The notes beneath the pieces are model-generated. The model was not told where the DNA came from and made no database searches. It worked only from the letters and a program-made list of their open reading frames with translations. From NCBI GenBank assembly GCA_003116975.1, contig BGKB01000185.1, positions 1 to 64,000 of the forward strand: a DNA stretch of 64,000 nucleotides, written 5' to 3'. This stretch comes from Aurantiochytrium sp. KH105 (Eukaryota > Sar > Bigyra > Thraustochytrida > Thraustochytriidae). Made by a program: the position numbers and the translations under genes. Position 1 is the first letter of the stretch; each line of letters starts with the position of its first letter. Below, piece after piece: positions 1-64,000 of the stretch.

Positions 1-680
1 GCGAATTGGTGACAAATTGAGGCAACAAAGTGATCGGCGCGGAGAGCTTTGCATGCGACACTGTGGGGCTCACTGTACACAAACAAGTGCCCTCAATGAA
101 CACTTGAATTTGCTCTCATCGTCAAAAAATTCTTTGCCAAAATTGACTTGGCCCAACTTGCTCGAATGTATTTGACCATGTACGCCCCCTTGCTCACCGC
201 CCTTGCACCGCCCTGGCACTTGATTTCGGGGACCTCATTTGGGCACTCAAACGTCAAGTCCGTCCTGTTGATCTACTTTGGAATTTTTGAGTGCCCGAGC
301 TTCGCTCCTGTCGTCATTGTGCAGCAAGAAGTGCATCGAAGACAGCCCATTTTGTTCATTTTCTGCTCATCTATCGATCAGACTGCAGGCTCAGCGAGCG
401 ACGCGACACCATCCGCGCACCCTCACGCGGCTGCAACAAGTATGACACCAGCGTCTGACATTTTCTGCACCACTGCAGCCAACACCATAGAGCCGTGCGA
501 GGCTTTCACAAGTCAAACTTCTTGTTACCCTTGTTGCAGTACAAGAACCAAGTCGGTCTGTACCAACCCGACACACAACGCGCCACACGCACAGATCGCC
601 CTGTCTTGCTCGTCATCGCACATGGAAAGCTCTGGTGCAGCCGGCTGCTCGCTTGTGGAAGATCTCGCCACCATACTGTT
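1..680. other. Left edge, no gene recognised
   Basis: This stretch carries only short overlapping open frames with no recognisable domain and no consistent codon bias. It does not match the 1.4-kb repeat that begins near 680. I see no RNA gene or mobile element signature in it. Confidence 0.5.
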
Positions 681-1462
681 TGCTGTTCGCAAGCCCCGCC
701 AGCCTGCCTTCTGTTTTGCCTCTCAGCAAGGCAGCTTTTCGCATCCACTGCAGAGACAGTGACTGTGCCGACGAGCTCAGCACTTGCCTCAGCCCCAGCA
801 CCTACCTTGGCACCATCTCGCTCTGCCATGCGCATACCTTTTGCTCACTCGCGCCGCAGTCAAAAGCTTGCCATCTATATTTTCTCTCTTATTAGCTCGC
901 GTCATGTTGATCAACTCTAGCCATCCTTCACTGCCGCAAGTGGTCGTCGACAGCGAAACCAACCACGCTCAGCTCTTGCACTCGACCTACGCTGCCTCTG
1001 GCTTCCTTTGTTTCGCCTCTGCCGTCTGTCGCTTGCTCGATCTCCTGCCACAAAGCCAACCTCATTTTCTCCTTGTATTTGTGTCGTTCTTTCTTTCAAA
1101 ACAGCGCTGCCTGCACGAGCTCGCCGCCCACGCCGACGAAATCTTGCCACGCCACCTCTCTGCGCAAGACCCACGCAGCGCGCGCCTCGCTTTGTCTCAC
1201 GACGCTGCTCGCTTCTTCTGCAGGCAGCAAACCAACAAAGAGCTCAGCTCCAATAACAAGAAAGCAGGAGACAAACGCACTAGCATGCTCTTCTCTGCGA
1301 CAACAATCGTTCGAGCCAATCCAAAACCATGGCGTCAGTCTATACACTTGGATCAAGCTTTGCAAGCTCATTTGCAGATCATCCGCCATCCCTCTCAAGC
1401 CCTGAGCATGCCAAAGCACACCAAGCTAGCCAAGCAACACCTCGTTCGCAATGCTAGCCTTG

Positions 1463-1467
1463 ACTTA
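1463..1467. repeat. Target site duplication, left copy
   Basis: The sequence actta directly precedes the 5' LTR and is repeated directly after the 3' LTR. Uninterrupted satellite copies read cttgacttacacaagcag here, so the empty site can be read from the neighbouring units. Confidence 0.85.
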
Positions 1468-2044
1468 TATTGAGGTTGATGAGGGAAGAGTCAGAGAAAA
1501 CCAAGATCAAAGATCCGTTACGAGCGCGAGTCAACCATCACCGTCAGGCCTAACAAGGCCAAGCGTTCTGAAGGTTCCAAGGGCTCGCGGGCCTAACACA
1601 CACTGGTCCGAGCAGTTGGCTCGAGCAGCTGGCTCGAGCAGCTGGCTCGCGCGCGGCCCACTCGCGCGGCATGATCGCCGTGCAGCCTGGCGTGCGGGCC
1701 GGCCGGCGCGCGGCCTAACTACGCGCGCGCGCGCGCGCGCCGTACCTTCTGCCCGTCTGCGCGCCCGCAGTCCAGACGAGTGCAGCCTGCCCAGCGTGGG
1801 CATCGTGCCAACGCCATGCTTCATCTCTAGAGCAGAACAGCGTAGACGGCCCGCTTGGCCGTGCGGCCACGCTGTGCGTTAGCTCGCGCAATCGGAAACG
1901 TATCGGACAGTCCGTCTCCTCGCGAGCCTTGACCGACCTGCCGCCTCGCGCACCTTCACTGAGCGGAGTGCCGCGCGGCGTGCCATAGCCAGCAATTCCT
2001 AATTCCAACCATCATCGATCTTTCCTCTCCTCGATGGATCAATA
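1468..2044 (+). repeat. 5' LTR of the Copia element
   Basis: This 577-bp LTR begins tattgagg and ends gatcaata, so its ends form the inverted pair TATTG/CAATA. It is almost the same as the LTR at 6,750-7,341. The main length difference lies in a CG-dinucleotide run. Confidence 0.9.
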
Positions 2045-2086
2045 GATTGAGAGTCATTTCTTTGCCCTTGCAACCGGGCCCTTCTC

Positions 2087-5000
2087 ATGGGCACTAGCAT
2101 CTTCTTGCTACGCCTTCTTTCCGCTTCTCCTCTCTTTCTTTCTTTCTTCATTTTCATTCTTCTCCTTTCATTCTTTCCTTCGTTCATTCCTCCTTCTTTT
2201 CNACAAAAATTGCGCCTTCTCAGCACTCGGCAAGACGGCGATCCCGATGCATGGGAAACCTACGTTCGCGAAACGAAATCCATCCTGGCCACACTCCGTC
2301 GTTCCCCCGCTCATGCCGCCAACTGTCACGTCTACGCCTTCCCTGACGTTTTCTCCGCGGCACCGGTACACATCCCGTCCGTGTCGGCCATTGTGGCTCG
2401 CATGAACATTAGCACCGGCTCCGATGACGCATCCGCTGCTTGTTACGACCTCGAGCGTTTCTTCGTGGACGTACATGCCGCTCTCCGCCAGCACGCCATC
2501 CAGCAACCGCTATCTCCCGCTCTTGCCATGACCGCGACGGCCCCGCGCTCCACATCCGCAGCTCGTCGGCCGCCCACTTGTTTTCGTTGTGGGCGCAGTG
2601 GCCATGCATGCTTTACATGCAAAGCTCCCGACGCTCGCGTCGATCCTGCTTGGCAATCCAAGGTTCCTGCGGCGCTCCGCGACCGCGTAGCTGGGTGGGA
2701 AAGTCTCCGTAAACGAATGTCTTCCTCTTCTTATTCTCTCGCCGTGGTGGATTCGGGTTGCTCGCGCACCCTTTCTGGCGCGCGCTCTCTCTTTTCTTCG
2801 TTGCATCCCCTCGCGACTCCCTTCACGATTCGCCTCGCTGATGAGCGTATTCTCACGGCGACACACCGCGGCACCCTATCGTTCCCTACTCTATCCGATT
2901 CAGGCACGCCATTTCGTCTCCAAATTCCCAACGCTTTATTTTGTAGCGACGTCACCGAGACCTTGCTCTCCGTTACCGATCTTGCTTCTGCGCATTACAA
3001 TCTCCACGTTTCCTCCCCTCACCACGCTGTACTTCGTGGTCTCACTCACTCTGTCACTCTCGACACCTCTTCCGGCGCTCTAAGTCTTCGCGCTGATCCT
3101 GCGGCGCCGCCTTCCATGGGCTCCGCGACTTCGCCTCCACGGGCCTCTCGCCCCTCTCCCGCCACGCCCACTTCCCTTCCCCCGGCTACGGCTTCTCTCG
3201 CAGCGCACACCTCATCCACCACTGCTGTGCCATTCTCTATCGCTCATGCTCGCATGGCTCACTACGGGCATCATCGTCTTACGCAGCAACTTCGTGGCAC
3301 TATCAACTTCACAGTCTCCGGGTCCGCCACGTCCGGCTCTCCATGCGTCTCTTGTTCTTTGACCAAGAGCGCCCGTCGCAACGTCCCGCGAGGCCCCCAC
3401 GCACCCAGAGCGTCGCGCTTCTTTGACTGCGTCTTCGCCGACCTGATTGGCGTCAAACAACCCAGCTTTCCGCATCGCTATACGCATGCATTAGTGCTTG
3501 TGGACGCTTACTCTGGTTTCGTTCTGGTCGAACCCATCCTCAACCGACAGGCCAATACTATCGCTACCGCCTTTCGCGCTCTCCATGCCTCCGTCTCCAC
3601 GTCCGCATTTCCTCCCCTCCCGCCGGCAACTTCCTTCATTGCAGATTCCGAATTGGTACAGGGTCCCTTTCGCGCAGCTCTCCTCGAAAAGAACTTTGTA
3701 CCGACCGCCGTCAGTCCATACGAGCACGAAGTCAATCGGTGTGAACGTTTCATTCGGACCTTGGGCGACGGCTATCGCGCCAATCTTCGTCACTCTCGTC
3801 TGCCACATTCCTTTTGGCCGTTTGCCCTTCAACACGCTGCCATGGCTCTCAACGCCCTTCGGCCGCAGCGCAAACAGGTCTCGCCGTACGAAATTGTTCA
3901 TGGCAAACCTGCGGATCTCCGTTTTATGCGTATTTTTGGTGCACTTGCCTACGCTCACGACGACTTTGCGGCCTCCCCTCGCTCCAAGTCTCTAGGGGAA
4001 GACAAAGCCGTTCTTTCAATCTGGCTTGGCCTCGATCCCTACGCTTCCTTCGGCGTCGCCATTTTGTTCAAGCTGGGCACATGGAAAATTATCCGCCGTC
4101 GATCCTGGACCACGGATGAATCTGTTTTCCCGGCTCCCTCGGATCGTCCAGACCATCTTCTACACGCCCTACAATCTCGCGGCGACAGCACCCATGGCGC
4201 GCTGCGCTCTCCGTCTGACGGCATGACGCCCTCCTCCAACGGCGCCTCTACCTTTCTTCCCCCCTTGCCTTCTCCTGCGCCATCTTCGGCGCCCTTGCCG
4301 TCCTCGCCACCGTCACCTGTCGCTGCTCCTTCCCCAGCGCCGGAGCCTGCTGCTGCCGCTGTTGATAGCTTTCCCGCGGATCTGTCTGTCGCCGCCAGCA
4401 TTCCTCCTTTCGATCCGCTTGACCTCCCGTCTCTCTCCCCTACGTCCCTGGCTTCCCCTCTTTCGGGTCCAGCGTCACCTCCTTCTACTCCGATGTCGCC
4501 TGTCTCTCCTCCCGTGTCGCCTCACTCCCTCAGCGATACGCCGCCGCCTGTGATCTCTGGCGAGGCTTCCACGGCCGCCGACACCCACGTCGCGCACGCC
4601 GCGCCTGACGCGGCGCCCGACGTCCCTGCCGCCGCGCACGCCGCGCCTGACGCGGCGCCCGACGTCCCTGCCGCCGCGCACACCGCGCCTAACGCGGCGC
4701 CCGACGTCCCCGCTGCCGCGCCCGACGTCCCTGCCGCCGCGCCCGACGTCCCTGCCGCCGCGCCCGACGTCCCCGCCGCCGCGCCCGACGTCCCTGCCGC
4801 CGCGTCTGCCACGGCTCCTCCTCCGCCTGACGCGGCGCAACCGCCCATCTGGTCCAATGTTACCACGGGCCATCCCATCGCAAATATGTCTTCCCTTCTG
4901 AACACCTCACGCCTTCTCCGATCGAAGACGCGCTCCTCCGCGCATCGCGCCTCGGTAACATCACCTCCTTCCATCCCGCCATATCATGCGCCTCTTGAGC

Positions 5001-6835
5001 TAGACGATGCTCCCCCTGCAGACAACCTTTTCGATGGAAGTGCACTACGTGAACGTGAGCTTGACTTTGATGATCTTATTCCAAGCGCCACTGCACCGGA
5101 CCGGAAAATTTTCCTCCCTTCATCCATGCGTGGACGTCTCGAAGTTCCCAGGAATCAGTTTGTTATCAACAAGCTTCCTTCAGCCATGCGTGACCTGTGG
5201 CGCCAAGCGGAACTTGCCGAATGGGATGGTCTTCTTGACCTTGGCTGCTTCGGCTCCAAGCGCTGGTCTGCGGCTGATGCACGAGTCCACGGCAGCCTCG
5301 TTCGGGGCATGTTCGTCTATCAGCACAAAGCTGCCACCGATCAACTCAAGGCTCGCTTCGTCGCTCTCGGCAACACAGACCAGGACTTTGTTCCCGGCAC
5401 CTGGAGTTCTCCAACGGTCCCCGTTCCACTTCTATTAATCACTCTCATTTGCGGCCTCTCCCGCGGCCATACCGTCGAGGTCGTTGACGTGCGGCAAGCC
5501 TACGTTAATAGTGACCTTCGCGGCAAACGGATTTTCATTGCCGCCCCGCATATTGCAGGACATCCTCCCGGAACCTATCTCGAGGTCCACAAGGCCCTCT
5601 ACGGCCTTGCCATTTCGTCGTACCTCTGGTTTCTCAAGCTCTCCGACGTCCTGCATACCCTTGGTTTTCTTACCAGTGCCGTGCATCCGTGTATCTTTCG
5701 TCATCCAGACACGGGTCTTACCATCTCCGCCTTCGTCGACGATCTCACCTGCGTTGGATTACCTGCCGACATCGCTGCGTTTCGAGCCAGCTTGCGTCGA
5801 TCTGGCTTGGACATCACCCACCAACAAGGCCAGGGCACCCTTCTTGGGACCACCTGGCGTCTCATCACTCAAGATTCGAAACCCGTGCGTCTGGAGCTCA
5901 GTGTTCGCGACAAGATCAATGAGCTCGTGGCCTCTATAACACCTGACATCACCCATCGTCGGACTTCTAAGATCCCTGCAGGAACGCATCAACTCCCGTT
6001 TCTCCCGAAAGACTCTGGTTGTCATCCTGAGTTCCGCAGGGTCGTCGGGTCTCTCATGTTCATTGCTGCCTGGCGCCCGGATGTCAAGCAGGCTGTACGG
6101 TGCGTTGCTCGCCATTCTTCCGCTAACGCTGCTCCACATTGGGAAGCGGTGCTTCAGATTGTTCGTTTTCTCCATGCTACCCGCGACGAACCTCTCGTCC
6201 TTCGCCCCGCTCCTCTCCATAATGGGGAGCTTCCTTTGCGCGCTTTCGCTGACGCCTCCTGGGGTGACGAGCGCGCCACCCGGAAAAGCACGAGTGGTGC
6301 CGTCTTCGCCATCGGTGACTCTGTCTTTGACACCTTCTCCCGGACTCAGAGTACCATCGCCGAATCGAGCTGTGAAGCCGAACTTACCGCCGCCTCCCTC
6401 GCAGCACGTGACCTCGCCTTCTATCGCTTCGTCCTATGCGAGCTCGGATTCACCTTTTCTGCGCCATCTCCCCTCTACCTCGATTCCCAGGCTGCCATTT
6501 ACAATCTTCGGCGTCCCGCCAGCACCTCGCGCGCTCGTCATCTCGACCTCCAACACCTCGCCATTCGTCAACGCCTTCGCGAGGCTGCGATCTGTCTCGA
6601 TTACGTTCCTTCCAGTGACAACGCTGCTGATTCTATGACCAAGAATCTCGGCACAACTCTTCATGAACGCTTTCGGCACCACATTCTCGGTGCCTCCATC
6701 CAACAGTTGATCCCGCATTTCAATCCGAAATTCCGGAATCAAGGGGGGGTATTGAGGTTGATGAGGGAAGAGTCAGAGAAAACCAAGATCAAAGATCCGT
6801 TACGAGCGCGAGTCAACCATCACCGTCAGGCCTAA
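2087..6835 (+). CDS. Gag-Pol coding region of the Copia element
   Basis: One long frame carries the zinc knuckle, protease, integrase, reverse transcriptase and RNase H in Copia order. It runs a short way into the 3' LTR. The N-terminal Gag-like part ahead of the zinc knuckle is short, and the exact start is not certain. Such polyproteins are normally cut by the encoded protease into capsid and enzymes. This frame belongs to the mobile element and not to the host. Confidence 0.75.
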   Translation: MGTSIFLLRLLSASPLFLSFFIFILLLSFFPSFIPPSFXQKLRLLSTRQDGDPDAWETYVRETKSILATLRRSPAHAANCHVYAFPDVFSAAPVHIPSVSAIVARMNISTGSDDASAACYDLERFFVDVHAALRQHAIQQPLSPALAMTATAPRSTSAARRPPTCFRCGRSGHACFTCKAPDARVDPAWQSKVPAALRDRVAGWESLRKRMSSSSYSLAVVDSGCSRTLSGARSLFSSLHPLATPFTIRLADERILTATHRGTLSFPTLSDSGTPFRLQIPNALFCSDVTETLLSVTDLASAHYNLHVSSPHHAVLRGLTHSVTLDTSSGALSLRADPAAPPSMGSATSPPRASRPSPATPTSLPPATASLAAHTSSTTAVPFSIAHARMAHYGHHRLTQQLRGTINFTVSGSATSGSPCVSCSLTKSARRNVPRGPHAPRASRFFDCVFADLIGVKQPSFPHRYTHALVLVDAYSGFVLVEPILNRQANTIATAFRALHASVSTSAFPPLPPATSFIADSELVQGPFRAALLEKNFVPTAVSPYEHEVNRCERFIRTLGDGYRANLRHSRLPHSFWPFALQHAAMALNALRPQRKQVSPYEIVHGKPADLRFMRIFGALAYAHDDFAASPRSKSLGEDKAVLSIWLGLDPYASFGVAILFKLGTWKIIRRRSWTTDESVFPAPSDRPDHLLHALQSRGDSTHGALRSPSDGMTPSSNGASTFLPPLPSPAPSSAPLPSSPPSPVAAPSPAPEPAAAAVDSFPADLSVAASIPPFDPLDLPSLSPTSLASPLSGPASPPSTPMSPVSPPVSPHSLSDTPPPVISGEASTAADTHVAHAAPDAAPDVPAAAHAAPDAAPDVPAAAHTAPNAAPDVPAAAPDVPAAAPDVPAAAPDVPAAAPDVPAAASATAPPPPDAAQPPIWSNVTTGHPIANMSSLLNTSRLLRSKTRSSAHRASVTSPPSIPPYHAPLELDDAPPADNLFDGSALRERELDFDDLIPSATAPDRKIFLPSSMRGRLEVPRNQFVINKLPSAMRDLWRQAELAEWDGLLDLGCFGSKRWSAADARVHGSLVRGMFVYQHKAATDQLKARFVALGNTDQDFVPGTWSSPTVPVPLLLITLICGLSRGHTVEVVDVRQAYVNSDLRGKRIFIAAPHIAGHPPGTYLEVHKALYGLAISSYLWFLKLSDVLHTLGFLTSAVHPCIFRHPDTGLTISAFVDDLTCVGLPADIAAFRASLRRSGLDITHQQGQGTLLGTTWRLITQDSKPVRLELSVRDKINELVASITPDITHRRTSKIPAGTHQLPFLPKDSGCHPEFRRVVGSLMFIAAWRPDVKQAVRCVARHSSANAAPHWEAVLQIVRFLHATRDEPLVLRPAPLHNGELPLRAFADASWGDERATRKSTSGAVFAIGDSVFDTFSRTQSTIAESSCEAELTAASLAARDLAFYRFVLCELGFTFSAPSPLYLDSQAAIYNLRRPASTSRARHLDLQHLAIRQRLREAAICLDYVPSSDNAADSMTKNLGTTLHERFRHHILGASIQQLIPHFNPKFRNQGGVLRLMREESEKTKIKDPLRARVNHHRQA

Positions 6836-7341
6836 CAAGGCCAAGCGTTCTGAAGGTTCCAAGGGCTCGCGGGCCTAACACACACTGGTCCGAGCAGTTG
6901 GCTCGAGCAGCTGGCTCGAGCAGCTGGCTCGCGCGCGGCCCACTCGCGCGGCATGATCGCCGTGCAGCCTGGCGTGCGGGCCGGCCGGCGCGCGGCCTAA
7001 CTACGCGCGCGCGCGCGCGCGCGCGCGCGCGCGCGCCGTACCTTCTGCCCGTCTGCGCGCCCGCAGTCCAGACGAGTGCAGCCTGCCCAGCGTGGGCATC
7101 GTGCCAACGCCATGCTTCATCTCTAGAGCAGAACAGCGTAGACGGCCCGCTTGGCCGGTGCGGCCACGCTGTGCGTTAGCTCGCGCAATCAGAAACGAAT
7201 CGGACAGTCCGTCTCCTCGCGAGCCTTGACCGACCTGCCGCCTCGCGCACCTTCACCGAGCGGAGTGCCGCGCGGCGTGCCATAGCCAGCAATTCCTAAT
7301 TCCAACCATCATCGATCTTTCCTCTCCTCGATGGATCAATA
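6750..7341 (+). repeat. 3' LTR of the Copia element
   Basis: This 592-bp LTR follows the polypurine tract and has the same ends (TATTG/CAATA) as the 5' copy. The high similarity of the two LTRs points to recent insertion. Confidence 0.9.
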
Positions 7342-7346
7342 ACTTA
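7342..7346. repeat. Target site duplication, right copy
   Basis: The second actta follows the 3' LTR, and the interrupted satellite unit resumes at once with cacaagcagcacgctg. Confidence 0.85.
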
Positions 7347-8004
7347 CACAAGCAGCACGCTGATAAAACTACTCTCGCGGGTCTGTCACATGCCTGCCAG
7401 CCTCCCCAAGCTCTGTGGCCATGATCGCGCTGCATTTGTCTGCTCTCGCGTGCGTTGCCGACGCTGTCCCCATATTGTTCACTTTTACCTTGCTCGCCTT
7501 CTTGCACCTCGAACCCAGCACATTTTCTCATAACTCGAAGCCTATTTCTCAAACAATCCTGCGCACGCAAGCATGATGATTCGCTGACGATGCGGCACGT
7601 TTTTCTATCCGTGAGACCAGTCTTCAAGCCAACACCTTGCATATAACACGCACTCTATACTCTCTTCCTCGCCAACGACACCTGCAACATGCGTCAATCA
7701 TCTTGCAAACGAACAAATATATTCCCCAACACCCATTCATGCTAATCAGCTCAGCGAGCTCATCTTGGCATGTCTGCAGCTTGCGTATCATCATCAACAA
7801 CCCATACATATCTTATCTTCTCGCGCACAGACGCCTCACAGACCCACCGCTGAACCCTTGATTCATGCGAAATCGCACGCATGACGCCACAGCATCTTAC
7901 GCGAGCCTACTCACAGCGTACGCGGACGATTTGCAGCCTTTGCATCGAGTTCTGCGACGAGCAAGCCCAGCCAGCTTGCCTTCTTTGTTGGCTATCGAAA
8001 TAAG

Positions 8005-8330
8005 ACAATGACGCCACCATGGCTGATACGGCATGGACAAGATGACTTCAACCTTTCGCCCATAAAAAAAGCCTCATCTAAACCCCTTGCAGCGGTCAGT
8101 GTACTATGTGAGGACAGACTACAAAGTCACGGCAGTGAGCATCTCCTAGCCGAAGAGTGTGACAAAGTCCCCGTGCTCCTCACCAGCTCCTCTGCACATC
8201 ACCTATTCAAGTCTCGGACCTGGCGCCGAGCCAAAGCGGTCCCGTCACGAGCAGACCCGAAACATCCGTAGCCAATCAGCGTTAAAACAGAATCCGTCTT
8301 ACACTCCATGTCCTCAGCAGTTGGCTCTCG
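8005..8330. other. Extra ~320-bp segment inside one satellite unit
   Basis: Between a tcgaaataag sequence near 8,000 and ctcgacaagg near 8,326 lies about 320 bp that the other satellite units lack. It explains why the first period is about 1.73 kb instead of 1.4 kb. It carries no recognisable coding domain and I see no clear terminal repeats. It could be a short non-autonomous element or a diverged local insertion. Confidence 0.5.
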
Positions 8331-11300
8331 ACAAGGCAGCTTTCCGCATCCCCTGCAGAGACGATGACTATACCGACGAGCTCAGCACTTGCCTCAGCCC
8401 CAGCTCCTACCTTGCACTACCTCGACCTGCCATGCGCGTACCTGTTGCTCACTCGTGCCGCAGTCAAAGCTTGCCATCTACACTGGCTTCCATTTTCTCT
8501 CCTTATTTGTTCGCCTCTTTTTTTTTTGACTTTAACCACCCTTCACTGCCGCACGTGACTGCCGACAGCAAGAGCAACCACACTCAGCTCTTGCGCTAGG
8601 CCTGCGCTGCCTACCCCTGCCTTATTTTCGCCTCTGCCATCTCTTGCTTGCTCGATCTCCTGCCACAAAACCAGCCTCATTTTCTTCTTTTTGTGGTGTC
8701 GATCTTTCTTTCACAATAGCGCTGCCTGCACGAGCTCTCCGCCCACACCAACAAAATCGAGCCACGCCACTTCCCTGCACAAGACCTATGCATCGCGCGC
8801 GTCGTTCTGTCTTATAACGCTGCTCATCTCTTCTGCAGGCAGCGAAACCAACAAACAGCTCCGCTCAAAAAACAAAAATACAAGAGACAAACGCACTACC
8901 ATGCTTTTCTCTCCAACAACACTCGCTCGATTCAAACAAAAACCATAGAGCCAAGCTACACACTTGGATCAGCCTTTGCAAGCTCATTTGCACTCCATCC
9001 GCCATCCCTCTCAAGCCCCAAGCGGACCAAAGCACATCAATTTAGCCAAGCATCACCTCACTCGCAACACTAGCCTTGACTTACACAAGCAGCACGCTGC
9101 CAAAACTGCTCTCGTGCTTCTGCCACATGCTTGCCAGCCTTCTCCAAGCTCTGCGACCATGATCGTACTGCATTTGCTTGCTCTGGCGTGAGTTGCCAAC
9201 GCTGCCCTATATTATTTACCTTTACTTCGCTCTCTTTCTTGCACCTCAAAGGCAGCTGGTATTTCTCTGATCCGCAGCCTAGCTCTCACACAAGCTCTTA
9301 CACGCAAGTTTGGCCATTTGTTGACGATGCGACGCCTTTCTCTATCCGTGCAGTCAGTCTTCAAGCTGATACTTTACAGAATCACGCACTCTCGGCTCTC
9401 TTTCTTGACAATTACACCTGCAATATGCGTCAACCTTTTGGTAAACGATCGCATACAATGTCCAGCGCTCATTCATGCCAGTCAGCTCGTCGAGCACGCC
9501 TCGTCACGTCTGCAGCTTGCGTAGCTGCTTCGCTCACTCGTACGCACCTCACCTTCTCGTGAACAAACGTCATAAAAACCAATGCCAGCGCCTCTGATAC
9601 ATGCGAAAATGCTTGCTTGACGCCACAAAATCCTACGAGAGCCTGTACACAGCCTGTGCGGACGATCTACAGCATTTTCGTCGAGAGCGGCGGCGGACAA
9701 GCCCGACCAGCTTTTCTTCTTTTTTTTTTGCCTCAATAAGCAGTCTCTTTTCGCATTCACTGCAGAGACGATGACTGTGCCGACGAGCCCAGCGCTTGTC
9801 TCAGCACCAGCTCATACTCTGCGCCGTCTCGCCCTGCCATGCGCGTACTTTTTCATGTTCTTGCAATCGCAAACGCCTGCCATGAATACTCGCTCCCCTA
9901 TTCTCACTTTATTTATTTCGTCTTTTTTGGTCAAGTTTAGCCACCCTTCGCTGCCGCCCGTGGTCGTCGACAGCAAAAGCAACCACGCTCAGCTCTTGCG
10001 CTAGACCTGCGCTGCCTCCGGCTGCCTCTGTCTTGTCTCTTCCGTTGCTCTCTCGCTCCGTCTGGTGCCACAAAGCCACACCTCATTCTCTTCTTCTTTT
10101 TTGTGTCGTCATTTTCTTCTTTCACAACAGCGCTGCCTGCACAAGCTCTTTGCCATCGCCGACGAAATCTAGCCATGCCACCTCTCTGCGCAAGTCCTAC
10201 GCAGCGCGCGCATCGCTCTGTCTCACGACGCTGCTCATCTCATCTGCAGGCAACGAAACCAACAAACAGCTCAGCTCTAATAACAAAAAAGCAGGAGACA
10301 AACGCACTAGCATGCTTTTCTCTTCAACCATACTCGCTCGATCCAAACAAAAACCATACAGTCAAGCTACAGACTTGGACTAGTCTTGGTAAGCTCATTT
10401 GCAGATCATCCGTCAGTGTCGGCAGGCTGAGGACGGACCAAAGCACATCTACTTAGCCAAGCAACATCTCGTTCGCAACGCTAGCCTTGACTTGCACAAG
10501 CAGCACGCTGCCAGAACCGCTCTCGTGGATCTGCCACATGCTTGCCAGCCTTCTCAAATCTTTACGACCATGATCGCGCATCATTTGCTTGCTCTCGCGT
10601 GCGTTGCCGACGCTGCCCCACATTGTTCACCTTTACTTTGTTCGCCTTCTTGGCACCTCGAACGCAGCTGAAACTCCGCTAATCCCCAGCCCAGCTCTTG
10701 AATAGGCTTGCCCGCGCAAACTAAACCCTTTGCTGGCCATGCGATCCCTCTTTGCCCGTGCAGCCACTGTCCAAGCCGATACTTTGCTTTGCTTATACCA
10801 CGCACTCTGGGTTCTCTTCCTCGCCAAGCACACCTGCAACATGCGGCAAAAATCTTGAAAACGATCGCATACACCGTCTAGCACCCATTCACGGTCAATC
10901 AGCACGACGTGCTCGTCTCGCCGGGTCTGCAGCTTGCGTGGCTGTGTCGCGGACCCGCGTCCCATCTCCTCTTCAGTGAACAAACGCCATAAAAACCACC
11001 GTCAAGGCCCTTGATCCATACAAGAATGATGACACGATGCCACAACATCTTGCCAAAGCCTGCACATAGCGTGCGCGGACGATTTGCAGTCATCTCAGCG
11101 AGATCTGCGGCGAACGAGCCCAGCCCAGCTTGTCTTCTTCATCGGCCTCAACAAGCAGCCGCTTTTCGCATCCACTGCAGAGACAATGACTGTGCCGACG
11201 GGCCCAGCGCTTGTCTCGGCACTAGCTCCTACTCTGCACCGTCTCGTCCTACGATGCGCGTACTTTTTCATGGTCTTGACGTAGCAATCGCCTGCCCTAC

Positions 11301-14300
11301 ATTCGCTCACATATTCTCTCCTTATTTGTTCGCCTCTTTTTTTGCCAACTTCAACTATCCTCCACTGCCGCACGTGTTCACCGACAGCAAAAGCAACCAC
11401 ACTCAGCTCTTGCACTATACCTGCGCTGTCTACTGCTGCCTTTGTTTCGCCTCTGCCATTCCCCGCCCGCTTGATCTCGTGCCACAAAGCCACACCACAT
11501 TTTCTTTCTTTTTTGCGTCGTCTATTTTATCTTTCGCAACAACGCTGTCTGCGCGAGCTCTCCGCCCGCGCCGACGATATCAAGCCACACCACTTCGCTG
11601 TGCAAGACCTACGCATCGCGCACGCTGTTCTGTCCAATGACGCTGCCCAATTCTGCTGCAGGCAACGAAACCAACAAAGCGCTCGGTTCAAAAAAAAAAA
11701 AACAGGTCAAACTCATTAGCATGCTTTTCTCTTCAACAAAAGTCGCTCGATCCAATTCAAAGCCATAGATCCACCCTGTACACTTGGGTCAGCCTTTGCA
11801 AGCTCATTTGCAGTTCATCCGCCATCCCTCTCAAGCCCCAAGCGGACCAAAGCACATCAATTTAGCCAACCAACACCTCGATTGCAACACTAGCCTTGAC
11901 TTACACAAGCAGCACGCTGCCAAAACTGCTCTCGCTGATCTACCACATCCCTGCCAGTCCTTCACGAGCTCTGCAACCAGGATCGCGCAACTTTTGCTTG
12001 CTCTCGCACGCGTTGCCAGCGCTGCCTCACATTGTTCACTTTCACCTTGCTCTCTTTCTTGCACCTCGAACGCAGCTGAAATTCCGCTGATCCCCAGCCC
12101 AGCTCTTAAATAGGCTTGCCTCGCGCAAACCAAACCCTTCGCTGGCCTGCGACGCCATTTTCTATCCGTGCAGTCAGTCTGCAAGCCAATACCTTGCATA
12201 TACCACGCACTCTAGGCTCTCTGCCTCGCCAACGATACCTGCAACATGCGTCAACCATCTTGCAAACGAACAGATATATTGGCCAGCGTGCAAACGTGCC
12301 AGTCAGCTCAGCGAGCTCGTCTCGCCGGGTCTGCAGCTTGCGTAGCTGCTTCGCTCACGCGTACGCACATCATCTTCTCGTGAACAAACGCCATAAAAAC
12401 CACCGTCAAGGCCCTTGATCAATGCGAAAATGCTTGCATGACGCCACACTATCTTGCCAAAGCCTGCACGTAGCGTGCGCGGACGATCTACAGCCTTCCC
12501 AGCGAGATCTGCGGCGAACAAGCCCAGCCAGCTTGCCTTCCTTTTTGGCTCTCATCAAAGCAGCTTTTTGCATCCACTGCAGAGACAGTGACTCTGCCGA
12601 CGAGCTCAGCACTTGCTCCAGCCCTAGCGCCTACCTTGCACCGTCTCGCCCTGCCACGCGTGTACCTTTTGTTCACTCGCGCCGCAGCCAAAGCTTGCTA
12701 TATACATTCGCTGGCCCACGCTCTCTTTATGAGCTAGTCCTTTTTTGGTCAAGTTTAGCCACCCTTCACTGCTGCACGTGGTCGCCGACAGCAAAAGCAA
12801 CCACGCTCAGCTCTTGCACCAGACCTGCGCTGTCTACTGCTGTCTTTGTTTCGCCCCTGCCATCTCTCGCTTGCTCGATCTCGGGCCACAAAGCCACACC
12901 TCATTTTCTTCTTTTTTTTGTGTCTTTTTTTTTTCACAACAGCGCTGCCTGAACGAGATCTCCGCCCACGCCGACGAAATCGCGCCACGTCGTATTCCTG
13001 TGCAAGACCTACGCATTGCGTGTGTCGCACTGTCCAACGACGCTGCCCACCTCTTCTGCAGGCAACGAAACCAACAAGGAGCTCGGCTCAAATAACAAAA
13101 AAGAAAGGAAGCGACGCACTTGCGTGCTTTTCTCTCCAACAACAGTGGTTCGATCCAATCGAAAGCCACGGCGTCAAGCCACAGACCTAGACCAGCCTTT
13201 GTAAGCTCATTCGCAGATCATCCGTCACTATTGGCAGGCTAATCCCGGGCCAAAGCACATCAACTTATCCAAGCAACATCTCGTTTGCAACGCTGTCTTG
13301 ACTTACACGAGCCGCACGCTGCCAAAACTGCTCTCGCGCTTCTGTCATATGCTTGCCAGTCTTCCCCAAGCTCTGCGACAAGGATCGCACTGCATTTGCT
13401 TGCTCTGGCGTGAGTTGCCAACGCTGCATTATAGTATTCACCATTACTTTGCTCTCTTTCTTGCACCTTGAAGGCAGCTGGTATTTCTCTGATTCGCAGC
13501 GCAGCTCTCACACAAGCCTGTCCACGCAAGTTCGAACATTCGCTGGCGATGCGGCACCTTTTTCTATCCGTGCAGTCAGTCTACAAGCCAATTCTTTGCA
13601 CGTACAATGCACGTTGGGCTCTCTTGCCAAAAAAGCACACCTGCAACATGGGTCAACAATCTCGCAATTAAACAAATATGATCACCAGCGCCCATACGTG
13701 CCAGTCAGCTTGGCGAGCTCGTCTTGCCGGGTCTGCAGCTTGCGTGGCGGCGTCGCGAACTCGCGTCCATCTCCTCTTCAGTGAAAGAAACGCCTCATGG
13801 ACCACCGCCAAGGCCTTTGATCCATACAAGAACGATGGCATGACGCCACAACATCTTGCTAGAGCCTGCACGCAGCCTCCGCGGACGATCTGCAGCCTAT
13901 TCATCGACATCTGCGGCGAACAAGCCTAGCCAGCTTGCCTTCTTTTTTAGCTCTCGAAAACGAGCGGCTTTTCGCATCCACTGCAGAGACAACGACTGTG
14001 CCGACGAGCTCAGCACTTGCCTCGGCACTAGCTCCTACCTTGCACCGTCTCGCTCTGCCACGCGTGTACCTTTTGCTCACTCGCGCCGCAGCCAAAGCTT
14101 GCCATATACACTCGCTCACATTCTCTCTCTTTATGAGCTCGTCCTTTTTTGTTCAAGTTTAGCCAACCTTCACTACTGCACATAGTCGCCGACAGCAAAA
14201 GCAACCACGCTCAGCTGTCGCCTCAGTATTGCGCTGGTCATTCCTGCCTTTGTCTTGCCTCTGCCATCACTCGCTCGCTCGGTCTGGTACCACAAAGCCA

Positions 14301-15535
14301 CCCCGCATTTTCTTCTTTTTTGACCTTTTCTTTTTTACAACAGCGCTGCCTACACGAACTCTTTGCCCACACCGACCAAATCTAGCCACGCCACCTCTCT
14401 GCGCAAGACCTACGCATCGCGCGCCTTGCCCTGTCGTACGACGCTGCTCATCTCTTCTGCAAGCAACGAAACCAAACAAAGAGCTCGGTTCAATAACAAA
14501 AAAGCAGGAGACAAACGCACTAGCATGCTTTTCTCTTCAGCAATACTCGCTCGATCCAAACAAAAATCGTGGCGCCAAGCTATACACTCGGGTCATTCTT
14601 GGCAAGCTCATTTGCATATCATCCGTCACTGTTGGCAGGCTGGGGCCGGGCCAAAGCACATTAACTTTGCCAAGCAACACCTCGTTTGCAACGCTAGCCT
14701 TGACTTACACAAGCAGCACGCTGCCAATACTGCACTCGCTACGCTCTCTTATGCCTACCAGGCTTTCTCAAGCTCTGCGACAATGATCGCGCTGCATTTG
14801 CGTGCTCTCGCGTGCGTTGCCAACGATGTCCCATATTGTTCACTTTTACCTTCCTCGCCTTCTTGCACCTCGAAAGCGGCTGATATTTAGCTGATACGCA
14901 GCCTAGCTCTCAAACAAGCTTGCTCACGCACATTTGACCGCTCTCTGACGATGCGGCACCCTTTTCTATCCACGCAGTCAGTCTGCAAGCCAATACCTTG
15001 CAAGTACAATGCACGTTGGGCTCTCTTGCTTGACAATCACGACTGCAACATGCGTCAACCATCTTACAAGCGATCGCATACAATGTCTAGCGCCCATATA
15101 TGCCAGTCAGCTCAGTGAGCTCATCTCGCCGGGTCTGCAGCTTGCGTGGCGGCGCCGCGGGCCCGCGTCCATGTCCTCTTCTATGAAACAAACGTCTCAT
15201 GAACGAACGCCAAGGCCCTTGATCCATGCAAAAATGCTTACATGACGCCGCAAAATCTTGGAAGAGCCTGCACACAGCGTGCGCGGACGATCTACAGCCT
15301 TCCTAGCGAGATCTGCGGCGAACAAGCCCAGCCAGCTTGCCTCCTTTTTGGGCTCTCAACGAGTAGCCGCTTTTCGCATCCACTACAGAGACAACGTCTG
15401 TGCCGACGAGGTCAGCGCATGCCTAGGCACTAGCTCCTGCCCTGCGCCGCCTCGTCCTGCCACGCGCGTACTTTTTCGTGGCCGTGGCGTTGCCAAAGCT
15501 TGCCCCCTATTCTCTCCTTATTAGCTCGCCTCCAA

Positions 15536-16400
15536 CGACCGAGCGCCGCGGTGCAACTTCATAGTCCACTTTGCAGCGCGAAAAAAGTCACTTGACAAGC
15601 GCAAGTCTTGACGCAAGCTTGCAAGAGCTCAAGCTAATCAAGGATGGAAAGGCACGCCAGGCGCCTCGAAACAGCCTCGCCCGCGAGCTAGCCCGGCCTG
15701 GCATGCTTGGCATACTTGATGATCGCGACTCATTGAGGCTGCTCGAAATTAGAGTTGAAAGGCGCAATCCTGCACGATCTGGTGCTGACATGAACAAGAT
15801 CATCAAGGCGGACTCCGTCATCGTGGCAAAAATAAGCGTATGCTGAGGTGGCCGTGAGCGATGTCGAAAGCAGACAATGCTGAAAGTGCTGCTGCAAATG
15901 GCAATTTTTTTTTTGGCGGTCCTCTTGCGAAGATCCAAGTGAGGTCCCAGCCTCCTTCACGTTGCCTCTCCTGGCCTTGAGCACCAAGTCTCGTGCTACC
16001 TCAGACCAAATGCTTGCGCTCTAGAAAACGGCAAGAGCTAAGTCGGCGCCGCGGCCAACGCGCCAGTTCGTGCCGGCTTCTTTTGCCTGACATTTTGTCA
16101 GCGCATCGCAAGAATGACAGCAAGCACCAGGAGAGAACAGGATCATGTGATGTGTAAGCACGAATCGAGTGACGACAAGCTCATACAGGTGTCGTAATCT
16201 GGGCCTGAAACGCCTCTTCAAGCAAAAGTGTAGGGGCAATCATCAGTATGGGAAAAGATACGCATATCTTCGAAACCAGGCAGTCAGCAATCAAGACCAG
16301 CAAGTCCCGGCCATCTCTCATTTCCGATCAGACCTTGACCATATGACCACGAGTCAGCCTCAAGCTACCCTCTCTGCTACCGTTTTGTCTCTGAGATCAT
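15536..16400. other. Gap between satellite and second repeat family
   Basis: The satellite ends near 15,535. Short frames here (for example a 91-codon plus-strand frame from 15,571) show no known domain and no supporting context. I see no gene in it. Confidence 0.45.
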
Positions 16401-17720
16401 CGTTGAGAGCTTCTTCGACAAGCTTGCCAATGCTGCTTCAGCTCGGAAACGCGGCGGCGCATCTTCAATCTCGCTCAAGTCTAGCAAGCAGCACTCGTGC
16501 TCGTCGCGCCGTCTTCTTGGATCAGTTTTCGCATATTACACGCCTCAACGCAGCACGCCGGCCGGCCGGTAAGACCCAAACTCGCGCATGCGTACGCACA
16601 TACATACTCAGGTCAAGAAAATTCAAGTTTTTGGCAAGGCTGGTGGCGACCGTGTCTCGAATCGACGATCATGTCCGCTCTACACGCGAGATTATCTGGC
16701 AGACCCAAAGAGAGACTTTCAAAAGATGTCTTTGACCTGCTCAGCTGAAGAACGCAAGGATGTAACGATCAAGATTACAGGCGACCAAGTAGCTCTCACA
16801 ACGTCGGCCGCAGCACGCGTGGAGCGCTCGGTGTCCACGTTCGTGAGCCAGTGAGCCATTGGCAACGACACATTGTCCAAGCACACACCCCAGCCAAATC
16901 TCCTCGCGTGACTTTGACGCCCTTCGGCCTCTTGCTCGTCACCTGACACAGCAACAGCACAGCCCGTTTCGCCGAACGATGTCATTTCCACTGGTCGAGA
17001 TTCTTTTGCGTGCACGAGGCACAGCAGGACATCACGACTTTGACGACATGGCGCCTACAGTTGAGCCTCTGGTGCCAGCGATCGTGGCCGCATGAACTTG
17101 GGGATCGATGCCCCGCGATTGGCGCAAGCAGCGATCGACTTTGCTGTAGCCGACTTGAACGCGAGTTCGATGCAAGACCACCACGCGCACGAGTAAGCCA
17201 TTGCAAATTACATGCACACGCTGCGCCGTTCGTGTCTTCTTTGATTACAAGCGCTCGCGAGGGCACCTGAACGCTGCGGCAGCCTTTTCTTGGCCTTCCT
17301 CGTTGCTGCGCAAGAGGCCGAGACGCCGGGCGGCGCAAGACGGTCTTTCTGAGTTGCATGCCTCCACTGCGGTCTCACCATACTCAGCCTCCCCGCTGGT
17401 CTCCTGGCCCGCTTGCGCCGCCGGCACCCGCGCCTGGAGACGTCGCCTTCGCGCCTTCGCTGGTCGTTTGCATCATCGTTGGATCAATCCAACTCCAAGC
17501 CGCTCCGTGCGCCAAAGCGCTGCGGCGAGGTCTGCCACGGGCGCGCGCCCGCCTGCGCACATCGGGCTCTCAACACCACCTGGCGGGCCCGCGCGCTGCC
17601 TGAGCGCACTCCGCGGCGCCCAGCTTCGTCGTTTTGTCTTCGGCGGCGACGATGAGAGAGAGAGGTCGAGACTGGCCGAGTCTTCGTTTTCGCCGATTGT
17701 GCATGGCTGTTTGTTCATTT
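16400..17720. repeat. Degenerate ~0.95-kb repeat, left of the NLR gene
   Basis: Several blocks here recur in order right of the NLR gene. The block ctcggtgtccacgttc at about 16,829 matches 24,840. The block gatcgtggccgcat at about 17,081 matches 24,131 and 25,081. The block gattacaagcgctcg at about 17,240 matches 24,297 and 25,275. The block ctccgcggcgcccagcttcg at about 17,608 matches 24,709. The copies are degenerate and non-coding. The left part (16,400-16,900) looks like the tail of an earlier unit and the right part like most of a second unit, in the same orientation as the right-hand copies. Confidence 0.65.
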
Positions 17721-18548
17721 GCAAGGACCAATGATCCACTTTGCAACGCGCGGATAATACACTTGGAAGATGTACACATAAACGAGCTCGCTGCGCGGTA
17801 CGCTAGCCACCGACGCCCAGGTCAGACGCGTTGCTCACGAGGCAGCCTGGCCTGGCTCGCCTGGCCCAAGAGAAGGACCAAGTGTGAATGCTTGCCAGTG
17901 CTCGAAGAGACGTGCTCATCATCGCCGCAGCCGTCATCATGTTGATCCTTTGCAAGGAAAAAACAAAGTGCGTGCGCTCAACTCACCGCTGGTGTCGACC
18001 AATACTCTCGCCCAATACTACCGCGACGCCACAGGTCTTTGTTCTTATCAACGCTCTGAAGTCAAAGACAACTGCCCACTGCGACACTGAATTCGCCGAT
18101 CGAGTGGAAGACCATGATGATGATGATGATGATCCCACACAGACTGTCATCAAATTACTGTTGTGACCTCCTCCGCCGGACCCTGCTCTATCATCTCTCT
18201 CTAGCATCGCAGCCCAGTCTCCTCATCGCGGCCTGGGCCAGCCAGCCAGCTGTCGGCTCCGGGCTGGCCTGGTCTGGCGACAGAAGGCGCGCGAGGAGCA
18301 GCAGCCATCTCGGCCCAGGCCATGTGCCGAGACTCGCGCGCGCGCGCGCAGGGTAGCGCACAATCGGGCGAGCGAGCGCAGGTCGGTGCGAGCTAGGGAG
18401 CCGCAGACAGGCTGGCTGGCTGGCTGGCTGTCAAATCACACACACGCGCACCCGAGAACGATGGATCCAAGCCAACTTGCAACACCGCGGCGAACAAGCA
18501 ATCAATCAACCAAAAGCAAAGCCTTCCCTCCCCCCCTCTCTCTCCCCC

Positions 18549-18590
<42 letters not shown>

Positions 18591-19050
18591 CCTCCCACTG
18601 GCTCCCTCTCCAGCGAGAACTTGTGAGCCCGGGGCGGCGACGAGAGAAATAAAACCACGCCATTCATTCGCATTCATCCCTGCCCCATCGCAACTTGAAC
18701 TTCGCTTTGACCAACTCTCGACCGACAGTGAGCCATCACGGTCAAGGATCTTTTTCCCGTTCTCCTCGGCAGCGAACACTTGCACCCTCCTTGATGATCC
18801 ACGTAGTGTATCACGAAAAAGGGGGTGTGCACACCGAGGGGAACCGCAGCCGAAAATCACTCGATCGATCATCGAAGCAAGGAAGCAAGCAGCGGCAGAA
18901 TCCAAACGCGCTTCGACACCACGCCTGACCGGCTCGTGGCCGTGACTGAAAGCGGACTTGCGAGGCGCGCGCGCGCGCTCCCCCTCCTTCTCGTCCTCGT
19001 CCTCCTCTTCTTCACGCCATCGAGCCAAGAAAAAAATTGGCGAGATCGGC
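17721..19050. other. Upstream region of the NLR gene, no gene seen
   Basis: This stretch holds a (GAT)n run near 18,115-18,133, a (CG)n run near 18,337-18,350 and a long CT microsatellite at 18,552-18,586. It presumably contains the promoter of the gene starting at 19,051. I cannot name a specific element. The reading frame of that gene stays open upstream to about 18,958, but no ATG lies in that extension. Confidence 0.45.
18552..18586. repeat. CT dinucleotide microsatellite
   Basis: An almost uninterrupted CT run about 500 bp upstream of the NLR start codon. Pyrimidine tracts of this kind are common in promoters, but a role here is not shown. Confidence 0.85.
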
Positions 19051-22000
19051 ATGAGTTGGGCGACGCGCTTGCTCGCGCTCTTCAAGGGAGGCCGCGACGA
19101 TGGAGCAAGCGCCGAGGACGAGCCGAGAGACGAACCTCCTGCAAGCATTGCCATCCTCATCGTACACGACCCTACGGACGAGACCGTGGCCGAGCAGCTG
19201 GTCGACGCGATTCAGCCCCGCCTCAACGTGCCCGTGCGCACCGGCAGCCACATCACAGAGGCCGAACTGGAGGCCAAAAATGCCGAGGTCGCTCTACTGC
19301 TCGTGAGCAAAAAACTCGAAGACAATTGGGAGCTCATCGAGGCAGTGGCAAAGGTTCTCCCCAACTCACTTGTCCCCATCCTCATCGACGAAGCCATGGC
19401 TAATACAAAGGACTGGATAGGCGCGCTTGCCTGGTACATATCTGACGACTTGTTCATCAACTTTTGCAAGCCCACAAAGGACGCCGCTGATTGGGTGATG
19501 GCCGAAGCTCTTGCCGCAAAAGGCCGTGTCGTAGGTATGCCAGGGCGCCGGAGCTTTCAGGTCTTCCTCTCGCACGAGTGGGGCAAAGACAAATGGGTAC
19601 ACAAGATGGCCATCGAACTCGCGCTGCGACTCCGCGACTACGACATTGACGTCTGGCTCGATGCTCAGCAAGTGTCAGGCAGTATTCATGGAAGTATGGC
19701 TGATGGCATCGACTCGTCAACCGTATTCCTTGTCCTCGCGACCAAGAGGTACATGGAAAAGATCAACAAAGGTGACCGGTCAGACAACTGTCTCAAGGAG
19801 TTCCAATATGCTGGCAACAAACGATTTGACCGCATCGTTGTTGCTGCGCTGGAAGAGGACATGACCAAGCCCGGAACGGGGTGGACTGGGCGATTTCAGC
19901 TCGCGCTCGCAAGGCAAGCACCAGTGGATCTTTCCGAGAGTTCATGCAATGGGACTTTTTCGGACGAGGCGATCGAACGCCTCGCCAATGCCATTCGCAT
20001 ACGCATCGCGACCCCCGAGGCTTCATCGGACCTCACCCCTCTGATGCGCGACATTTATCCTCGCCTGAACCCGTGCAGCTCAGAGGCATGGGCCAAGGGC
20101 AAGGCGGAAAACTATACCCTCGGCACGCGAAGCTGGATCATCGACGAGCTTTGCGACTGGTACAACAAGAATCAGAGCGCCGTCTTCATTCTTGTGGGCG
20201 ACGGCGGCGTCGGCAAAAGTGTCATCATGGCCGAGCTTTGCCACCGTGGAGGCGCTCTGAAAACTGCTGAAGATGTAAAAAAGGGTAAGGCGGATGAACG
20301 CGTCGAGCTGCGCCGAAAGTCGTCACGTGTACGTAGCCTGTGGCGACATAGCAAAACCGAGCGCCAGCCTATCTCGGTGGCAGCGTACCATTTCTTTCGA
20401 CACGATGATGGGACCGCGGCTTCACCTGCTGAAGCAATTCTAAGCATTGCGTGGCAGCTGTGCCTGACCGTGCCTCATTTCCCTGAAACACTCGACCAAG
20501 TAAGCTTTGAGGGTCTTCGCGAAAAGACGCTGGCAGACCTTTTCAAGACGATTCTCGTCGATCCTGCAACCATGCTCGGCCCAGACCAGATGCGACAAGT
20601 GGTCGTGCTCGACGCCCTCGACGAGTGCAGCAAGAGCGACGATGTTTTACGAAAGGTCATTCGTACGTGGAAGGATGCAATGCCGGCATGGCTCAGCTTG
20701 GTCGTGAGCACACGTCCCGAAGGCGAGATCCAGCGCGGAATCACCAACAATAGCCTTGATTCTAAAGTGCTGGAGCTCAAGGACGAAGAGAACTTTCGCG
20801 ACATCGAAAAGCACATCGAGCATTTGCTGTGCGACATGAGAGATACCGTGGAGCAAAAGAACGTTGCTTCTTGCGCCAAGATTCTTTCCGAGCGATCCGA
20901 AGGTCTCTTTCTCTGGGCGAGCTTCCTTCCCGAGACCCTGCACCGGATGTACGAGGAGAAACGAGGTGGAGTGCTGACCTTGCAGGACATCTCTCACAAA
21001 GACGCCATCCCTGATGGGCTTGGCGGCATGTTCAAAGAGTACTTTGAGCGCCTGCAAGAAAAAGTTGGCGGGGAGAAAATGTACAAGATGCTCCTGGCGC
21101 CAATCGTAGCTGCTCGTGAACCGCTGAGTGTCGAGCAACTAAGCGCAGTTCTGCAATTAGAGCAAGATGATATGGATGATATTGTCGACGACGCGAGCAA
21201 TCTCTTACATCGAGGCGGCGATGGACGTGTGGCGCTCATTCATAAACGAATGGCAGATTGGCTCTCAGATAAGAAGCAGAGCGGAAGACATCTCTTCGTG
21301 AAGAAAAAAGACGGGCATAAGCAATTGGCCGACTACTGCAGTAGCTCGCGCGACGGCGTTTTTTCGCTCCGTCACGCCGTCTTTCACCTCGTCAAGAGCG
21401 GCAGGCGCGCTGAGGCTTTCGAGCTCCTGAATGACTTTGCATGGGTAAAGAGCGCCATCTCTGCCGGTGACGATGAAGCGCAAAGACGCGCCACAATCGG
21501 AAACCTCATTCGCGACTGCGTCGAACTCGGCATCTACTTTGCGCCCGAAAGTGATACGCCCCGCTTCCTAAGCAAAGCAGTGCATGCCCTCAGCTACGAT
21601 CCCGAAGAACTTTCGTCGCAGGTTCTGGCGCGTCTTGGTCATGACTCGAAAGATCCCCTGGCGCTCAGTCTACAAACACCTGATCAGCCATGGTTGGAGC
21701 CTACTTGCGTCACTCTTGCTCATCCCCGCGACTTTTTGCTGCACGTGTTGAAGGGGCACTCTGGTTCGGTCTTAGGCGTGGCGATACATGGCGACACCAT
21801 CGTCAGTGGGTCCAATGACAAGACGGTGCGCATCTGGAACGCTACGTCGGGCGAGGAGCAGCACGTGTTGAAGGGCCACTCTGAATCGGTCTGGAGCGTG
21901 GCGATACAGGGCGACACCATCGTCAGTGGGTCCATTGACAAGACGGCGCGCATCTGGAACGCTACGTCGGGCGAGGAGCAGCACGAGCTCGGGCATTCTG

Positions 22001-23166
22001 GGCCGGTCATGGCCGTGGCGATACAGGGCGACACCATCGTCAGTGGGTCCTTGGACAAGACGGTGCGCATCTGGAACGCTACGTCGGGCGAGGAGCAGCA
22101 CGTGTTGGAGATGCTTTCTCGTCCGCTCTACAGCGTGGCGATACAGGGCGACACCATCGTCGGTGGGTCCTTGGACAAGACGGTGCACATCTGGAACGCT
22201 ACGTCGGGCGAGGAGCAGCACGTGTTGAAGGGGCACTCTGATTACGTCAAGAGCGTGGCGATACAGGGCGACACCATCGTCAGTGGGTCCTCGGACAACA
22301 CGGTGCGCATCTGGAACGCTACGTCGTGTGAGGAGCAGCACGTGTTGAAGGGGCACTCTGAAAGCGTCTGGAGCGTGGCGATACAGGGCGACACCATCGT
22401 CAGTGGGTCCGTTGACAAGACTGTGCGCATCTGGAACGCTACATCGGGCGAGGAGCAGCAGGTGTTAAAGGGGCATTCTGATTGGGTCAACAGCGTGGCG
22501 ATACAGGGCGACTCCATCGTCAGTGGGTCCTCGGACAAGACGGTGCGCATCTGGAACGCTACGTCGGGCGAGGAGCAGCTCGTGTCGAAGCTCGTGATGA
22601 AGGGGCACTCTGGGCCGGTCAGCAGCGTGGCGATACAGGGCGACACCATCGTCAGTGGGTCCAATGACAAGACGGTGCGCATCTGGGACGCTACGTCGGG
22701 CGAGGAGCAGCACGTGTTGAAGGGCCACTCTGGTCAGGTCAGCAGCGTGACGATACAGGGCGACACCATCGTCAGTGGGTCCTCGGACGAGACGGTGCGC
22801 ATCTGGAACGCTACGTCGGGCGAGGAGCAGCACGTGTTGAAGGGGCACACTAGTTATGTCACAAGCGTGGCGATACAGGGCAATACCATTGTATCACAGT
22901 CACCCAATGAGACTCTTTACTGGAACGCTCGAACGGGCGAGGCACCGGACGTGGATGAAGCGGAGGCATCGACTACACCTGGAACAAACACGTTGGTGAA
23001 CGTTGAGAACGGAACGCATGTGAAGCTTAGCGAGGGCATAGGCTTCACGACGGATCACGGAATCAATAGTAAGGTATCAGCTCGCGAGGGAGGTGTTTAC
23101 GTTATTGGCGACGTTAGCGGGAGGGTTCACATCCTGCATATCCAAGGAATCGAACCTGGGACCTAA
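19051..23166 (+). CDS. NLR-like receptor: TIR-TIR-NACHT-WD40 protein (1,371 aa)
   Basis: This is a STAND-type signalling NTPase with two N-terminal TIR-like domains. TIR-1 (residues about 32-150) has beta-strand cores and an NWELIEAV segment at 92-99. TIR-2 (about 167-300) starts FQVFLSHEWG and has NCLKEF at 246-251, where Glu250 matches the catalytic Glu of NAD-cleaving TIRs. The NTPase has a P-loop GDGGVGKS (383-390), a Walker B VVVLDALDEC (517-526) and a VVSTRPEGEI sensor region. Residues about 899-1,300 form ten WD40 repeats of about 40 residues, nearly identical even at the DNA level. They vary mainly just after GHS and at the residue before D-K-T. Unit 3 is one codon short and unit 7 has four extra codons. 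The ATG at 19,051 is the first in frame. By family knowledge WD40 would sense, NACHT oligomerise and TIR signal or cleave NAD+. The biological role as immune or allorecognition receptor is inferred. Confidence 0.92.
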   Translation: MSWATRLLALFKGGRDDGASAEDEPRDEPPASIAILIVHDPTDETVAEQLVDAIQPRLNVPVRTGSHITEAELEAKNAEVALLLVSKKLEDNWELIEAVAKVLPNSLVPILIDEAMANTKDWIGALAWYISDDLFINFCKPTKDAADWVMAEALAAKGRVVGMPGRRSFQVFLSHEWGKDKWVHKMAIELALRLRDYDIDVWLDAQQVSGSIHGSMADGIDSSTVFLVLATKRYMEKINKGDRSDNCLKEFQYAGNKRFDRIVVAALEEDMTKPGTGWTGRFQLALARQAPVDLSESSCNGTFSDEAIERLANAIRIRIATPEASSDLTPLMRDIYPRLNPCSSEAWAKGKAENYTLGTRSWIIDELCDWYNKNQSAVFILVGDGGVGKSVIMAELCHRGGALKTAEDVKKGKADERVELRRKSSRVRSLWRHSKTERQPISVAAYHFFRHDDGTAASPAEAILSIAWQLCLTVPHFPETLDQVSFEGLREKTLADLFKTILVDPATMLGPDQMRQVVVLDALDECSKSDDVLRKVIRTWKDAMPAWLSLVVSTRPEGEIQRGITNNSLDSKVLELKDEENFRDIEKHIEHLLCDMRDTVEQKNVASCAKILSERSEGLFLWASFLPETLHRMYEEKRGGVLTLQDISHKDAIPDGLGGMFKEYFERLQEKVGGEKMYKMLLAPIVAAREPLSVEQLSAVLQLEQDDMDDIVDDASNLLHRGGDGRVALIHKRMADWLSDKKQSGRHLFVKKKDGHKQLADYCSSSRDGVFSLRHAVFHLVKSGRRAEAFELLNDFAWVKSAISAGDDEAQRRATIGNLIRDCVELGIYFAPESDTPRFLSKAVHALSYDPEELSSQVLARLGHDSKDPLALSLQTPDQPWLEPTCVTLAHPRDFLLHVLKGHSGSVLGVAIHGDTIVSGSNDKTVRIWNATSGEEQHVLKGHSESVWSVAIQGDTIVSGSIDKTARIWNATSGEEQHELGHSGPVMAVAIQGDTIVSGSLDKTVRIWNATSGEEQHVLEMLSRPLYSVAIQGDTIVGGSLDKTVHIWNATSGEEQHVLKGHSDYVKSVAIQGDTIVSGSSDNTVRIWNATSCEEQHVLKGHSESVWSVAIQGDTIVSGSVDKTVRIWNATSGEEQQVLKGHSDWVNSVAIQGDSIVSGSSDKTVRIWNATSGEEQLVSKLVMKGHSGPVSSVAIQGDTIVSGSNDKTVRIWDATSGEEQHVLKGHSGQVSSVTIQGDTIVSGSSDETVRIWNATSGEEQHVLKGHTSYVTSVAIQGNTIVSQSPNETLYWNARTGEAPDVDEAEASTTPGTNTLVNVENGTHVKLSEGIGFTTDHGINSKVSAREGGVYVIGDVSGRVHILHIQGIEPGT
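21741..22945 (+). repeat. Intragenic array of ten ~120-bp WD40-coding repeats
   Basis: Blocks such as gtggcgatacagggcgacac and catctggaacgctacgtc recur about every 120 bp with very few synonymous changes. This near identity points to recent duplication or gene conversion between units. The variable codons cluster at the same few places in each unit, which is not expected from random decay. Confidence 0.93.
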
Positions 23167-24000
23167 TCGTGCGGCTTTGCGTTACCGTGTGCCATGCCTG
23201 CGTGGGTGGGCGATCGACTTTAACTGCTTGTGATCACTTACTGCGATGCAATAGTAATATCTCACTTATAAACTTTTGCTTTTTTTGTTCTGTTATGACC
23301 TCGGAGACTTGTGACGCCGGCGCCGCAACTCCTACAATTGCGAGGAGAGCGCACCTCAAGCACTCTTTTGCTGATGAGAAGCTCTTCCAATTGGTGCTGT
23401 TTCGAGGATCCTTTTTGAAAGACTGCCGACACTTACCTAGGCATGACAACAGTAGCAACTCAAATCCTCCGTCTGCCGACCTTCTTGAGTGGCATCATCA
23501 AGTGTGCTTTGTCATCAAATCGGCGTTCCTTCTTCCCTTTCTTCAAAAATGGGGCCGCAAAGAAGTTTTGGCTGGCATGAAAGAGCCGCGCAAGAATTTC
23601 CGCGGCATCATGACTCAAAATACAAATCTGGATACGACGCGCAGAGGCTAGATGGGACCGACTGCGATTGCTCTGAGCGCCTCGAATTCTCGACTGAAGT
23701 CGACCCATCTAGCCACGGCCAGCCTCGAGTTCCGTGTCTGCCGCGACTCTGCCTCTCATCCCATCGCAGGAACTGCTACAAAAAGTGCCCTTGCCTGATC
23801 GTACCCGTAAGCGTGATATGGCTCAATGACACTTCGGCGCTGGCCTGAATAGTTTCCCAGGGTCGACACCGAGGCCGACGCTCGTCTGCTACACACCTAT
23901 TGCAAGAAGCTACTTCGCCTTGGCGCTACTGATTTGTCTCAAGTATACCAAAAAAGGCAGAGCAATATTGCAGGCGACAACAGGCTTGACGATGTGGCAT
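23167..24000. other. Downstream of the NLR gene, no gene recognised
   Basis: A 160-codon open frame follows the NLR stop but shows no domain, and neighbouring frames are equally long. I treat the stretch as non-coding. The second repeat family begins in or near its right end. Confidence 0.4.
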
Positions 24001-24099
24001 TGGCCCAGCACGCACGCCTCAAAGGGCACAGTATGCATGACCCAGAGCATGACGGCGGTCCTCCTTGCAATGTTTTCTCGCTACACGTAGGCCTTTCGC

Positions 24100-25600
24100 T
24101 TGCTGCTCGTTTGACACCGTGATTGCAAAGCGAGCGGTCGTGGCCGCATCGACTCATTGACCTGAACCCTCCTTGGTCGCCAGCATCGGCTTCAAGAACG
24201 ACTTTCACAAAGTTGAAGTTGCAAACAGCATGACTGTGGGCTTGACGCGGCGCGTGACATTTTGCACAGCGCATCAACGCTACCTCGTTTGTGCCTTCTT
24301 CGACTGCAAGCATTCGTCTTGGCCTCTGGACGCTGCGTAAATTTTTTCTTCGCCTTTCTCGCTGCTGTTCACTAGGTCGCGTCGTTGGTCAGCGCGGGAC
24401 CACCTTTTCGACTCGCGCGCCTCCATTCACCGCAGCTGTCAGACTCAGCCGCAGTCTTAATCTCCGTTCCTCTCGTGGCTCGCTCGCCTTTGCGCCTTCG
24501 CGCGCCTTCGCGCCTCCGCCTCCTCCTCGTCGGTCGGCTCAATCAATCTCCAAGGAATTCCTTGCAGCAAGACGCTGAGGCGAGAACTGCCACGAGCGCG
24601 TGCCTGCCTGGGCACTTCAGAGGGTCTTGACGCCATCCGTCGCCGCTTCCCCCCCGCCCCCACCCCCCCTCTTTCCCACCGCGCGTGCTACCCTGCCACA
24701 TCCTGGCGTCTCCGCGGCGCCAGCCTTCGTGGTCTGTCTGCCACGGCAACGATGTTGTGCAAAACGAGGAGATGTTTCCTTGTCTTGTTTGCAGCGCGAA
24801 CAAGGTTACACGACACCGGCGACAGCATGCCTCGAGCGCTCGGTGTTCAAGTTCATCAGCAGGTGACCCGTTGCCAACGACGAATCGTTCCGCCGTACAG
24901 CGCCAGCCAAATCCTCTCGCACAGATAATTTCGTTGCCCTTCCACCTCTTGCATGCTACGCGAAACAGCAGTAGCACGCACGGACCGTCTCGTCGAATGA
25001 GGTCATTTCAACCGTCGAGCTCTTTGCGTACCTGAGGCCCAGAAGCAAGCTGCAACAAGCACAGTTTAACATTTGTGCGCGAACGATCGTGTCCGCTCAA
25101 ATTTGGGTTTCCATTGCCCCGCATTACGTCTTCAATGGCATCAACAAAAAGATCAGTGCCAGCAGCCGCAATGATAATCAAAAAATACAACGTTGCATCC
25201 AAATTGGCTACAAGACCGCCACGCGCATGAGCAGCGTTGTGTACAGCACACTTTCGCTGCGTCGATCAAGGTTTCTCCGATTACAAGCGCCCGCCAGAGC
25301 CTGGGACGCTCCGGCAGCCTTCTCTTCGTCTGGCTTCCTGCTGCACCCGAGGTCGAGTCGTGATGCAGCGTGAAGAGATCGATTCGTCTCGCTCGTCTCC
25401 GCTGCAGCTCGCCAGACCCAGGATTTCCCCTCCCCGTGCGTTTTGCAGGCGCCGCGTCCACCTTTGCGCCTTTGCGCCGTCGCCTCTCCACGCTTACCAC
25501 GCATCGTCGGGTCAGTTCGTGTCAAGAGCGAGCGCGCGCGCGCCTCCTTGGCTCGGCATCAAGCCTCCAGACTGCGTTATAGCGACCTGGCGTAGCGCCG
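24100..25600. repeat. Two tandem degenerate copies of the ~0.95-kb repeat, right of the NLR gene
   Basis: Matching anchors at 24,131 and 25,081, 24,297 and 25,275, and 24,570 and 25,518 give periods of about 950-980 bp. The same anchors recur left of the NLR gene at an offset of about 7.05 kb. The sequence is GC-rich and degenerate with no conserved frame. The second copy breaks off near 25,600. Confidence 0.65.
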
Positions 25601-25982
25601 AGCATCATCGTCTGTGACCGTCGGTAAAGGAGCGGATGATTATGTCTCGTCTTGTTGGGAGGTAGAGCTGACATGTCTGATGGTCAGCGAAATCAAAGAA
25701 ATGACGTAAACTGGAACCGATCGCCATGACAACATCTTCCTATCCGTTCCATGGATCCATCAAATTATCACTTCCATCCAAACATGCAATGTGCCAAAAA
25801 CCAACAAAGAAATCAGAATAGACCGAGCAAAGAGAATTTACTTTGGAGGGTGACAAGAGGGCGACTGTCCCCTTTAGGGCAAGATCTAATGCGTCGGTCT
25901 TTTGCAAGATCAACTTACGCGACATTCTCTTGTACAGACAGGGAAAATCAGCATCCTGGCAGTTAGTTTACTTTTTCTCAGG
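25601..25982. other. 3' flank of the ankyrin gene
   Basis: This AT-richer stretch follows the end of the repeat and precedes the stop codon of the minus-strand ankyrin gene. It probably holds that gene's 3' UTR. I see no other feature. Confidence 0.4.
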
Positions 25983-27170
25983 CTACGCAACGCAGCGAGC
26001 AAGCATACTCTGCGCATTCGCGAATGCCTCCAAAGAGCTTGAGGCGACAGGTGACAGTTCTACGCCGTACGCGAGAGCGAGTATTTTCGCGGCGCTGTGC
26101 GGCGTTGCACTTGTTGCAGGCAAACTTTGAAGTGCGACACAAAGTTGCTCGCGAGCACGAGCCTCAAGCTCGCGGCGAACGCCTTCGGCTTCAAGCAGGA
26201 CACTGGTACTTATAGTGGACAGGATAGGCAAGCAAAGAAGGCGCTGGTGAAGAGTTTTGCTCCGCGCAATTGCGGCGAGCGCGTTTTCGCGCGTGCCAGG
26301 CTGCCGAAGCATGTTTTGGATAAAGACTTTGGGGAGGCAGCGTGACAGTCTCGGATCTGCTTGTCGAAGGCAAAAGGCGACGGCGTCGTCGCGCTCGTAG
26401 CGAAGCGCCGCTTCGAGGCAGGATGCATCGATCATGGTGTCACCGTTTTCGGATGCGTGCAAAACTTGGCGAGCGCACATGAGGTTGCCGCGAGCGAGCG
26501 CAACACGCAAAGCGGCTGGGCCATTTTCGCGTGCGACACGCGGCGAGGCTCGCAAGAGTCTCGCCACGATGCGCTCGTGGCCGCCCTCGCAGGCCCACTC
26601 GAGCGCTGAGGGCGAAGGCGCGACGGGGCAGGTTTGCGGGAGCTCGAGCAGGGCTTGGACGACGGGCTCGTGGCCATTGCGCGCTGCGATGCGGAGCGCG
26701 TAGCTGTCGTCGGCGCAGACGTCGACGCGGGCGTCGCTGAGAAGACAGCGAACCACATCAAGGTGGCCGCCCTTGGCCGCGAGCCCGATGGCCGCCGAGC
26801 TCTCCGCGCTCGGGTCGACGCTGCAGGTCCATGCCAGCAAGATTTGCACGCATTCCAGGTGGCCGTTCATGGCGGCGCCGACGACGGCCCAGTTGTACAA
26901 GTCGCTCGGGTCTACGCGGTAGTCCTTGCGAAGCGCCTTGAGCACGTCGACGTGGCCCTTTTCTGCGGCGCGGCGGACCGCCTCGTTGCGGCCGGCGCCG
27001 GGGTCCACCTCGGGCCTCGCGAGCAGCCATGCGACGACCTCGGCATGTCCATGCGCTGCCGCCTCGCGCAGACAGGCCTGCCGGTCGAAGCTCGCGTCTG
27101 CGTCTCGCAGCGCCTCTCTCGCGCGCGCCAGGGCCCCCGCGCGGCACGCCTCGCGCGCCGCTGCCTCCAT
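25983..27170 (-). CDS. Ankyrin-repeat protein (395 aa)
   Basis: Consecutive ankyrin-like units of about 33 residues fill roughly residues 15-250. Examples are AAAHGHAEVVAWLLARPEVD, AAEKGHVDVLKAL, AAMNGHLECVQILL, AAKGGHLDVVRCLL and ACEGGHERIVARLL. The C-terminal part (about 250-395) is alpha-helical looking and has no clear match. No signal peptide, membrane segment or enzymatic domain is visible, so a cytosolic binding or adaptor role is the most that can be said. The ATG lies in an alanine-rich N-terminus. The gene points toward the NLR gene and is divergent from the GH31 gene across a 1.4-kb spacer. Stand-alone ankyrin proteins of this type are abundant in protists and their targets are usually unknown. 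Confidence 0.85.
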   Translation of the reverse strand: MEAAAREACRAGALARAREALRDADASFDRQACLREAAAHGHAEVVAWLLARPEVDPGAGRNEAVRRAAEKGHVDVLKALRKDYRVDPSDLYNWAVVGAAMNGHLECVQILLAWTCSVDPSAESSAAIGLAAKGGHLDVVRCLLSDARVDVCADDSYALRIAARNGHEPVVQALLELPQTCPVAPSPSALEWACEGGHERIVARLLRASPRVARENGPAALRVALARGNLMCARQVLHASENGDTMIDASCLEAALRYERDDAVAFCLRQADPRLSRCLPKVFIQNMLRQPGTRENALAAIARSKTLHQRLLCLPILSTISTSVLLEAEGVRRELEARAREQLCVALQSLPATSATPHSAAKILALAYGVELSPVASSSLEAFANAQSMLARCVA

Positions 27171-28575
27171 CTCTCCTCGCGGGTCGCGCCCCTGCCTCCT
27201 TATCAGCCTGCCTGCGCCTGCCGCTGCTCTTCTTGCCTGTGCTGTTGCTGGTCCATTCTCGCTAGCCCTGCTGCTGCTGCTGCTGCTGCTGCCGACGGCC
27301 GCCCGCGCGAGGAGAGGCTGCCGAGCCCAGCCGGAGCTGCCTCCCTGCTCACAGCATCATGTCATGTCATGTCGTGCGAGGCAAGGCGAGGCGAGGCAAG
27401 CCAAGAGAAACAAGGCAAGCCAAGGCCCAGCCGACCCAGTGCGGTGGCCGGCGACAATTCCGCGGCGGCCGAGGACAAGTCCGCGGCAGACTCCGCTCGC
27501 ATCGCCCTGCGCTGCTGCTTCTGCAGCCAGCAGTGCCGTCGCCGCAGCTGCACACTGTGGCTGGCGTCGGTCGCGCTTCGTCGCCCCTGATGACGCCGCC
27601 GCCTCTTCTCCCTCACCTTCACGTTCCGTGCCAAGCCGCCGCCCCTGAAATCCCTTTCCCCGCTCGCTCGCTCCGCTCAGCCCGGCTCAGCTCAGCTGCA
27701 GCTCGGCTCGTCTCCCTCCGGCTCCTCTCTCCCGCTCGCCTCCAGCCCGCCGTGGCCATCCATCCATCCATCCGTCCATCGGTCCATCCATCCATGCATC
27801 CTCCCGATGCGAGCTCGACTTCATCCACCCATCCAACGGACCCGCACACACGCGCGCGCAGCAGGCAGGCAGGTGCAGGCGGCTGGCTCCCGTGGGGCGC
27901 TGCTCGGCTTTCTGCTGCGCCCCCTGTGCTGCTCGCATCAGCCAGCAGCAGCTAGCGTACGTCCCGCACGCGTCGCCCCGTCCTGCTCAAGCCGTGCTCT
28001 CTCCCGCCTGCCTGCCTCTGCCTCGCTGGCCGCTCGTCCCACGCGACCCGGCTGAGAGCGAACGGACGAACGCTCGCACGCGCTGCTGCCTGCGCCTGCG
28101 CCGCCCTGCTCTGCTTTGCCCTGCGCGCCGCCCGCTGACCCGCCCTGCGGAGATGCGATGCGGAGGAGGTGCGGTGCGGAGGAGGTGCGGTGCGAGGGAT
28201 GCAGCGCAGGGCGGCCATGCGGGCGGGGCGGTGCAATGCGGTGCGGCACGTTGCGGCGCGGCACGTCGCGGTGCGAAGAAGTCGTCCATTCTCCTTGCTA
28301 CTACTACTGCTAGTGGCCACACACCCACCCGCCCACTACACTATACATAGGCGACTACACAGCTGCAGCCAGCAAGAGTTGATTCTGTGAAAGAGGAGGA
28401 GAAAGCTGCTGCTGCTCACAGGCCAGCCACGGCCGTAGCAGACCCGCAACGAGCCAGCCAGCCAGCCAGCCACAGCGACCGCCAGCTGCTGCAGCTGCAG
28501 CCGGCGAGCGAGCGCGAGACAGACAGGCAGGCAGACAGGCAGGCAGACAGACAGAGGCCGCCAGGCAAGCCAGCC
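27171..28575. other. Divergent intergenic region between ankyrin and GH31 genes
   Basis: This 1.4-kb spacer is rich in simple repeats: CATC runs near 27,757-27,800, AGGC/AGCC-type pentamers near 27,380-27,430, GGTGCGG repeats near 28,160-28,260 and CAGA/CAGG runs near 28,516-28,555. It must hold the promoters of both flanking genes. Long frames in it follow repeat composition and show no domains. The GH31 frame stays open to 28,387 but without an ATG. Confidence 0.5.
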
Positions 28576-31239
28576 ATGCAGCGCAGGTGCGAGCCCCTGG
28601 TGGCGCACGTGGAGCCCGTCGAGGAAGGCCTCGCGGTCCACGGCAAGCGCGGCGAGCTGCTCAAGGTGCTCGCGCTGCGCAAGGACATCGTGCACGTGAC
28701 CCACTTGCCCGAGGGCGGCGTCTGCGCGCCCGTGGAAAAGTCCTGGGTCGTCGTCGGCGACGAGGGGTGCCCCGAACGCAGGAGAGACGACCACGAGACA
28801 CTCAACGGACCGGAAGACAGTACCGTCGTGCAAACCTCCGTCAGCGACGATGGCGCCGTAGAGCTCAGAACCGACGCCCTCCGCGTCGTCGTCGGCGCCA
28901 ACAAGCTCGGAAGCGACCGCCCCTTTCGCCTCCAATGGTTCGCCAATAACACCGACGAGTCTGCTGACACCACTGCCGCCGCCACCACCACCACCACCAC
29001 CACTACCGCTACGACAGGAGCAGCAACTTCTGCGGCTTCCGCCAAACCATTTGCCGAGGACGCCGTCCTCAGCGCATACGCCTACGAGCTGCCCCATGGC
29101 AAGGCCACCCATCGCATGGAGCGCAAGCCCGACGTCGAGTACTATTACGGCGTCGGCGAGGTCACCGGAAACCTCAATCGCGCCGGCCGCCGCTTCGAGC
29201 TCGCCTGCCGCGACGCCATGGGCTACGACGCCGAAACGAGCGACGCTCTCTACAAACACTTTCCCTTTTACATCACCTACAACAAGGAGGCCGGCATTGC
29301 CTACGGCATCCTCTACGACCAACTCTGCGGCGGCTACCTCGACCTCGGTCGCGAGATCTCCGCCTTTCGCGGCAACTTTCGCACCTACGCGAGTGTCGCC
29401 GGCTTTGTCGACTACTATCTCATTCTCGGCCCCACTGTCGCCGAGGTTGTAGAAAAACTCGGTCGCCTCGTGGGCCGTCCCGCTGTTCCGCCCGCCTGGG
29501 CGCTGGGCTACGTGGCTTCCACCATGACGTATGCCGACGCTCCAGACGCGCAGCAGCGTCTCGAGGCCTTCCCGGCCCTCTGCAAGCGCAACGAAATGCC
29601 CTGCGACGGCTTTTACCTCAGCTCCGGCTACACCATGGACGCCGACGGCAACCGCAACGTCTTTACGTGGAACAAGGACCGCGTCCCGGACCCTGAAAAC
29701 ATGCTTGGCGCATTTCATCAGCACAACATGGGCGTCATCGCAAACGTCAAGCCCTGGCTGCTCGAGGCGCATCCCGAGTATGCCGATATGGAGGCCCTCG
29801 GTGGATTTTTCCGCACAAACAACGACAACGACGACGAATTGCACCACGCGTACCAGCAACACCATCTCGACAACGCCAGCGACGCCACTCCCTATGTCAA
29901 GGGCTGGTTCTGGAAGGGTGGACCCGGCACCTTTGCTTCGGGTTCCTACCTCGACTTTACCAACCCTGTAGCCTTTGATTGGTGGAAGGCCAAGCTCAAG
30001 GAACAGGTTCTGGCTCCCGGCGTCGATGCCGTCTGGAACGACAACAACGAGTACGAGGTCGACGACGATGGCGCCGTCTGCTACCTTAATGACGCTCCCA
30101 TCGCCTCGCTCGGGCGCACGCTTCAGCCCTTTCTCATGGCCCGCGCATCCTACGAGGCGCTTTGCGAAACGCGTCCGGAAAAGAGACCCCTCGTCGTCTC
30201 TCGCTCGGGATGTCTTGGCATTGCCAAGTACGCTGCGCAGACCTGGTCCGGCGACAACAGCACGTCCTTTCACACGCTCAAGTGGAATATTCCCATGAGC
30301 CTTGGGCTTTCGCTCTGCGGTTGGGTTGGCTGCGGACCTGACATTGGCGGCTTCGTCGGCAATGCAGTCACCCCCGAGCTCTTTGTGCGCTGGATCCAGC
30401 TCGGCATTTACATGGCGCGCTTCAGCATCCACTCGTCGAGCTGGAAGGCTTCCGCCGCTAGCACTGCAAATGCACCCAGCAACGCAGACGATACTGCCGC
30501 CGAGACCGAGGTCGCCAACGTCGATGGCTACAATCTCGATTGCACCAACGAGCCTTGGATGTTCCCCGAAATGACCGACACCGTGCGTAGTCTTTTGCAG
30601 CTTCGCGTTCGTCTGCGTCCTCTTTTGCTTAGTCTCCACATTGAGGCGTGGCGCACGAGCGCGCCCGTCATGCGCCCGCTCGCGTACCAGTACGTGACGG
30701 ATGCCAACGAGCGTTCGCGCACCGAATCCTTCGAGTTCACCCTTGGACCGAATCTTCTCGTGGCTGCGGTTCTTGATGCCGATCAAACCACTCGTTCCGT
30801 TTACTTTCCTGGTGACGCTGTTGGCGAGTTCTGGTGCGACCTCGATTCTGGCATCTGGTACAGCGCTGGTACCGAGGCGCATGTGCACGCCCCACTTCAA
30901 GGCCGAGCCTTTGGCGCACCTGTTTTCCTGCGCAATGGTGGGGGTCTTGTTCTCGCCGACTTCGAGGATGCGCGCGTGCGAAACGTCATTCTTGCCGCAC
31001 ACCCAGCGCAGGCGTCGCAGGACATCGTTGTAGAGTGGTACGAGGATCCCACGCCGGGCCAGGAAGGCGTCATGCGCAATGCTTCTGATGTTGCCCATAT
31101 TTGCGTGCGGGCCACCGCGACCGCCAACGAGGTCATCATCAACTCCATCGAGCGTACCGGTCCCCCTGCGCCCGTGGATGAGATCCGCTTTGAGTTGGTT
31201 CCTTCGGATCATCGCCAGCTCATTCAAGCTTCTGACTAA
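28576..31239 (+). CDS. GH31 family alpha-glucosidase (887 aa)
   Basis: This is a retaining glycoside hydrolase of family 31, expected to release glucose from alpha-glucosides. The N-terminal beta-sandwich part carries YYGVGEVTGNLNRAGRRFEL and the FPFYITYNKE segment typical of the family. The (beta/alpha)8 barrel has AVWNDNNEYE, whose Asp after WN is the nucleophile position. It also has QTWSGDNSTSF, whose Asp is the acid/base position, followed by GPDIGGF and later MRPLAYQY. A low-complexity Thr/Ala insert lies near residues 130-155. No signal peptide or membrane anchor is visible, so a cytosolic enzyme, for example in reserve-glucan breakdown, is likelier than a secreted or ER glucosidase. 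I chose the ATG at 28,576 because the longer frame has no earlier ATG. The nucleophile box has Asn where most members have Met (WxDMNE). It faces the dolichyldiphosphatase gene tail to tail. Confidence 0.93.
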   Translation: MQRRCEPLVAHVEPVEEGLAVHGKRGELLKVLALRKDIVHVTHLPEGGVCAPVEKSWVVVGDEGCPERRRDDHETLNGPEDSTVVQTSVSDDGAVELRTDALRVVVGANKLGSDRPFRLQWFANNTDESADTTAAATTTTTTTTATTGAATSAASAKPFAEDAVLSAYAYELPHGKATHRMERKPDVEYYYGVGEVTGNLNRAGRRFELACRDAMGYDAETSDALYKHFPFYITYNKEAGIAYGILYDQLCGGYLDLGREISAFRGNFRTYASVAGFVDYYLILGPTVAEVVEKLGRLVGRPAVPPAWALGYVASTMTYADAPDAQQRLEAFPALCKRNEMPCDGFYLSSGYTMDADGNRNVFTWNKDRVPDPENMLGAFHQHNMGVIANVKPWLLEAHPEYADMEALGGFFRTNNDNDDELHHAYQQHHLDNASDATPYVKGWFWKGGPGTFASGSYLDFTNPVAFDWWKAKLKEQVLAPGVDAVWNDNNEYEVDDDGAVCYLNDAPIASLGRTLQPFLMARASYEALCETRPEKRPLVVSRSGCLGIAKYAAQTWSGDNSTSFHTLKWNIPMSLGLSLCGWVGCGPDIGGFVGNAVTPELFVRWIQLGIYMARFSIHSSSWKASAASTANAPSNADDTAAETEVANVDGYNLDCTNEPWMFPEMTDTVRSLLQLRVRLRPLLLSLHIEAWRTSAPVMRPLAYQYVTDANERSRTESFEFTLGPNLLVAAVLDADQTTRSVYFPGDAVGEFWCDLDSGIWYSAGTEAHVHAPLQGRAFGAPVFLRNGGGLVLADFEDARVRNVILAAHPAQASQDIVVEWYEDPTPGQEGVMRNASDVAHICVRATATANEVIINSIERTGPPAPVDEIRFELVPSDHRQLIQASD

Positions 31240-31505
31240 TGGCCCGCATGGTATAATCATTCGGCTGCTTCAGAGCACCATACATACATTTGACCAAAAT
31301 CGCCTGCAAACTTTTGCAGGATTCATTCGGCCAGCCAGACCTTTTATTATTATTATCATAATTATTATTGTGTTCCTTCATCTATGTGCAAAACAAGTAG
31401 TAGTGCTAAAAAAAAAACCTCTTTTCAATCAACGTTCTTCTAGTCCAGTAATAATGAAAAGTTATTAACGTGGATCCGCAAGGTCTAAATAAAATCCAAG
31501 ATCAG

Positions 31506-32105
31506 TCAACCCGTTTTTTCCTTGGCGTCTGAGCCGGTTTCGACAAAGCCATAGGCAGCGAGACGCGTCCATACGAAAAACCATCCTGCGGCAACACTGA
31601 AACCAGCAGCCAAGCCAACCAAAACCTGGTCCACACTGTGATACTCCAAGTAGACGCGGCTCCACGCCACGACCAAACTGCCTACCACGAGGACGATCGC
31701 CACGAGCCGCGGATACCGAACGAGATGTGAACGCTCACGCATAGACGCCAAGACGGCAAAGCCTGCTAAAAAGGCCATAAACTGCGAATGGTTGCTGGGC
31801 ATACCGTACCTGCCAAAGTAGACGAGATGCGCTTTATCTGCGGGGCGCGGCATGCGAAGCACGTGCTTGAGCACCAGGTTCACGGCGACATTGCCCATTT
31901 GGCCGACAAACATAAACACTAGCTTGCGCGGGAAACCCAGCGCAAGTCCGATCGACACATAGGCCACCACGGCAAAGATGGGCGCCAGCGTGCACAGCGC
32001 GAGCACGTGGCCCACGAGGTCCCCCTCGTCATAGTGGACGAGCGTCAGCGAGAACGGCACCTTGTGCGACGCCCGCACCGCGGCCTCGGCGTCGACGGCG
32101 TCCAT
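31506..32105 (-). CDS. DOLPP1: Dolichyldiphosphatase, PAP2 superfamily (199 aa)
   Basis: This enzyme removes a phosphate from dolichyl diphosphate on the ER lumen side, so that dolichyl phosphate can be reused for N-glycosylation. All three PAP2 signature motifs are present: KHVLRMPRP near residues 78-86, GMPSNHSQ near 100-107, and SRVYLEYHSVDQ near 150-161, with the catalytic His of motif 3. The PSNHSQF form and the overall length of about 200 residues are typical of the DOLPP1/CAX4 subfamily rather than general lipid phosphatases. About four hydrophobic segments fit an ER membrane protein. The ATG at 32,105 is the first in frame; the frame reaches farther upstream only through non-ATG codons. 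It is divergent from the TMEM65-GAF gene. Confidence 0.93.
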   Translation of the reverse strand: MDAVDAEAAVRASHKVPFSLTLVHYDEGDLVGHVLALCTLAPIFAVVAYVSIGLALGFPRKLVFMFVGQMGNVAVNLVLKHVLRMPRPADKAHLVYFGRYGMPSNHSQFMAFLAGFAVLASMRERSHLVRYPRLVAIVLVVGSLVVAWSRVYLEYHSVDQVLVGLAAGFSVAAGWFFVWTRLAAYGFVETGSDAKEKTG

Positions 32106-32432
32106 CGCGCCGGTCCGGCCTCCTTCCCTCGTCGGGGCTCTCTCCAAGCGATGCGGTCCTCCTCCTCCTCCCGCGCGGGCCTCGCTCGGGCGTATCCCGG
32201 GCCCCGGCTCCGTCTGCGCGGCGCCGCGGCTTGCGCTTTTGGGGGCTCTTCCTTAGCGATCGTGTGTCTACATTATAGTCTACGTTGGCGACACCTTGTC
32301 GAGTAAAAGACACTTGGATTTAGTAACGCAAACGCGGAGCCCCGAGACCCCGCTCCAGGATCCATCCCCTGGCGGGCGGGCGGGCGGGCGAGCGAGCGAG
32401 CGAGCGAAGAGGCCGCGCAGACGCGACGTGGG
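32106..32432. promoter_or_regulatory. Bidirectional promoter region (DOLPP1 / TMEM65-GAF)
   Basis: The two start codons lie 327 bp apart head to head, so both promoters must lie here. The stretch contains an AT-richer core (cattatagtctacg near 32,272) and a GGGC/GAGC simple-repeat run at about 32,373-32,406, close to the right-hand gene. Specific factor sites cannot be named. Confidence 0.5.
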
Positions 32433-33641
32433 ATGCTCACGGGCGGCGTCCGCGCGGCATGGAGGCTGGGCTCGAGGACCGCCCCGCGCTGGCGGCGAGG
32501 ACCCCAGGCGCGGGGCAACGCCACAGACGCAGTAGACCCGGCGGCGGGCAAAGACGACGCGCTCAAGAACCTCTCTGCGCTCGCCGACTCGGACCCGCGC
32601 GCCCTCGCGCGCGTCGGGAGGTCGCTCACCCGCCGGACGCTCGCCAAACTCGAATCTGCCGTGCAGACCGAGGCTGGCGTCATTGAGCGCCTCGAGCCCC
32701 TGCGCCCTTCGCGAGAGCAGCTCTTGCTCGTTGCACTTGCACCCATGCCTCTCTTCACAGTCTTTGGCATCATCGACAACGCCGTCATGATCGTTGCAGG
32801 CGAGTACTTTGATGCTACCCTCGGCGTAGCCTTTGGCATCTCTACCATGGCTGCTGCTGGCCTCGGTAACCTCGTCAGCGACGTGCTCGGCCTCGGTGTT
32901 GGCGGCATGGTAGAAGAGCGCTTTGAAAAGCTTGGGCTCATCCGCAATCCCAACCTCACACGCGCACAAGAGTCAATGCCAGTTGTGCGGAGGGCGCGTC
33001 TCCTCGGCAACGCCATAGGGGTCTCCGTGGGCTGCCTCATTGGCATGTTTCCGCTCTTGTTTATGGACTTTGATGTCATTGCACGCCGCAAGCGCCAGTC
33101 CAAGCTCGACGAGCTCTTCGAAGCCGTCATGAAGTACGTCAATGAGGCCTTACAGGCAGAATCTGCGACGCTCTACATTGTTGACGCCGACCGCAAAGAG
33201 CTCTGGACGCAGACCTCCGTCAGCACCGACACCGCCTCTGGAATCCGTCGCGACACACGCCGCATTCGCGTCCCCATTGAAAAGAGCCTGGTCGGATATT
33301 GCGCAACTACGGGTGACGTGGTCAACCAGGCCATCCAGCCTGCAGGAAACGTTCTCTGCACGCCCATTTTTGGCCGCACTGGCGACATTATTGGTGTCGT
33401 TCAGGTGCAAAATAAAAACGAAGGCAAACGCTTCAAAGTCAAGGACGAAGTCGCTCTCGCAGCCATGTCAGCTCACATTAGCTGTGCGCTCGAGCGCGTC
33501 ATTTCCGACTCGGACGCCCCCGACGAGAAATCCGAGCAAGAAGACCTTCTTCGCGCGCTCAAAGCGAGCTTCGAGCATCACAATCATCACCTCCGCTTTG
33601 CCACCGAGCGCGCCGACGGAGGTCGCGTCGAACTTACCTAA
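32433..33641 (+). CDS. TMEM65-GAF fusion protein (402 aa)
   Basis: The N-terminus (MLTGGVRAAWRLGSR) is Arg-rich and lacks acidic residues, as in mitochondrial presequences. Residues about 95-215 match TMEM65, with FTVFGIIDNAVMIVAGEYFD and the Gly-rich helix AAAGLGNLVSDVLGLGVGG, and three hydrophobic segments. TMEM65 is an inner mitochondrial membrane protein linked to sodium/calcium exchange in animals. Residues about 222-356 form a GAF domain ending in NKNEGKRFKVKDE (327-339), a full NK-x5-F-x3-DE motif as in cyclic-nucleotide-binding GAF domains of phosphodiesterases. The animal protein has no GAF domain. The frame is continuous with no stop or obvious intron, so this is a true fusion and not two genes. 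Ligand and coupling are inferred. Confidence 0.88.
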   Translation: MLTGGVRAAWRLGSRTAPRWRRGPQARGNATDAVDPAAGKDDALKNLSALADSDPRALARVGRSLTRRTLAKLESAVQTEAGVIERLEPLRPSREQLLLVALAPMPLFTVFGIIDNAVMIVAGEYFDATLGVAFGISTMAAAGLGNLVSDVLGLGVGGMVEERFEKLGLIRNPNLTRAQESMPVVRRARLLGNAIGVSVGCLIGMFPLLFMDFDVIARRKRQSKLDELFEAVMKYVNEALQAESATLYIVDADRKELWTQTSVSTDTASGIRRDTRRIRVPIEKSLVGYCATTGDVVNQAIQPAGNVLCTPIFGRTGDIIGVVQVQNKNEGKRFKVKDEVALAAMSAHISCALERVISDSDAPDEKSEQEDLLRALKASFEHHNHHLRFATERADGGRVELT

Positions 33642-34008
33642 TTTTGCCCTTGTCCAATACGAGAATGAAACGCGTGTGGGCCAGAATGACCTCGCGCGTT
33701 TGCACTGGTGCTTGCTTGTGTATATATAGGGGACCAATCAAGAAGAATTTGTCTGACGACGGCAAAGGCTCGAGATGCTTTCGAGCTTACAACACATTCC
33801 TCAAGGAATCGTCAAATTATATTTTATTACCTGGTCATCATCTTTATCTTTGGGAACCAAAAGTCCAGCGACTCGAGACGGTTTCGAGTTTGCAAGAGAA
33901 TTGATTCTTTTTTTTAAAAAATGCGGACTTGATCCGTCACAAATGTCTTTCCCCCCCACCACCACCTCTTTTCGGAGGAATATTTGGCTGTGACAATGTG
34001 GAAAGAAT
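33642..34008. other. Convergent 3' region
   Basis: This AT-richer stretch separates the stop codons of the TMEM65-GAF gene and the minus-strand ARM gene. It contains a T-run near 33,908-33,916 and likely holds both 3' UTRs. No gene is seen. Confidence 0.45.
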
Positions 34009-37000
34009 CTAACTTGCGGGCCCTCCCTGCAGCGCGTACGAGGAAACATTGAATTTGCGCACCACAGTTCCGCTGCGTCGACGATTGTGCAACTTGATCT
34101 TGCCGTTCGAAGCATCCATCCACTGCAACATCGACACCGTAGGCCCATCGGCTACGTGGTCGCCACCACCACGCGGCGGAAACTTTAGCATGGCTACTCT
34201 TTCAAGCACGCATAACCATGCTGTCACGTCCAAGAGACCCTCGATGCTTGACTCTACAAGAACATCCTGGTACGTTTCGCGAAGCTGGCCACGACCCACA
34301 AGCGAGGGCATCACATCAAAGTCGCTGCACATTTGCACGAGGGCGTCCCAGTCCATTACCTCACGAAGCTGATGCACCATAGTATGCTGATCCAAGCTCG
34401 ATCGCTGTTGCGCACGCGGATCCCGCTCGCGTCGAGCATACTGAGAGAAGATTTCGCCAAGAGGCTTGCGCTCGCGGCGCCATACTTTGGACAGCAAACG
34501 CTCCGCAGGCGCCGTCTGCGGGCGCTCGCCTTCACGCACGCCCTCCTCGGTCTCACTCGCCTCGCTGTCTTCTTCGCCGCGTTCGCAAGCATCGTCGTTG
34601 GGGCTCTCTGCTGCGGGAACTACGTCCTGCAAGGAGACCTCGAGCTGCGTCTCGACATAGTGACAAAAGATCTCGTGAGAGAGAAAAACCTCTGCCCCAT
34701 GAGGAGCGGCCAAGTGCTGCAGGACCTCGACAAAGGCCCGCGCATCGAGCCTGCCGCGACGTCGCGACTGGTCCGCAAAGCTTGCAAAGATGACGTCACA
34801 GTTTCCGCGCGTGAATCTGTGCGGCAGCACCCCGGCCTTGCGCACAAAGTTGTACATGCTCGTGAACGAGATGGCAGGCGGCGCGCCGGCGTCTGGACGC
34901 AAGGCAGCAAATATTTTCTTCCATGGCTGCGCTACACCGACCTCGGCACGAGCAGGATTACCGAGGCTCCCTGCACTGCTGGGACGCCACGTGTGCGGTC
35001 CTGAAGCCCGTCGAAGCGTCTTGGGTGTGGAAACCGCTGTCGAAGGCCTTTCGCTCTTGCGCTGCTGCCGCAGCGGAGAAGGCACGGGCGAGGACGTCTT
35101 GACGTTGGAAGAAAACGAGCCCACAGGTCCCATAGAACCGCTCGAGAGACGACCCACTTGACCCATGAGCTGCAGCCGCTCGCTTTCCGATCGTTCGAGA
35201 CGCTCCTCGAGGCGCGATCGCGACGCCGTGAGCGCCTTGATCACCATGCGGTACTCCGTCTCCAGTTGGGCCTTGATCATCTCTGTTCGATGCGTCTGAT
35301 CGCGCGCTGCGGCGCGCCGCTCGTCCTCAAGGGCGCGCTTGAGACGTTCCACTTCGGCCTGCATGGCCTCCAGGCCATCACGCCCCACAGCATCTTCGCG
35401 CTCCCGCTTGAGGTCCTGTATCATCTCCTCTTGTTCCTGGACAAGGGCACATACGTCCTCGTATTCACGCGAGAGGTTGTCGAATCGCTGCGCAGAGCTT
35501 TGCGCGTCGAGCTCCCGCGTGTGCGTGCGCGCCTCCATATTGACAATCTCGTCGCGAAGGGCCTGACTTTCCGCGCGAGACTGCGCCAAGCTCGTACGGG
35601 CCACCTCCACCTCGCGCTCAAGATTCTGCACACGTTGAATGGCCTGCTCCAGCTCTGCAAACGTTCCATCGGCGTGCTCCTTGTCAAACCGCAGAGACGC
35701 GAGCTCGCCCTCGAGCTGGGCACGCTCGTTACGCTCTTTTCCAAGAGCGCGGCGCAACTCTTCGACCTCGTGCGGACCGTCCACGGCACTTCCAAGACGC
35801 TGGGCTTGGGTTTCTTCGAGCTGCTGCATCTGGTTCTCCAAGCTGGCTACTTGGACCTCAGACTCGGTCGCTGCGCGCGACAACTCATTATTGTGGCGTT
35901 TCAGATCTTCATTGTCTCGCGAAAGTTTCGCATTCTCTCGCTCGAGATCTTCTCGAAGTGATTTCATTTCCCGCTTTAGATCCTCCTTTTCCAGCTGCAA
36001 GTCTTCGCTCTTTTGCTGAAGTGCTGCATTGACTTCGTCCTGGAGGCGCTGCGCCGTTTCCTTTTCGCGCTGCAAGTCCTGCTTTTCTCGCTGCAAATCC
36101 TCCATTTGGCTGCGGAAACTTTCATTCAGGCGCTGCAAGTCATCATTCTGGCGTTCCTGATCGGCCATTTGCTCCTTGAGCTCCTGGAATGAGTTTTGCA
36201 GGTCATCGTGGGCTTTGCTTCTGGCATCGGTCTCGGCAACGTCGCGCTGGAGGGACTCGATTCTTAACGCTGACGCCTTGAGTTCCTCTTCTCGCTCGCG
36301 AACCTTTTCTTCAAGGGTGCGAATACGCGCTTCAAAGTCTTGCGCTTGGTCGTCCAATTTCGCTTGGGTCGCGCGTTCCATAGCGGCCAACGTTTCCTTG
36401 AGCTCGTCACTCGCTCCCTCTGCAGCTGCCCTTTCGCGAGCTTTTAGAGCCTTCTCTTGATCTTCGAGTCGTCCTTCCCAGGACACCAACTCTTGCTGAC
36501 GTTCGCGAACTTCCTCTTCTCGCGCAGCGAGATCAGAAGTCGCGCCGGATTGAAACTCCTCCAAGTCTTGGTGGGCCTTGTCGAGCGCCAAGTGCATGCG
36601 CATGAGCTCGCCGCGCAAGCTTTCGCTCTCATTACATGATGTCTTGAGCGACTCTCTCAAGTCTTCGGCACGCGCACACTCGCTGGCCCCTCGCCACAGG
36701 GCAAAAGCGAGCCTCGTATCTGGTCGCGTCGCTCGAGCAAAGAACGAGGAAAGGATCAGCTTGCCGGCTCGGGCGAAACGAGCGTCAGCTTGCTCTTGTT
36801 GTTGCTCTTGCTCTTGTTGTTGTCTTGGTGGTGGTGGTGTTGGTAGTATCCCTTCATTCTGCGCACTACGTGTCGTCATCTGATCAATAAGGTCTCGATT
36901 GACATGGTCCAGCGTGTGGGCATCAATCTTGGTCTTCATTACGCGTGGCGACGGCGAGATCGCTTGAGGGGATGTTGCAGCCATGATTGGCGCGGGCGCA

Positions 37001-38742
37001 GTGCGAGGCGGTGGTGACGCGGTCTTCTTTTCCCCCTCGTTGCTATTGAGAAAGGCCTCCATGCGCTCGAGCGCAAGCTCTGCGCACACGCGAATCGAGT
37101 CGGTAGGCTCCCACTCCACAGTCTTGGCCTTAAGTACGCCACGAAGTGTGGCTGCTGATTTGCGCTCAAGATCTGGCGCTTGCGCGAGGTCTTCCTGGTC
37201 CATGATGCTGTGAAGGAGCTGAACAGCGTCAGCGAGGGCCTCGGCGTCGTGCTCCAGGTCCACGAGCGCGGCACATGCAACCGAAGTGGCCCCTGCACGT
37301 ACAGCTTCGATGCGCAGTCCGTTTGGAGCTGAAGCAGGCGCAGCAGAAACCATGGCCGCAAGCACAGCAAGTCCTCGAGCGCGAGCGCCTTCATCAAGGC
37401 CGGGTTTGGCAATGGCAGTGCACAATGCGCGTGTCAATTGCTTCAAGAGGGCATCCTCGTTTCCTTCGTCGACGAGACCTTCAATCTCAAAGGTGACAAA
37501 ATAAAGGGCGGTGCACACGGCGGCAATTAGAGCAGCAGCGCAAGTGTCTTGCTCGAGAGCCTTGACCATTGCAGCAATAGCTCCGTGGTCCATCATGAGA
37601 TTTTTGTTGGCATCCTCAAGCGCCAAAGCCTGCAATACTTTGCACGCTGCAAGGGCAGCGCGTGGATGTGCGCGCTGCGCCTCCAAGGCACGCGCTGTGG
37701 TCGCAACAATCCCGTCCTCGCCGAGTCGTGCCCTGCCCGCGGGTGCGCTTGCCAAACTTGCGAGCAGGTCGAGGGCGTCGACAATGAGATGCTCTTGATG
37801 GGGGTGATCGAGGGCATCACTGAGCAAGGTGGCGACGAGCTTTCCGAGATTTGCCTCGACGAGTCTGGTTTTGTTCTCGTCGCAATAACCGAGCGCCTGT
37901 GCGAGCGCGCAAAGCTGCGCAGCGATGTGAGAGTCTCCGAGATCGATGAGAGGAAGCAAGATGTCCAGGCACCGTTCTACGTCGACGGAAATTAGACTGA
38001 GCCCGTTTCCGCTCAAAAGGGCAAGAGCATCTTGTGCGACATCTCGAGCGCGGGCAATAGGAAGTTGAGCCAGATGTTCGACGACTCCATTTGCTCCCTG
38101 CGTCTGCACGACGCTCTCGAGACTCACTTCAGGCGCCTTGTGGTCCTCCTCGGTCTCTTCGTCATCTTCGTCGAACTCGTTTGAAGGGCCTTTGCGCGAT
38201 CTCGTTGACCGCACGGCAAGCGTGCCATTGTCAAAGTCATTCCTGTCGGCAGACTGATTGTTGTTTGCTGCGCATGCTCCAGAGGTTTTGGCTTTACGGC
38301 CGCCAGCCTTTTGGTTCGCCCTGGAGAATCCAATTTCGTGCGTGCCCGATTGAGCTGCGTTTCGTCGGGTGTCAACGCGAACCTTGAGGTCGAGGTCTTC
38401 CCTCCTCAAGACGCCGTCGTGAAGGTCGTCGAGGCAAAGACGACGGTCATACTCATCCCGCTTTCTCGTTTTATTGTGTTTCAGATTGTTGTCGTGATCG
38501 TAATCGTGGTCGATTTTCTTTTCGTCGTCAGTGTCGAATTCGTCGTCTTCGTAGTTGTTTTGCGAGGCGTTCGACTCGGGGCTGAGAGGCGCCTTTCGTG
38601 CTGTTTGCGTGCGGTGCCTGCGCACAGTCTTTCGCGTATGCGTTCGGCACGCCAAGGGCGTGAGCGCAAAGTCTGCCTCTGCGGAGTGTCCGGAGTCGCT
38701 AAAGTCGCTTAGGTCCTCAAAGTCGGCACTACCTTCCATCAT
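34009..38742 (-). CDS. Large ARM-repeat / coiled-coil protein (1,577 aa), function unknown
   Basis: The N-terminus (1-190) is acidic and Ser-rich with basic patches. Residues about 210-515 form an alpha-solenoid of armadillo-like repeats (for example LCALAQALGYCDENKTRLVE and VLQALALEDANKNLMMDHGA). Residues about 657-1,190 form a very long coiled coil rich in Glu, Arg and Gln with LQRE-type heptads. The C-terminal part has a region at about 1,280-1,350 (SFTSMYNFVRKAGVL...FASFADQSRRRGRLD) that resembles a degenerate helix-loop-helix or EF-hand-like fold, then conserved-looking helices to the end. Such a layout suggests a cytoskeletal, basal-body or ciliary scaffold, but this is inference. I start at the ATG pair at 38,742 because composition changes there to clear coding. 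The frame is open for another 302 codons upstream, but that part is T-rich and hydrophobic and begins without an ATG. Confidence 0.8.
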   Translation of the reverse strand: MMEGSADFEDLSDFSDSGHSAEADFALTPLACRTHTRKTVRRHRTQTARKAPLSPESNASQNNYEDDEFDTDDEKKIDHDYDHDNNLKHNKTRKRDEYDRRLCLDDLHDGVLRREDLDLKVRVDTRRNAAQSGTHEIGFSRANQKAGGRKAKTSGACAANNNQSADRNDFDNGTLAVRSTRSRKGPSNEFDEDDEETEEDHKAPEVSLESVVQTQGANGVVEHLAQLPIARARDVAQDALALLSGNGLSLISVDVERCLDILLPLIDLGDSHIAAQLCALAQALGYCDENKTRLVEANLGKLVATLLSDALDHPHQEHLIVDALDLLASLASAPAGRARLGEDGIVATTARALEAQRAHPRAALAACKVLQALALEDANKNLMMDHGAIAAMVKALEQDTCAAALIAAVCTALYFVTFEIEGLVDEGNEDALLKQLTRALCTAIAKPGLDEGARARGLAVLAAMVSAAPASAPNGLRIEAVRAGATSVACAALVDLEHDAEALADAVQLLHSIMDQEDLAQAPDLERKSAATLRGVLKAKTVEWEPTDSIRVCAELALERMEAFLNSNEGEKKTASPPPRTAPAPIMAATSPQAISPSPRVMKTKIDAHTLDHVNRDLIDQMTTRSAQNEGILPTPPPPRQQQEQEQQQEQADARFARAGKLILSSFFARATRPDTRLAFALWRGASECARAEDLRESLKTSCNESESLRGELMRMHLALDKAHQDLEEFQSGATSDLAAREEEVRERQQELVSWEGRLEDQEKALKARERAAAEGASDELKETLAAMERATQAKLDDQAQDFEARIRTLEEKVREREEELKASALRIESLQRDVAETDARSKAHDDLQNSFQELKEQMADQERQNDDLQRLNESFRSQMEDLQREKQDLQREKETAQRLQDEVNAALQQKSEDLQLEKEDLKREMKSLREDLERENAKLSRDNEDLKRHNNELSRAATESEVQVASLENQMQQLEETQAQRLGSAVDGPHEVEELRRALGKERNERAQLEGELASLRFDKEHADGTFAELEQAIQRVQNLEREVEVARTSLAQSRAESQALRDEIVNMEARTHTRELDAQSSAQRFDNLSREYEDVCALVQEQEEMIQDLKREREDAVGRDGLEAMQAEVERLKRALEDERRAAARDQTHRTEMIKAQLETEYRMVIKALTASRSRLEERLERSESERLQLMGQVGRLSSGSMGPVGSFSSNVKTSSPVPSPLRQQRKSERPSTAVSTPKTLRRASGPHTWRPSSAGSLGNPARAEVGVAQPWKKIFAALRPDAGAPPAISFTSMYNFVRKAGVLPHRFTRGNCDVIFASFADQSRRRGRLDARAFVEVLQHLAAPHGAEVFLSHEIFCHYVETQLEVSLQDVVPAAESPNDDACERGEEDSEASETEEGVREGERPQTAPAERLLSKVWRRERKPLGEIFSQYARRERDPRAQQRSSLDQHTMVHQLREVMDWDALVQMCSDFDVMPSLVGRGQLRETYQDVLVESSIEGLLDVTAWLCVLERVAMLKFPPRGGGDHVADGPTVSMLQWMDASNGKIKLHNRRRSGTVVRKFNVSSYALQGGPAS

Positions 38743-39878
38743 GTTTGGTTCGTCCACTTGAGAGCTCGCTCGCGCGCGTCTCTCGCGCACTTCTCTCGTG
38801 CACGTCGCGTGAGACGGAGCGCGCGATGAAGCGCGTCTCTCGCGCGCTTCCTTCTCCCCGCGCCCCGCGCCCACCACAACTCCAGGTCGTCGGGAACTGA
38901 TTGTTTGGGGCAGGCAGCGTGAATGTGCTGCCTTACCCTCCTCCCCCCCAAAAAATGGCCGTTGGAGACCGTGATATGCTAGAAAACGCGGTGGTCTATG
39001 TCCGACCGACTCGTCGATGCGACTGCGCAACAACAAACAACGAAAGAGAGAGCCAAAAAGTGATCTATCTCCTCGGCTCGCGCGCAAAGAAAGACAAAAT
39101 GAACAGCGTCTTTGTAGATTAATGCTCTGGGTGAAAGTTGTGGCGAGTAAACCAGCCAAACATTGACAACCAAGTATAAGCGAAAAGTAAAGAAAAAGAC
39201 TGAAGAAAATATGATACTTGCCCGTCAGGCGAGTAATTTGTTGCATCGCGAGGGACGGGACGAAACTACGCATACAATAGAAGAAAAGAAATGTGAACAA
39301 TGAACGTGAGGAGAGCGTGGGGAAAAGGGGTGTCAAAACATGTTGTGAACGTGCCCTTTTCCGTGCTCTCACTGTAAAAGTGCGCAGTGGTGAATATCGG
39401 GAGAGGGGGGGGGTGGAACACAACCAGCCAAAGGACGAGCCGAAGATGTGGGTTCCGGCGGCCAGCTGGCAGGTTTTGGATAGATCGATCCCCTTTTCTG
39501 AGGAAAAGAGAGGGAGATAGAAGGGTGGTCGAGAGAAGACGAAAGCCCATGCAACGCGCGCCACACCAAAGAAACAACAACGCATCTGAAAACCAGATAG
39601 AAAGTAAAGGACATAGATCATCAAGAGAGAAAGCGCAAGCCATGACACGTCCAGGCCTTGCTTGAGCTCTGCTCTCTCGACTCTCGACTCCCGGTTCTCG
39701 TTCGACTTTTGTGCGTTCTGTGATGTGCTGTGTTGTGTTAAGAGGTGCGCGCGCGCGATGCGAAAAGAATGTATGTATATAAATGTGGTCAGGAAGGGGA
39801 GCAGCTTCTTTTGTCGACCCGCGTGTCGTGATCAATGTGGAATATTTTGAAAAGTCGGTGACGTCGGCTCGGCTCGAT
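38743..39878. other. Spacer upstream of the ARM gene
   Basis: This 1.1-kb stretch is the 5' flank of the ARM/coiled-coil gene and the 3' flank of the next minus-strand gene. The ARM frame stays open through most of it, but the predicted residues are Phe/Leu/Ser-rich and unlike the protein below, so I read it as 5' UTR and promoter. No other gene is seen. Confidence 0.45.
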
Positions 39879-41174
39879 TTAACGCATGCGGCGCGCGCTG
39901 CGACGACGCAGTCTTTGGATCTGATATAATGTGACAAAGGAGAGATGGCACTCTCCGGAGCAAAAAGAAAGGCGGATGGCTTCGCGACCCGCCGGATCTG
40001 CCCCAGGTGGCTGTACAAAGGGGAAGATGGTGCGGCAGTGGCGGCAATTGCGAAACTCTCCCGACACGTCGCAGGTCATATCGTCGAGGACAGACCGACT
40101 GTAGGAGCGGGAGAGTTCCGGGGCCGATGTGCTCGTGGGAGAGCGGGCCAAGTGCAAGGGCGAGGCTGCGCAACGGGAGCCGACGCGAGGACGCACACGC
40201 TCTGGGGAGGCCAAGGTGAGGCCATGTGGGAGCTGCTGCGCGGGGTTTTGCGCGAGAAGGTCGTCGTCCTCGTCGTCGTGGACGCCTGCCTTCTTTTGCG
40301 AAGTGCTCAGCACGCGAAAGAGACCGCTACGCTTGCGCGATGAGGTCGACCGTTTCCGCGGTCGGTCCCGGAACCGTTCTGTATCGGCGTCCGGGCTCGC
40401 GCTGCGTTCTTTGTCAAAGTCGCTATCGTCGTCCTCTTCGTCGCCGTCCTCGTTCTCGTCTGACTCCGACTCGCTGTCGGAGGCGATGGAGGCGCGGCGA
40501 AACTTGAGCTGGCCGGGCATGTCGTCGTCTTCTTGGTGGTCGTCGTCGTCGCCGTTGTCGTCGTCTTGGTCGCGGTGGACGTTGTGACGGTCCTGGTTTT
40601 CGCCGAGGGGACTGTTGCCGCCGTGCTCGCTCGCATTCTCGCGCTCGGACACAGCTACGGATACAGATACAGACACAGGTCCCCAGCTCTGCTCGCTGCA
40701 GGACTCGGGGCCAGCGACCCTGCGGCGGCGCGCGTCGACGTCCGCGTCCGCCTCCGGGTCCGCGGCGGCGGCCACGGGAGCTGCAGCCGAGGCGGTCGTG
40801 TGCGCGGTTCCTCTCAATGTCGTTGGGGTTCGCACGCGGTTCTGGGCCGCTGTCATCGCGGTTTGGCCTCTCGCCCTCGCGAGCGCCCTCGCCCAGGCCT
40901 CGCCCTTGGCGGGCCTCGCGTTCGCGTCTGCCTCCGCGAGTCTCCTCCTCCGCCCGCCCGCGCCCTCGCGCTCTCCCTCGCCGGAGCTCCAGGTCGCGGC
41001 CGCGGCGAGGTTGCAGAACTGGCCGAAGCCCTCTTCGCCGGCCTCCTCCTTCTGCTCTTCCTGCGCGGCCGCCGCCGCCGCGCCTCCCGCCGCCGGGTTC
41101 TCCGCGTCCTCCTCCTCCTCCTCCTTGGCGCCGCGCGCGCACCCGCCGCGCTCCTGCTCCGCGCGCGGCTCCAT
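39879..41174 (-). CDS. Acidic low-complexity protein with C-terminal Cys-pair motif (431 aa)
   Basis: The N-terminal half is Glu/Ala/Arg-rich. The middle (about 200-270) is very acidic, with runs of Asp/Glu and a DSESESDENEDGDEEDD stretch, followed by Ser/Arg-rich sequence. The last 75 residues look folded: CRHCRTIFPF, then RLSFCSGECHLSFVTLYQIQ. CX2C plus CX3C with this spacing could bind one zinc ion in a treble-clef-like fold. The tail is basic (RLRRRSARRMR). I do not recognise the family. Acidic regions joined to a basic zinc-binding tail suggest a nuclear protein, but this is speculation. The ATG is the first in frame and the codon usage is GC-biased like its neighbours, though such bias also affects non-coding DNA here. 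Confidence 0.6.
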   Translation of the reverse strand: MEPRAEQERGGCARGAKEEEEEDAENPAAGGAAAAAAQEEQKEEAGEEGFGQFCNLAAAATWSSGEGEREGAGGRRRRLAEADANARPAKGEAWARALARARGQTAMTAAQNRVRTPTTLRGTAHTTASAAAPVAAAADPEADADVDARRRRVAGPESCSEQSWGPVSVSVSVAVSERENASEHGGNSPLGENQDRHNVHRDQDDDNGDDDDHQEDDDMPGQLKFRRASIASDSESESDENEDGDEEDDDSDFDKERSASPDADTERFRDRPRKRSTSSRKRSGLFRVLSTSQKKAGVHDDEDDDLLAQNPAQQLPHGLTLASPERVRPRVGSRCAASPLHLARSPTSTSAPELSRSYSRSVLDDMTCDVSGEFRNCRHCRTIFPFVQPPGADPAGREAIRLSFCSGECHLSFVTLYQIQRLRRRSARRMR

Positions 41175-41955
41175 CGCGCCGTCCGTGCCTCGCCTCGCCT
41201 CGCCTCGCCTGCGCTGCCGCGTCCGCTCTGCCTCTGCTCGCGGCGGGCGGGCGGCGGCGGCGGCGGCACGGAATCGGGTCTGCCCGTCTGTCTCTGTCTC
41301 CGTCTGCGCCGCCGCCTCTCTCTGCCTCTCCCGGCTCTGCTTAGCTCTCTCTCTCTGCGGCCCGCCTGTCCCTGCCCAGTGTGGGGACAGGCGCCCGCTC
41401 TCCCCCTTTCCCTCTCCTGCTTCCCTCCGCCTGCTTCCTCCTCTCCATGCCTAGAAGGAGGAACCAGGGCGACGCCTCCCTCTCTGCCACAGCCGGCCTC
41501 GCGCTGCCGTCCGGCCGCACTGCCCACATGAGACGACGCCGCAATACATTCCCGCAGTCGCGAACAGGGAGCCGGGGGGAAAAGGAAAAGAGGGGGGACG
41601 CCTAGCGGCCTTCGCCTCTATGCGGGCGCGGCTCGGCCAGGGCCAAGGCCCACCAGCCAGCTGCGGCGGGTTCTGCGAGAGGCGGGCGCGGGTGTGGGGA
41701 GGGCGAGCCAAAGCGCCAGGCCACCGCGCTACGGGCGACTCTCTGGACGTCTGCGGGGCCGGGGCGGAAGAGAAGGGGGGCACGCTGCGTCGCCGTTGTC
41801 CTTCTTTGCCTTTGCTGGTTTCTATCCATCCATTTAGTATCTATCTTTGCAGCATGCCAGCCACCAGGGCAACCAGCGTGCCAGCCAGGCAGCCAGCATG
41901 CCCCGGAGCCAGCCTCGCGGCAGGCTGCAGTGCGGCTGGCGCAGCGTGCCATTCC

Positions 41956-41956
<1 letters not shown>

Positions 41957-41991
<35 letters not shown>

Positions 41992-42013
41992 ACCAGCCAG
42001 CCAGCCAGCCAGC
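41957..42013. repeat. AGCC tetranucleotide microsatellite
   Basis: A nearly perfect run of agcc units with a single interruption, in the gene-free region. Confidence 0.9.
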
Positions 42014-42413
42014 GACGGCGAGGTGCACGCTCGCAATGCCGCCTTCCTGCTGCCAGCACAGCATGAAAGCGGCGATGCGTCACTGTGAGCGAATGAGTCG
42101 CTTGCTTGCTGTTGCTTGCTCCAACTTGCACTTGCTTGCTCGCTTTCCAAGCACAACAACAACGCTGCAGCTGGTACGTACCGCGCTCGAGGCCTCCGCG
42201 TGGCTGGCAGTGCCTGCGCGACTGGTCGTGGCGGCGCGGCAGTGTGCCTCCGCGTATCGCTCCGAGTTCTGCGCCCGTGTCTCGATCTTGCGATCCGCGC
42301 CGCAGTGCAGCTCGCAATAGATCGCTAGCTTGCTCTTTCTCTTGAGGTTCGCGGAGTTTTGCTGCATTATGTCGCGCGGCGAGATGCCGCTGCTCGCCTT
42401 GCCTCGCTTTGCT

Positions 42414-42468
42414 TTGCCTTGCCTTGCCTTGCCTTGCCTTGCCTTGCCTTGCCTTGCCTTGCCTTGCC
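42414..42468. repeat. TTGCC pentanucleotide microsatellite
   Basis: About eleven ttgcc units in a row. The same pentamer forms a longer run at 46,964 and a short one near 48,738. Confidence 0.9.
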
Positions 42469-45400
42469 AAGCAGAGAGACTCCAAAGCCGGACGAGGCCT
42501 GCCTGTGTTTGCGCGGGCTGGGTGATTGACAATGAAATGCCCTGACTCCGCGAGGTCTGTCTGTGATGTGGCGGACACTATGCATGCTGAAGCACCCTCG
42601 CAGTCGCGCTCTCGCTTGCTTGCATCCATTCATCCATCCATCCATCCATCCATTCATCCACCCGAGTTCCTGGTGCCGCGAGGAGACCGTGCCGCGCATC
42701 CGAGTCAGCCGAGACAGCGAGCGGCGACCTGTCACTCCTCCCTCCCGGTCCTCCTTGGCCCAAGCAAGAACTTCATGTCCAAGTTTGCGTGCTTTTCTTT
42801 CTTTCCTCGGGTCTCAAAGGCCGAGCGCGCGCCCAGAAAAGGAAGGATCGAGATCCGCGCCCGCGATTGCATTCATCGTCAACAATGTGATGTGCAATCT
42901 GCTGCTGATGGCGAAACCAAGTTTGATTGGGTGCGTCACACGGCCGCGCCGCTCGATCGGCACATTTTCTCAAATCGAGGGCTCACGGCGGCCGTGCCGC
43001 GCGTGTTATGATGGCTTGTGTAGCCTTGTCTTGTCCTGCGCGCGCGGCGACGGCATCACGCCCTGACAGCGAGGGCGCTGGACTGCATTGCATTGTATTA
43101 CATTCTGCATTGCACCCTGCGGTGCTTTCCATTGCATCGAATTGGCCGATTGCATCGCACCCGCATCGACACGAGTCTCTCCTAGGTAAAGTCGCAGTCG
43201 CTGTCGCCGTCGCTGCAAACAACCGGAGCTGCCTCGAGGTATCGTCGTGATCCGTGACGAGCCCGAGGCCGGTCACGCAGACAGAGTGAGTGAGGAACTC
43301 AGGCGGCACGGCATGCGGCAGTGGCACAAGCTGAAGCTGCTCGCTGCGAGTCACTAAGAAGCGCGGTACCCCTGCTCCGACGCGCCTGCTAAAGCCCCGC
43401 CCCACACCTCGCTGCGCGCCCGCCCCGGTTCCGGACTTGCAACGTGCCTGCGCAAGTGGAACTCTCGCGAGAACAAATGTAGCAACCGCCCGCGCCAAAT
43501 GCGCCTCCGCCGGCGCCCCCCCCCCAGCTACCTCCGGGACCCTCTTTAATAAATCCTTACTACTTGCTACCTTGCCATGACATGGGCTTACATACTTTAT
43601 TAGTAAAGGGGGCTCGGGAACCGCGCCGGCAGACACTCCCGGCGTGCCCCCCTAGCCTGCGAACGCCCCCGCAGTCGGCTGTCTGCTCGCGCAGCAGCCC
43701 AGCAGCCACCTCGCGCCCGCTCTCTTTCCCCCAGAGTGGGTGCGGGGCGGGCTGCGTGGCTCTTTCGCCGGGACGGGCGCCGCCCCGCCCTCGCTGTGGG
43801 GGGCACGCGCAAGCTACCCAGCTTCCAGGCCGCGGTAGTCTCTGTATAGGCGTGGGCGGGCAATGCTGGCTGGCCCAGAGAGGGAAGGGGGGGAGAGAGG
43901 GAGAGAAAGAGGAAAAGGGAGGGAGGGGAGGGACTCGCCTCACCTCACCACGGCCCCAGAGAGAAAGGAAGGAAGCAAGGGAAGCACGCGGAGAGAGCGT
44001 GCCGCGCCAGAGGGGCGCTCGAAAGACACGAAAGACCTCCGACGCGCCCCTCGCTGGGTCAAGTCTCGCGGGCGAAAGACGCGCCGCCCCGCCAAAACCC
44101 TCCCAACCCACCCAATGAAGGATCGTCGATCGATCGAAGGAACTGCAGCCACCGCCGCTGGCCAATCTCCTGGCGGTTTGAGTGCGGCGGGTCTTTCATT
44201 CCATCTCACTGTCAATTCATTTCAAATCATCTTGAGAAGCCTGCCGCCGATGCGGATCGCTGATGGTCCTGGCATCATGCGCGGCAGCGGCAGCGGCAAG
44301 TCCCGCCCCGCCTCCGACTGCGAGCCCAAGTCCGAGACTGTTATGGATTCATTCATGCATTCATTCTCCCCTGCCGCACCGCCGCCGCGGTGGTGCGTGC
44401 AGATGCAGACGAGAGTTGGGGGACGGAGGGAGGGAGGGAGGGAGAACAGCGGCGGATCGCGTCAGGCCCTGTTTGTTCGCTCGTCTGCGTCTGCTCTCGT
44501 GTCATCTACGAGCACGCTGCGCCGTCAGGCCACCTTTGCTCGCTTTTCTCACCCGACCTCTCCGCACCGCACCTCCCCGGGACCGAAGCTCACTCTCCGG
44601 GTGCTTCCGGGAGCGCCTTTTGTTCGCCCGTGCCTGCCCGCCTGCCACGCCCTTTGCCTGCCGCGCGGTCATGGCGTTTGTTTGAATTGAACCGTTCGTT
44701 CGTTCGATCGATCGATCGATCGATCGTTCGTCCGTTCAACCCGTCACTGTCGATCGATTCTTCGATCAGCCTGCTCGATCGCTCGATCGCTCGATCGACC
44801 GCTCGATCGATCTCAAAACGAAGTGCCTTCGAGCGCAGGAGCCCCCAGTATCAGCCCGTCGCCGCTTTCTCCATTCTTGAGCGCGCCCTTGCCGCCAAAC
44901 TGCATCGCGGCGTCCATCTTGCCCTTCCTTCCTTCCTTCCTCCCTCCCTTCCATCCTTCCTTTTCCTCCTTGCCTTCAAGTTCCTTCAAGCCCCTTTCTT
45001 CCTCGCCGCAGCCCGGCGGCAGATGCAACAGCGGCGCGCCACCCAAGCCACGCCATCCGCGCCAAGCCAAGCCGCGCCAAGCCGATTCCAAGGAGCGAAA
45101 AGAAAACCCGGGCGATCCCAACTCGCAGCAGCCAGGCACCTGAGCTGCATGTGTCGACTGCCGGCCGGCCTCCTCTGCCCACCTCCCTCCCTCCCAGTCT
45201 GCCTGACCACAAAGCAGCGCCTCCGCCGCTTCATTCGGGCTCGCCTCGCCTCGCCTCGCCTCGCCTCGCCCCGCCCGGGCCGGCCGGCCGTTGCGGCCAT
45301 CAAGCTGAGCGGCGGCGCGGCGCGGAGAAGCGCTGGACCGGCCGCGAGAACGCCAAGGACACAGGCGTACGAGAGAAGGAGGGCGCAGAGGCAGGCAGAG

Positions 45401-46963
45401 TGAAAGACGGCCGCCAGCCACGCGGCCAGCCAGCCACCAGCCAGGCAGGGGAACAAAAAGCCAACCAATGTTGACAAGCGACAAGTAAGTACCAGCCAAA
45501 AGCCGAGCCAAGCCCCCGGCGCTTCTCGAGGCCAACCGTTTTTTACGTCGACGATGCGATCGATCGGTCGAGCGCTGAAGCCGAACGAGGAAAACATCGG
45601 CAGCGAATCTCATTCACGCATGCATTGCCAGCGCAGGTTGCGTGTAGCGTCGCCGGCAGAGGCGGAAGAAGCAAACGGCAGGCCTGCAGCAGCAGCAGTG
45701 GCAGCAGCGGCCACTGCAGCGCACACCTGCTTCCGAAACAAAAAGTAGAAAAGGCCAGCAACAGGGAGATTGAGACGCGCTGCTTTGCGACGACAGCAGC
45801 AAGCTGCGGGAAAGCTGTTGGGATGCAGGTCTGGCCCACCGAAGGCAGGCAAAGCTACCGCCCCACAGGAGCGCGGGGCGGCGCCCGGGCAAATGGCCGG
45901 CCACACAGCCGCGGCGCCGGAGCCGAAGAAAGCAAGTGCAAGCGGCCAAGCGAGCGACTGCGAGCGAGCGAGACACCAACGGTCGGTCGCCTGCGTCGCC
46001 GTGGCGGCACATCCCGTGGGCGGAGACGCGTCCAGGCCTCCGCACGAGACTCTCCCTGGCTCCCTAGCTCCCTCCCTCAGTCTCCCCCTCCCGCCTCGGC
46101 TCTGCCAACGAACGTCGGCGCGACCGGCTTTGCCTGCCTGGTAGAAGAAATGATTCGAAAAAGCAAGAGGCGAAAAGGCAAGGCAAGTGAAATCCTTGAC
46201 ACACCGCCGACGCGATGTGTGCTACGCGATGCGCTGCCGTACGCATGCACACGGCAGCGGCGGCCTCCAGGCTCCCTCCTTCCCTCGCCAAGCGGCGATG
46301 CGAGATGCCTCGCGACCGTTGCTGTTGCTTGCAGAGGCCGACCGCTGCCTGCAGCTGCAGCAACAGCACGCGTGCCTTCAACGACGGCCGGGCCGAGTCC
46401 GTAGTACTCTTGCGCCGGCTGGCTCTGCGCCTGCCGCGTCTTTCAAGTCAATCGCCTGGCTCTTCGCGTGCCTTGCGGGGCTTCTTTCAGGTCTTTCAGC
46501 CAGGTCATCCCCGGAATCAAGCAACACAACCAAGCAAAATCAAGCAAGCGACAGCGATCGATCAACCCATGCACAGCAAGCAATCAAACGATCGACCATT
46601 GAACGAGCGCAGGATCAGCCGCGCCGCGCGTTGACGCAGCGCTACGGCGCTCGTGGCGATGGCGCAAAGGCCGCGGCGAGGCAGACGAGGCCAGTCCTGG
46701 CGGCGGCAGCGGAGAGAGAGCGAGGTCCCGGAGCTCCATCAGCGCGCGATAAAACGAGGCCCAACAAGGACCTACCTCTGCGCGGACGGAGAGAGGGAGG
46801 GAGGAGCCGGAACCCTGGCAACGGCCAACTGATCACATGGCGAGCACCCCGCGAGCGCGAGTTTCGTCCCCACGTCGTCTAGCAACAGCAAGCAAGGCAT
46901 GTTTGCAGCTGGTCAAAAGAAATCTCAACGAGGACGGCTTTGCCTTGCTTTCTTTGCCTTGAT

Positions 46964-47044
46964 TTGCCTTGCCTTGCCTTGCCTTGCCTTGCCTTGCCTT
47001 GCCTTGCCTTGCCTTGCCTTGCCTTGCCTTGCCTTGCCTTGCCT
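46964..47044. repeat. TTGCC pentanucleotide microsatellite, long
   Basis: About sixteen ttgcc units, ending in a ggcctggcc variant. It matches the pentamer at 42,414. Confidence 0.9.
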
Positions 47045-49064
47045 GGCCTGGCCCCTTGCTTGGCTCCTCGGCGGACCGAATAAAAACGAACATCAAGATG
47101 ATGATCGCGTCGACGCTCGCTCTCTGAGATCGTATCATCGTCAGGCCCTCTCTTCTGGCTCCCCGGGAGAAGCGGTTCGTCCTTCGCCACGGGTGGTCGC
47201 TCTCCATGCCAAGACACGCGGTCTTGAGCTCGAGACGCGGTTGGCCATGGCTGGATAAGAAGAAACGTCTAAGCGGCGGCATTTGCGCGCCTTCAAGTTC
47301 CCCGCCAGAGCCTGGCCTCCTTCGCTGTTGGTGTCGTTGTTGGTGTCGTTGTTGCTGCAAGGCTCAAGTCCATCGGAGACGAGGAAATCTCCAGCCGAGT
47401 AAGGTCACCTCACCTCTTCTTTCCAAACTCGCGCCGCCAGCGCCGGTGTCTTATTCGCCACAAACGAATGAACGAACGAGAGCAGTATGCCAAAATGCCC
47501 CAAAATGCCGTGCTTGGACCAGCCAATAGTCCCGCAACGAACCGGCAGGAGCTGCAGGCTGGGCAGATGGGCGGTCGCCACAACGGTCGCGGCGCGGTCC
47601 AAACGCCACCGCCCGGGCGTGGATGTAAACGTGGATAATAAGAGGACACGAGACGAGAGGAGAGGAGAGGAGAATGCCATCGCGTCAAGCTGCCTTCATG
47701 GCTTGCAGGGTCCTTTCCTCCTGACTCCGTCCATTCAACTGACTGTTCGTCGTGCCTCGGTCGGCCTTATAGTTAGTAGGCTTCGACATCGAGGCCATGG
47801 CAGCCATCGCTTCATTGGCGGACAGCCATCTCGACCGCTCTCAGTCGAATTTGGTCCCAGCTTCGCAGCACAAACGGTTCTTTTCATGGCATAAAAGAGC
47901 TGCAGCCTGTGCAATGCTTCTGCAGCACGCTTTGCCCGCTTCGTATGACTGCCATCTCCACGCACGCTCCCATGACATATCGCCCTCGCCGTCGCGCTTT
48001 CTTTCTCACTGCTCCGCTTTTGATCCCTGCTGCGCGCACTTCGCGTTCCTCGCCGCGCGCTCGTGACGCGAGATGCAAAAGCCGGTCGCCACGCGAGAGC
48101 AGCTGCAGCTCTGCCTCCGATGATGGCCTGCCCGTTGCGTCGACTGCTGCCACTGCTGCAACGTAGTACGCGAAGTCCTTGGCCTCACGCGTTGCCGTCT
48201 TGAGGCTCTCGCGGGTGTGCGCGCCGGGGGGTCCCCACGCGCACGCGAGGCTCACGCGTCCCGGCGTGCACTCCTCGCCTACTCACTGTCACCAGTAGGA
48301 GGAGGAGAAGCTCCCGCCGGGGACTGATTGGGACGCGCCACGCATTATCGACCGCCGCGCCGCGCGAGGCAGGCAGGCAGGCAGGCATCGATCGCGACGT
48401 GCACGCGCGCTGTTGCCGGATGCAGGCGGGGCCGCGCTCGCGGGGCACGCGTGCAGGGGCCTGCCTCGGCGCCGGCACGAGACGACACGAGACGAGACGA
48501 GATGGGATGAGATGAGATGAGATGGGAGATGCAAAAGGCGAAGCCACGAGCGGCCGGCGCTGAGACTCAGCCCGGGTTGCGAAGCGCAGCGGAACACCGC
48601 GCCCGCTTCTCCTCTCCCTCGCGGCCGCGTGCGTGCGTGCGTGCGTGCATGCGGGTGAGGGAATGCGGGCCCCGCCAGGCCCGAGTCTAGATGCCGAGCA
48701 GCGCGATGCCATCCATGCCTGGCCATGCACGCTCGCCATGCCTTGCCTTGCCTTGCCACATGCCTGGCCTTGATGCCGTGCGGCGAGGTATTCGGACTCG
48801 AGAGGCGCAAGTAGCAAGAAGCAGCGCGGGGCGATCTCGACCCGCACTGGCCGCCGCGTGCGGTCCGCAGACGTTCGTCCAATCTTGCCTTCCTTCGAGA
48901 AAAGAGGCAAAGGCGCGGGAAGAAGCTCAGGAACCCGCGGGCCTGGCGCCGCGAGGAGCAAAGGCCGCCCGGACGGACAGCAAACCCGAAACAGATCAAC
49001 CAAGCCAAGAGCAAACAGAAAGCAAGCACTCGAGCAACAAACAAACAACCCAAGAGCAAGAAAG

Positions 49065-49556
49065 ATGGCCTCCCTCCAGACCCCCGAGCACAAGGAAGAG
49101 GTGCCCCCCCAGGCCTCGCGCCAGATCAACAACGAGCCGGACCCGACGCAGACCGCCACCTTCCTCCAGGACTTCTCCCTCCGCGCCGCCGAAAAGGATG
49201 TCGCCAAGCTCGGAGAGATGATCTCCTCCATCACCCCGGAGCAGGCCGACGCCCTCGTCCCGGTCCTCGACAAGCTCTACCGCAAGGATGACGTCTTTGA
49301 CTACGACAACATCTTCCACCAGACCATCTCCAGCACCAACCCGCTCCACGCCACCCAGACCGCCCGTCTCGTCTTCGCCGCCATCCGCCAGGGCTACACC
49401 GAGCTCGCCAACGCCCTCGTCAAGGACCGCAACGTCGACGAGAAGACCTTCAACGAGGAGCTCAAGAAGCTCTCCAGTGAAAAGTCCATGCCCGACGAGG
49501 CCGAGTCCAAGCTTCAGGAGTTCTGCAAGTCCAACAAGCTCGCCTCTTCCGCGTAA
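49065..49556 (+). CDS. Small soluble orphan protein, probably highly expressed (163 aa)
   Basis: The frame starts at an ATG in a good context (aaagatggcc). It is free of low complexity and almost all its codons end in C or G (gag, ctc, aag, gtc), more strongly so than its neighbours, which suggests high expression. The protein is mainly helical: residues about 30-60 hold FSLRAAEKDVAKLGEMISS, followed by TPEQADALVPVLDKLYRKDD, then ARLVFAAIRQGYTELANALV and a Lys/Glu-rich tail. There is no signal peptide, membrane segment or Cys cluster. I do not recognise the family; comparison from memory with ARPC5 and similar small helical proteins found no convincing match. It converges with the long NACHT gene, 200 bp away. 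Confidence 0.85.
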   Translation: MASLQTPEHKEEVPPQASRQINNEPDPTQTATFLQDFSLRAAEKDVAKLGEMISSITPEQADALVPVLDKLYRKDDVFDYDNIFHQTISSTNPLHATQTARLVFAAIRQGYTELANALVKDRNVDEKTFNEELKKLSSEKSMPDEAESKLQEFCKSNKLASSA

Positions 49557-49756
49557 ATTTTCTTTTTTGGCACGTACGTAACTTGAAGTTTCCTATTGAC
49601 AAACCTGCGCGGCCCCCCCTTTGGCAAGCATAGATTGGTATAGAGGGTTCAACACAACAAATTTTGGCTTTTTATTGATTCAGAGCAATAGCTAGGGATA
49701 TGACACCAAAACGTGCAACAGTTATGCATGCACAACCATCATCCTCATCGCCATCC

Positions 49757-52700
49757 TTACTTCTTTCGTGACTGACCACTACCACCATCGTCCTCGAACG
49801 TCGCTGTTGACGTGGCGTTGTCGTGGTCGTCAAGGTCGTCGCCCATAGGCAACGGCCCTTTCGAAAACGTCTCCGTCTTCGTCTTGCTCTTGCTCTTCTT
49901 CTTGCGCGTCCTGCTACTCTTCATTTCGCCACTTCCTCCATCCGAGAGCACAAAGGGCGAAGCCACGCCATGCGCGGCGAGGTAGCCATCGATTGCATTT
50001 TCAAGGTCCCCAGTACCGCAGTCCACACGAAGGGAAAGTCCTTCTTCAGTGTCGTCATCGATACAATCCTTCATCAACGCACTGCGGAGCTGGGCTGCTG
50101 TTGCATCCTCCTGAATCTCTTCCTCTGCAAACCCCTCCACGAGCCGTCGCGCCAGACCCAAGTTTCGCGCCCGCAACACGACGGGAAGCATCACCTTCAC
50201 AAGTCGCCCGTCCTCACGCAATTGGGGCACTCTCGTCACCAGAAATTCCAGGGCCGGGACATTATCATGCGCCGCAAAGTTGCGCGCGCAAAGAGCAAGG
50301 ACATCCTTCGAATCCCGCGCACGAGGACCCAAGACGCGGCTCTCAAAGACCAAACGCAGCACGCTCAATGCCTTGCTCGCCTGCTGCGCGCTCTGGGACA
50401 ACTTTGTCAGCGCTGGACCTACGGCGTCGAGAAAGACCCGGTCACAAAGATCTGCACGCTCCACCAATACGCGTGTGACATTCACAAAGGGACGTCGCAG
50501 CGCCAGTTCGAGGCACGACTCGCCATGCGTCGAGAGCGCGCGCACGTCCACGCCGTGCTCCTCAGAAAGGCTCAATAGAAAATCCACTACGCGACTGCGG
50601 CCGTTCAGACATGCCACCAACAGCGGCGTACACCCAGTCCGCGAGTCACGCACATCGAATCGACACCCAGCCTCAGATAGATATTGTACCGAGCGAAGCC
50701 CGTTCATTTTGGCCGCCAGCCACACCGGCAAGATCTCATTCTTGCATATCTCAATCGGCACGTCCGGATCCGCGCCATGCGCCAACAGCCACTGCGTTAG
50801 CCCGGGGCGTCCCCATTTCACAGCCGTGCCCAGCAACGTCAAATGCTCCTCTCGCGATCCATGGCGCACGTGCACGCGATGCTCACGCAAATACGTCGAC
50901 ACATCGTCAGCCTTGCCAGAGTCCACCTCTGCCTCGGCAAGCACAGAGAGTACCTGTATGCATCCCCGTTTAGCAGCATAGTATCCGGCCGTGAACCCAG
51001 ACTCTGTCGTCGCATCCAAAAGAGCTCCACGAGAGATCAGGAAGGCCGCAATATCCGCGCGTCGCGCATTGCATGCCACCAAAAGCGGCGTTAATCCCGT
51101 ACGAGTCGCTTGGTTCACGCGCGCGCCACCTTCGTCCACAAGCACGCGCACGGTCTCGACTGTTCCCGACCGACACGCCTCGTGCAACGCCGTGAGACCT
51201 CGCGCTCGCTGCGGACTTTCGTCCACATTTGCGCCACATGCCAGCAGCATCCGAAGCACATCAGCTTCCTGGCACGAGGCCGCGCAGTGCATGAGCACAC
51301 TCCAGCCCGTTCGTGGACTTTGCGTGCAAGCAGACACGGCAAGGCCCTTGGCCGCAGGCCCGCTTCTCCCGCCCACAAGTGCCGGTACCACGCTTGCCGC
51401 GAATTGAGTCGAACCAGCGCTCATGCAGAGCAGCTCATCCCGTACTTCGGGAGCCATTACATCGTTGACGAGAACTTCGCATAGATCAATCGGCAACATG
51501 TCCACCAGAAATGCCAAAAAGGCCAAATTGCTCTCCACCACGCTCAGCAAAGCCGATATTTCCCACTGCTCATAGAGATCAGAGACTCGCCGCAGATTGG
51601 TCCTGTTGCGAGGATTCTTGACCCGCGCGAGCAGACTTTCAACGAGCAGACCCACTCGCTGAACACGTTCGCCACCCCCGAGTCGTCTCTGCACCTCTGT
51701 CTCCAAAGCTACGACGTCTTCACGAACGCGGTCGCTGACGAGAAACCGCGTCACGTCCCGCAGTGCGGCAGCAAGAGCCTTGGCCACCCGATCGCCCACA
51801 CAATTCGGCTGTTGCAACAGCCTTCGCATTAATTGCTCCAAGTCTTCCCGCCCTCTGCAAGAGGCAACAGCGTACGAGGCCGCAAGGTACGCCTGTGCAT
51901 TCGCGCTTTCAATGGCGTACTCCCGCATCAGCACGGGCTGCGCTCGGCCTCTGCAGCGCAGCAATGGATGTGTATCCATATGCACGGACTCAAAGAGAGC
52001 ATTCAATGCACGTGCAAACGTACTCGTGGACAGCAATCGTGCCGTTCCAGCCCCCGCACCCTCCTCTACGTCACTACGGGCTGCGCCGATCCAATACTTT
52101 CCGCCCTCGAAATTCAGCTCTGATCCCGTAGCATCCAAGAGCGACTTCATTGAGAAAAAGGACCCCGCTTGGCCCGATATCTGCACGTCAAAGCTCACCT
52201 TTGCAAGAATCCGCTTCAATGAAGTCTGTCCGAGCAGCGGGAGCCGCAGTGGCGCGAGATTATGGTCAATCAGCGCCGAGAAAAGTTGCTCAATGGAGCT
52301 TCGCGATCTGTGCACCTTCTTCCACCGATCGGCTATCTTACCTTCCTCATCGGCTTCGTCCGAGGAATCGGCCATCTTTTCTTCCTCCTCTTCGTCCCTT
52401 TTCCCAGTCTTCTCTTCTTGGCCTTTGACCTGGGCTGTCGTCTCCAAAATCGACGTCAGCAGCAAAGACACTTGCAGCGTGTCCTGGCATAGGCGATGAT
52501 CTCGTCGCAGCGCGTCTGCAACAAGTCGAGGTGGTGCACGATGCATGTATGTTTCCGCAAAGGCGAAAACGTGCTTCTCCTCGAGGGGTTGCAAGTGGCA
52601 TCGAATAAATCCCGCGCCTTCCACAGCTTGCTGGATTTGGTCGTTCAAAGGACGCGTCGCAAGCACAAGCCGCACTTCCCCAAGTCGTTCGTGCTCTCGC

Positions 52701-55519
52701 GAGCCATTCGAGGCCACCTCTCCGCCCTCATCAAGGACTTCGGTCACACCTCGTCGTGTAGCAGCTGACCGAGGCTTCGTTTCATCTGCCTCCATGCCAG
52801 AAGACAACCCATCGTCCGTTGAGTCCGTCGAGTCCGTCCCGTCCGTCGAAGCTGTCGCCTCGGACTCTGTCTCCTCGAGCAAAGGCCGCGAGAGCGCCAC
52901 GAGACGGCGCAGTAAAACCTCCCAGGATCCAGCAGCCTGACTGAGTCCATCACAGACGATCACAACCCGACCCTGTGCTCGCGCACGACGAAGCATTGCA
53001 GTGCGCAGCGCGCGGCTTCCATACTTTGCCGACCAAAAGGCGTCAAGCAGATCCTCCTCGCCTTGTCCACCGGAACTCGCGAGTCGAGTGCAAGTTTGTG
53101 CCAACTCCACGGCATTCACCACATAAGGAACTAGATTGGTAAGCGCGACGAGGCGAGTCACCAGCAGTGAGACGAGCAAGGTCTTGCCCATGCCACTGTT
53201 GCCAAAGATGGCCAAGCGGCCGCACAAACTGCCATCCTCTACATCTTCGCGCAAAAGAAAAACGCGATCAAAGTCCTCTTCCAGTCGCTCCGAAACAACA
53301 TTCGCTGGCGTGAACACTGTCGCATTATATGCCAGAGCCAGCCTCGGTGAGATGGGCAGACGCTCGCACGTTACGGCGTCCGTGTAGTAGGCGTGTTTGA
53401 GACGACAGCCCGCAAGATAACGGGTCTCCACGCCCTCGAGATCGAGCCCCTGCGTTGACTGTAGCTCTGCGTAGAGCGCCGCGGGCGCTGGCGATTGGTC
53501 CGCAAGGATTTCCTGCGCGCGAAGAATGCATGATTGCAGCGCCCACAGCTTGCTTGCGACGCTCACATCCGGGTAGCGCAAGACGTCCAGCGTGTACGCG
53601 AGCAAAGCAAAAGCATGTTGCGAAGAACGACCCACGTTTTCCGTGAGATCTGCCACAAACTGACGCAACCTGCCAACGGCCACAAAGAGCGGCTCCAGGC
53701 CTTGCAGGGGCAGTCGCGCCCGCCAAAACTGCAAAGCGCGAGACACGCTCACCGAGTCGACCAGAGGCGTATACTCAAACATGAGACAGGTCTCAAGCTT
53801 GGCCAAATCCCGAACGGTATGACTTTCCTCAAAGTCTGCAAAATCAATCACCCAAGCCATGCCCATAGCATCCACGAGAACGTTGTTTCCATTCAGATCG
53901 TTGTGCTGAAGCGCAAGGTTGACCATGTCGCGTCCATCGACCTGGCGCAAAAAGCTCGCAAAAAATCGAGCAATGTCCTCTGCCGTACCCAGGCGAGCGC
54001 GATCCAAACCAAGACGATCCAGCTCCAGAGCTCGCAAGAGGTCCATTTGATCAAAGATACTACGCTGCATCTTGGAACGCAAATCGTACAATTCCACCAG
54101 GTCGACGTGCGCTTTGCGCTTCGAATCTTCATAGCATTTGGCCATGACTTCGCCAAAAACCATGGACAAGAGATCTTCAAAATCTGTCACAAAGTGTCGA
54201 CCTGAAGAGGGCTGACGAGACAGCAAGGCTGTCTCTTGCGTGGTGTCAACTCGTGTCCCTCGGCCGCGATCTTTAAAGCCTTCATCGCGCCCCGGCGACC
54301 GTTCGTCGCTTCGAGGTGGCTGCATGATTCGCATCATGGACTCCCGCGAGGGATAAGAAGACTTTGATTGCAAAACGCGCTGGTCCTTGTACTGCATCAC
54401 ATAGAGCGACTTGAGGGTAAGAATAAGGGTCGAGTTCTCCTTGATGAAGCGCGGCAAGGTCCAGCAAGCCCCGCACAGCTGGATGCGCACACCCGCAATT
54501 GTCTTTCGACGCGCATAAGCCAGCACAGTTGGCGCGCTATCGCCCAAATAGGGCGCAGCAGTTTCCATGCGCGCCACCTCGCTCTGCAATTTTTCTTCAT
54601 CGTCAATTTTCACCACGCTCTGCTCCTCCTCTCGACCTTCGAAGCACCACGACCGGCACTTGAACACAAAGGCGGAAGAGTAACCGCCCGCAAGCACCTC
54701 GAGCTCGACGCGCGCAGCGCTTGAAAACAGATGTGGCATCATGCCTTCGATCTCCTTTCTTTGATCCCGTATCAGAGCAGGTACACTCGTCCATTCGACC
54801 TCAATTTGAGATTTATCCTCGCCATTTTCAAGAGTTTTGGGTGCGAATGCACTCGCGTTTGCAAGAGGCTTCCAGCTACAAATGTGTGCACACGTGTCAC
54901 AAGCCACCACAAAAGCGCCTGAACACGCTTGTGCGTCGTTGCTGGGCGAAGGAATGTCAACGGCCGGGACGCCTCGGATTACCTGCTGCACAAGGTTCTC
55001 TGCAAGGTCCTCAGCATCATCATAACTTGCGAGCAAGGTCTGCAGCAAATGTCTGTACTCGCTCTCAGAGCTCGGAAACGCACTCGAGCTCTCGAAAACG
55101 CCACGTCGCAGGCTCAGATGCGATACAACTCGGCATTCTTTGCATTGTACGACTGTAACACCCCCGACGCCTGCTGCGCAGAGTCGCTTGTATAGGAGGT
55201 CAGCGACAAAGGCAGCTGCGTCTTCAGGATTCGTGCGAAGAAGAGCAGCCAAGAGATCCTGCAGGATGGGAGCCGTGGTTTCCCGGAGGCCCTCGTCGAG
55301 CGCCGCGGCGGCAGCGCTACGACGCTCTCGGCCCTGCAAGGCGACGGTCCTGCCCTTGGCAAACCACGTCCACATGAAGCGCACAAGGTCTTCTCCTGGA
55401 CGGGCGTAAAGACGCAAGTCGATGAGCAGCGAGCGAAGGAGCGCATTGGCTCCCGCGCGGTTCAGACGCTGCGTGAGCGCCCTGGACCCGTGCAGATCAT
55501 CCCTCACGGCTGTCTCCAT
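49757..55519 (-). CDS. Kinase-like - NACHT - ankyrin STAND protein (1,920 aa)
   Basis: Residues 1-240 hold helices and two Cys pairs (QCKECRVVSH near 125 and ACDTCAH near 208), probably a zinc ribbon. Residues about 270-620 resemble an aminoglycoside-phosphotransferase-type kinase fold: a Gly-rich loop LAGGYSSAFVFK, a lysine in SVVKIDDEE (about 302), a catalytic loop QHNDLNGNNVLV (about 535) and a metal-site WVIDFADF. This resembles the TCAD9 domain of bacterial conflict systems. A NACHT-like NTPase follows, with P-loop GNSGMGKT (about 771), a Walker B-like VVIVCDGLSQ (about 851) and LVLATRP (about 956). Acidic and Ser-rich inserts interrupt it. Residues about 1,400-1,690 are ankyrin repeats (LTALHEACRSGTVETVRVLV, LTPLLVACNARRADIAAFLI). 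The C-terminus is acidic and Lys-rich. By architecture it is an NLR-like sensor. Ligand and output are unknown. The ATG is the first in frame. Confidence 0.88.
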   Translation of the reverse strand: METAVRDDLHGSRALTQRLNRAGANALLRSLLIDLRLYARPGEDLVRFMWTWFAKGRTVALQGRERRSAAAAALDEGLRETTAPILQDLLAALLRTNPEDAAAFVADLLYKRLCAAGVGGVTVVQCKECRVVSHLSLRRGVFESSSAFPSSESEYRHLLQTLLASYDDAEDLAENLVQQVIRGVPAVDIPSPSNDAQACSGAFVVACDTCAHICSWKPLANASAFAPKTLENGEDKSQIEVEWTSVPALIRDQRKEIEGMMPHLFSSAARVELEVLAGGYSSAFVFKCRSWCFEGREEEQSVVKIDDEEKLQSEVARMETAAPYLGDSAPTVLAYARRKTIAGVRIQLCGACWTLPRFIKENSTLILTLKSLYVMQYKDQRVLQSKSSYPSRESMMRIMQPPRSDERSPGRDEGFKDRGRGTRVDTTQETALLSRQPSSGRHFVTDFEDLLSMVFGEVMAKCYEDSKRKAHVDLVELYDLRSKMQRSIFDQMDLLRALELDRLGLDRARLGTAEDIARFFASFLRQVDGRDMVNLALQHNDLNGNNVLVDAMGMAWVIDFADFEESHTVRDLAKLETCLMFEYTPLVDSVSVSRALQFWRARLPLQGLEPLFVAVGRLRQFVADLTENVGRSSQHAFALLAYTLDVLRYPDVSVASKLWALQSCILRAQEILADQSPAPAALYAELQSTQGLDLEGVETRYLAGCRLKHAYYTDAVTCERLPISPRLALAYNATVFTPANVVSERLEEDFDRVFLLREDVEDGSLCGRLAIFGNSGMGKTLLVSLLVTRLVALTNLVPYVVNAVELAQTCTRLASSGGQGEEDLLDAFWSAKYGSRALRTAMLRRARAQGRVVIVCDGLSQAAGSWEVLLRRLVALSRPLLEETESEATASTDGTDSTDSTDDGLSSGMEADETKPRSAATRRGVTEVLDEGGEVASNGSREHERLGEVRLVLATRPLNDQIQQAVEGAGFIRCHLQPLEEKHVFAFAETYMHRAPPRLVADALRRDHRLCQDTLQVSLLLTSILETTAQVKGQEEKTGKRDEEEEEKMADSSDEADEEGKIADRWKKVHRSRSSIEQLFSALIDHNLAPLRLPLLGQTSLKRILAKVSFDVQISGQAGSFFSMKSLLDATGSELNFEGGKYWIGAARSDVEEGAGAGTARLLSTSTFARALNALFESVHMDTHPLLRCRGRAQPVLMREYAIESANAQAYLAASYAVASCRGREDLEQLMRRLLQQPNCVGDRVAKALAAALRDVTRFLVSDRVREDVVALETEVQRRLGGGERVQRVGLLVESLLARVKNPRNRTNLRRVSDLYEQWEISALLSVVESNLAFLAFLVDMLPIDLCEVLVNDVMAPEVRDELLCMSAGSTQFAASVVPALVGGRSGPAAKGLAVSACTQSPRTGWSVLMHCAASCQEADVLRMLLACGANVDESPQRARGLTALHEACRSGTVETVRVLVDEGGARVNQATRTGLTPLLVACNARRADIAAFLISRGALLDATTESGFTAGYYAAKRGCIQVLSVLAEAEVDSGKADDVSTYLREHRVHVRHGSREEHLTLLGTAVKWGRPGLTQWLLAHGADPDVPIEICKNEILPVWLAAKMNGLRSVQYLSEAGCRFDVRDSRTGCTPLLVACLNGRSRVVDFLLSLSEEHGVDVRALSTHGESCLELALRRPFVNVTRVLVERADLCDRVFLDAVGPALTKLSQSAQQASKALSVLRLVFESRVLGPRARDSKDVLALCARNFAAHDNVPALEFLVTRVPQLREDGRLVKVMLPVVLRARNLGLARRLVEGFAEEEIQEDATAAQLRSALMKDCIDDDTEEGLSLRVDCGTGDLENAIDGYLAAHGVASPFVLSDGGSGEMKSSRTRKKKSKSKTKTETFSKGPLPMGDDLDDHDNATSTATFEDDGGSGQSRKK

Positions 55520-55906
55520 AAGTGCGTGAGCAGGGCACTTCGCTTGCGTAGTCCGTCAGCCAGCCAGCCAGCGAGCGAGCAAGCGAGCGCAGCACCACCC
55601 AGGCTGGGCCGCCCGTCTTTTCATCCCCAAGGGCCGCGCCGCAGCCCGAAGAATGAGTACTGCGCGTCCAGGCCAAAAGCCCTCCTTGTACAAGCGGACA
55701 CCTGCAGCCGTAGCTTCACGTTTACAAAGGCTCTCGCTTCTTGGGACCCCTTCCTCATCCTTGCCGAAAAGCCTGAGCACCTGCGTTGGTTGGGTCGAAA
55801 CGGCAAAAAAATGGGGACACATTCATCTCGTCCTCTTTCCTTTTTTTCTGCCGTCGCCCAAAGAGCAGAGCAGAACAGAGCAGCCTCGGGCAAAGCAAGT
55901 TGAGGA
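55520..55906. other. Spacer between NACHT gene and presenilin
   Basis: It holds the 5' flank of the NACHT-ankyrin gene, with a short AGCC run near 55,558-55,575, and the 3' UTR of presenilin, with T-rich sequence near 55,840. No gene is seen. Confidence 0.5.
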
Positions 55907-57064
55907 TCAGATCGAGAGCAATTCCGCGGACATCGCAGAGCAAAAAGCTTGCAGCGAGTATCGACTGCCAAAGTAGACAATGACGCCCACCGTAAGCGCG
56001 ATCGGCAGCGCGGGGATGGTCACATTGTCTGGCGTCACGGCAATGGTGATGAGCAGGCCTGCCATGACGGCGCAAAAACAGGCAGCCGTGGTGCAGGCAT
56101 CCACCATGGCGCCTCGACCGACAATGACGCCGTAAAAGACCAAGTCCATGAGTCCAAGCTCGTAGAGGGAGCCCTGGTAAAACATTCCTTGCGGCATCCG
56201 AAAATCTTCTGCCATATACTTGCGTTCCTGCTCGAGTTCCATGGCGTAGCGAAGTGGCCCACAGGGCGTCAAGACTGCAAATAGATCCCAAAGGACCATG
56301 AAAAGGACCAGAAACCAGAGCGTGAGCTCTGGCAAGCTACAAAACGGCCACGTTAGCGCTACACTAGCGAGCAGTAAACTCAGACGCGAAAGGCGTTGCG
56401 GTGCGCCTTCCCATAGAATCGCCAAGGCCCCGAGCGCACCAAGGTTCCAGCACACTATGCTTAGTGTCATTGCATCAACGGGAAACTCGTGCCAGGCGCT
56501 CGCGCGTACCATAATGTATGCAGGCAGACCGCCCAAAAAGCCTGTAAAGGTTGCAAGTACGAGGCCGTGCACCATTTTTTCGAGACGAAAGTGCAGCATG
56601 GCCACGAAGGCAAAAGTAAGCACAATGATGGCCCCCATAATGATTGCGGCATAGGCTGCTCCCTTGGCAGTACGAGCTCTTGCGTCATCGCCATCTGCAG
56701 GCCGAAAGCGCTCCGGCGCAAAAGGCCCACTTCCTGCTGGGTCCAAGTCCAGGCCCCAGACGTACGCGCACACCAGAACCAGCACAAAGGCGAGCGGCGC
56801 GGTCAGGCAGTTTGCTTTGTCAAAGATTGCCTGCGCGCGAGGGTCTCCTTCCCCTGACGGCCCGAGCAAGGCACGGACGGCCCGCGCTGCAAGCGTTGTC
56901 ATGGCGCCGCCATGATGGTGGCCGTGAAAGCTTTGCTCGCGCGAACCCTCGTCAACGCATTCTGCCGCACGCGTGCTTTCCTCGCCGCTTGCGATGCCTA
57001 CTGCTGCCCCTGCTGGCGCCTCTGCGAGCGTCGCGTCTGACGCTACCGCGTGCGTCCCGAGCAT
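55907..57064 (-). CDS. PSEN: Presenilin-like intramembrane aspartyl protease (385 aa)
   Basis: Presenilin is the catalytic subunit of gamma-secretase, cutting single-pass membrane proteins within the bilayer. The protein has about nine hydrophobic segments. TM6 carries WDLFAVLTPCGPLRYAMELE (Asp near residue 259), close to the family's YDLVAVL-PxGPLR motif. TM7 carries YELGLMDLVFYGVIVG (Asp near 308), where most members have GLGD. TM9 carries IPALPIAL (near 351), the PAL motif. The loop between TM6 and TM7 is short, about 35 residues, compared with animal presenilins. The ATG at 57,064 is the first in frame; upstream the frame stays open without ATG. The N-terminus is long and has a His-rich patch (HGHHHGG). 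Met in place of the second Gly of GxGD is unusual, so activity should not be assumed. Confidence 0.9.
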   Translation of the reverse strand: MLGTHAVASDATLAEAPAGAAVGIASGEESTRAAECVDEGSREQSFHGHHHGGAMTTLAARAVRALLGPSGEGDPRAQAIFDKANCLTAPLAFVLVLVCAYVWGLDLDPAGSGPFAPERFRPADGDDARARTAKGAAYAAIIMGAIIVLTFAFVAMLHFRLEKMVHGLVLATFTGFLGGLPAYIMVRASAWHEFPVDAMTLSIVCWNLGALGALAILWEGAPQRLSRLSLLLASVALTWPFCSLPELTLWFLVLFMVLWDLFAVLTPCGPLRYAMELEQERKYMAEDFRMPQGMFYQGSLYELGLMDLVFYGVIVGRGAMVDACTTAACFCAVMAGLLITIAVTPDNVTIPALPIALTVGVIVYFGSRYSLQAFCSAMSAELLSI

Positions 57065-57469
57065 GTGCGCACATGCAAGGTTGAAAGATTGACCCTCTTG
57101 TTTTTGCTTGCGCGCAATGTGTGAGTGCGTGACCTTGCTCAATCGATGGGTGCGCCTTGAAAGTGGCAACGACGCCAACGAAAGAAGAGTTGTTCAAGAA
57201 CGAGAACGTGGTTGCCAAACAGACGAACAAGACCTCTTCAGTATTCCGCATCGTTAAATTTTTGGCAAGGCAGAGAAACGACAAGCGATGCGAGGAGTCA
57301 CGAACTTCGACGAGCATAAAAAGTTGAAGCGAGGGTTCAGGAACACGAGCATGCTCATGCAATGAAAGTCGAAAGAGGAACGCTCATGACGAGCATGCTG
57401 CATATGCCTACATTCAGGGATAAAAGTCTTTTTCAGAGCTATAATTTCAAAAGATAGGTAAGGAAATGG
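57065..57469. other. Spacer between presenilin and FKBP12
   Basis: It contains the 5' flank of presenilin and the 3' UTR of FKBP12, with AT-richer sequence near 57,420-57,470. No gene is seen. Confidence 0.5.
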
Positions 57470-57948
57470 TCAGGTAAAGGTGATGAGTTCCACGTCGAAG
57501 ATGAGCGTGCTACTGCTTGGAATGAGACCGGGAAAACCGCGCTCTCCATATGCGAGGTCAGCGGGAATGACGAGCTTGGCTCGCTCGCCAACCGAAAGCT
57601 GCGAAACGCCCTCGTCGAGACCCGTAATGACCTGTCCAGCACCAAGCTTGAATTTGAAAGGCTTACCGCGGTCTCGGGAGCTATCGAAGCGCGTACCATC
57701 CGCAAGATAGCCTGTATAGTGAATTGTCACCGTCTGCGCACGCTTTGGATAGTTGACGCCATCGCCGCTGCAACCATTTGTGTGTATGTGTGTCAGTTCT
57801 TCGCATGTTTGATGAAGCGCGCGTTCTGCGAGCACGTGCTGTGACGCCGTCACGAAACGCAAACGAAAGAGCGCAAGCAAGAAAAAGAGAAGGAAGCAAC
57901 TTACGCGGAGAAGATCTCCACCGTGACGGCGCTCTTCTTCTTGGTCAT
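57470..57948 (-). CDS. FKBP12: FKBP12-type peptidyl-prolyl isomerase, one intron (113 aa)
   Basis: This is a small cytosolic prolyl isomerase and the usual receptor of FK506 and rapamycin. Exon 1 (57,948-57,905) encodes [15 protein letters not shown] and exon 2 (57,767-57,470) continues with [20 protein letters not shown]. Splicing at GTAAGT (from 57,904) and GCAG (to 57,768) removes 137 nt and restores the family sequence exactly ([12 protein letters not shown]), leaving 342 coding bases. Conserved pieces include [29 protein letters not shown] and STLIFDVEL. The pocket-floor Trp of human FKBP12 (GWEEGV) is Leu here (GLDEGV). Without the intron the frame would give a spurious 5' extension. 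It is divergent from AMMECR1, with ATGs 464 bp apart. Confidence 0.95.
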
Positions 57949-58412
57949 GGCGCACGTTTACCCTACCACGCCCGGTCTCGTGCTTCACGCGATGCCTTTT
58001 ACGATATTGTCTGGTGGTCAAATCTCGAATACAACAGCTTGCTTTCGCAAAGCCGCTCGCTCTACTTCTGTAACTTGACGCGACAAATACCAACTAGAAA
58101 AGGAAAGTCTCCAAATTCAAGTTCAATAAGTTCAATTTCAAGGTTATTTTTGAGGCCAGCGCCAACGGACATGTATTTGTCCTCTATATTTGGGAAAGAA
58201 GGACTTCTTGTTTGTTCTTTTTACCTCAGATTTTTCGCAAGCTTCTCGAGGTCCAAAGACGCCCAGACCGCGTATACGAGGACAGCAAGACGGGCAGCGG
58301 ATCGGGGCGCGGCTAGAGCTCGCGCGGTCGCTGTGAGCGCCTCGCCCGTGGTTTGCTGATCTCCTTTCTTCTTCTCTCAACTCTTTCGAAGTGGGGGCTC
58401 GGTTTCGCTGCG
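57949..58412. promoter_or_regulatory. Divergent promoter region (FKBP12 / AMMECR1)
   Basis: The start codons of FKBP12 (-) and AMMECR1 (+) face away from each other across 464 bp, so both promoters lie here. The centre (58,060-58,230) is AT-richer than the flanks. No specific site can be named. Confidence 0.45.
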
Positions 58413-59042
58413 ATGGCAGGGCTCGCAGCTGCGGCAGCGGGGTCTCCTCCTCCGTCGCTGACGGCGAGCGAGGAGCACTGCAGGTTCTGCTTTGACGTGC
58501 TCGTGGCCAAACTTCAGGGCCGCGCTCTACCGGAAGCAACCTTTGCAAACCGGTCCCTCAAGGCTCCGCTCTTTGTGACGTGGACGACGACGCGCGAGGA
58601 CGCCCTGCGCGGCTGTATTGGGAACTTCTCGGACCTCGAGCTGGGCAGCGGCATCCGCGACTACGCCTTGGTAGCTGCGCTTGAGGACAGCAGGTTCCAG
58701 CCCGTGTCGCTTTCCGAGGTGCCAGGACTTTCAGTGGGCGTGTCTCTTCTCGTCAATTTTGAGAATGGCCGCGATGCTCGCGACTGGGAGATTGGCAAGC
58801 ATGGGATCCGTATCTCCTTCAGCAACCCAAGCAACGGCCGCACATGCGGGGCAACCTTCTTGCCCGAGGTGGCCAAGGAGCAAGGCTGGACAGTGGATGA
58901 GACGCTGACCGCACTCGTGCGCAAGGCTGGCTATCGCGGATCGCTTTCGGAGTCGCTCATCGCGTCCATCAAGCTCGTGCGGTACCAGAGCTCGAAAGCA
59001 CGACTTTCATACGAAGCGTATCAGCAAGCAAAGACCGCATGA
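58413..59042 (+). CDS. AMMECR1: AMMECR1 domain protein (209 aa)
   Basis: This is a conserved single-domain protein found from archaea to humans whose biochemical role is still poorly defined. The diagnostic LRGCIGNF motif lies near residues 64-71. It is followed by the expected VAALEDSRFQPVS, a central VSLLVNFE strand, GKHGIRISF, and TFLPEVAKEQGW. Length and domain coverage match the core of the animal protein, without its long Ser-rich N-terminal extension. The ATG at 58,413 lies after upstream open frame that has no ATG. Residues 5-20 are Ala/Pro-rich and probably disordered. The gene converges on the acyltransferase-like gene. Confidence 0.95.
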   Translation: MAGLAAAAAGSPPPSLTASEEHCRFCFDVLVAKLQGRALPEATFANRSLKAPLFVTWTTTREDALRGCIGNFSDLELGSGIRDYALVAALEDSRFQPVSLSEVPGLSVGVSLLVNFENGRDARDWEIGKHGIRISFSNPSNGRTCGATFLPEVAKEQGWTVDETLTALVRKAGYRGSLSESLIASIKLVRYQSSKARLSYEAYQQAKTA

Positions 59043-59486
59043 ATCTTTTGTGTATGTATATCATTGACAGACAAATAACACGCTGACCACGCACTCCCAT
59101 TTGTCTTTTGGGGGGGAAATTGGAGAAAACGAAACCATTTCGCGTTGGCGAAGCAAAGGAACCAGTGTTCTTTTGGGCCTGGATTTCCTGGACAAAGAAT
59201 GATGGCTTCCCTCCTTTCCACGAACCAGCGTGCCTGTCAAGCAAACGAAGTTTATTCGCTAATTGATTGATTGATTGATTGATTGATTGATCGATTCATG
59301 ATAAAGTAGAGAAAAAAATGATCAAAGCACTAAAGAAAAAAAAAAAGTGCAACGAGACGGTCTTTGCGAAGAAACAAGGAGACTTTCTTTCCCATCCTTC
59401 TACGTATTGGGGTTCTGTGTTTGTGTTCAAGCTTTGGTCCCAAGGTGAAGACCAGAACCGTTGAGACCGAGAGAACGAGTCAGAAA
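59043..59486. other. Convergent 3' region with TGAT microsatellite
   Basis: It separates the stop codons of AMMECR1 and the acyltransferase-like gene. It contains a perfect TGAT run at about 59,262-59,296 and an A-run near 59,334-59,346. No gene is seen. Confidence 0.55.
59262..59296. repeat. TGAT tetranucleotide microsatellite
   Basis: About eight tgat units in the intergenic region between two convergent genes. Confidence 0.9.
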
Positions 59487-61379
59487 TTAGAGAAGCAGGT
59501 AGATGACAACGAAGATGAGAGCAGCAATGTTCAAGGCCCAGACGCCAATCATGGGTACAATGTCTCCTTCAACGCTAAAGGCGTCGCGCGCGATGGGCTC
59601 CTCGTCGTTCTCCGGAGGAAAGGCCGTGTAGAGCGCAAAGTGTTTGAGTTTCTGGTCCTTGCGCACCCAGCGCTCGTCGAGCCAGCCGGCGACGCCGTCT
59701 TCGTGATCAAGAATATCCTCCGGATCAAAGCGGACAAGATTCATGTGGATATCCGAGGCCGCCGATCCGCTGAGCAGATTACGGTACGAGGGAATGACAG
59801 TGTTCTTGTTGAGCGCCTTTTCGTTTTCCGCGAGATCGTCCGTGTAGCCCTCGTAGGCAATGGTCACGTCGTAAATTTCGACATTCTGGCCCTCGAGCGT
59901 CTCGAGCGTTGCCGTAAGCTCGTTCGCATCGGGAAGGAGAAGGGTACGGAGCTCTGGGCGAGCAGGATCGGCCTCGCGCTCCGCTTCAATAGAGGCTCGT
60001 GTGGGCCAGCCCCGCTCGGGAAAGATGACCGACCACTCGTAGGCGTGGTCCGCGAGGAGACTTCGAAAGTGGCGGGCAATTTGCTTGCGATCCTTGGCCT
60101 GACGATCGTCCTTGGAGCGGCGCGAGAGAAAGACAAAGCCGAACAGCTCAAAAAGCGGGCCGAGGCCGAGAAGCTCGAGACGCTCGCGCAGGCCGAGAAA
60201 GGCCTTGACGTTGCCGTGCGTGTCTTCGAGGGCCTTGGCCACAAACATGAGAAAGAGCACGTCGGCCTGGCAGGCGCTGTTGGCGAGAAAGATGCGCGTT
60301 ACGTCGGCCTGCGAGGAACCATGGCGGCCCGAGCGACGGCGGCTTCGGCGACGCGAGGAGGACGAGCGACGGCTCAGCGATCGGCGCAGATTGATGGGTT
60401 TCGGGACATCCCCGCTCAGGTGAAAGAGCTGCGGCGGCAAGAGCCAGGCGATGGCGTCAATCCAGATGGTTTGGAGTTTGCTTGCCGCAGTGCGTCGGAG
60501 CGTCGAGGGCGCGGCGAGAGCCTTAAAAAAGGACTTGGCAAAGCCGCCCACCATGGTGATGGAGAGTCCAGCGGCCACGGCGCCCACCGTGCGACCGACC
60601 GTCTGCATGGGCCGAGGGAGAGCCTTGGCCTCCTTGTTGGCGCGCGCCCAGATTTCTTCGGCCTGAACATTGAGGCGCGACTTCTTCTTGCGGCCGACGC
60701 GAAGAGCGTTCGTGAGCCGGCGCTGTCGTTGCAGGGTCTGCCCGTCGTCATCGACAGCTGTATTGTACTCACGCAGCTGGGTGAAGGACGACTTGAGGTG
60801 GGTGGACTGGCTCACCTGGATGGCCTTGTTGATGGAGTTGATCCATGCGCGTGCCTCCTCGCCGCTTGCGGCGCGAAAGACGAGCACCTCGTCCTTGTAA
60901 CGGACGGTGGCTTCGTCCTCGTCCTCGTCGTCGCTGTCGGCGCCAAAGCCAAAGGAGAACTCGCCGTCTTCGGCCTCGCGCTGCCGCAGCGGGGATCGCG
61001 TGGTGGACTCCTCCTTTTCACGCGTTGTCCATGTGATGGCAAACTCGGGCTCGTCGTCCTGGGGGAGGACGTGTTTGATGGCTGAGAGCATAATTTCGGT
61101 GCGCTGCGAGGTGACCTCGAGATTCTGCACAATCACCTTTTCGTTGTCGATAAAGACGGTGTTGGGCGACCACTCGCCGATCACCTTGTGAAAGATCTTG
61201 TCGCGCTTGCGCTGTCGCAGGCCCACGCGTCGCCGCGTCTTGAGCTGGCCGGACTTGATCACCGACCGCGCCAGCGTCTTCATCTTGGCGTCGAAGAGCT
61301 CCTGTGGCGACAACCCAGTGCCTTCTCCAGGCATCCTGTGCTCCAGCTCCGAGTCATAATCCGAGTCGGAGTCCGCCAT
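59487..61379 (-). CDS. PH domain + LPLAT (PlsC-like) acyltransferase-type membrane protein (630 aa)
   Basis: The N-terminal part (about 30-170) looks like a PH domain split by an acidic insert, ending in VRYKDEVLVFRAASGEEARAWINSINKA, the typical C-terminal PH helix with its Trp. Residues about 340-600 resemble the LCLAT1/AGPAT3-5 group of lysophospholipid acyltransferases: VIFPERGWPT near 449-458 in place of FPEGT, EIYDVTIAYEGY near 500-511, and a WLDERWVRKDQKLKHF block near 570. A final hydrophobic segment (about 609-630) anchors the protein. The catalytic HX4D box should read NHRTxxD, but here the matching NSACQAD (near 366) has Ser for His. The protein may therefore have lost acyl transfer or work differently. 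I start at the ATG at 61,379, which begins a compact acidic N-terminus; the frame is open upstream without a better start. Confidence 0.82.
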   Translation of the reverse strand: MADSDSDYDSELEHRMPGEGTGLSPQELFDAKMKTLARSVIKSGQLKTRRRVGLRQRKRDKIFHKVIGEWSPNTVFIDNEKVIVQNLEVTSQRTEIMLSAIKHVLPQDDEPEFAITWTTREKEESTTRSPLRQREAEDGEFSFGFGADSDDEDEDEATVRYKDEVLVFRAASGEEARAWINSINKAIQVSQSTHLKSSFTQLREYNTAVDDDGQTLQRQRRLTNALRVGRKKKSRLNVQAEEIWARANKEAKALPRPMQTVGRTVGAVAAGLSITMVGGFAKSFFKALAAPSTLRRTAASKLQTIWIDAIAWLLPPQLFHLSGDVPKPINLRRSLSRRSSSSRRRSRRRSGRHGSSQADVTRIFLANSACQADVLFLMFVAKALEDTHGNVKAFLGLRERLELLGLGPLFELFGFVFLSRRSKDDRQAKDRKQIARHFRSLLADHAYEWSVIFPERGWPTRASIEAEREADPARPELRTLLLPDANELTATLETLEGQNVEIYDVTIAYEGYTDDLAENEKALNKNTVIPSYRNLLSGSAASDIHMNLVRFDPEDILDHEDGVAGWLDERWVRKDQKLKHFALYTAFPPENDEEPIARDAFSVEGDIVPMIGVWALNIAALIFVVIYLLL

Positions 61380-62634
61380 CCTCGAGCTCGTGCTCGTGCT
61401 CGTGCTCCTGCGCGCCTGCGAGCCCGCGTGTCTGCGCGAGCAGTACGCCCGCGGCTTTTGCGCTTTGTTGTCGTGAGTGAGTGCGCGCGTGCGTGCACCT
61501 TGAGGTCCTTGGCCCAGCCCGCCTGCTTCGCCAGTCTGCTTGCCGCCCACCTCGCCGCCGGTCGGTCTCCCGCCCGCTCCGCGCCTCCTCTTCTCCTCTC
61601 GACTGCGCTGCGCCGCGCCGCGCCGCGCCGCGCCTGCTCTCGCGCTGCGCTCGCTCCGCACGTGCCGCCTCGACACGCGCTGTCGGTCTGCTCGGTGCCC
61701 GCCTGCCGCCCTTCGCCTCCTTTCCTCCTCTCCTCCTTCCTCCCCTTCTTTCTTTCTTTCTTTCTTTGTTTTTTTCTTTCTTTGCGAGGCACGTGCGTGT
61801 ACTTGTACTGGGGTGGGCGTCTCACTCGTTTAGACCATTTCATTTGGACACTTGATGGGTTTAGTCTATCTAACGCCTAGAACTTCCTATCAAATTGCGG
61901 TCGCAGCGCCACGTGCAAGAGATAGGCCGTGACATTGCGGTAATTTTTTGTGCAGTTAGCTTTGAAAATTTATCCGTTGAAGACCCGTTTATTTTTTGGT
62001 GTGAGCATTGAAGGTCATTGATGAGACATCTGCTTTTGCGATTGGTCTATTTGGGTTTGAAATAGCACATTGGAAGAAATGTTATCAAGGAAGAGTTCAG
62101 CAAGACCGATCTGGGCAGCTAAACGCTTCTGCGGGATCGCACTGCTGCCCGCCTCAGGTGTCAATGCCATGTCAAGCTCAGTTTCACCGTGCCCAGCTGC
62201 AAGCCCTGCCATCATCATCATCACGTAAATACCACAGTCAAACCCGTTTCTTTGAGACTTTGAGCGGTAACATGGCTCCGCCCAATTCTCAGTTTTTGAA
62301 GAGTCCCGAAGTAGTTGGCGACAACAAAGGCTTTGTCTTCTCTCCTCTTCGGATCCGACGCTTATGCTCTTTCAGGCTCTTTGACCTGCCTCAGACCCTG
62401 CCACACTCTCCACCTCACGATTTCTTTGGTTTGAGTTTATCATGTCAACCGTTCGTGCATGCTCCTGCTCTTTGCAAGGTCCCGAGGGAGACGGAAGTGA
62501 GCTGAATCAATTTCAAGTCCCATAGCGCCGGCGAAGCTTCTCAGCTCTGTGGTAAATGCACTCGAGGACGAGAACCCTGCTGTTGAGCCGTAAAGGACCA
62601 AGCGGTCCTTTATCACGTCGAGATACATTAACAT
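61380..62634. other. Right-hand spacer, no gene recognised
   Basis: Positions 61,380-61,800 are GC-rich with GCCGC units near 61,604-61,635 and TTTC units near 61,745-61,765, and form the 5' flank of the acyltransferase-like gene. From about 61,860 the sequence becomes clearly less GC-rich. A 65-codon minus-strand frame at 62,440-62,634 continues the frame of the coding fragments to its right after a stop and may be part of the same locus. Nothing else is recognisable. Confidence 0.4.
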
Positions 62635-63622
62635 CTAGTGAGCATTGTAGCAGGCGGGCATGAACACAAAGCGCAGATTGCTCGGAATGCAAGTCTCATG
62701 TCTCTTCAGCTCCTCCCAAGATCTACGGTTATGAGAAGCTTGTATGGTAACTGAGGATTCCCGATGCAATGCACGATCCAGTCTCCCAGAGTGTGTACAT
62801 ACAAACGCACAGCCGTCCTTGTGAGTCCCGTTATCTTCCCGAAGGATCTCCACGAAGACTTTCATCACAAAAGAGGCCAAGCAATCGTCAGCAGTTGACA
62901 GTTGGTGAAGCTCTTTGAAACTAGCTTGCAGTCGAACTCCAATTTTGCTGTGCCGCCGCCCGCATCGATGGCTTCTGTGAACGAATTTGAACTGAGCCCT
63001 AACGTTCCTCTCAAATGCTTTCTCGAGCAGGCTCTTGTAGGAGTTCATGAGAACTCCGTCCTTACTTGAAACTTTGCAAAGAGGGCTCAAAACCCGCGGT
63101 GCAGAGACATTTTTGAAGTGACTTCAACGTAGCACCCTGAGCTCCTCCATGGTCCACATCCTCCTGGGCTTGCTACAGTCATTGCTATCCTGATGCCCAC
63201 TACCTGTTTTCGTCTCCCGGCAGACTGTACAGTATCGACTGGGATCGAGATTATCTTGACTACGCCATGGCCGATGCCAAAAAAATGACCCTGGCTCAGC
63301 CAGCATGGCGGTCTTCACTCAACAATTTGCATGACCACCAAATCGCGCAAGGGCGAGCGAAGACTTCCTCACAAGTCAGATAAAGCCGCCACGGGTGCTC
63401 GAAGATCCACGCTCGAAAATTGAAAGAACCATAGGCTGCTTGAGCATCTTTCATGCTGATTGTCGACACTTCCTTGCAAAGAGCAGACACTCGATTCTTC
63501 TCTGTGTCGCGAAGCTTGACTGTGCGCCGCTTGCCCGTGAAGGTGACTTCATCTTCTTGCACGTCAGCCTCGCTGTCGCTATCGTTATCGCCGTCGCCAT
63601 CCCCATCATGTGGTGAGCTGTC
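62635..63622 (-). CDS. Uncharacterised coding sequence in pieces (spliced or decayed)
   Basis: Two minus-strand frames carry protein-like sequence. The first (63,622-63,296) opens with an acidic run (DGDGDGDNDSDSEADVQEDE), followed by FTGKRRTVKLRDTEKNRV and FRAWIFEHPWRLYL. It has no ATG, so an upstream exon is expected. The second (63,318-62,635) has a Cys-rich stretch (YCTVCRETKTGSGHQDSNDC), RMWTMEELRVL, one in-frame stop at 63,124, and then a basic region (LLEKAFERNVRAQFKFVHRS) and FVMKVFVEILRED. The base composition is less GC-rich than the genes to the left. It could be a host gene with introns I cannot place, or a decayed transposon gene. I do not recognise the family. Confidence 0.35.
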
Positions 63623-64000
63623 TCACGTGTCGGAAGCCGGCTCTTCGCCTTCTTCGTCTTGAGAGGCTGCGCGCGGCCCCCTTGCGGGGCGCGCGGATTG
63701 CGCGCCCACCATACGTAGATGCGTGCTTGGGGCGTGTGATGTCTGTCTCCTTGCAGCGATTGGTCTTTTCCTGTCTACTGCCGCTGCTGCCACGTCCAAG
63801 CCAAGATCAACCGCCAAGGACGAAAAAGGCCTCTCTGTCAGTGGAGGCTGTGAGGTAAACCCTCAACATGTGAGGATGTTGCGCATGGTTTTTTGCCAAT
63901 GCGCAACATAAAACTGGGAGGAGCTCCACTAGAGCACCCTTACGAGGTCTGTGGGAGAAAATGCAGACAAGCTGTGAGGTCCACTGAAAAGACACATTGA
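63623..64000. other. Right edge, no gene recognised
   Basis: Only short frames are present and none shows a domain. If the fragments to the left are exons of a minus-strand gene, its 5' exon could lie here or beyond the window. Confidence 0.35.

Follow-up and report, generated by a model that had tools for sequence, protein, structure and literature searches.

Plant TIR-NLRs and bacterial TIR-STAND proteins join a TIR effector to a STAND NTPase, followed by a sensor at the C-terminus. The NLR design with hypervariable WD40 repeats is best known from filamentous fungi, in which the presence of NLRs has been suggested to accompany multicellularity (PMC4986451). In HET-D and HET-E of Podospora, the positively selected codons 7/9 and 25/27 of the repeat flank codons 8 and 26 (PMC1805685), and a further description gives high dN/dS at positions 10, 11, 12, 14, 30, 32, and 39, with functional alleles usually carrying 11 repeats (PMC12222747). 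Top-face hotspots of WD40 units have been defined as R1-2, R1, and D-1 (PMC3419727). Additionally, a survey of highly repetitive WD40 proteins comprised 305 proteins, 50.16% of them bacterial, 35.74% fungal, and none from animals or plants (PMC5587647), and in bacterial NACHT sensors diversified by DGRs, the variation in C-type lectin domains comes from a reverse-transcriptase system (PMC10907252).

The window, that is, the whole stretch of 64,000 nucleotides of DNA analyzed here, contains a TIR-NACHT-WD40 receptor gene (Table 1), with a full-length paralogue on contig C19 sharing 91% identity. The protein displays the constituents of an NLR/STAND receptor, namely a central NOD NTPase in which P-loop and Walker B are present, an N-terminal TIR_2 match, and C-terminal repeats recognized as ten WD40 stretches. 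Matches within residues 350-900 comprise NPHP3_N (3.9e-20), HTH_TANC1 (4e-7), and NACHT (9.6e-6, just under the NACHT cut-off). Residues 1300-1371, cut out from the C-terminal end, gave zero Pfam matches, and this tail is perhaps a cryptic last blade.

Table 1. Positions of the receptor gene, its domains, and its 3' flank in the window
Feature	Positions	Strand	Remarks
Receptor gene TIR-NACHT-WD40	19051..23166	+	uninterrupted frame from ATG to stop, 1371 aa
N-terminal domain, fold uncertain, residues 32-166	19144..19548	+	possibly degenerate TIR-like
TIR domain, residues 167-327	19549..20031	+	TIR_2, E 1.3e-12
Candidate catalytic Glu, residue 250, motif CLKEF	19798..19800	+	assigned by motif
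NACHT NTPase and winged-helix region, residues 350-900	20098..21750	+	Pfam matches
P-loop VGDGGVGKS	20194..20220	+	GxGGxGKS in 34/34 rows
Walker B VVVLDALDEC	20599..20628	+	DALDE in 34/34 rows
WD40 array, ten 40-residue units	21745..22941	+	hypervariable columns 7, 8, 10, 24, 26 per unit
C-terminal tail	22942..23163	+	common to close paralogues
Family-duplicated 3' flank	23169..24255	+	up to ~1.1 kb beside many paralogues

The preliminary description had assigned two TIR domains to the protein, of which the one at residues 167-327 stands, whereas residues 1-170 searched alone lack any TIR model match at E up to 1. When the full-length protein was scanned at E up to 10, two TIR_2 stretches were counted, only the better of which was placed (171-310), and among 23 paralogue N-terminal domains, TIR_2 was matched in three at E up to 1, with 3.2e-4 as the lowest value. 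No TIR appeared among the matches of the N-terminal domain to PDB profiles, where the best was a non-TIR entry with E 0.34, and the hhalign profile comparison between this domain and the TIR domain failed. The TIR family profile matches the SEFIR structure 5y8f (E 2.8e-4) and the TIR protein 3h16 (E 3.3e-4), both over approximately the first 70 positions only. Glu at residue 250 is present in 32 of the 33 proteins covering the site, with Asp in L027, and the motif makes it a candidate for the NADase Glu, the site lying outside the 5y8f and 3h16 alignments. HET and TIR domains are remote relatives (PMC4986451), and no HET model was matched at E up to 1 in two N-terminal fragments, which yielded TIR_2 and one unrelated weak model only.

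The gene belongs to a large family. In the eukaryotic assembly of 76.0 Mb, 59 related loci, including the gene of the window, are found on 52 contigs with NACHT-region identities of 63-100%, several being partial or cut by contig ends; they result from merging 65 rows by eye, with the line between close and distant relatives drawn at 63% identity, and 12 distant rows at 27-39% identity exist besides them. After a first look at 569 candidates, of which 34 were scored, the repeats were analyzed in 30 of the 59 loci, and five further loci (L031 and L081-L084) were read later. Loci are enriched at contig ends, 36 of the 59 lying within 20 kb of one, and some lie well inside contigs (C34, C40, C70, and C9); since exact (TTAGGG)4 is absent from the assembly, this enrichment may be subtelomeric or merely reflect assembly breaks. 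Single stops are present in some of the family rows. Positions 25950-40000 of the window share only short matches (<100 bases) with the rest of the assembly, so no allele of the gene is available for comparison. In an empty-site comparison of C27 with C56, neither the C27 flanks nor L030 could be matched by blastn to the C56 stretch expected from nearby polyketide-synthase-like genes. No relatives were confirmed in viral and prokaryotic contig collections, which were not built for protists, and no report of a stramenopile family of such receptors was found among the titles and abstract openings listed by searches of an open-licence library.

Within the WD40 array, a 120-bp tandem repeat was detected by TRF at 21741-22889 with 9.5 copies and an 85% match. 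The variable residues listed previously agree with the translation, apart from unit 4, in which GH is missing and the residues are LSRPLY, and unit 10, which starts with GHT. In an entropy analysis of 192 gapless, insertion-free units (of 308) from 30 loci, columns 8 (3.75 bits), 24 (3.39), and 10 (3.22) ranked highest among 39 columns, followed by 7 and 26, the chance of drawing exactly columns 8, 24, and 10 at random being 1.1e-4; in the gene of the window alone, the greatest numbers of distinct residues occur at columns 10, 24, 8, and 7. The column between the two members of each variable pair is nearly fixed, with V9 in 176 and D25 in 191 of the 192 units. Motif mapping fits columns 8, 10, and 24 to the top-face hotspots R1-2, R1, and D-1, which would place the variable codons, as the preliminary description had supposed, at the surface rather than in buried positions. 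When insertions are allowed, 206 units contain 187 distinct five-residue combinations. Repeat number ranges from 5 to 18 per locus, counted with a profile built on three units of the window, by which diverged units may be missed. Internal repeat identity, measured over aligned columns and not with the programme of the PMC5587647 survey, is 0.789 in the gene of the window, at least 0.7 in 21 of the 30 loci, and at least 0.85 in 4 of the 30. The conserved scaffold and the hypervariable hotspot codons are, like the architecture and the family size, direct observations.

Eight hand-chosen pairs of homologous loci were compared for nonsynonymous change at variable and other WD40 codons. The variable codons were changed in 24/48 cases in L001/L002 (other WD40 codons, 34/351), in 37/48 in L003/L011 (16/347), and in 23/35 in L025/L029 (18/291). 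In L081/L082, repeats 2-8 have been replaced, so that the variable codons show 45% nucleotide identity with 26/31 changed, against 91-93% identity on the NACHT side and in the flanks. The other four pairs exhibit little or no excess at the variable codons: L016/L020 (3/65 versus 11/453), L026/L027 (3/30 versus 11/206), L083/L084 (3/60 versus 23/425), and L007/L013, in which the excess is not marked (10/60 versus 52/416). The pairs L016/L020, L026/L027, and L083/L084 have kept their repeat number and almost every variable residue. Additionally, L023 with 11 repeats and L029 with 8 repeats share no variable combination. These two loci are apparently collinear copies, judged mainly by distance, as synthase copies that are nearly equal lie ~53.5 kb away from them on contigs C155 and C72; the flanks adjoining the two loci share 90-91% identity over stretches of 817 and 289 bases and could be family-duplicated. 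Differences in repeat number and the replaced repeat block of L081/L082 are directly observed, and homologous copies within one genome do differ in repeat number or variable codons in some cases (L023/L029 and L081/L082). As to the rapid evolution proposed in the preliminary description, L016/L020, L026/L027, L083/L084, and L007/L013 speak against a uniformly fast turnover.

We consider it probable that the gene belongs to an extensive germline-encoded family of intracellular receptors of the NLR type, constituting a non-self repertoire with a TIR output that is diversified by repeat shuffling and diversifying selection. The WD40 array would form one or two beta-propellers, the top face of which binds a protein target; binding would open the NACHT NTPase, the receptor would then oligomerize, and the clustered TIR domains would act, most likely through NAD+ consumption or a nucleotide signal, with an output that may kill or shut down the cell. 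New specificities would arise as repeats or parts of repeats are duplicated, lost, and exchanged, the blade scaffold being held by purifying selection and the contact codons being kept different by diversifying selection. The family would serve in non-self recognition, of pathogens or of other individuals.

Two sub-readings of this non-self repertoire may be weighed. For the first, a repertoire of pathogen or parasite receptors resembling plant R genes and not distinguishing own strains, the chances appear evenly balanced. Dozens of dispersed paralogues with variable residues that are almost all different in the 30 examined have the look of an anticipatory repertoire, and the TIR-NLR architecture serves defence elsewhere. 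However, the sequence cannot separate this reading from allorecognition, for which Podospora uses the same repeat design against HET-C (PMC12222747). The second, strict allorecognition between strains, seems rather unlikely: the same codon pairs vary, and the median repeat number of 11 at 29 loci is similar to the usual 11 in Podospora, but repeat number alone is weak evidence. We know of no cell-fusion biology in the host.

It is improbable, in our view, that these genes are merely an ordinary multigene family whose loops are under relaxed constraint or whose copies are decaying, without selection for diversity. Change is tolerated at loop residues, L017 (split over two frames) and L023 (the frame of which has nothing corresponding to residues 1-304) look damaged, single stops occur as noted above, at least one locus (C27) lies among multi-copy repeats that form its flanks, and in four pairs the variable codons have changed hardly more than the others. 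On the other hand, columns 9 and 25 of the same loops are nearly fixed, the variable-codon distance within genes is ~13x that of framework third positions in 10 of the 30 genes, picked for low framework divergence, and P-loop and Walker B are intact in all 34 NACHT rows covering the site (drawn from 35 proteins). The pN/pS ratio is 1.17 for the five variable columns (bootstrap over genes 1.08-1.30) and 0.31 for the other 34 (0.28-0.34).

Little credence can also be given to a codon-level diversification mechanism targeted at the contact codons. In the same 10 of 30 genes, mismatch at variable codons within genes is 0.50-0.53 at all three positions, whereas third-position mismatch is 0.066 in adjoining codons and 0.063 farther off, which indicates no hitchhiking gradient around the variable codons and gives the hotspots sharp edges. 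Additionally, of the codon differences within genes, 1542/2294 at variable columns are changes of two or three nucleotides, compared with 850/4420 elsewhere, these counts being pairwise cells and not independent events. As all three bases of the variable codons are randomized and the touching codons are spared, mutation or micro-conversion may be aimed there, and a germline repertoire of a eukaryote that resembles antibodies, the few contact codons of each WD40 blade being rewritten by a dedicated process, is conceivable but doubtful. However, a very similar outcome is expected from fine-scale gene conversion combined with long diversifying selection, and nearly unchanged pairs exist. In favor of the non-self repertoire considered probable above, association between columns peaks inside the block of columns 7, 8, and 10 (z 5.4 for 8-10) and is largely missing between blocks; for this and the multi-nucleotide counts, L020, L027, and identical units were dropped, leaving 172 units. 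Against that repertoire, homogenization within genes is small, with framework nucleotide identity of 0.902 within and 0.879 between genes. Of 183 distinct gapless unit sequences, just 4 are shared between genes, 3 of these by the pair L016/L020, so that loci exchange whole units rarely or have not done so recently. False variants from collapsed or mis-joined repeats are a very remote prospect, since errors would spread over all columns whereas the variation lies on five of 39 with open frames, and some loci lie deep in contigs, although many are close to ends, where assemblies break.

Compared with the HNWD family of Podospora anserina (HET-D, HET-E, and HET-R), the non-self repertoire favored here likewise has a NACHT domain followed by highly alike WD40 units in variable number. 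The similarity to HET-D/E/R claimed from the first inspection is supported in that two hypervariable codon pairs surround an invariant residue, columns 8/10 and 24/26 flanking V9 and D25 and corresponding to the Podospora pairs 7/9 and 25/27. By spacing, five of the described Podospora high-dN/dS positions seem to equal columns 7, 8, 10, 24, and 26, whereas columns 6 and 33, to which positions 10 and 39 would correspond, are conserved in this family. Combinations are mostly distinct in both: at four positions, 69 Podospora units carry 55 of them (PMC1805685), and at five positions, the 206 units here carry 187. The systems differ in effector (HET there, TIR here), unit length (42 residues there, 40 here), family size (10 members versus 59 loci), and host, which here is seemingly non-fungal and, judging by its PUFA synthase genes, likely a protist. 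Internal identity of at least 0.7 in 21 of 30 loci and diversity focused on hotspot residues resemble the highly repetitive WD40 proteins of the survey, in the main text of which the words NACHT and TIR are absent, unlike the TIR-NACHT architecture here. In contrast to plant TIR-NLRs and bacterial TIR-STAND proteins, the sensor consists of alike WD40 units instead of LRR, and the NTPase is an NPHP3_N-type NACHT instead of NB-ARC; another group of TIR-bearing NLRs is described in the literature, as a small group only. The bacterial DGR-diversified sensors share a NACHT protein with varied contact residues, located in C-type lectin domains there and in WD40 here. A TIR-bearing family of 59 loci in what seems to be a protist of the thraustochytrid type would be a case of variation at these contact codons outside fungi, and it could be used to ask if repertoires of this kind started as defence or allorecognition. 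On our best reading, the family is a new variant of the fungal NLRs with high internal conservation, probably equipped with a TIR output.

The gene under study encodes a protein of 1371 residues in one uninterrupted open frame, in which Pfam models recognize a TIR_2 domain (E 1.3e-12), an NPHP3_N-type NACHT (3.9e-20), a TANC1-like winged helix (4e-7), and ten WD40 stretches. The preliminary description proposed two TIR domains, and the second is borne out by this TIR_2 match. The first is less clear: the N-terminal 135 residues, excised, matched no TIR model in Pfam, and a family profile of this domain found no TIR among its PDB matches and did not align to the second domain. A scan of the full-length protein at E up to 10 counted a second TIR_2 stretch, its place not given, and the N-terminal domains of 3/23 paralogues gave TIR_2 matches with E no higher than 1 (best 3.2e-4); the domain is possibly a degenerate TIR-like fold. 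Because the P-loop and Walker B are conserved in 34/34 NACHT rows and the candidate TIR glutamate in 32/33 proteins, most examined copies look able to signal.

The NACHT-region search of the assembly scored 78/78 candidates, with 77 matches. Merging the pieces by eye gave 59 loci on 52 contigs, several of them partial and some probably haplotype copies, with 63-100% identity in this region (window gene counted), besides 12 distant relatives (27-39%). The latter occur in pairs with nearly the same identity and query range (contigs C44/C122, C31/C93, C38/C63, C83/C85, and C121/C20 of assembly G000), as would be expected of conserved alleles. Contig ends are enriched in family members: 36/59 loci lie within 20 kb of an end, where no more than 19% would be expected, and so do 21 of the 43 loci on contigs of at least 100 kb (5.1 expected). 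This may reflect a location near telomeres or breaks in the assembly, in which a search for TTAGGG telomeres found none. The 3' flank was duplicated along with the gene for up to ~1.1 kb. Among 30 loci, the window 5' flank is closest to locus L012 (92.4%), but the NACHT region (94.6%) and 3' flank (90.5%) are closest to L002, a sign of recombination between copies.

These 30 loci contain 308 WD40 units, 192 of them gapless across 39 columns, and 5 to 18 repeats each (median 11; 29 loci, split L017 left out). Entropy in the gapless units is highest at columns 8, 24, 10, 7, and 26, between which V9 (176/192) and D25 (191/192) are nearly fixed. In these five columns pN/pS is 1.17 (1.08-1.30) versus 0.31 (0.28-0.34) in the remainder, and 187 distinct five-residue combinations occur among 206 units. 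PMC3419727 describes R1, R1-2, and D-1 as three partner-contacting residues on the propeller top face, to which columns 10, 8, and 24, respectively, would correspond by our own motif mapping. Across units, codons for the conserved Ser of column 21 mismatch at 0.41 in the first base and 0.42 in the second, as if both AGN and TCN codons were used.

In line with the rapid evolution initially suggested, variable codons in three locus pairs with ~95% NACHT-region identity were replaced at 24/48 versus 34/351 other WD40 codons in L001/L002, 37/48 versus 16/347 in L003/L011, and 23/35 versus 18/291 in L025/L029. Speaking against uniformly rapid change are L016/L020 (3/65), L026/L027 (3/30), and L083/L084 (3/60), which have kept the same number of repeats and nearly all of their variable residues, and L007/L013, without marked excess (10/60 versus 52/416). 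Loci L081/L082 (contigs C2 and C262; 20 repeats each) are 91-93% identical in the flanks and NACHT side, with repeats 2-8 replaced (26/31 variable codons) and the others differing much less. Loci L023 (11 repeats) and L029 (8) share no variable combinations; they lie ~53.5 kb from near-equal synthase copies on C155/C72, and their close flanks match at 90-91%, a similarity that might come from flanking DNA copied along with the gene family.

In ten of the 30 genes, chosen for low framework divergence, within-gene mismatch at variable codons is 0.50-0.53 at all three positions, third-position mismatch is 0.066 in adjacent and 0.063 in more distant codons, and corrected distances at variable codons exceed those at framework third positions by a factor of ~13. 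A targeted process acting on the contact codons would be compatible with such sharp borders, but gene conversion with selection also accounts for them, and we regard targeting as improbable. Column association peaks inside the first block (8 with 10, z 5.4). The two variable blocks appear to reassort, since between-block association is mostly absent (exception, 7 with 24, z 2.7) and 149 distinct codon triples were observed versus 162 expected. Homogenisation within genes is real yet small (0.902 within versus 0.879 between genes, reached by 0/500 label shuffles), and identical units across different genes are rare (4/183, 3 of them in L016/L020).

Judging from sequence, we favour a family of non-self receptors, in which the propeller top face would bind the target, followed by a NACHT switch and receptor clustering, and TIR enzymatic output would kill the cell or arrest its growth. 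The target may be a pathogen, a guarded host protein, or a protein of another strain, and sequence alone does not separate these.

The assembly (76.0 Mb, 367 contigs) contains fragments of a PfaA-type polyunsaturated fatty acid synthase scoring 930 and 456 bits, none reaching the whole-protein cut-off of 1010 bits; the model also matches, below cut-off, in 11/14 control genomes. These fragments and the long intron-free frames fit a thraustochytrid-type protist. The fragments form near-equal pairs on C72/C155 and C290/C61, which suggest that two haplotypes were retained in parts of the assembly; window positions 25950-40000 have no second copy in it. The retrotransposon-like frame is presumably of Ty1/copia type, and its flanking stretches carry an identical 13-base tandem repeat. 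Parts of the frame-poor block recur with 91-94% identity on C82, C56, C51, C332, and C362.

Features of the window
Feature	Position	Strand	Content
TIR-NACHT-WD40 receptor	19051-23166	+	
Second NLR-like protein, 1920 aa	49757-55519	-	TCAD9 (9.7e-20), APH-kinase-like stretch, weak AAA/NACHT P-loop region, ankyrin repeats
Ankyrin-repeat protein, 395 aa	25983-27170	-	
Retrotransposon-like frame	2087-6835	+	Between similar stretches at ~1466-1974 and 6752-7271
Block without frames >250 aa	7400-18100		G-poor skew

In the fungal HNWD receptors of Podospora anserina, codons 7, 9, 25, and 27 are reported in PMC1805685 to be under positive selection; they are paired around purified codons 8 and 26 and all lie on top of a modelled propeller. 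The resemblance to HET-D, HET-E, and HET-R noted in the preliminary description is upheld here, as columns 8/10 and 24/26 around near-fixed V9 and D25 repeat that arrangement. Seven variable positions were used for Podospora in PMC12222747; by spacing, five seem to equal columns 7, 8, 10, 24, and 26, and the remaining two fall on columns conserved in our family. By design, the family would work like the HNWD receptors, although these are defined by a HET domain and it falls outside that definition. Among the matches listed, the open-licence literature yielded no description of such a family, and what appears to be new is the size of this TIR-NACHT family, its host lineage, and its very sharp borders of variation.
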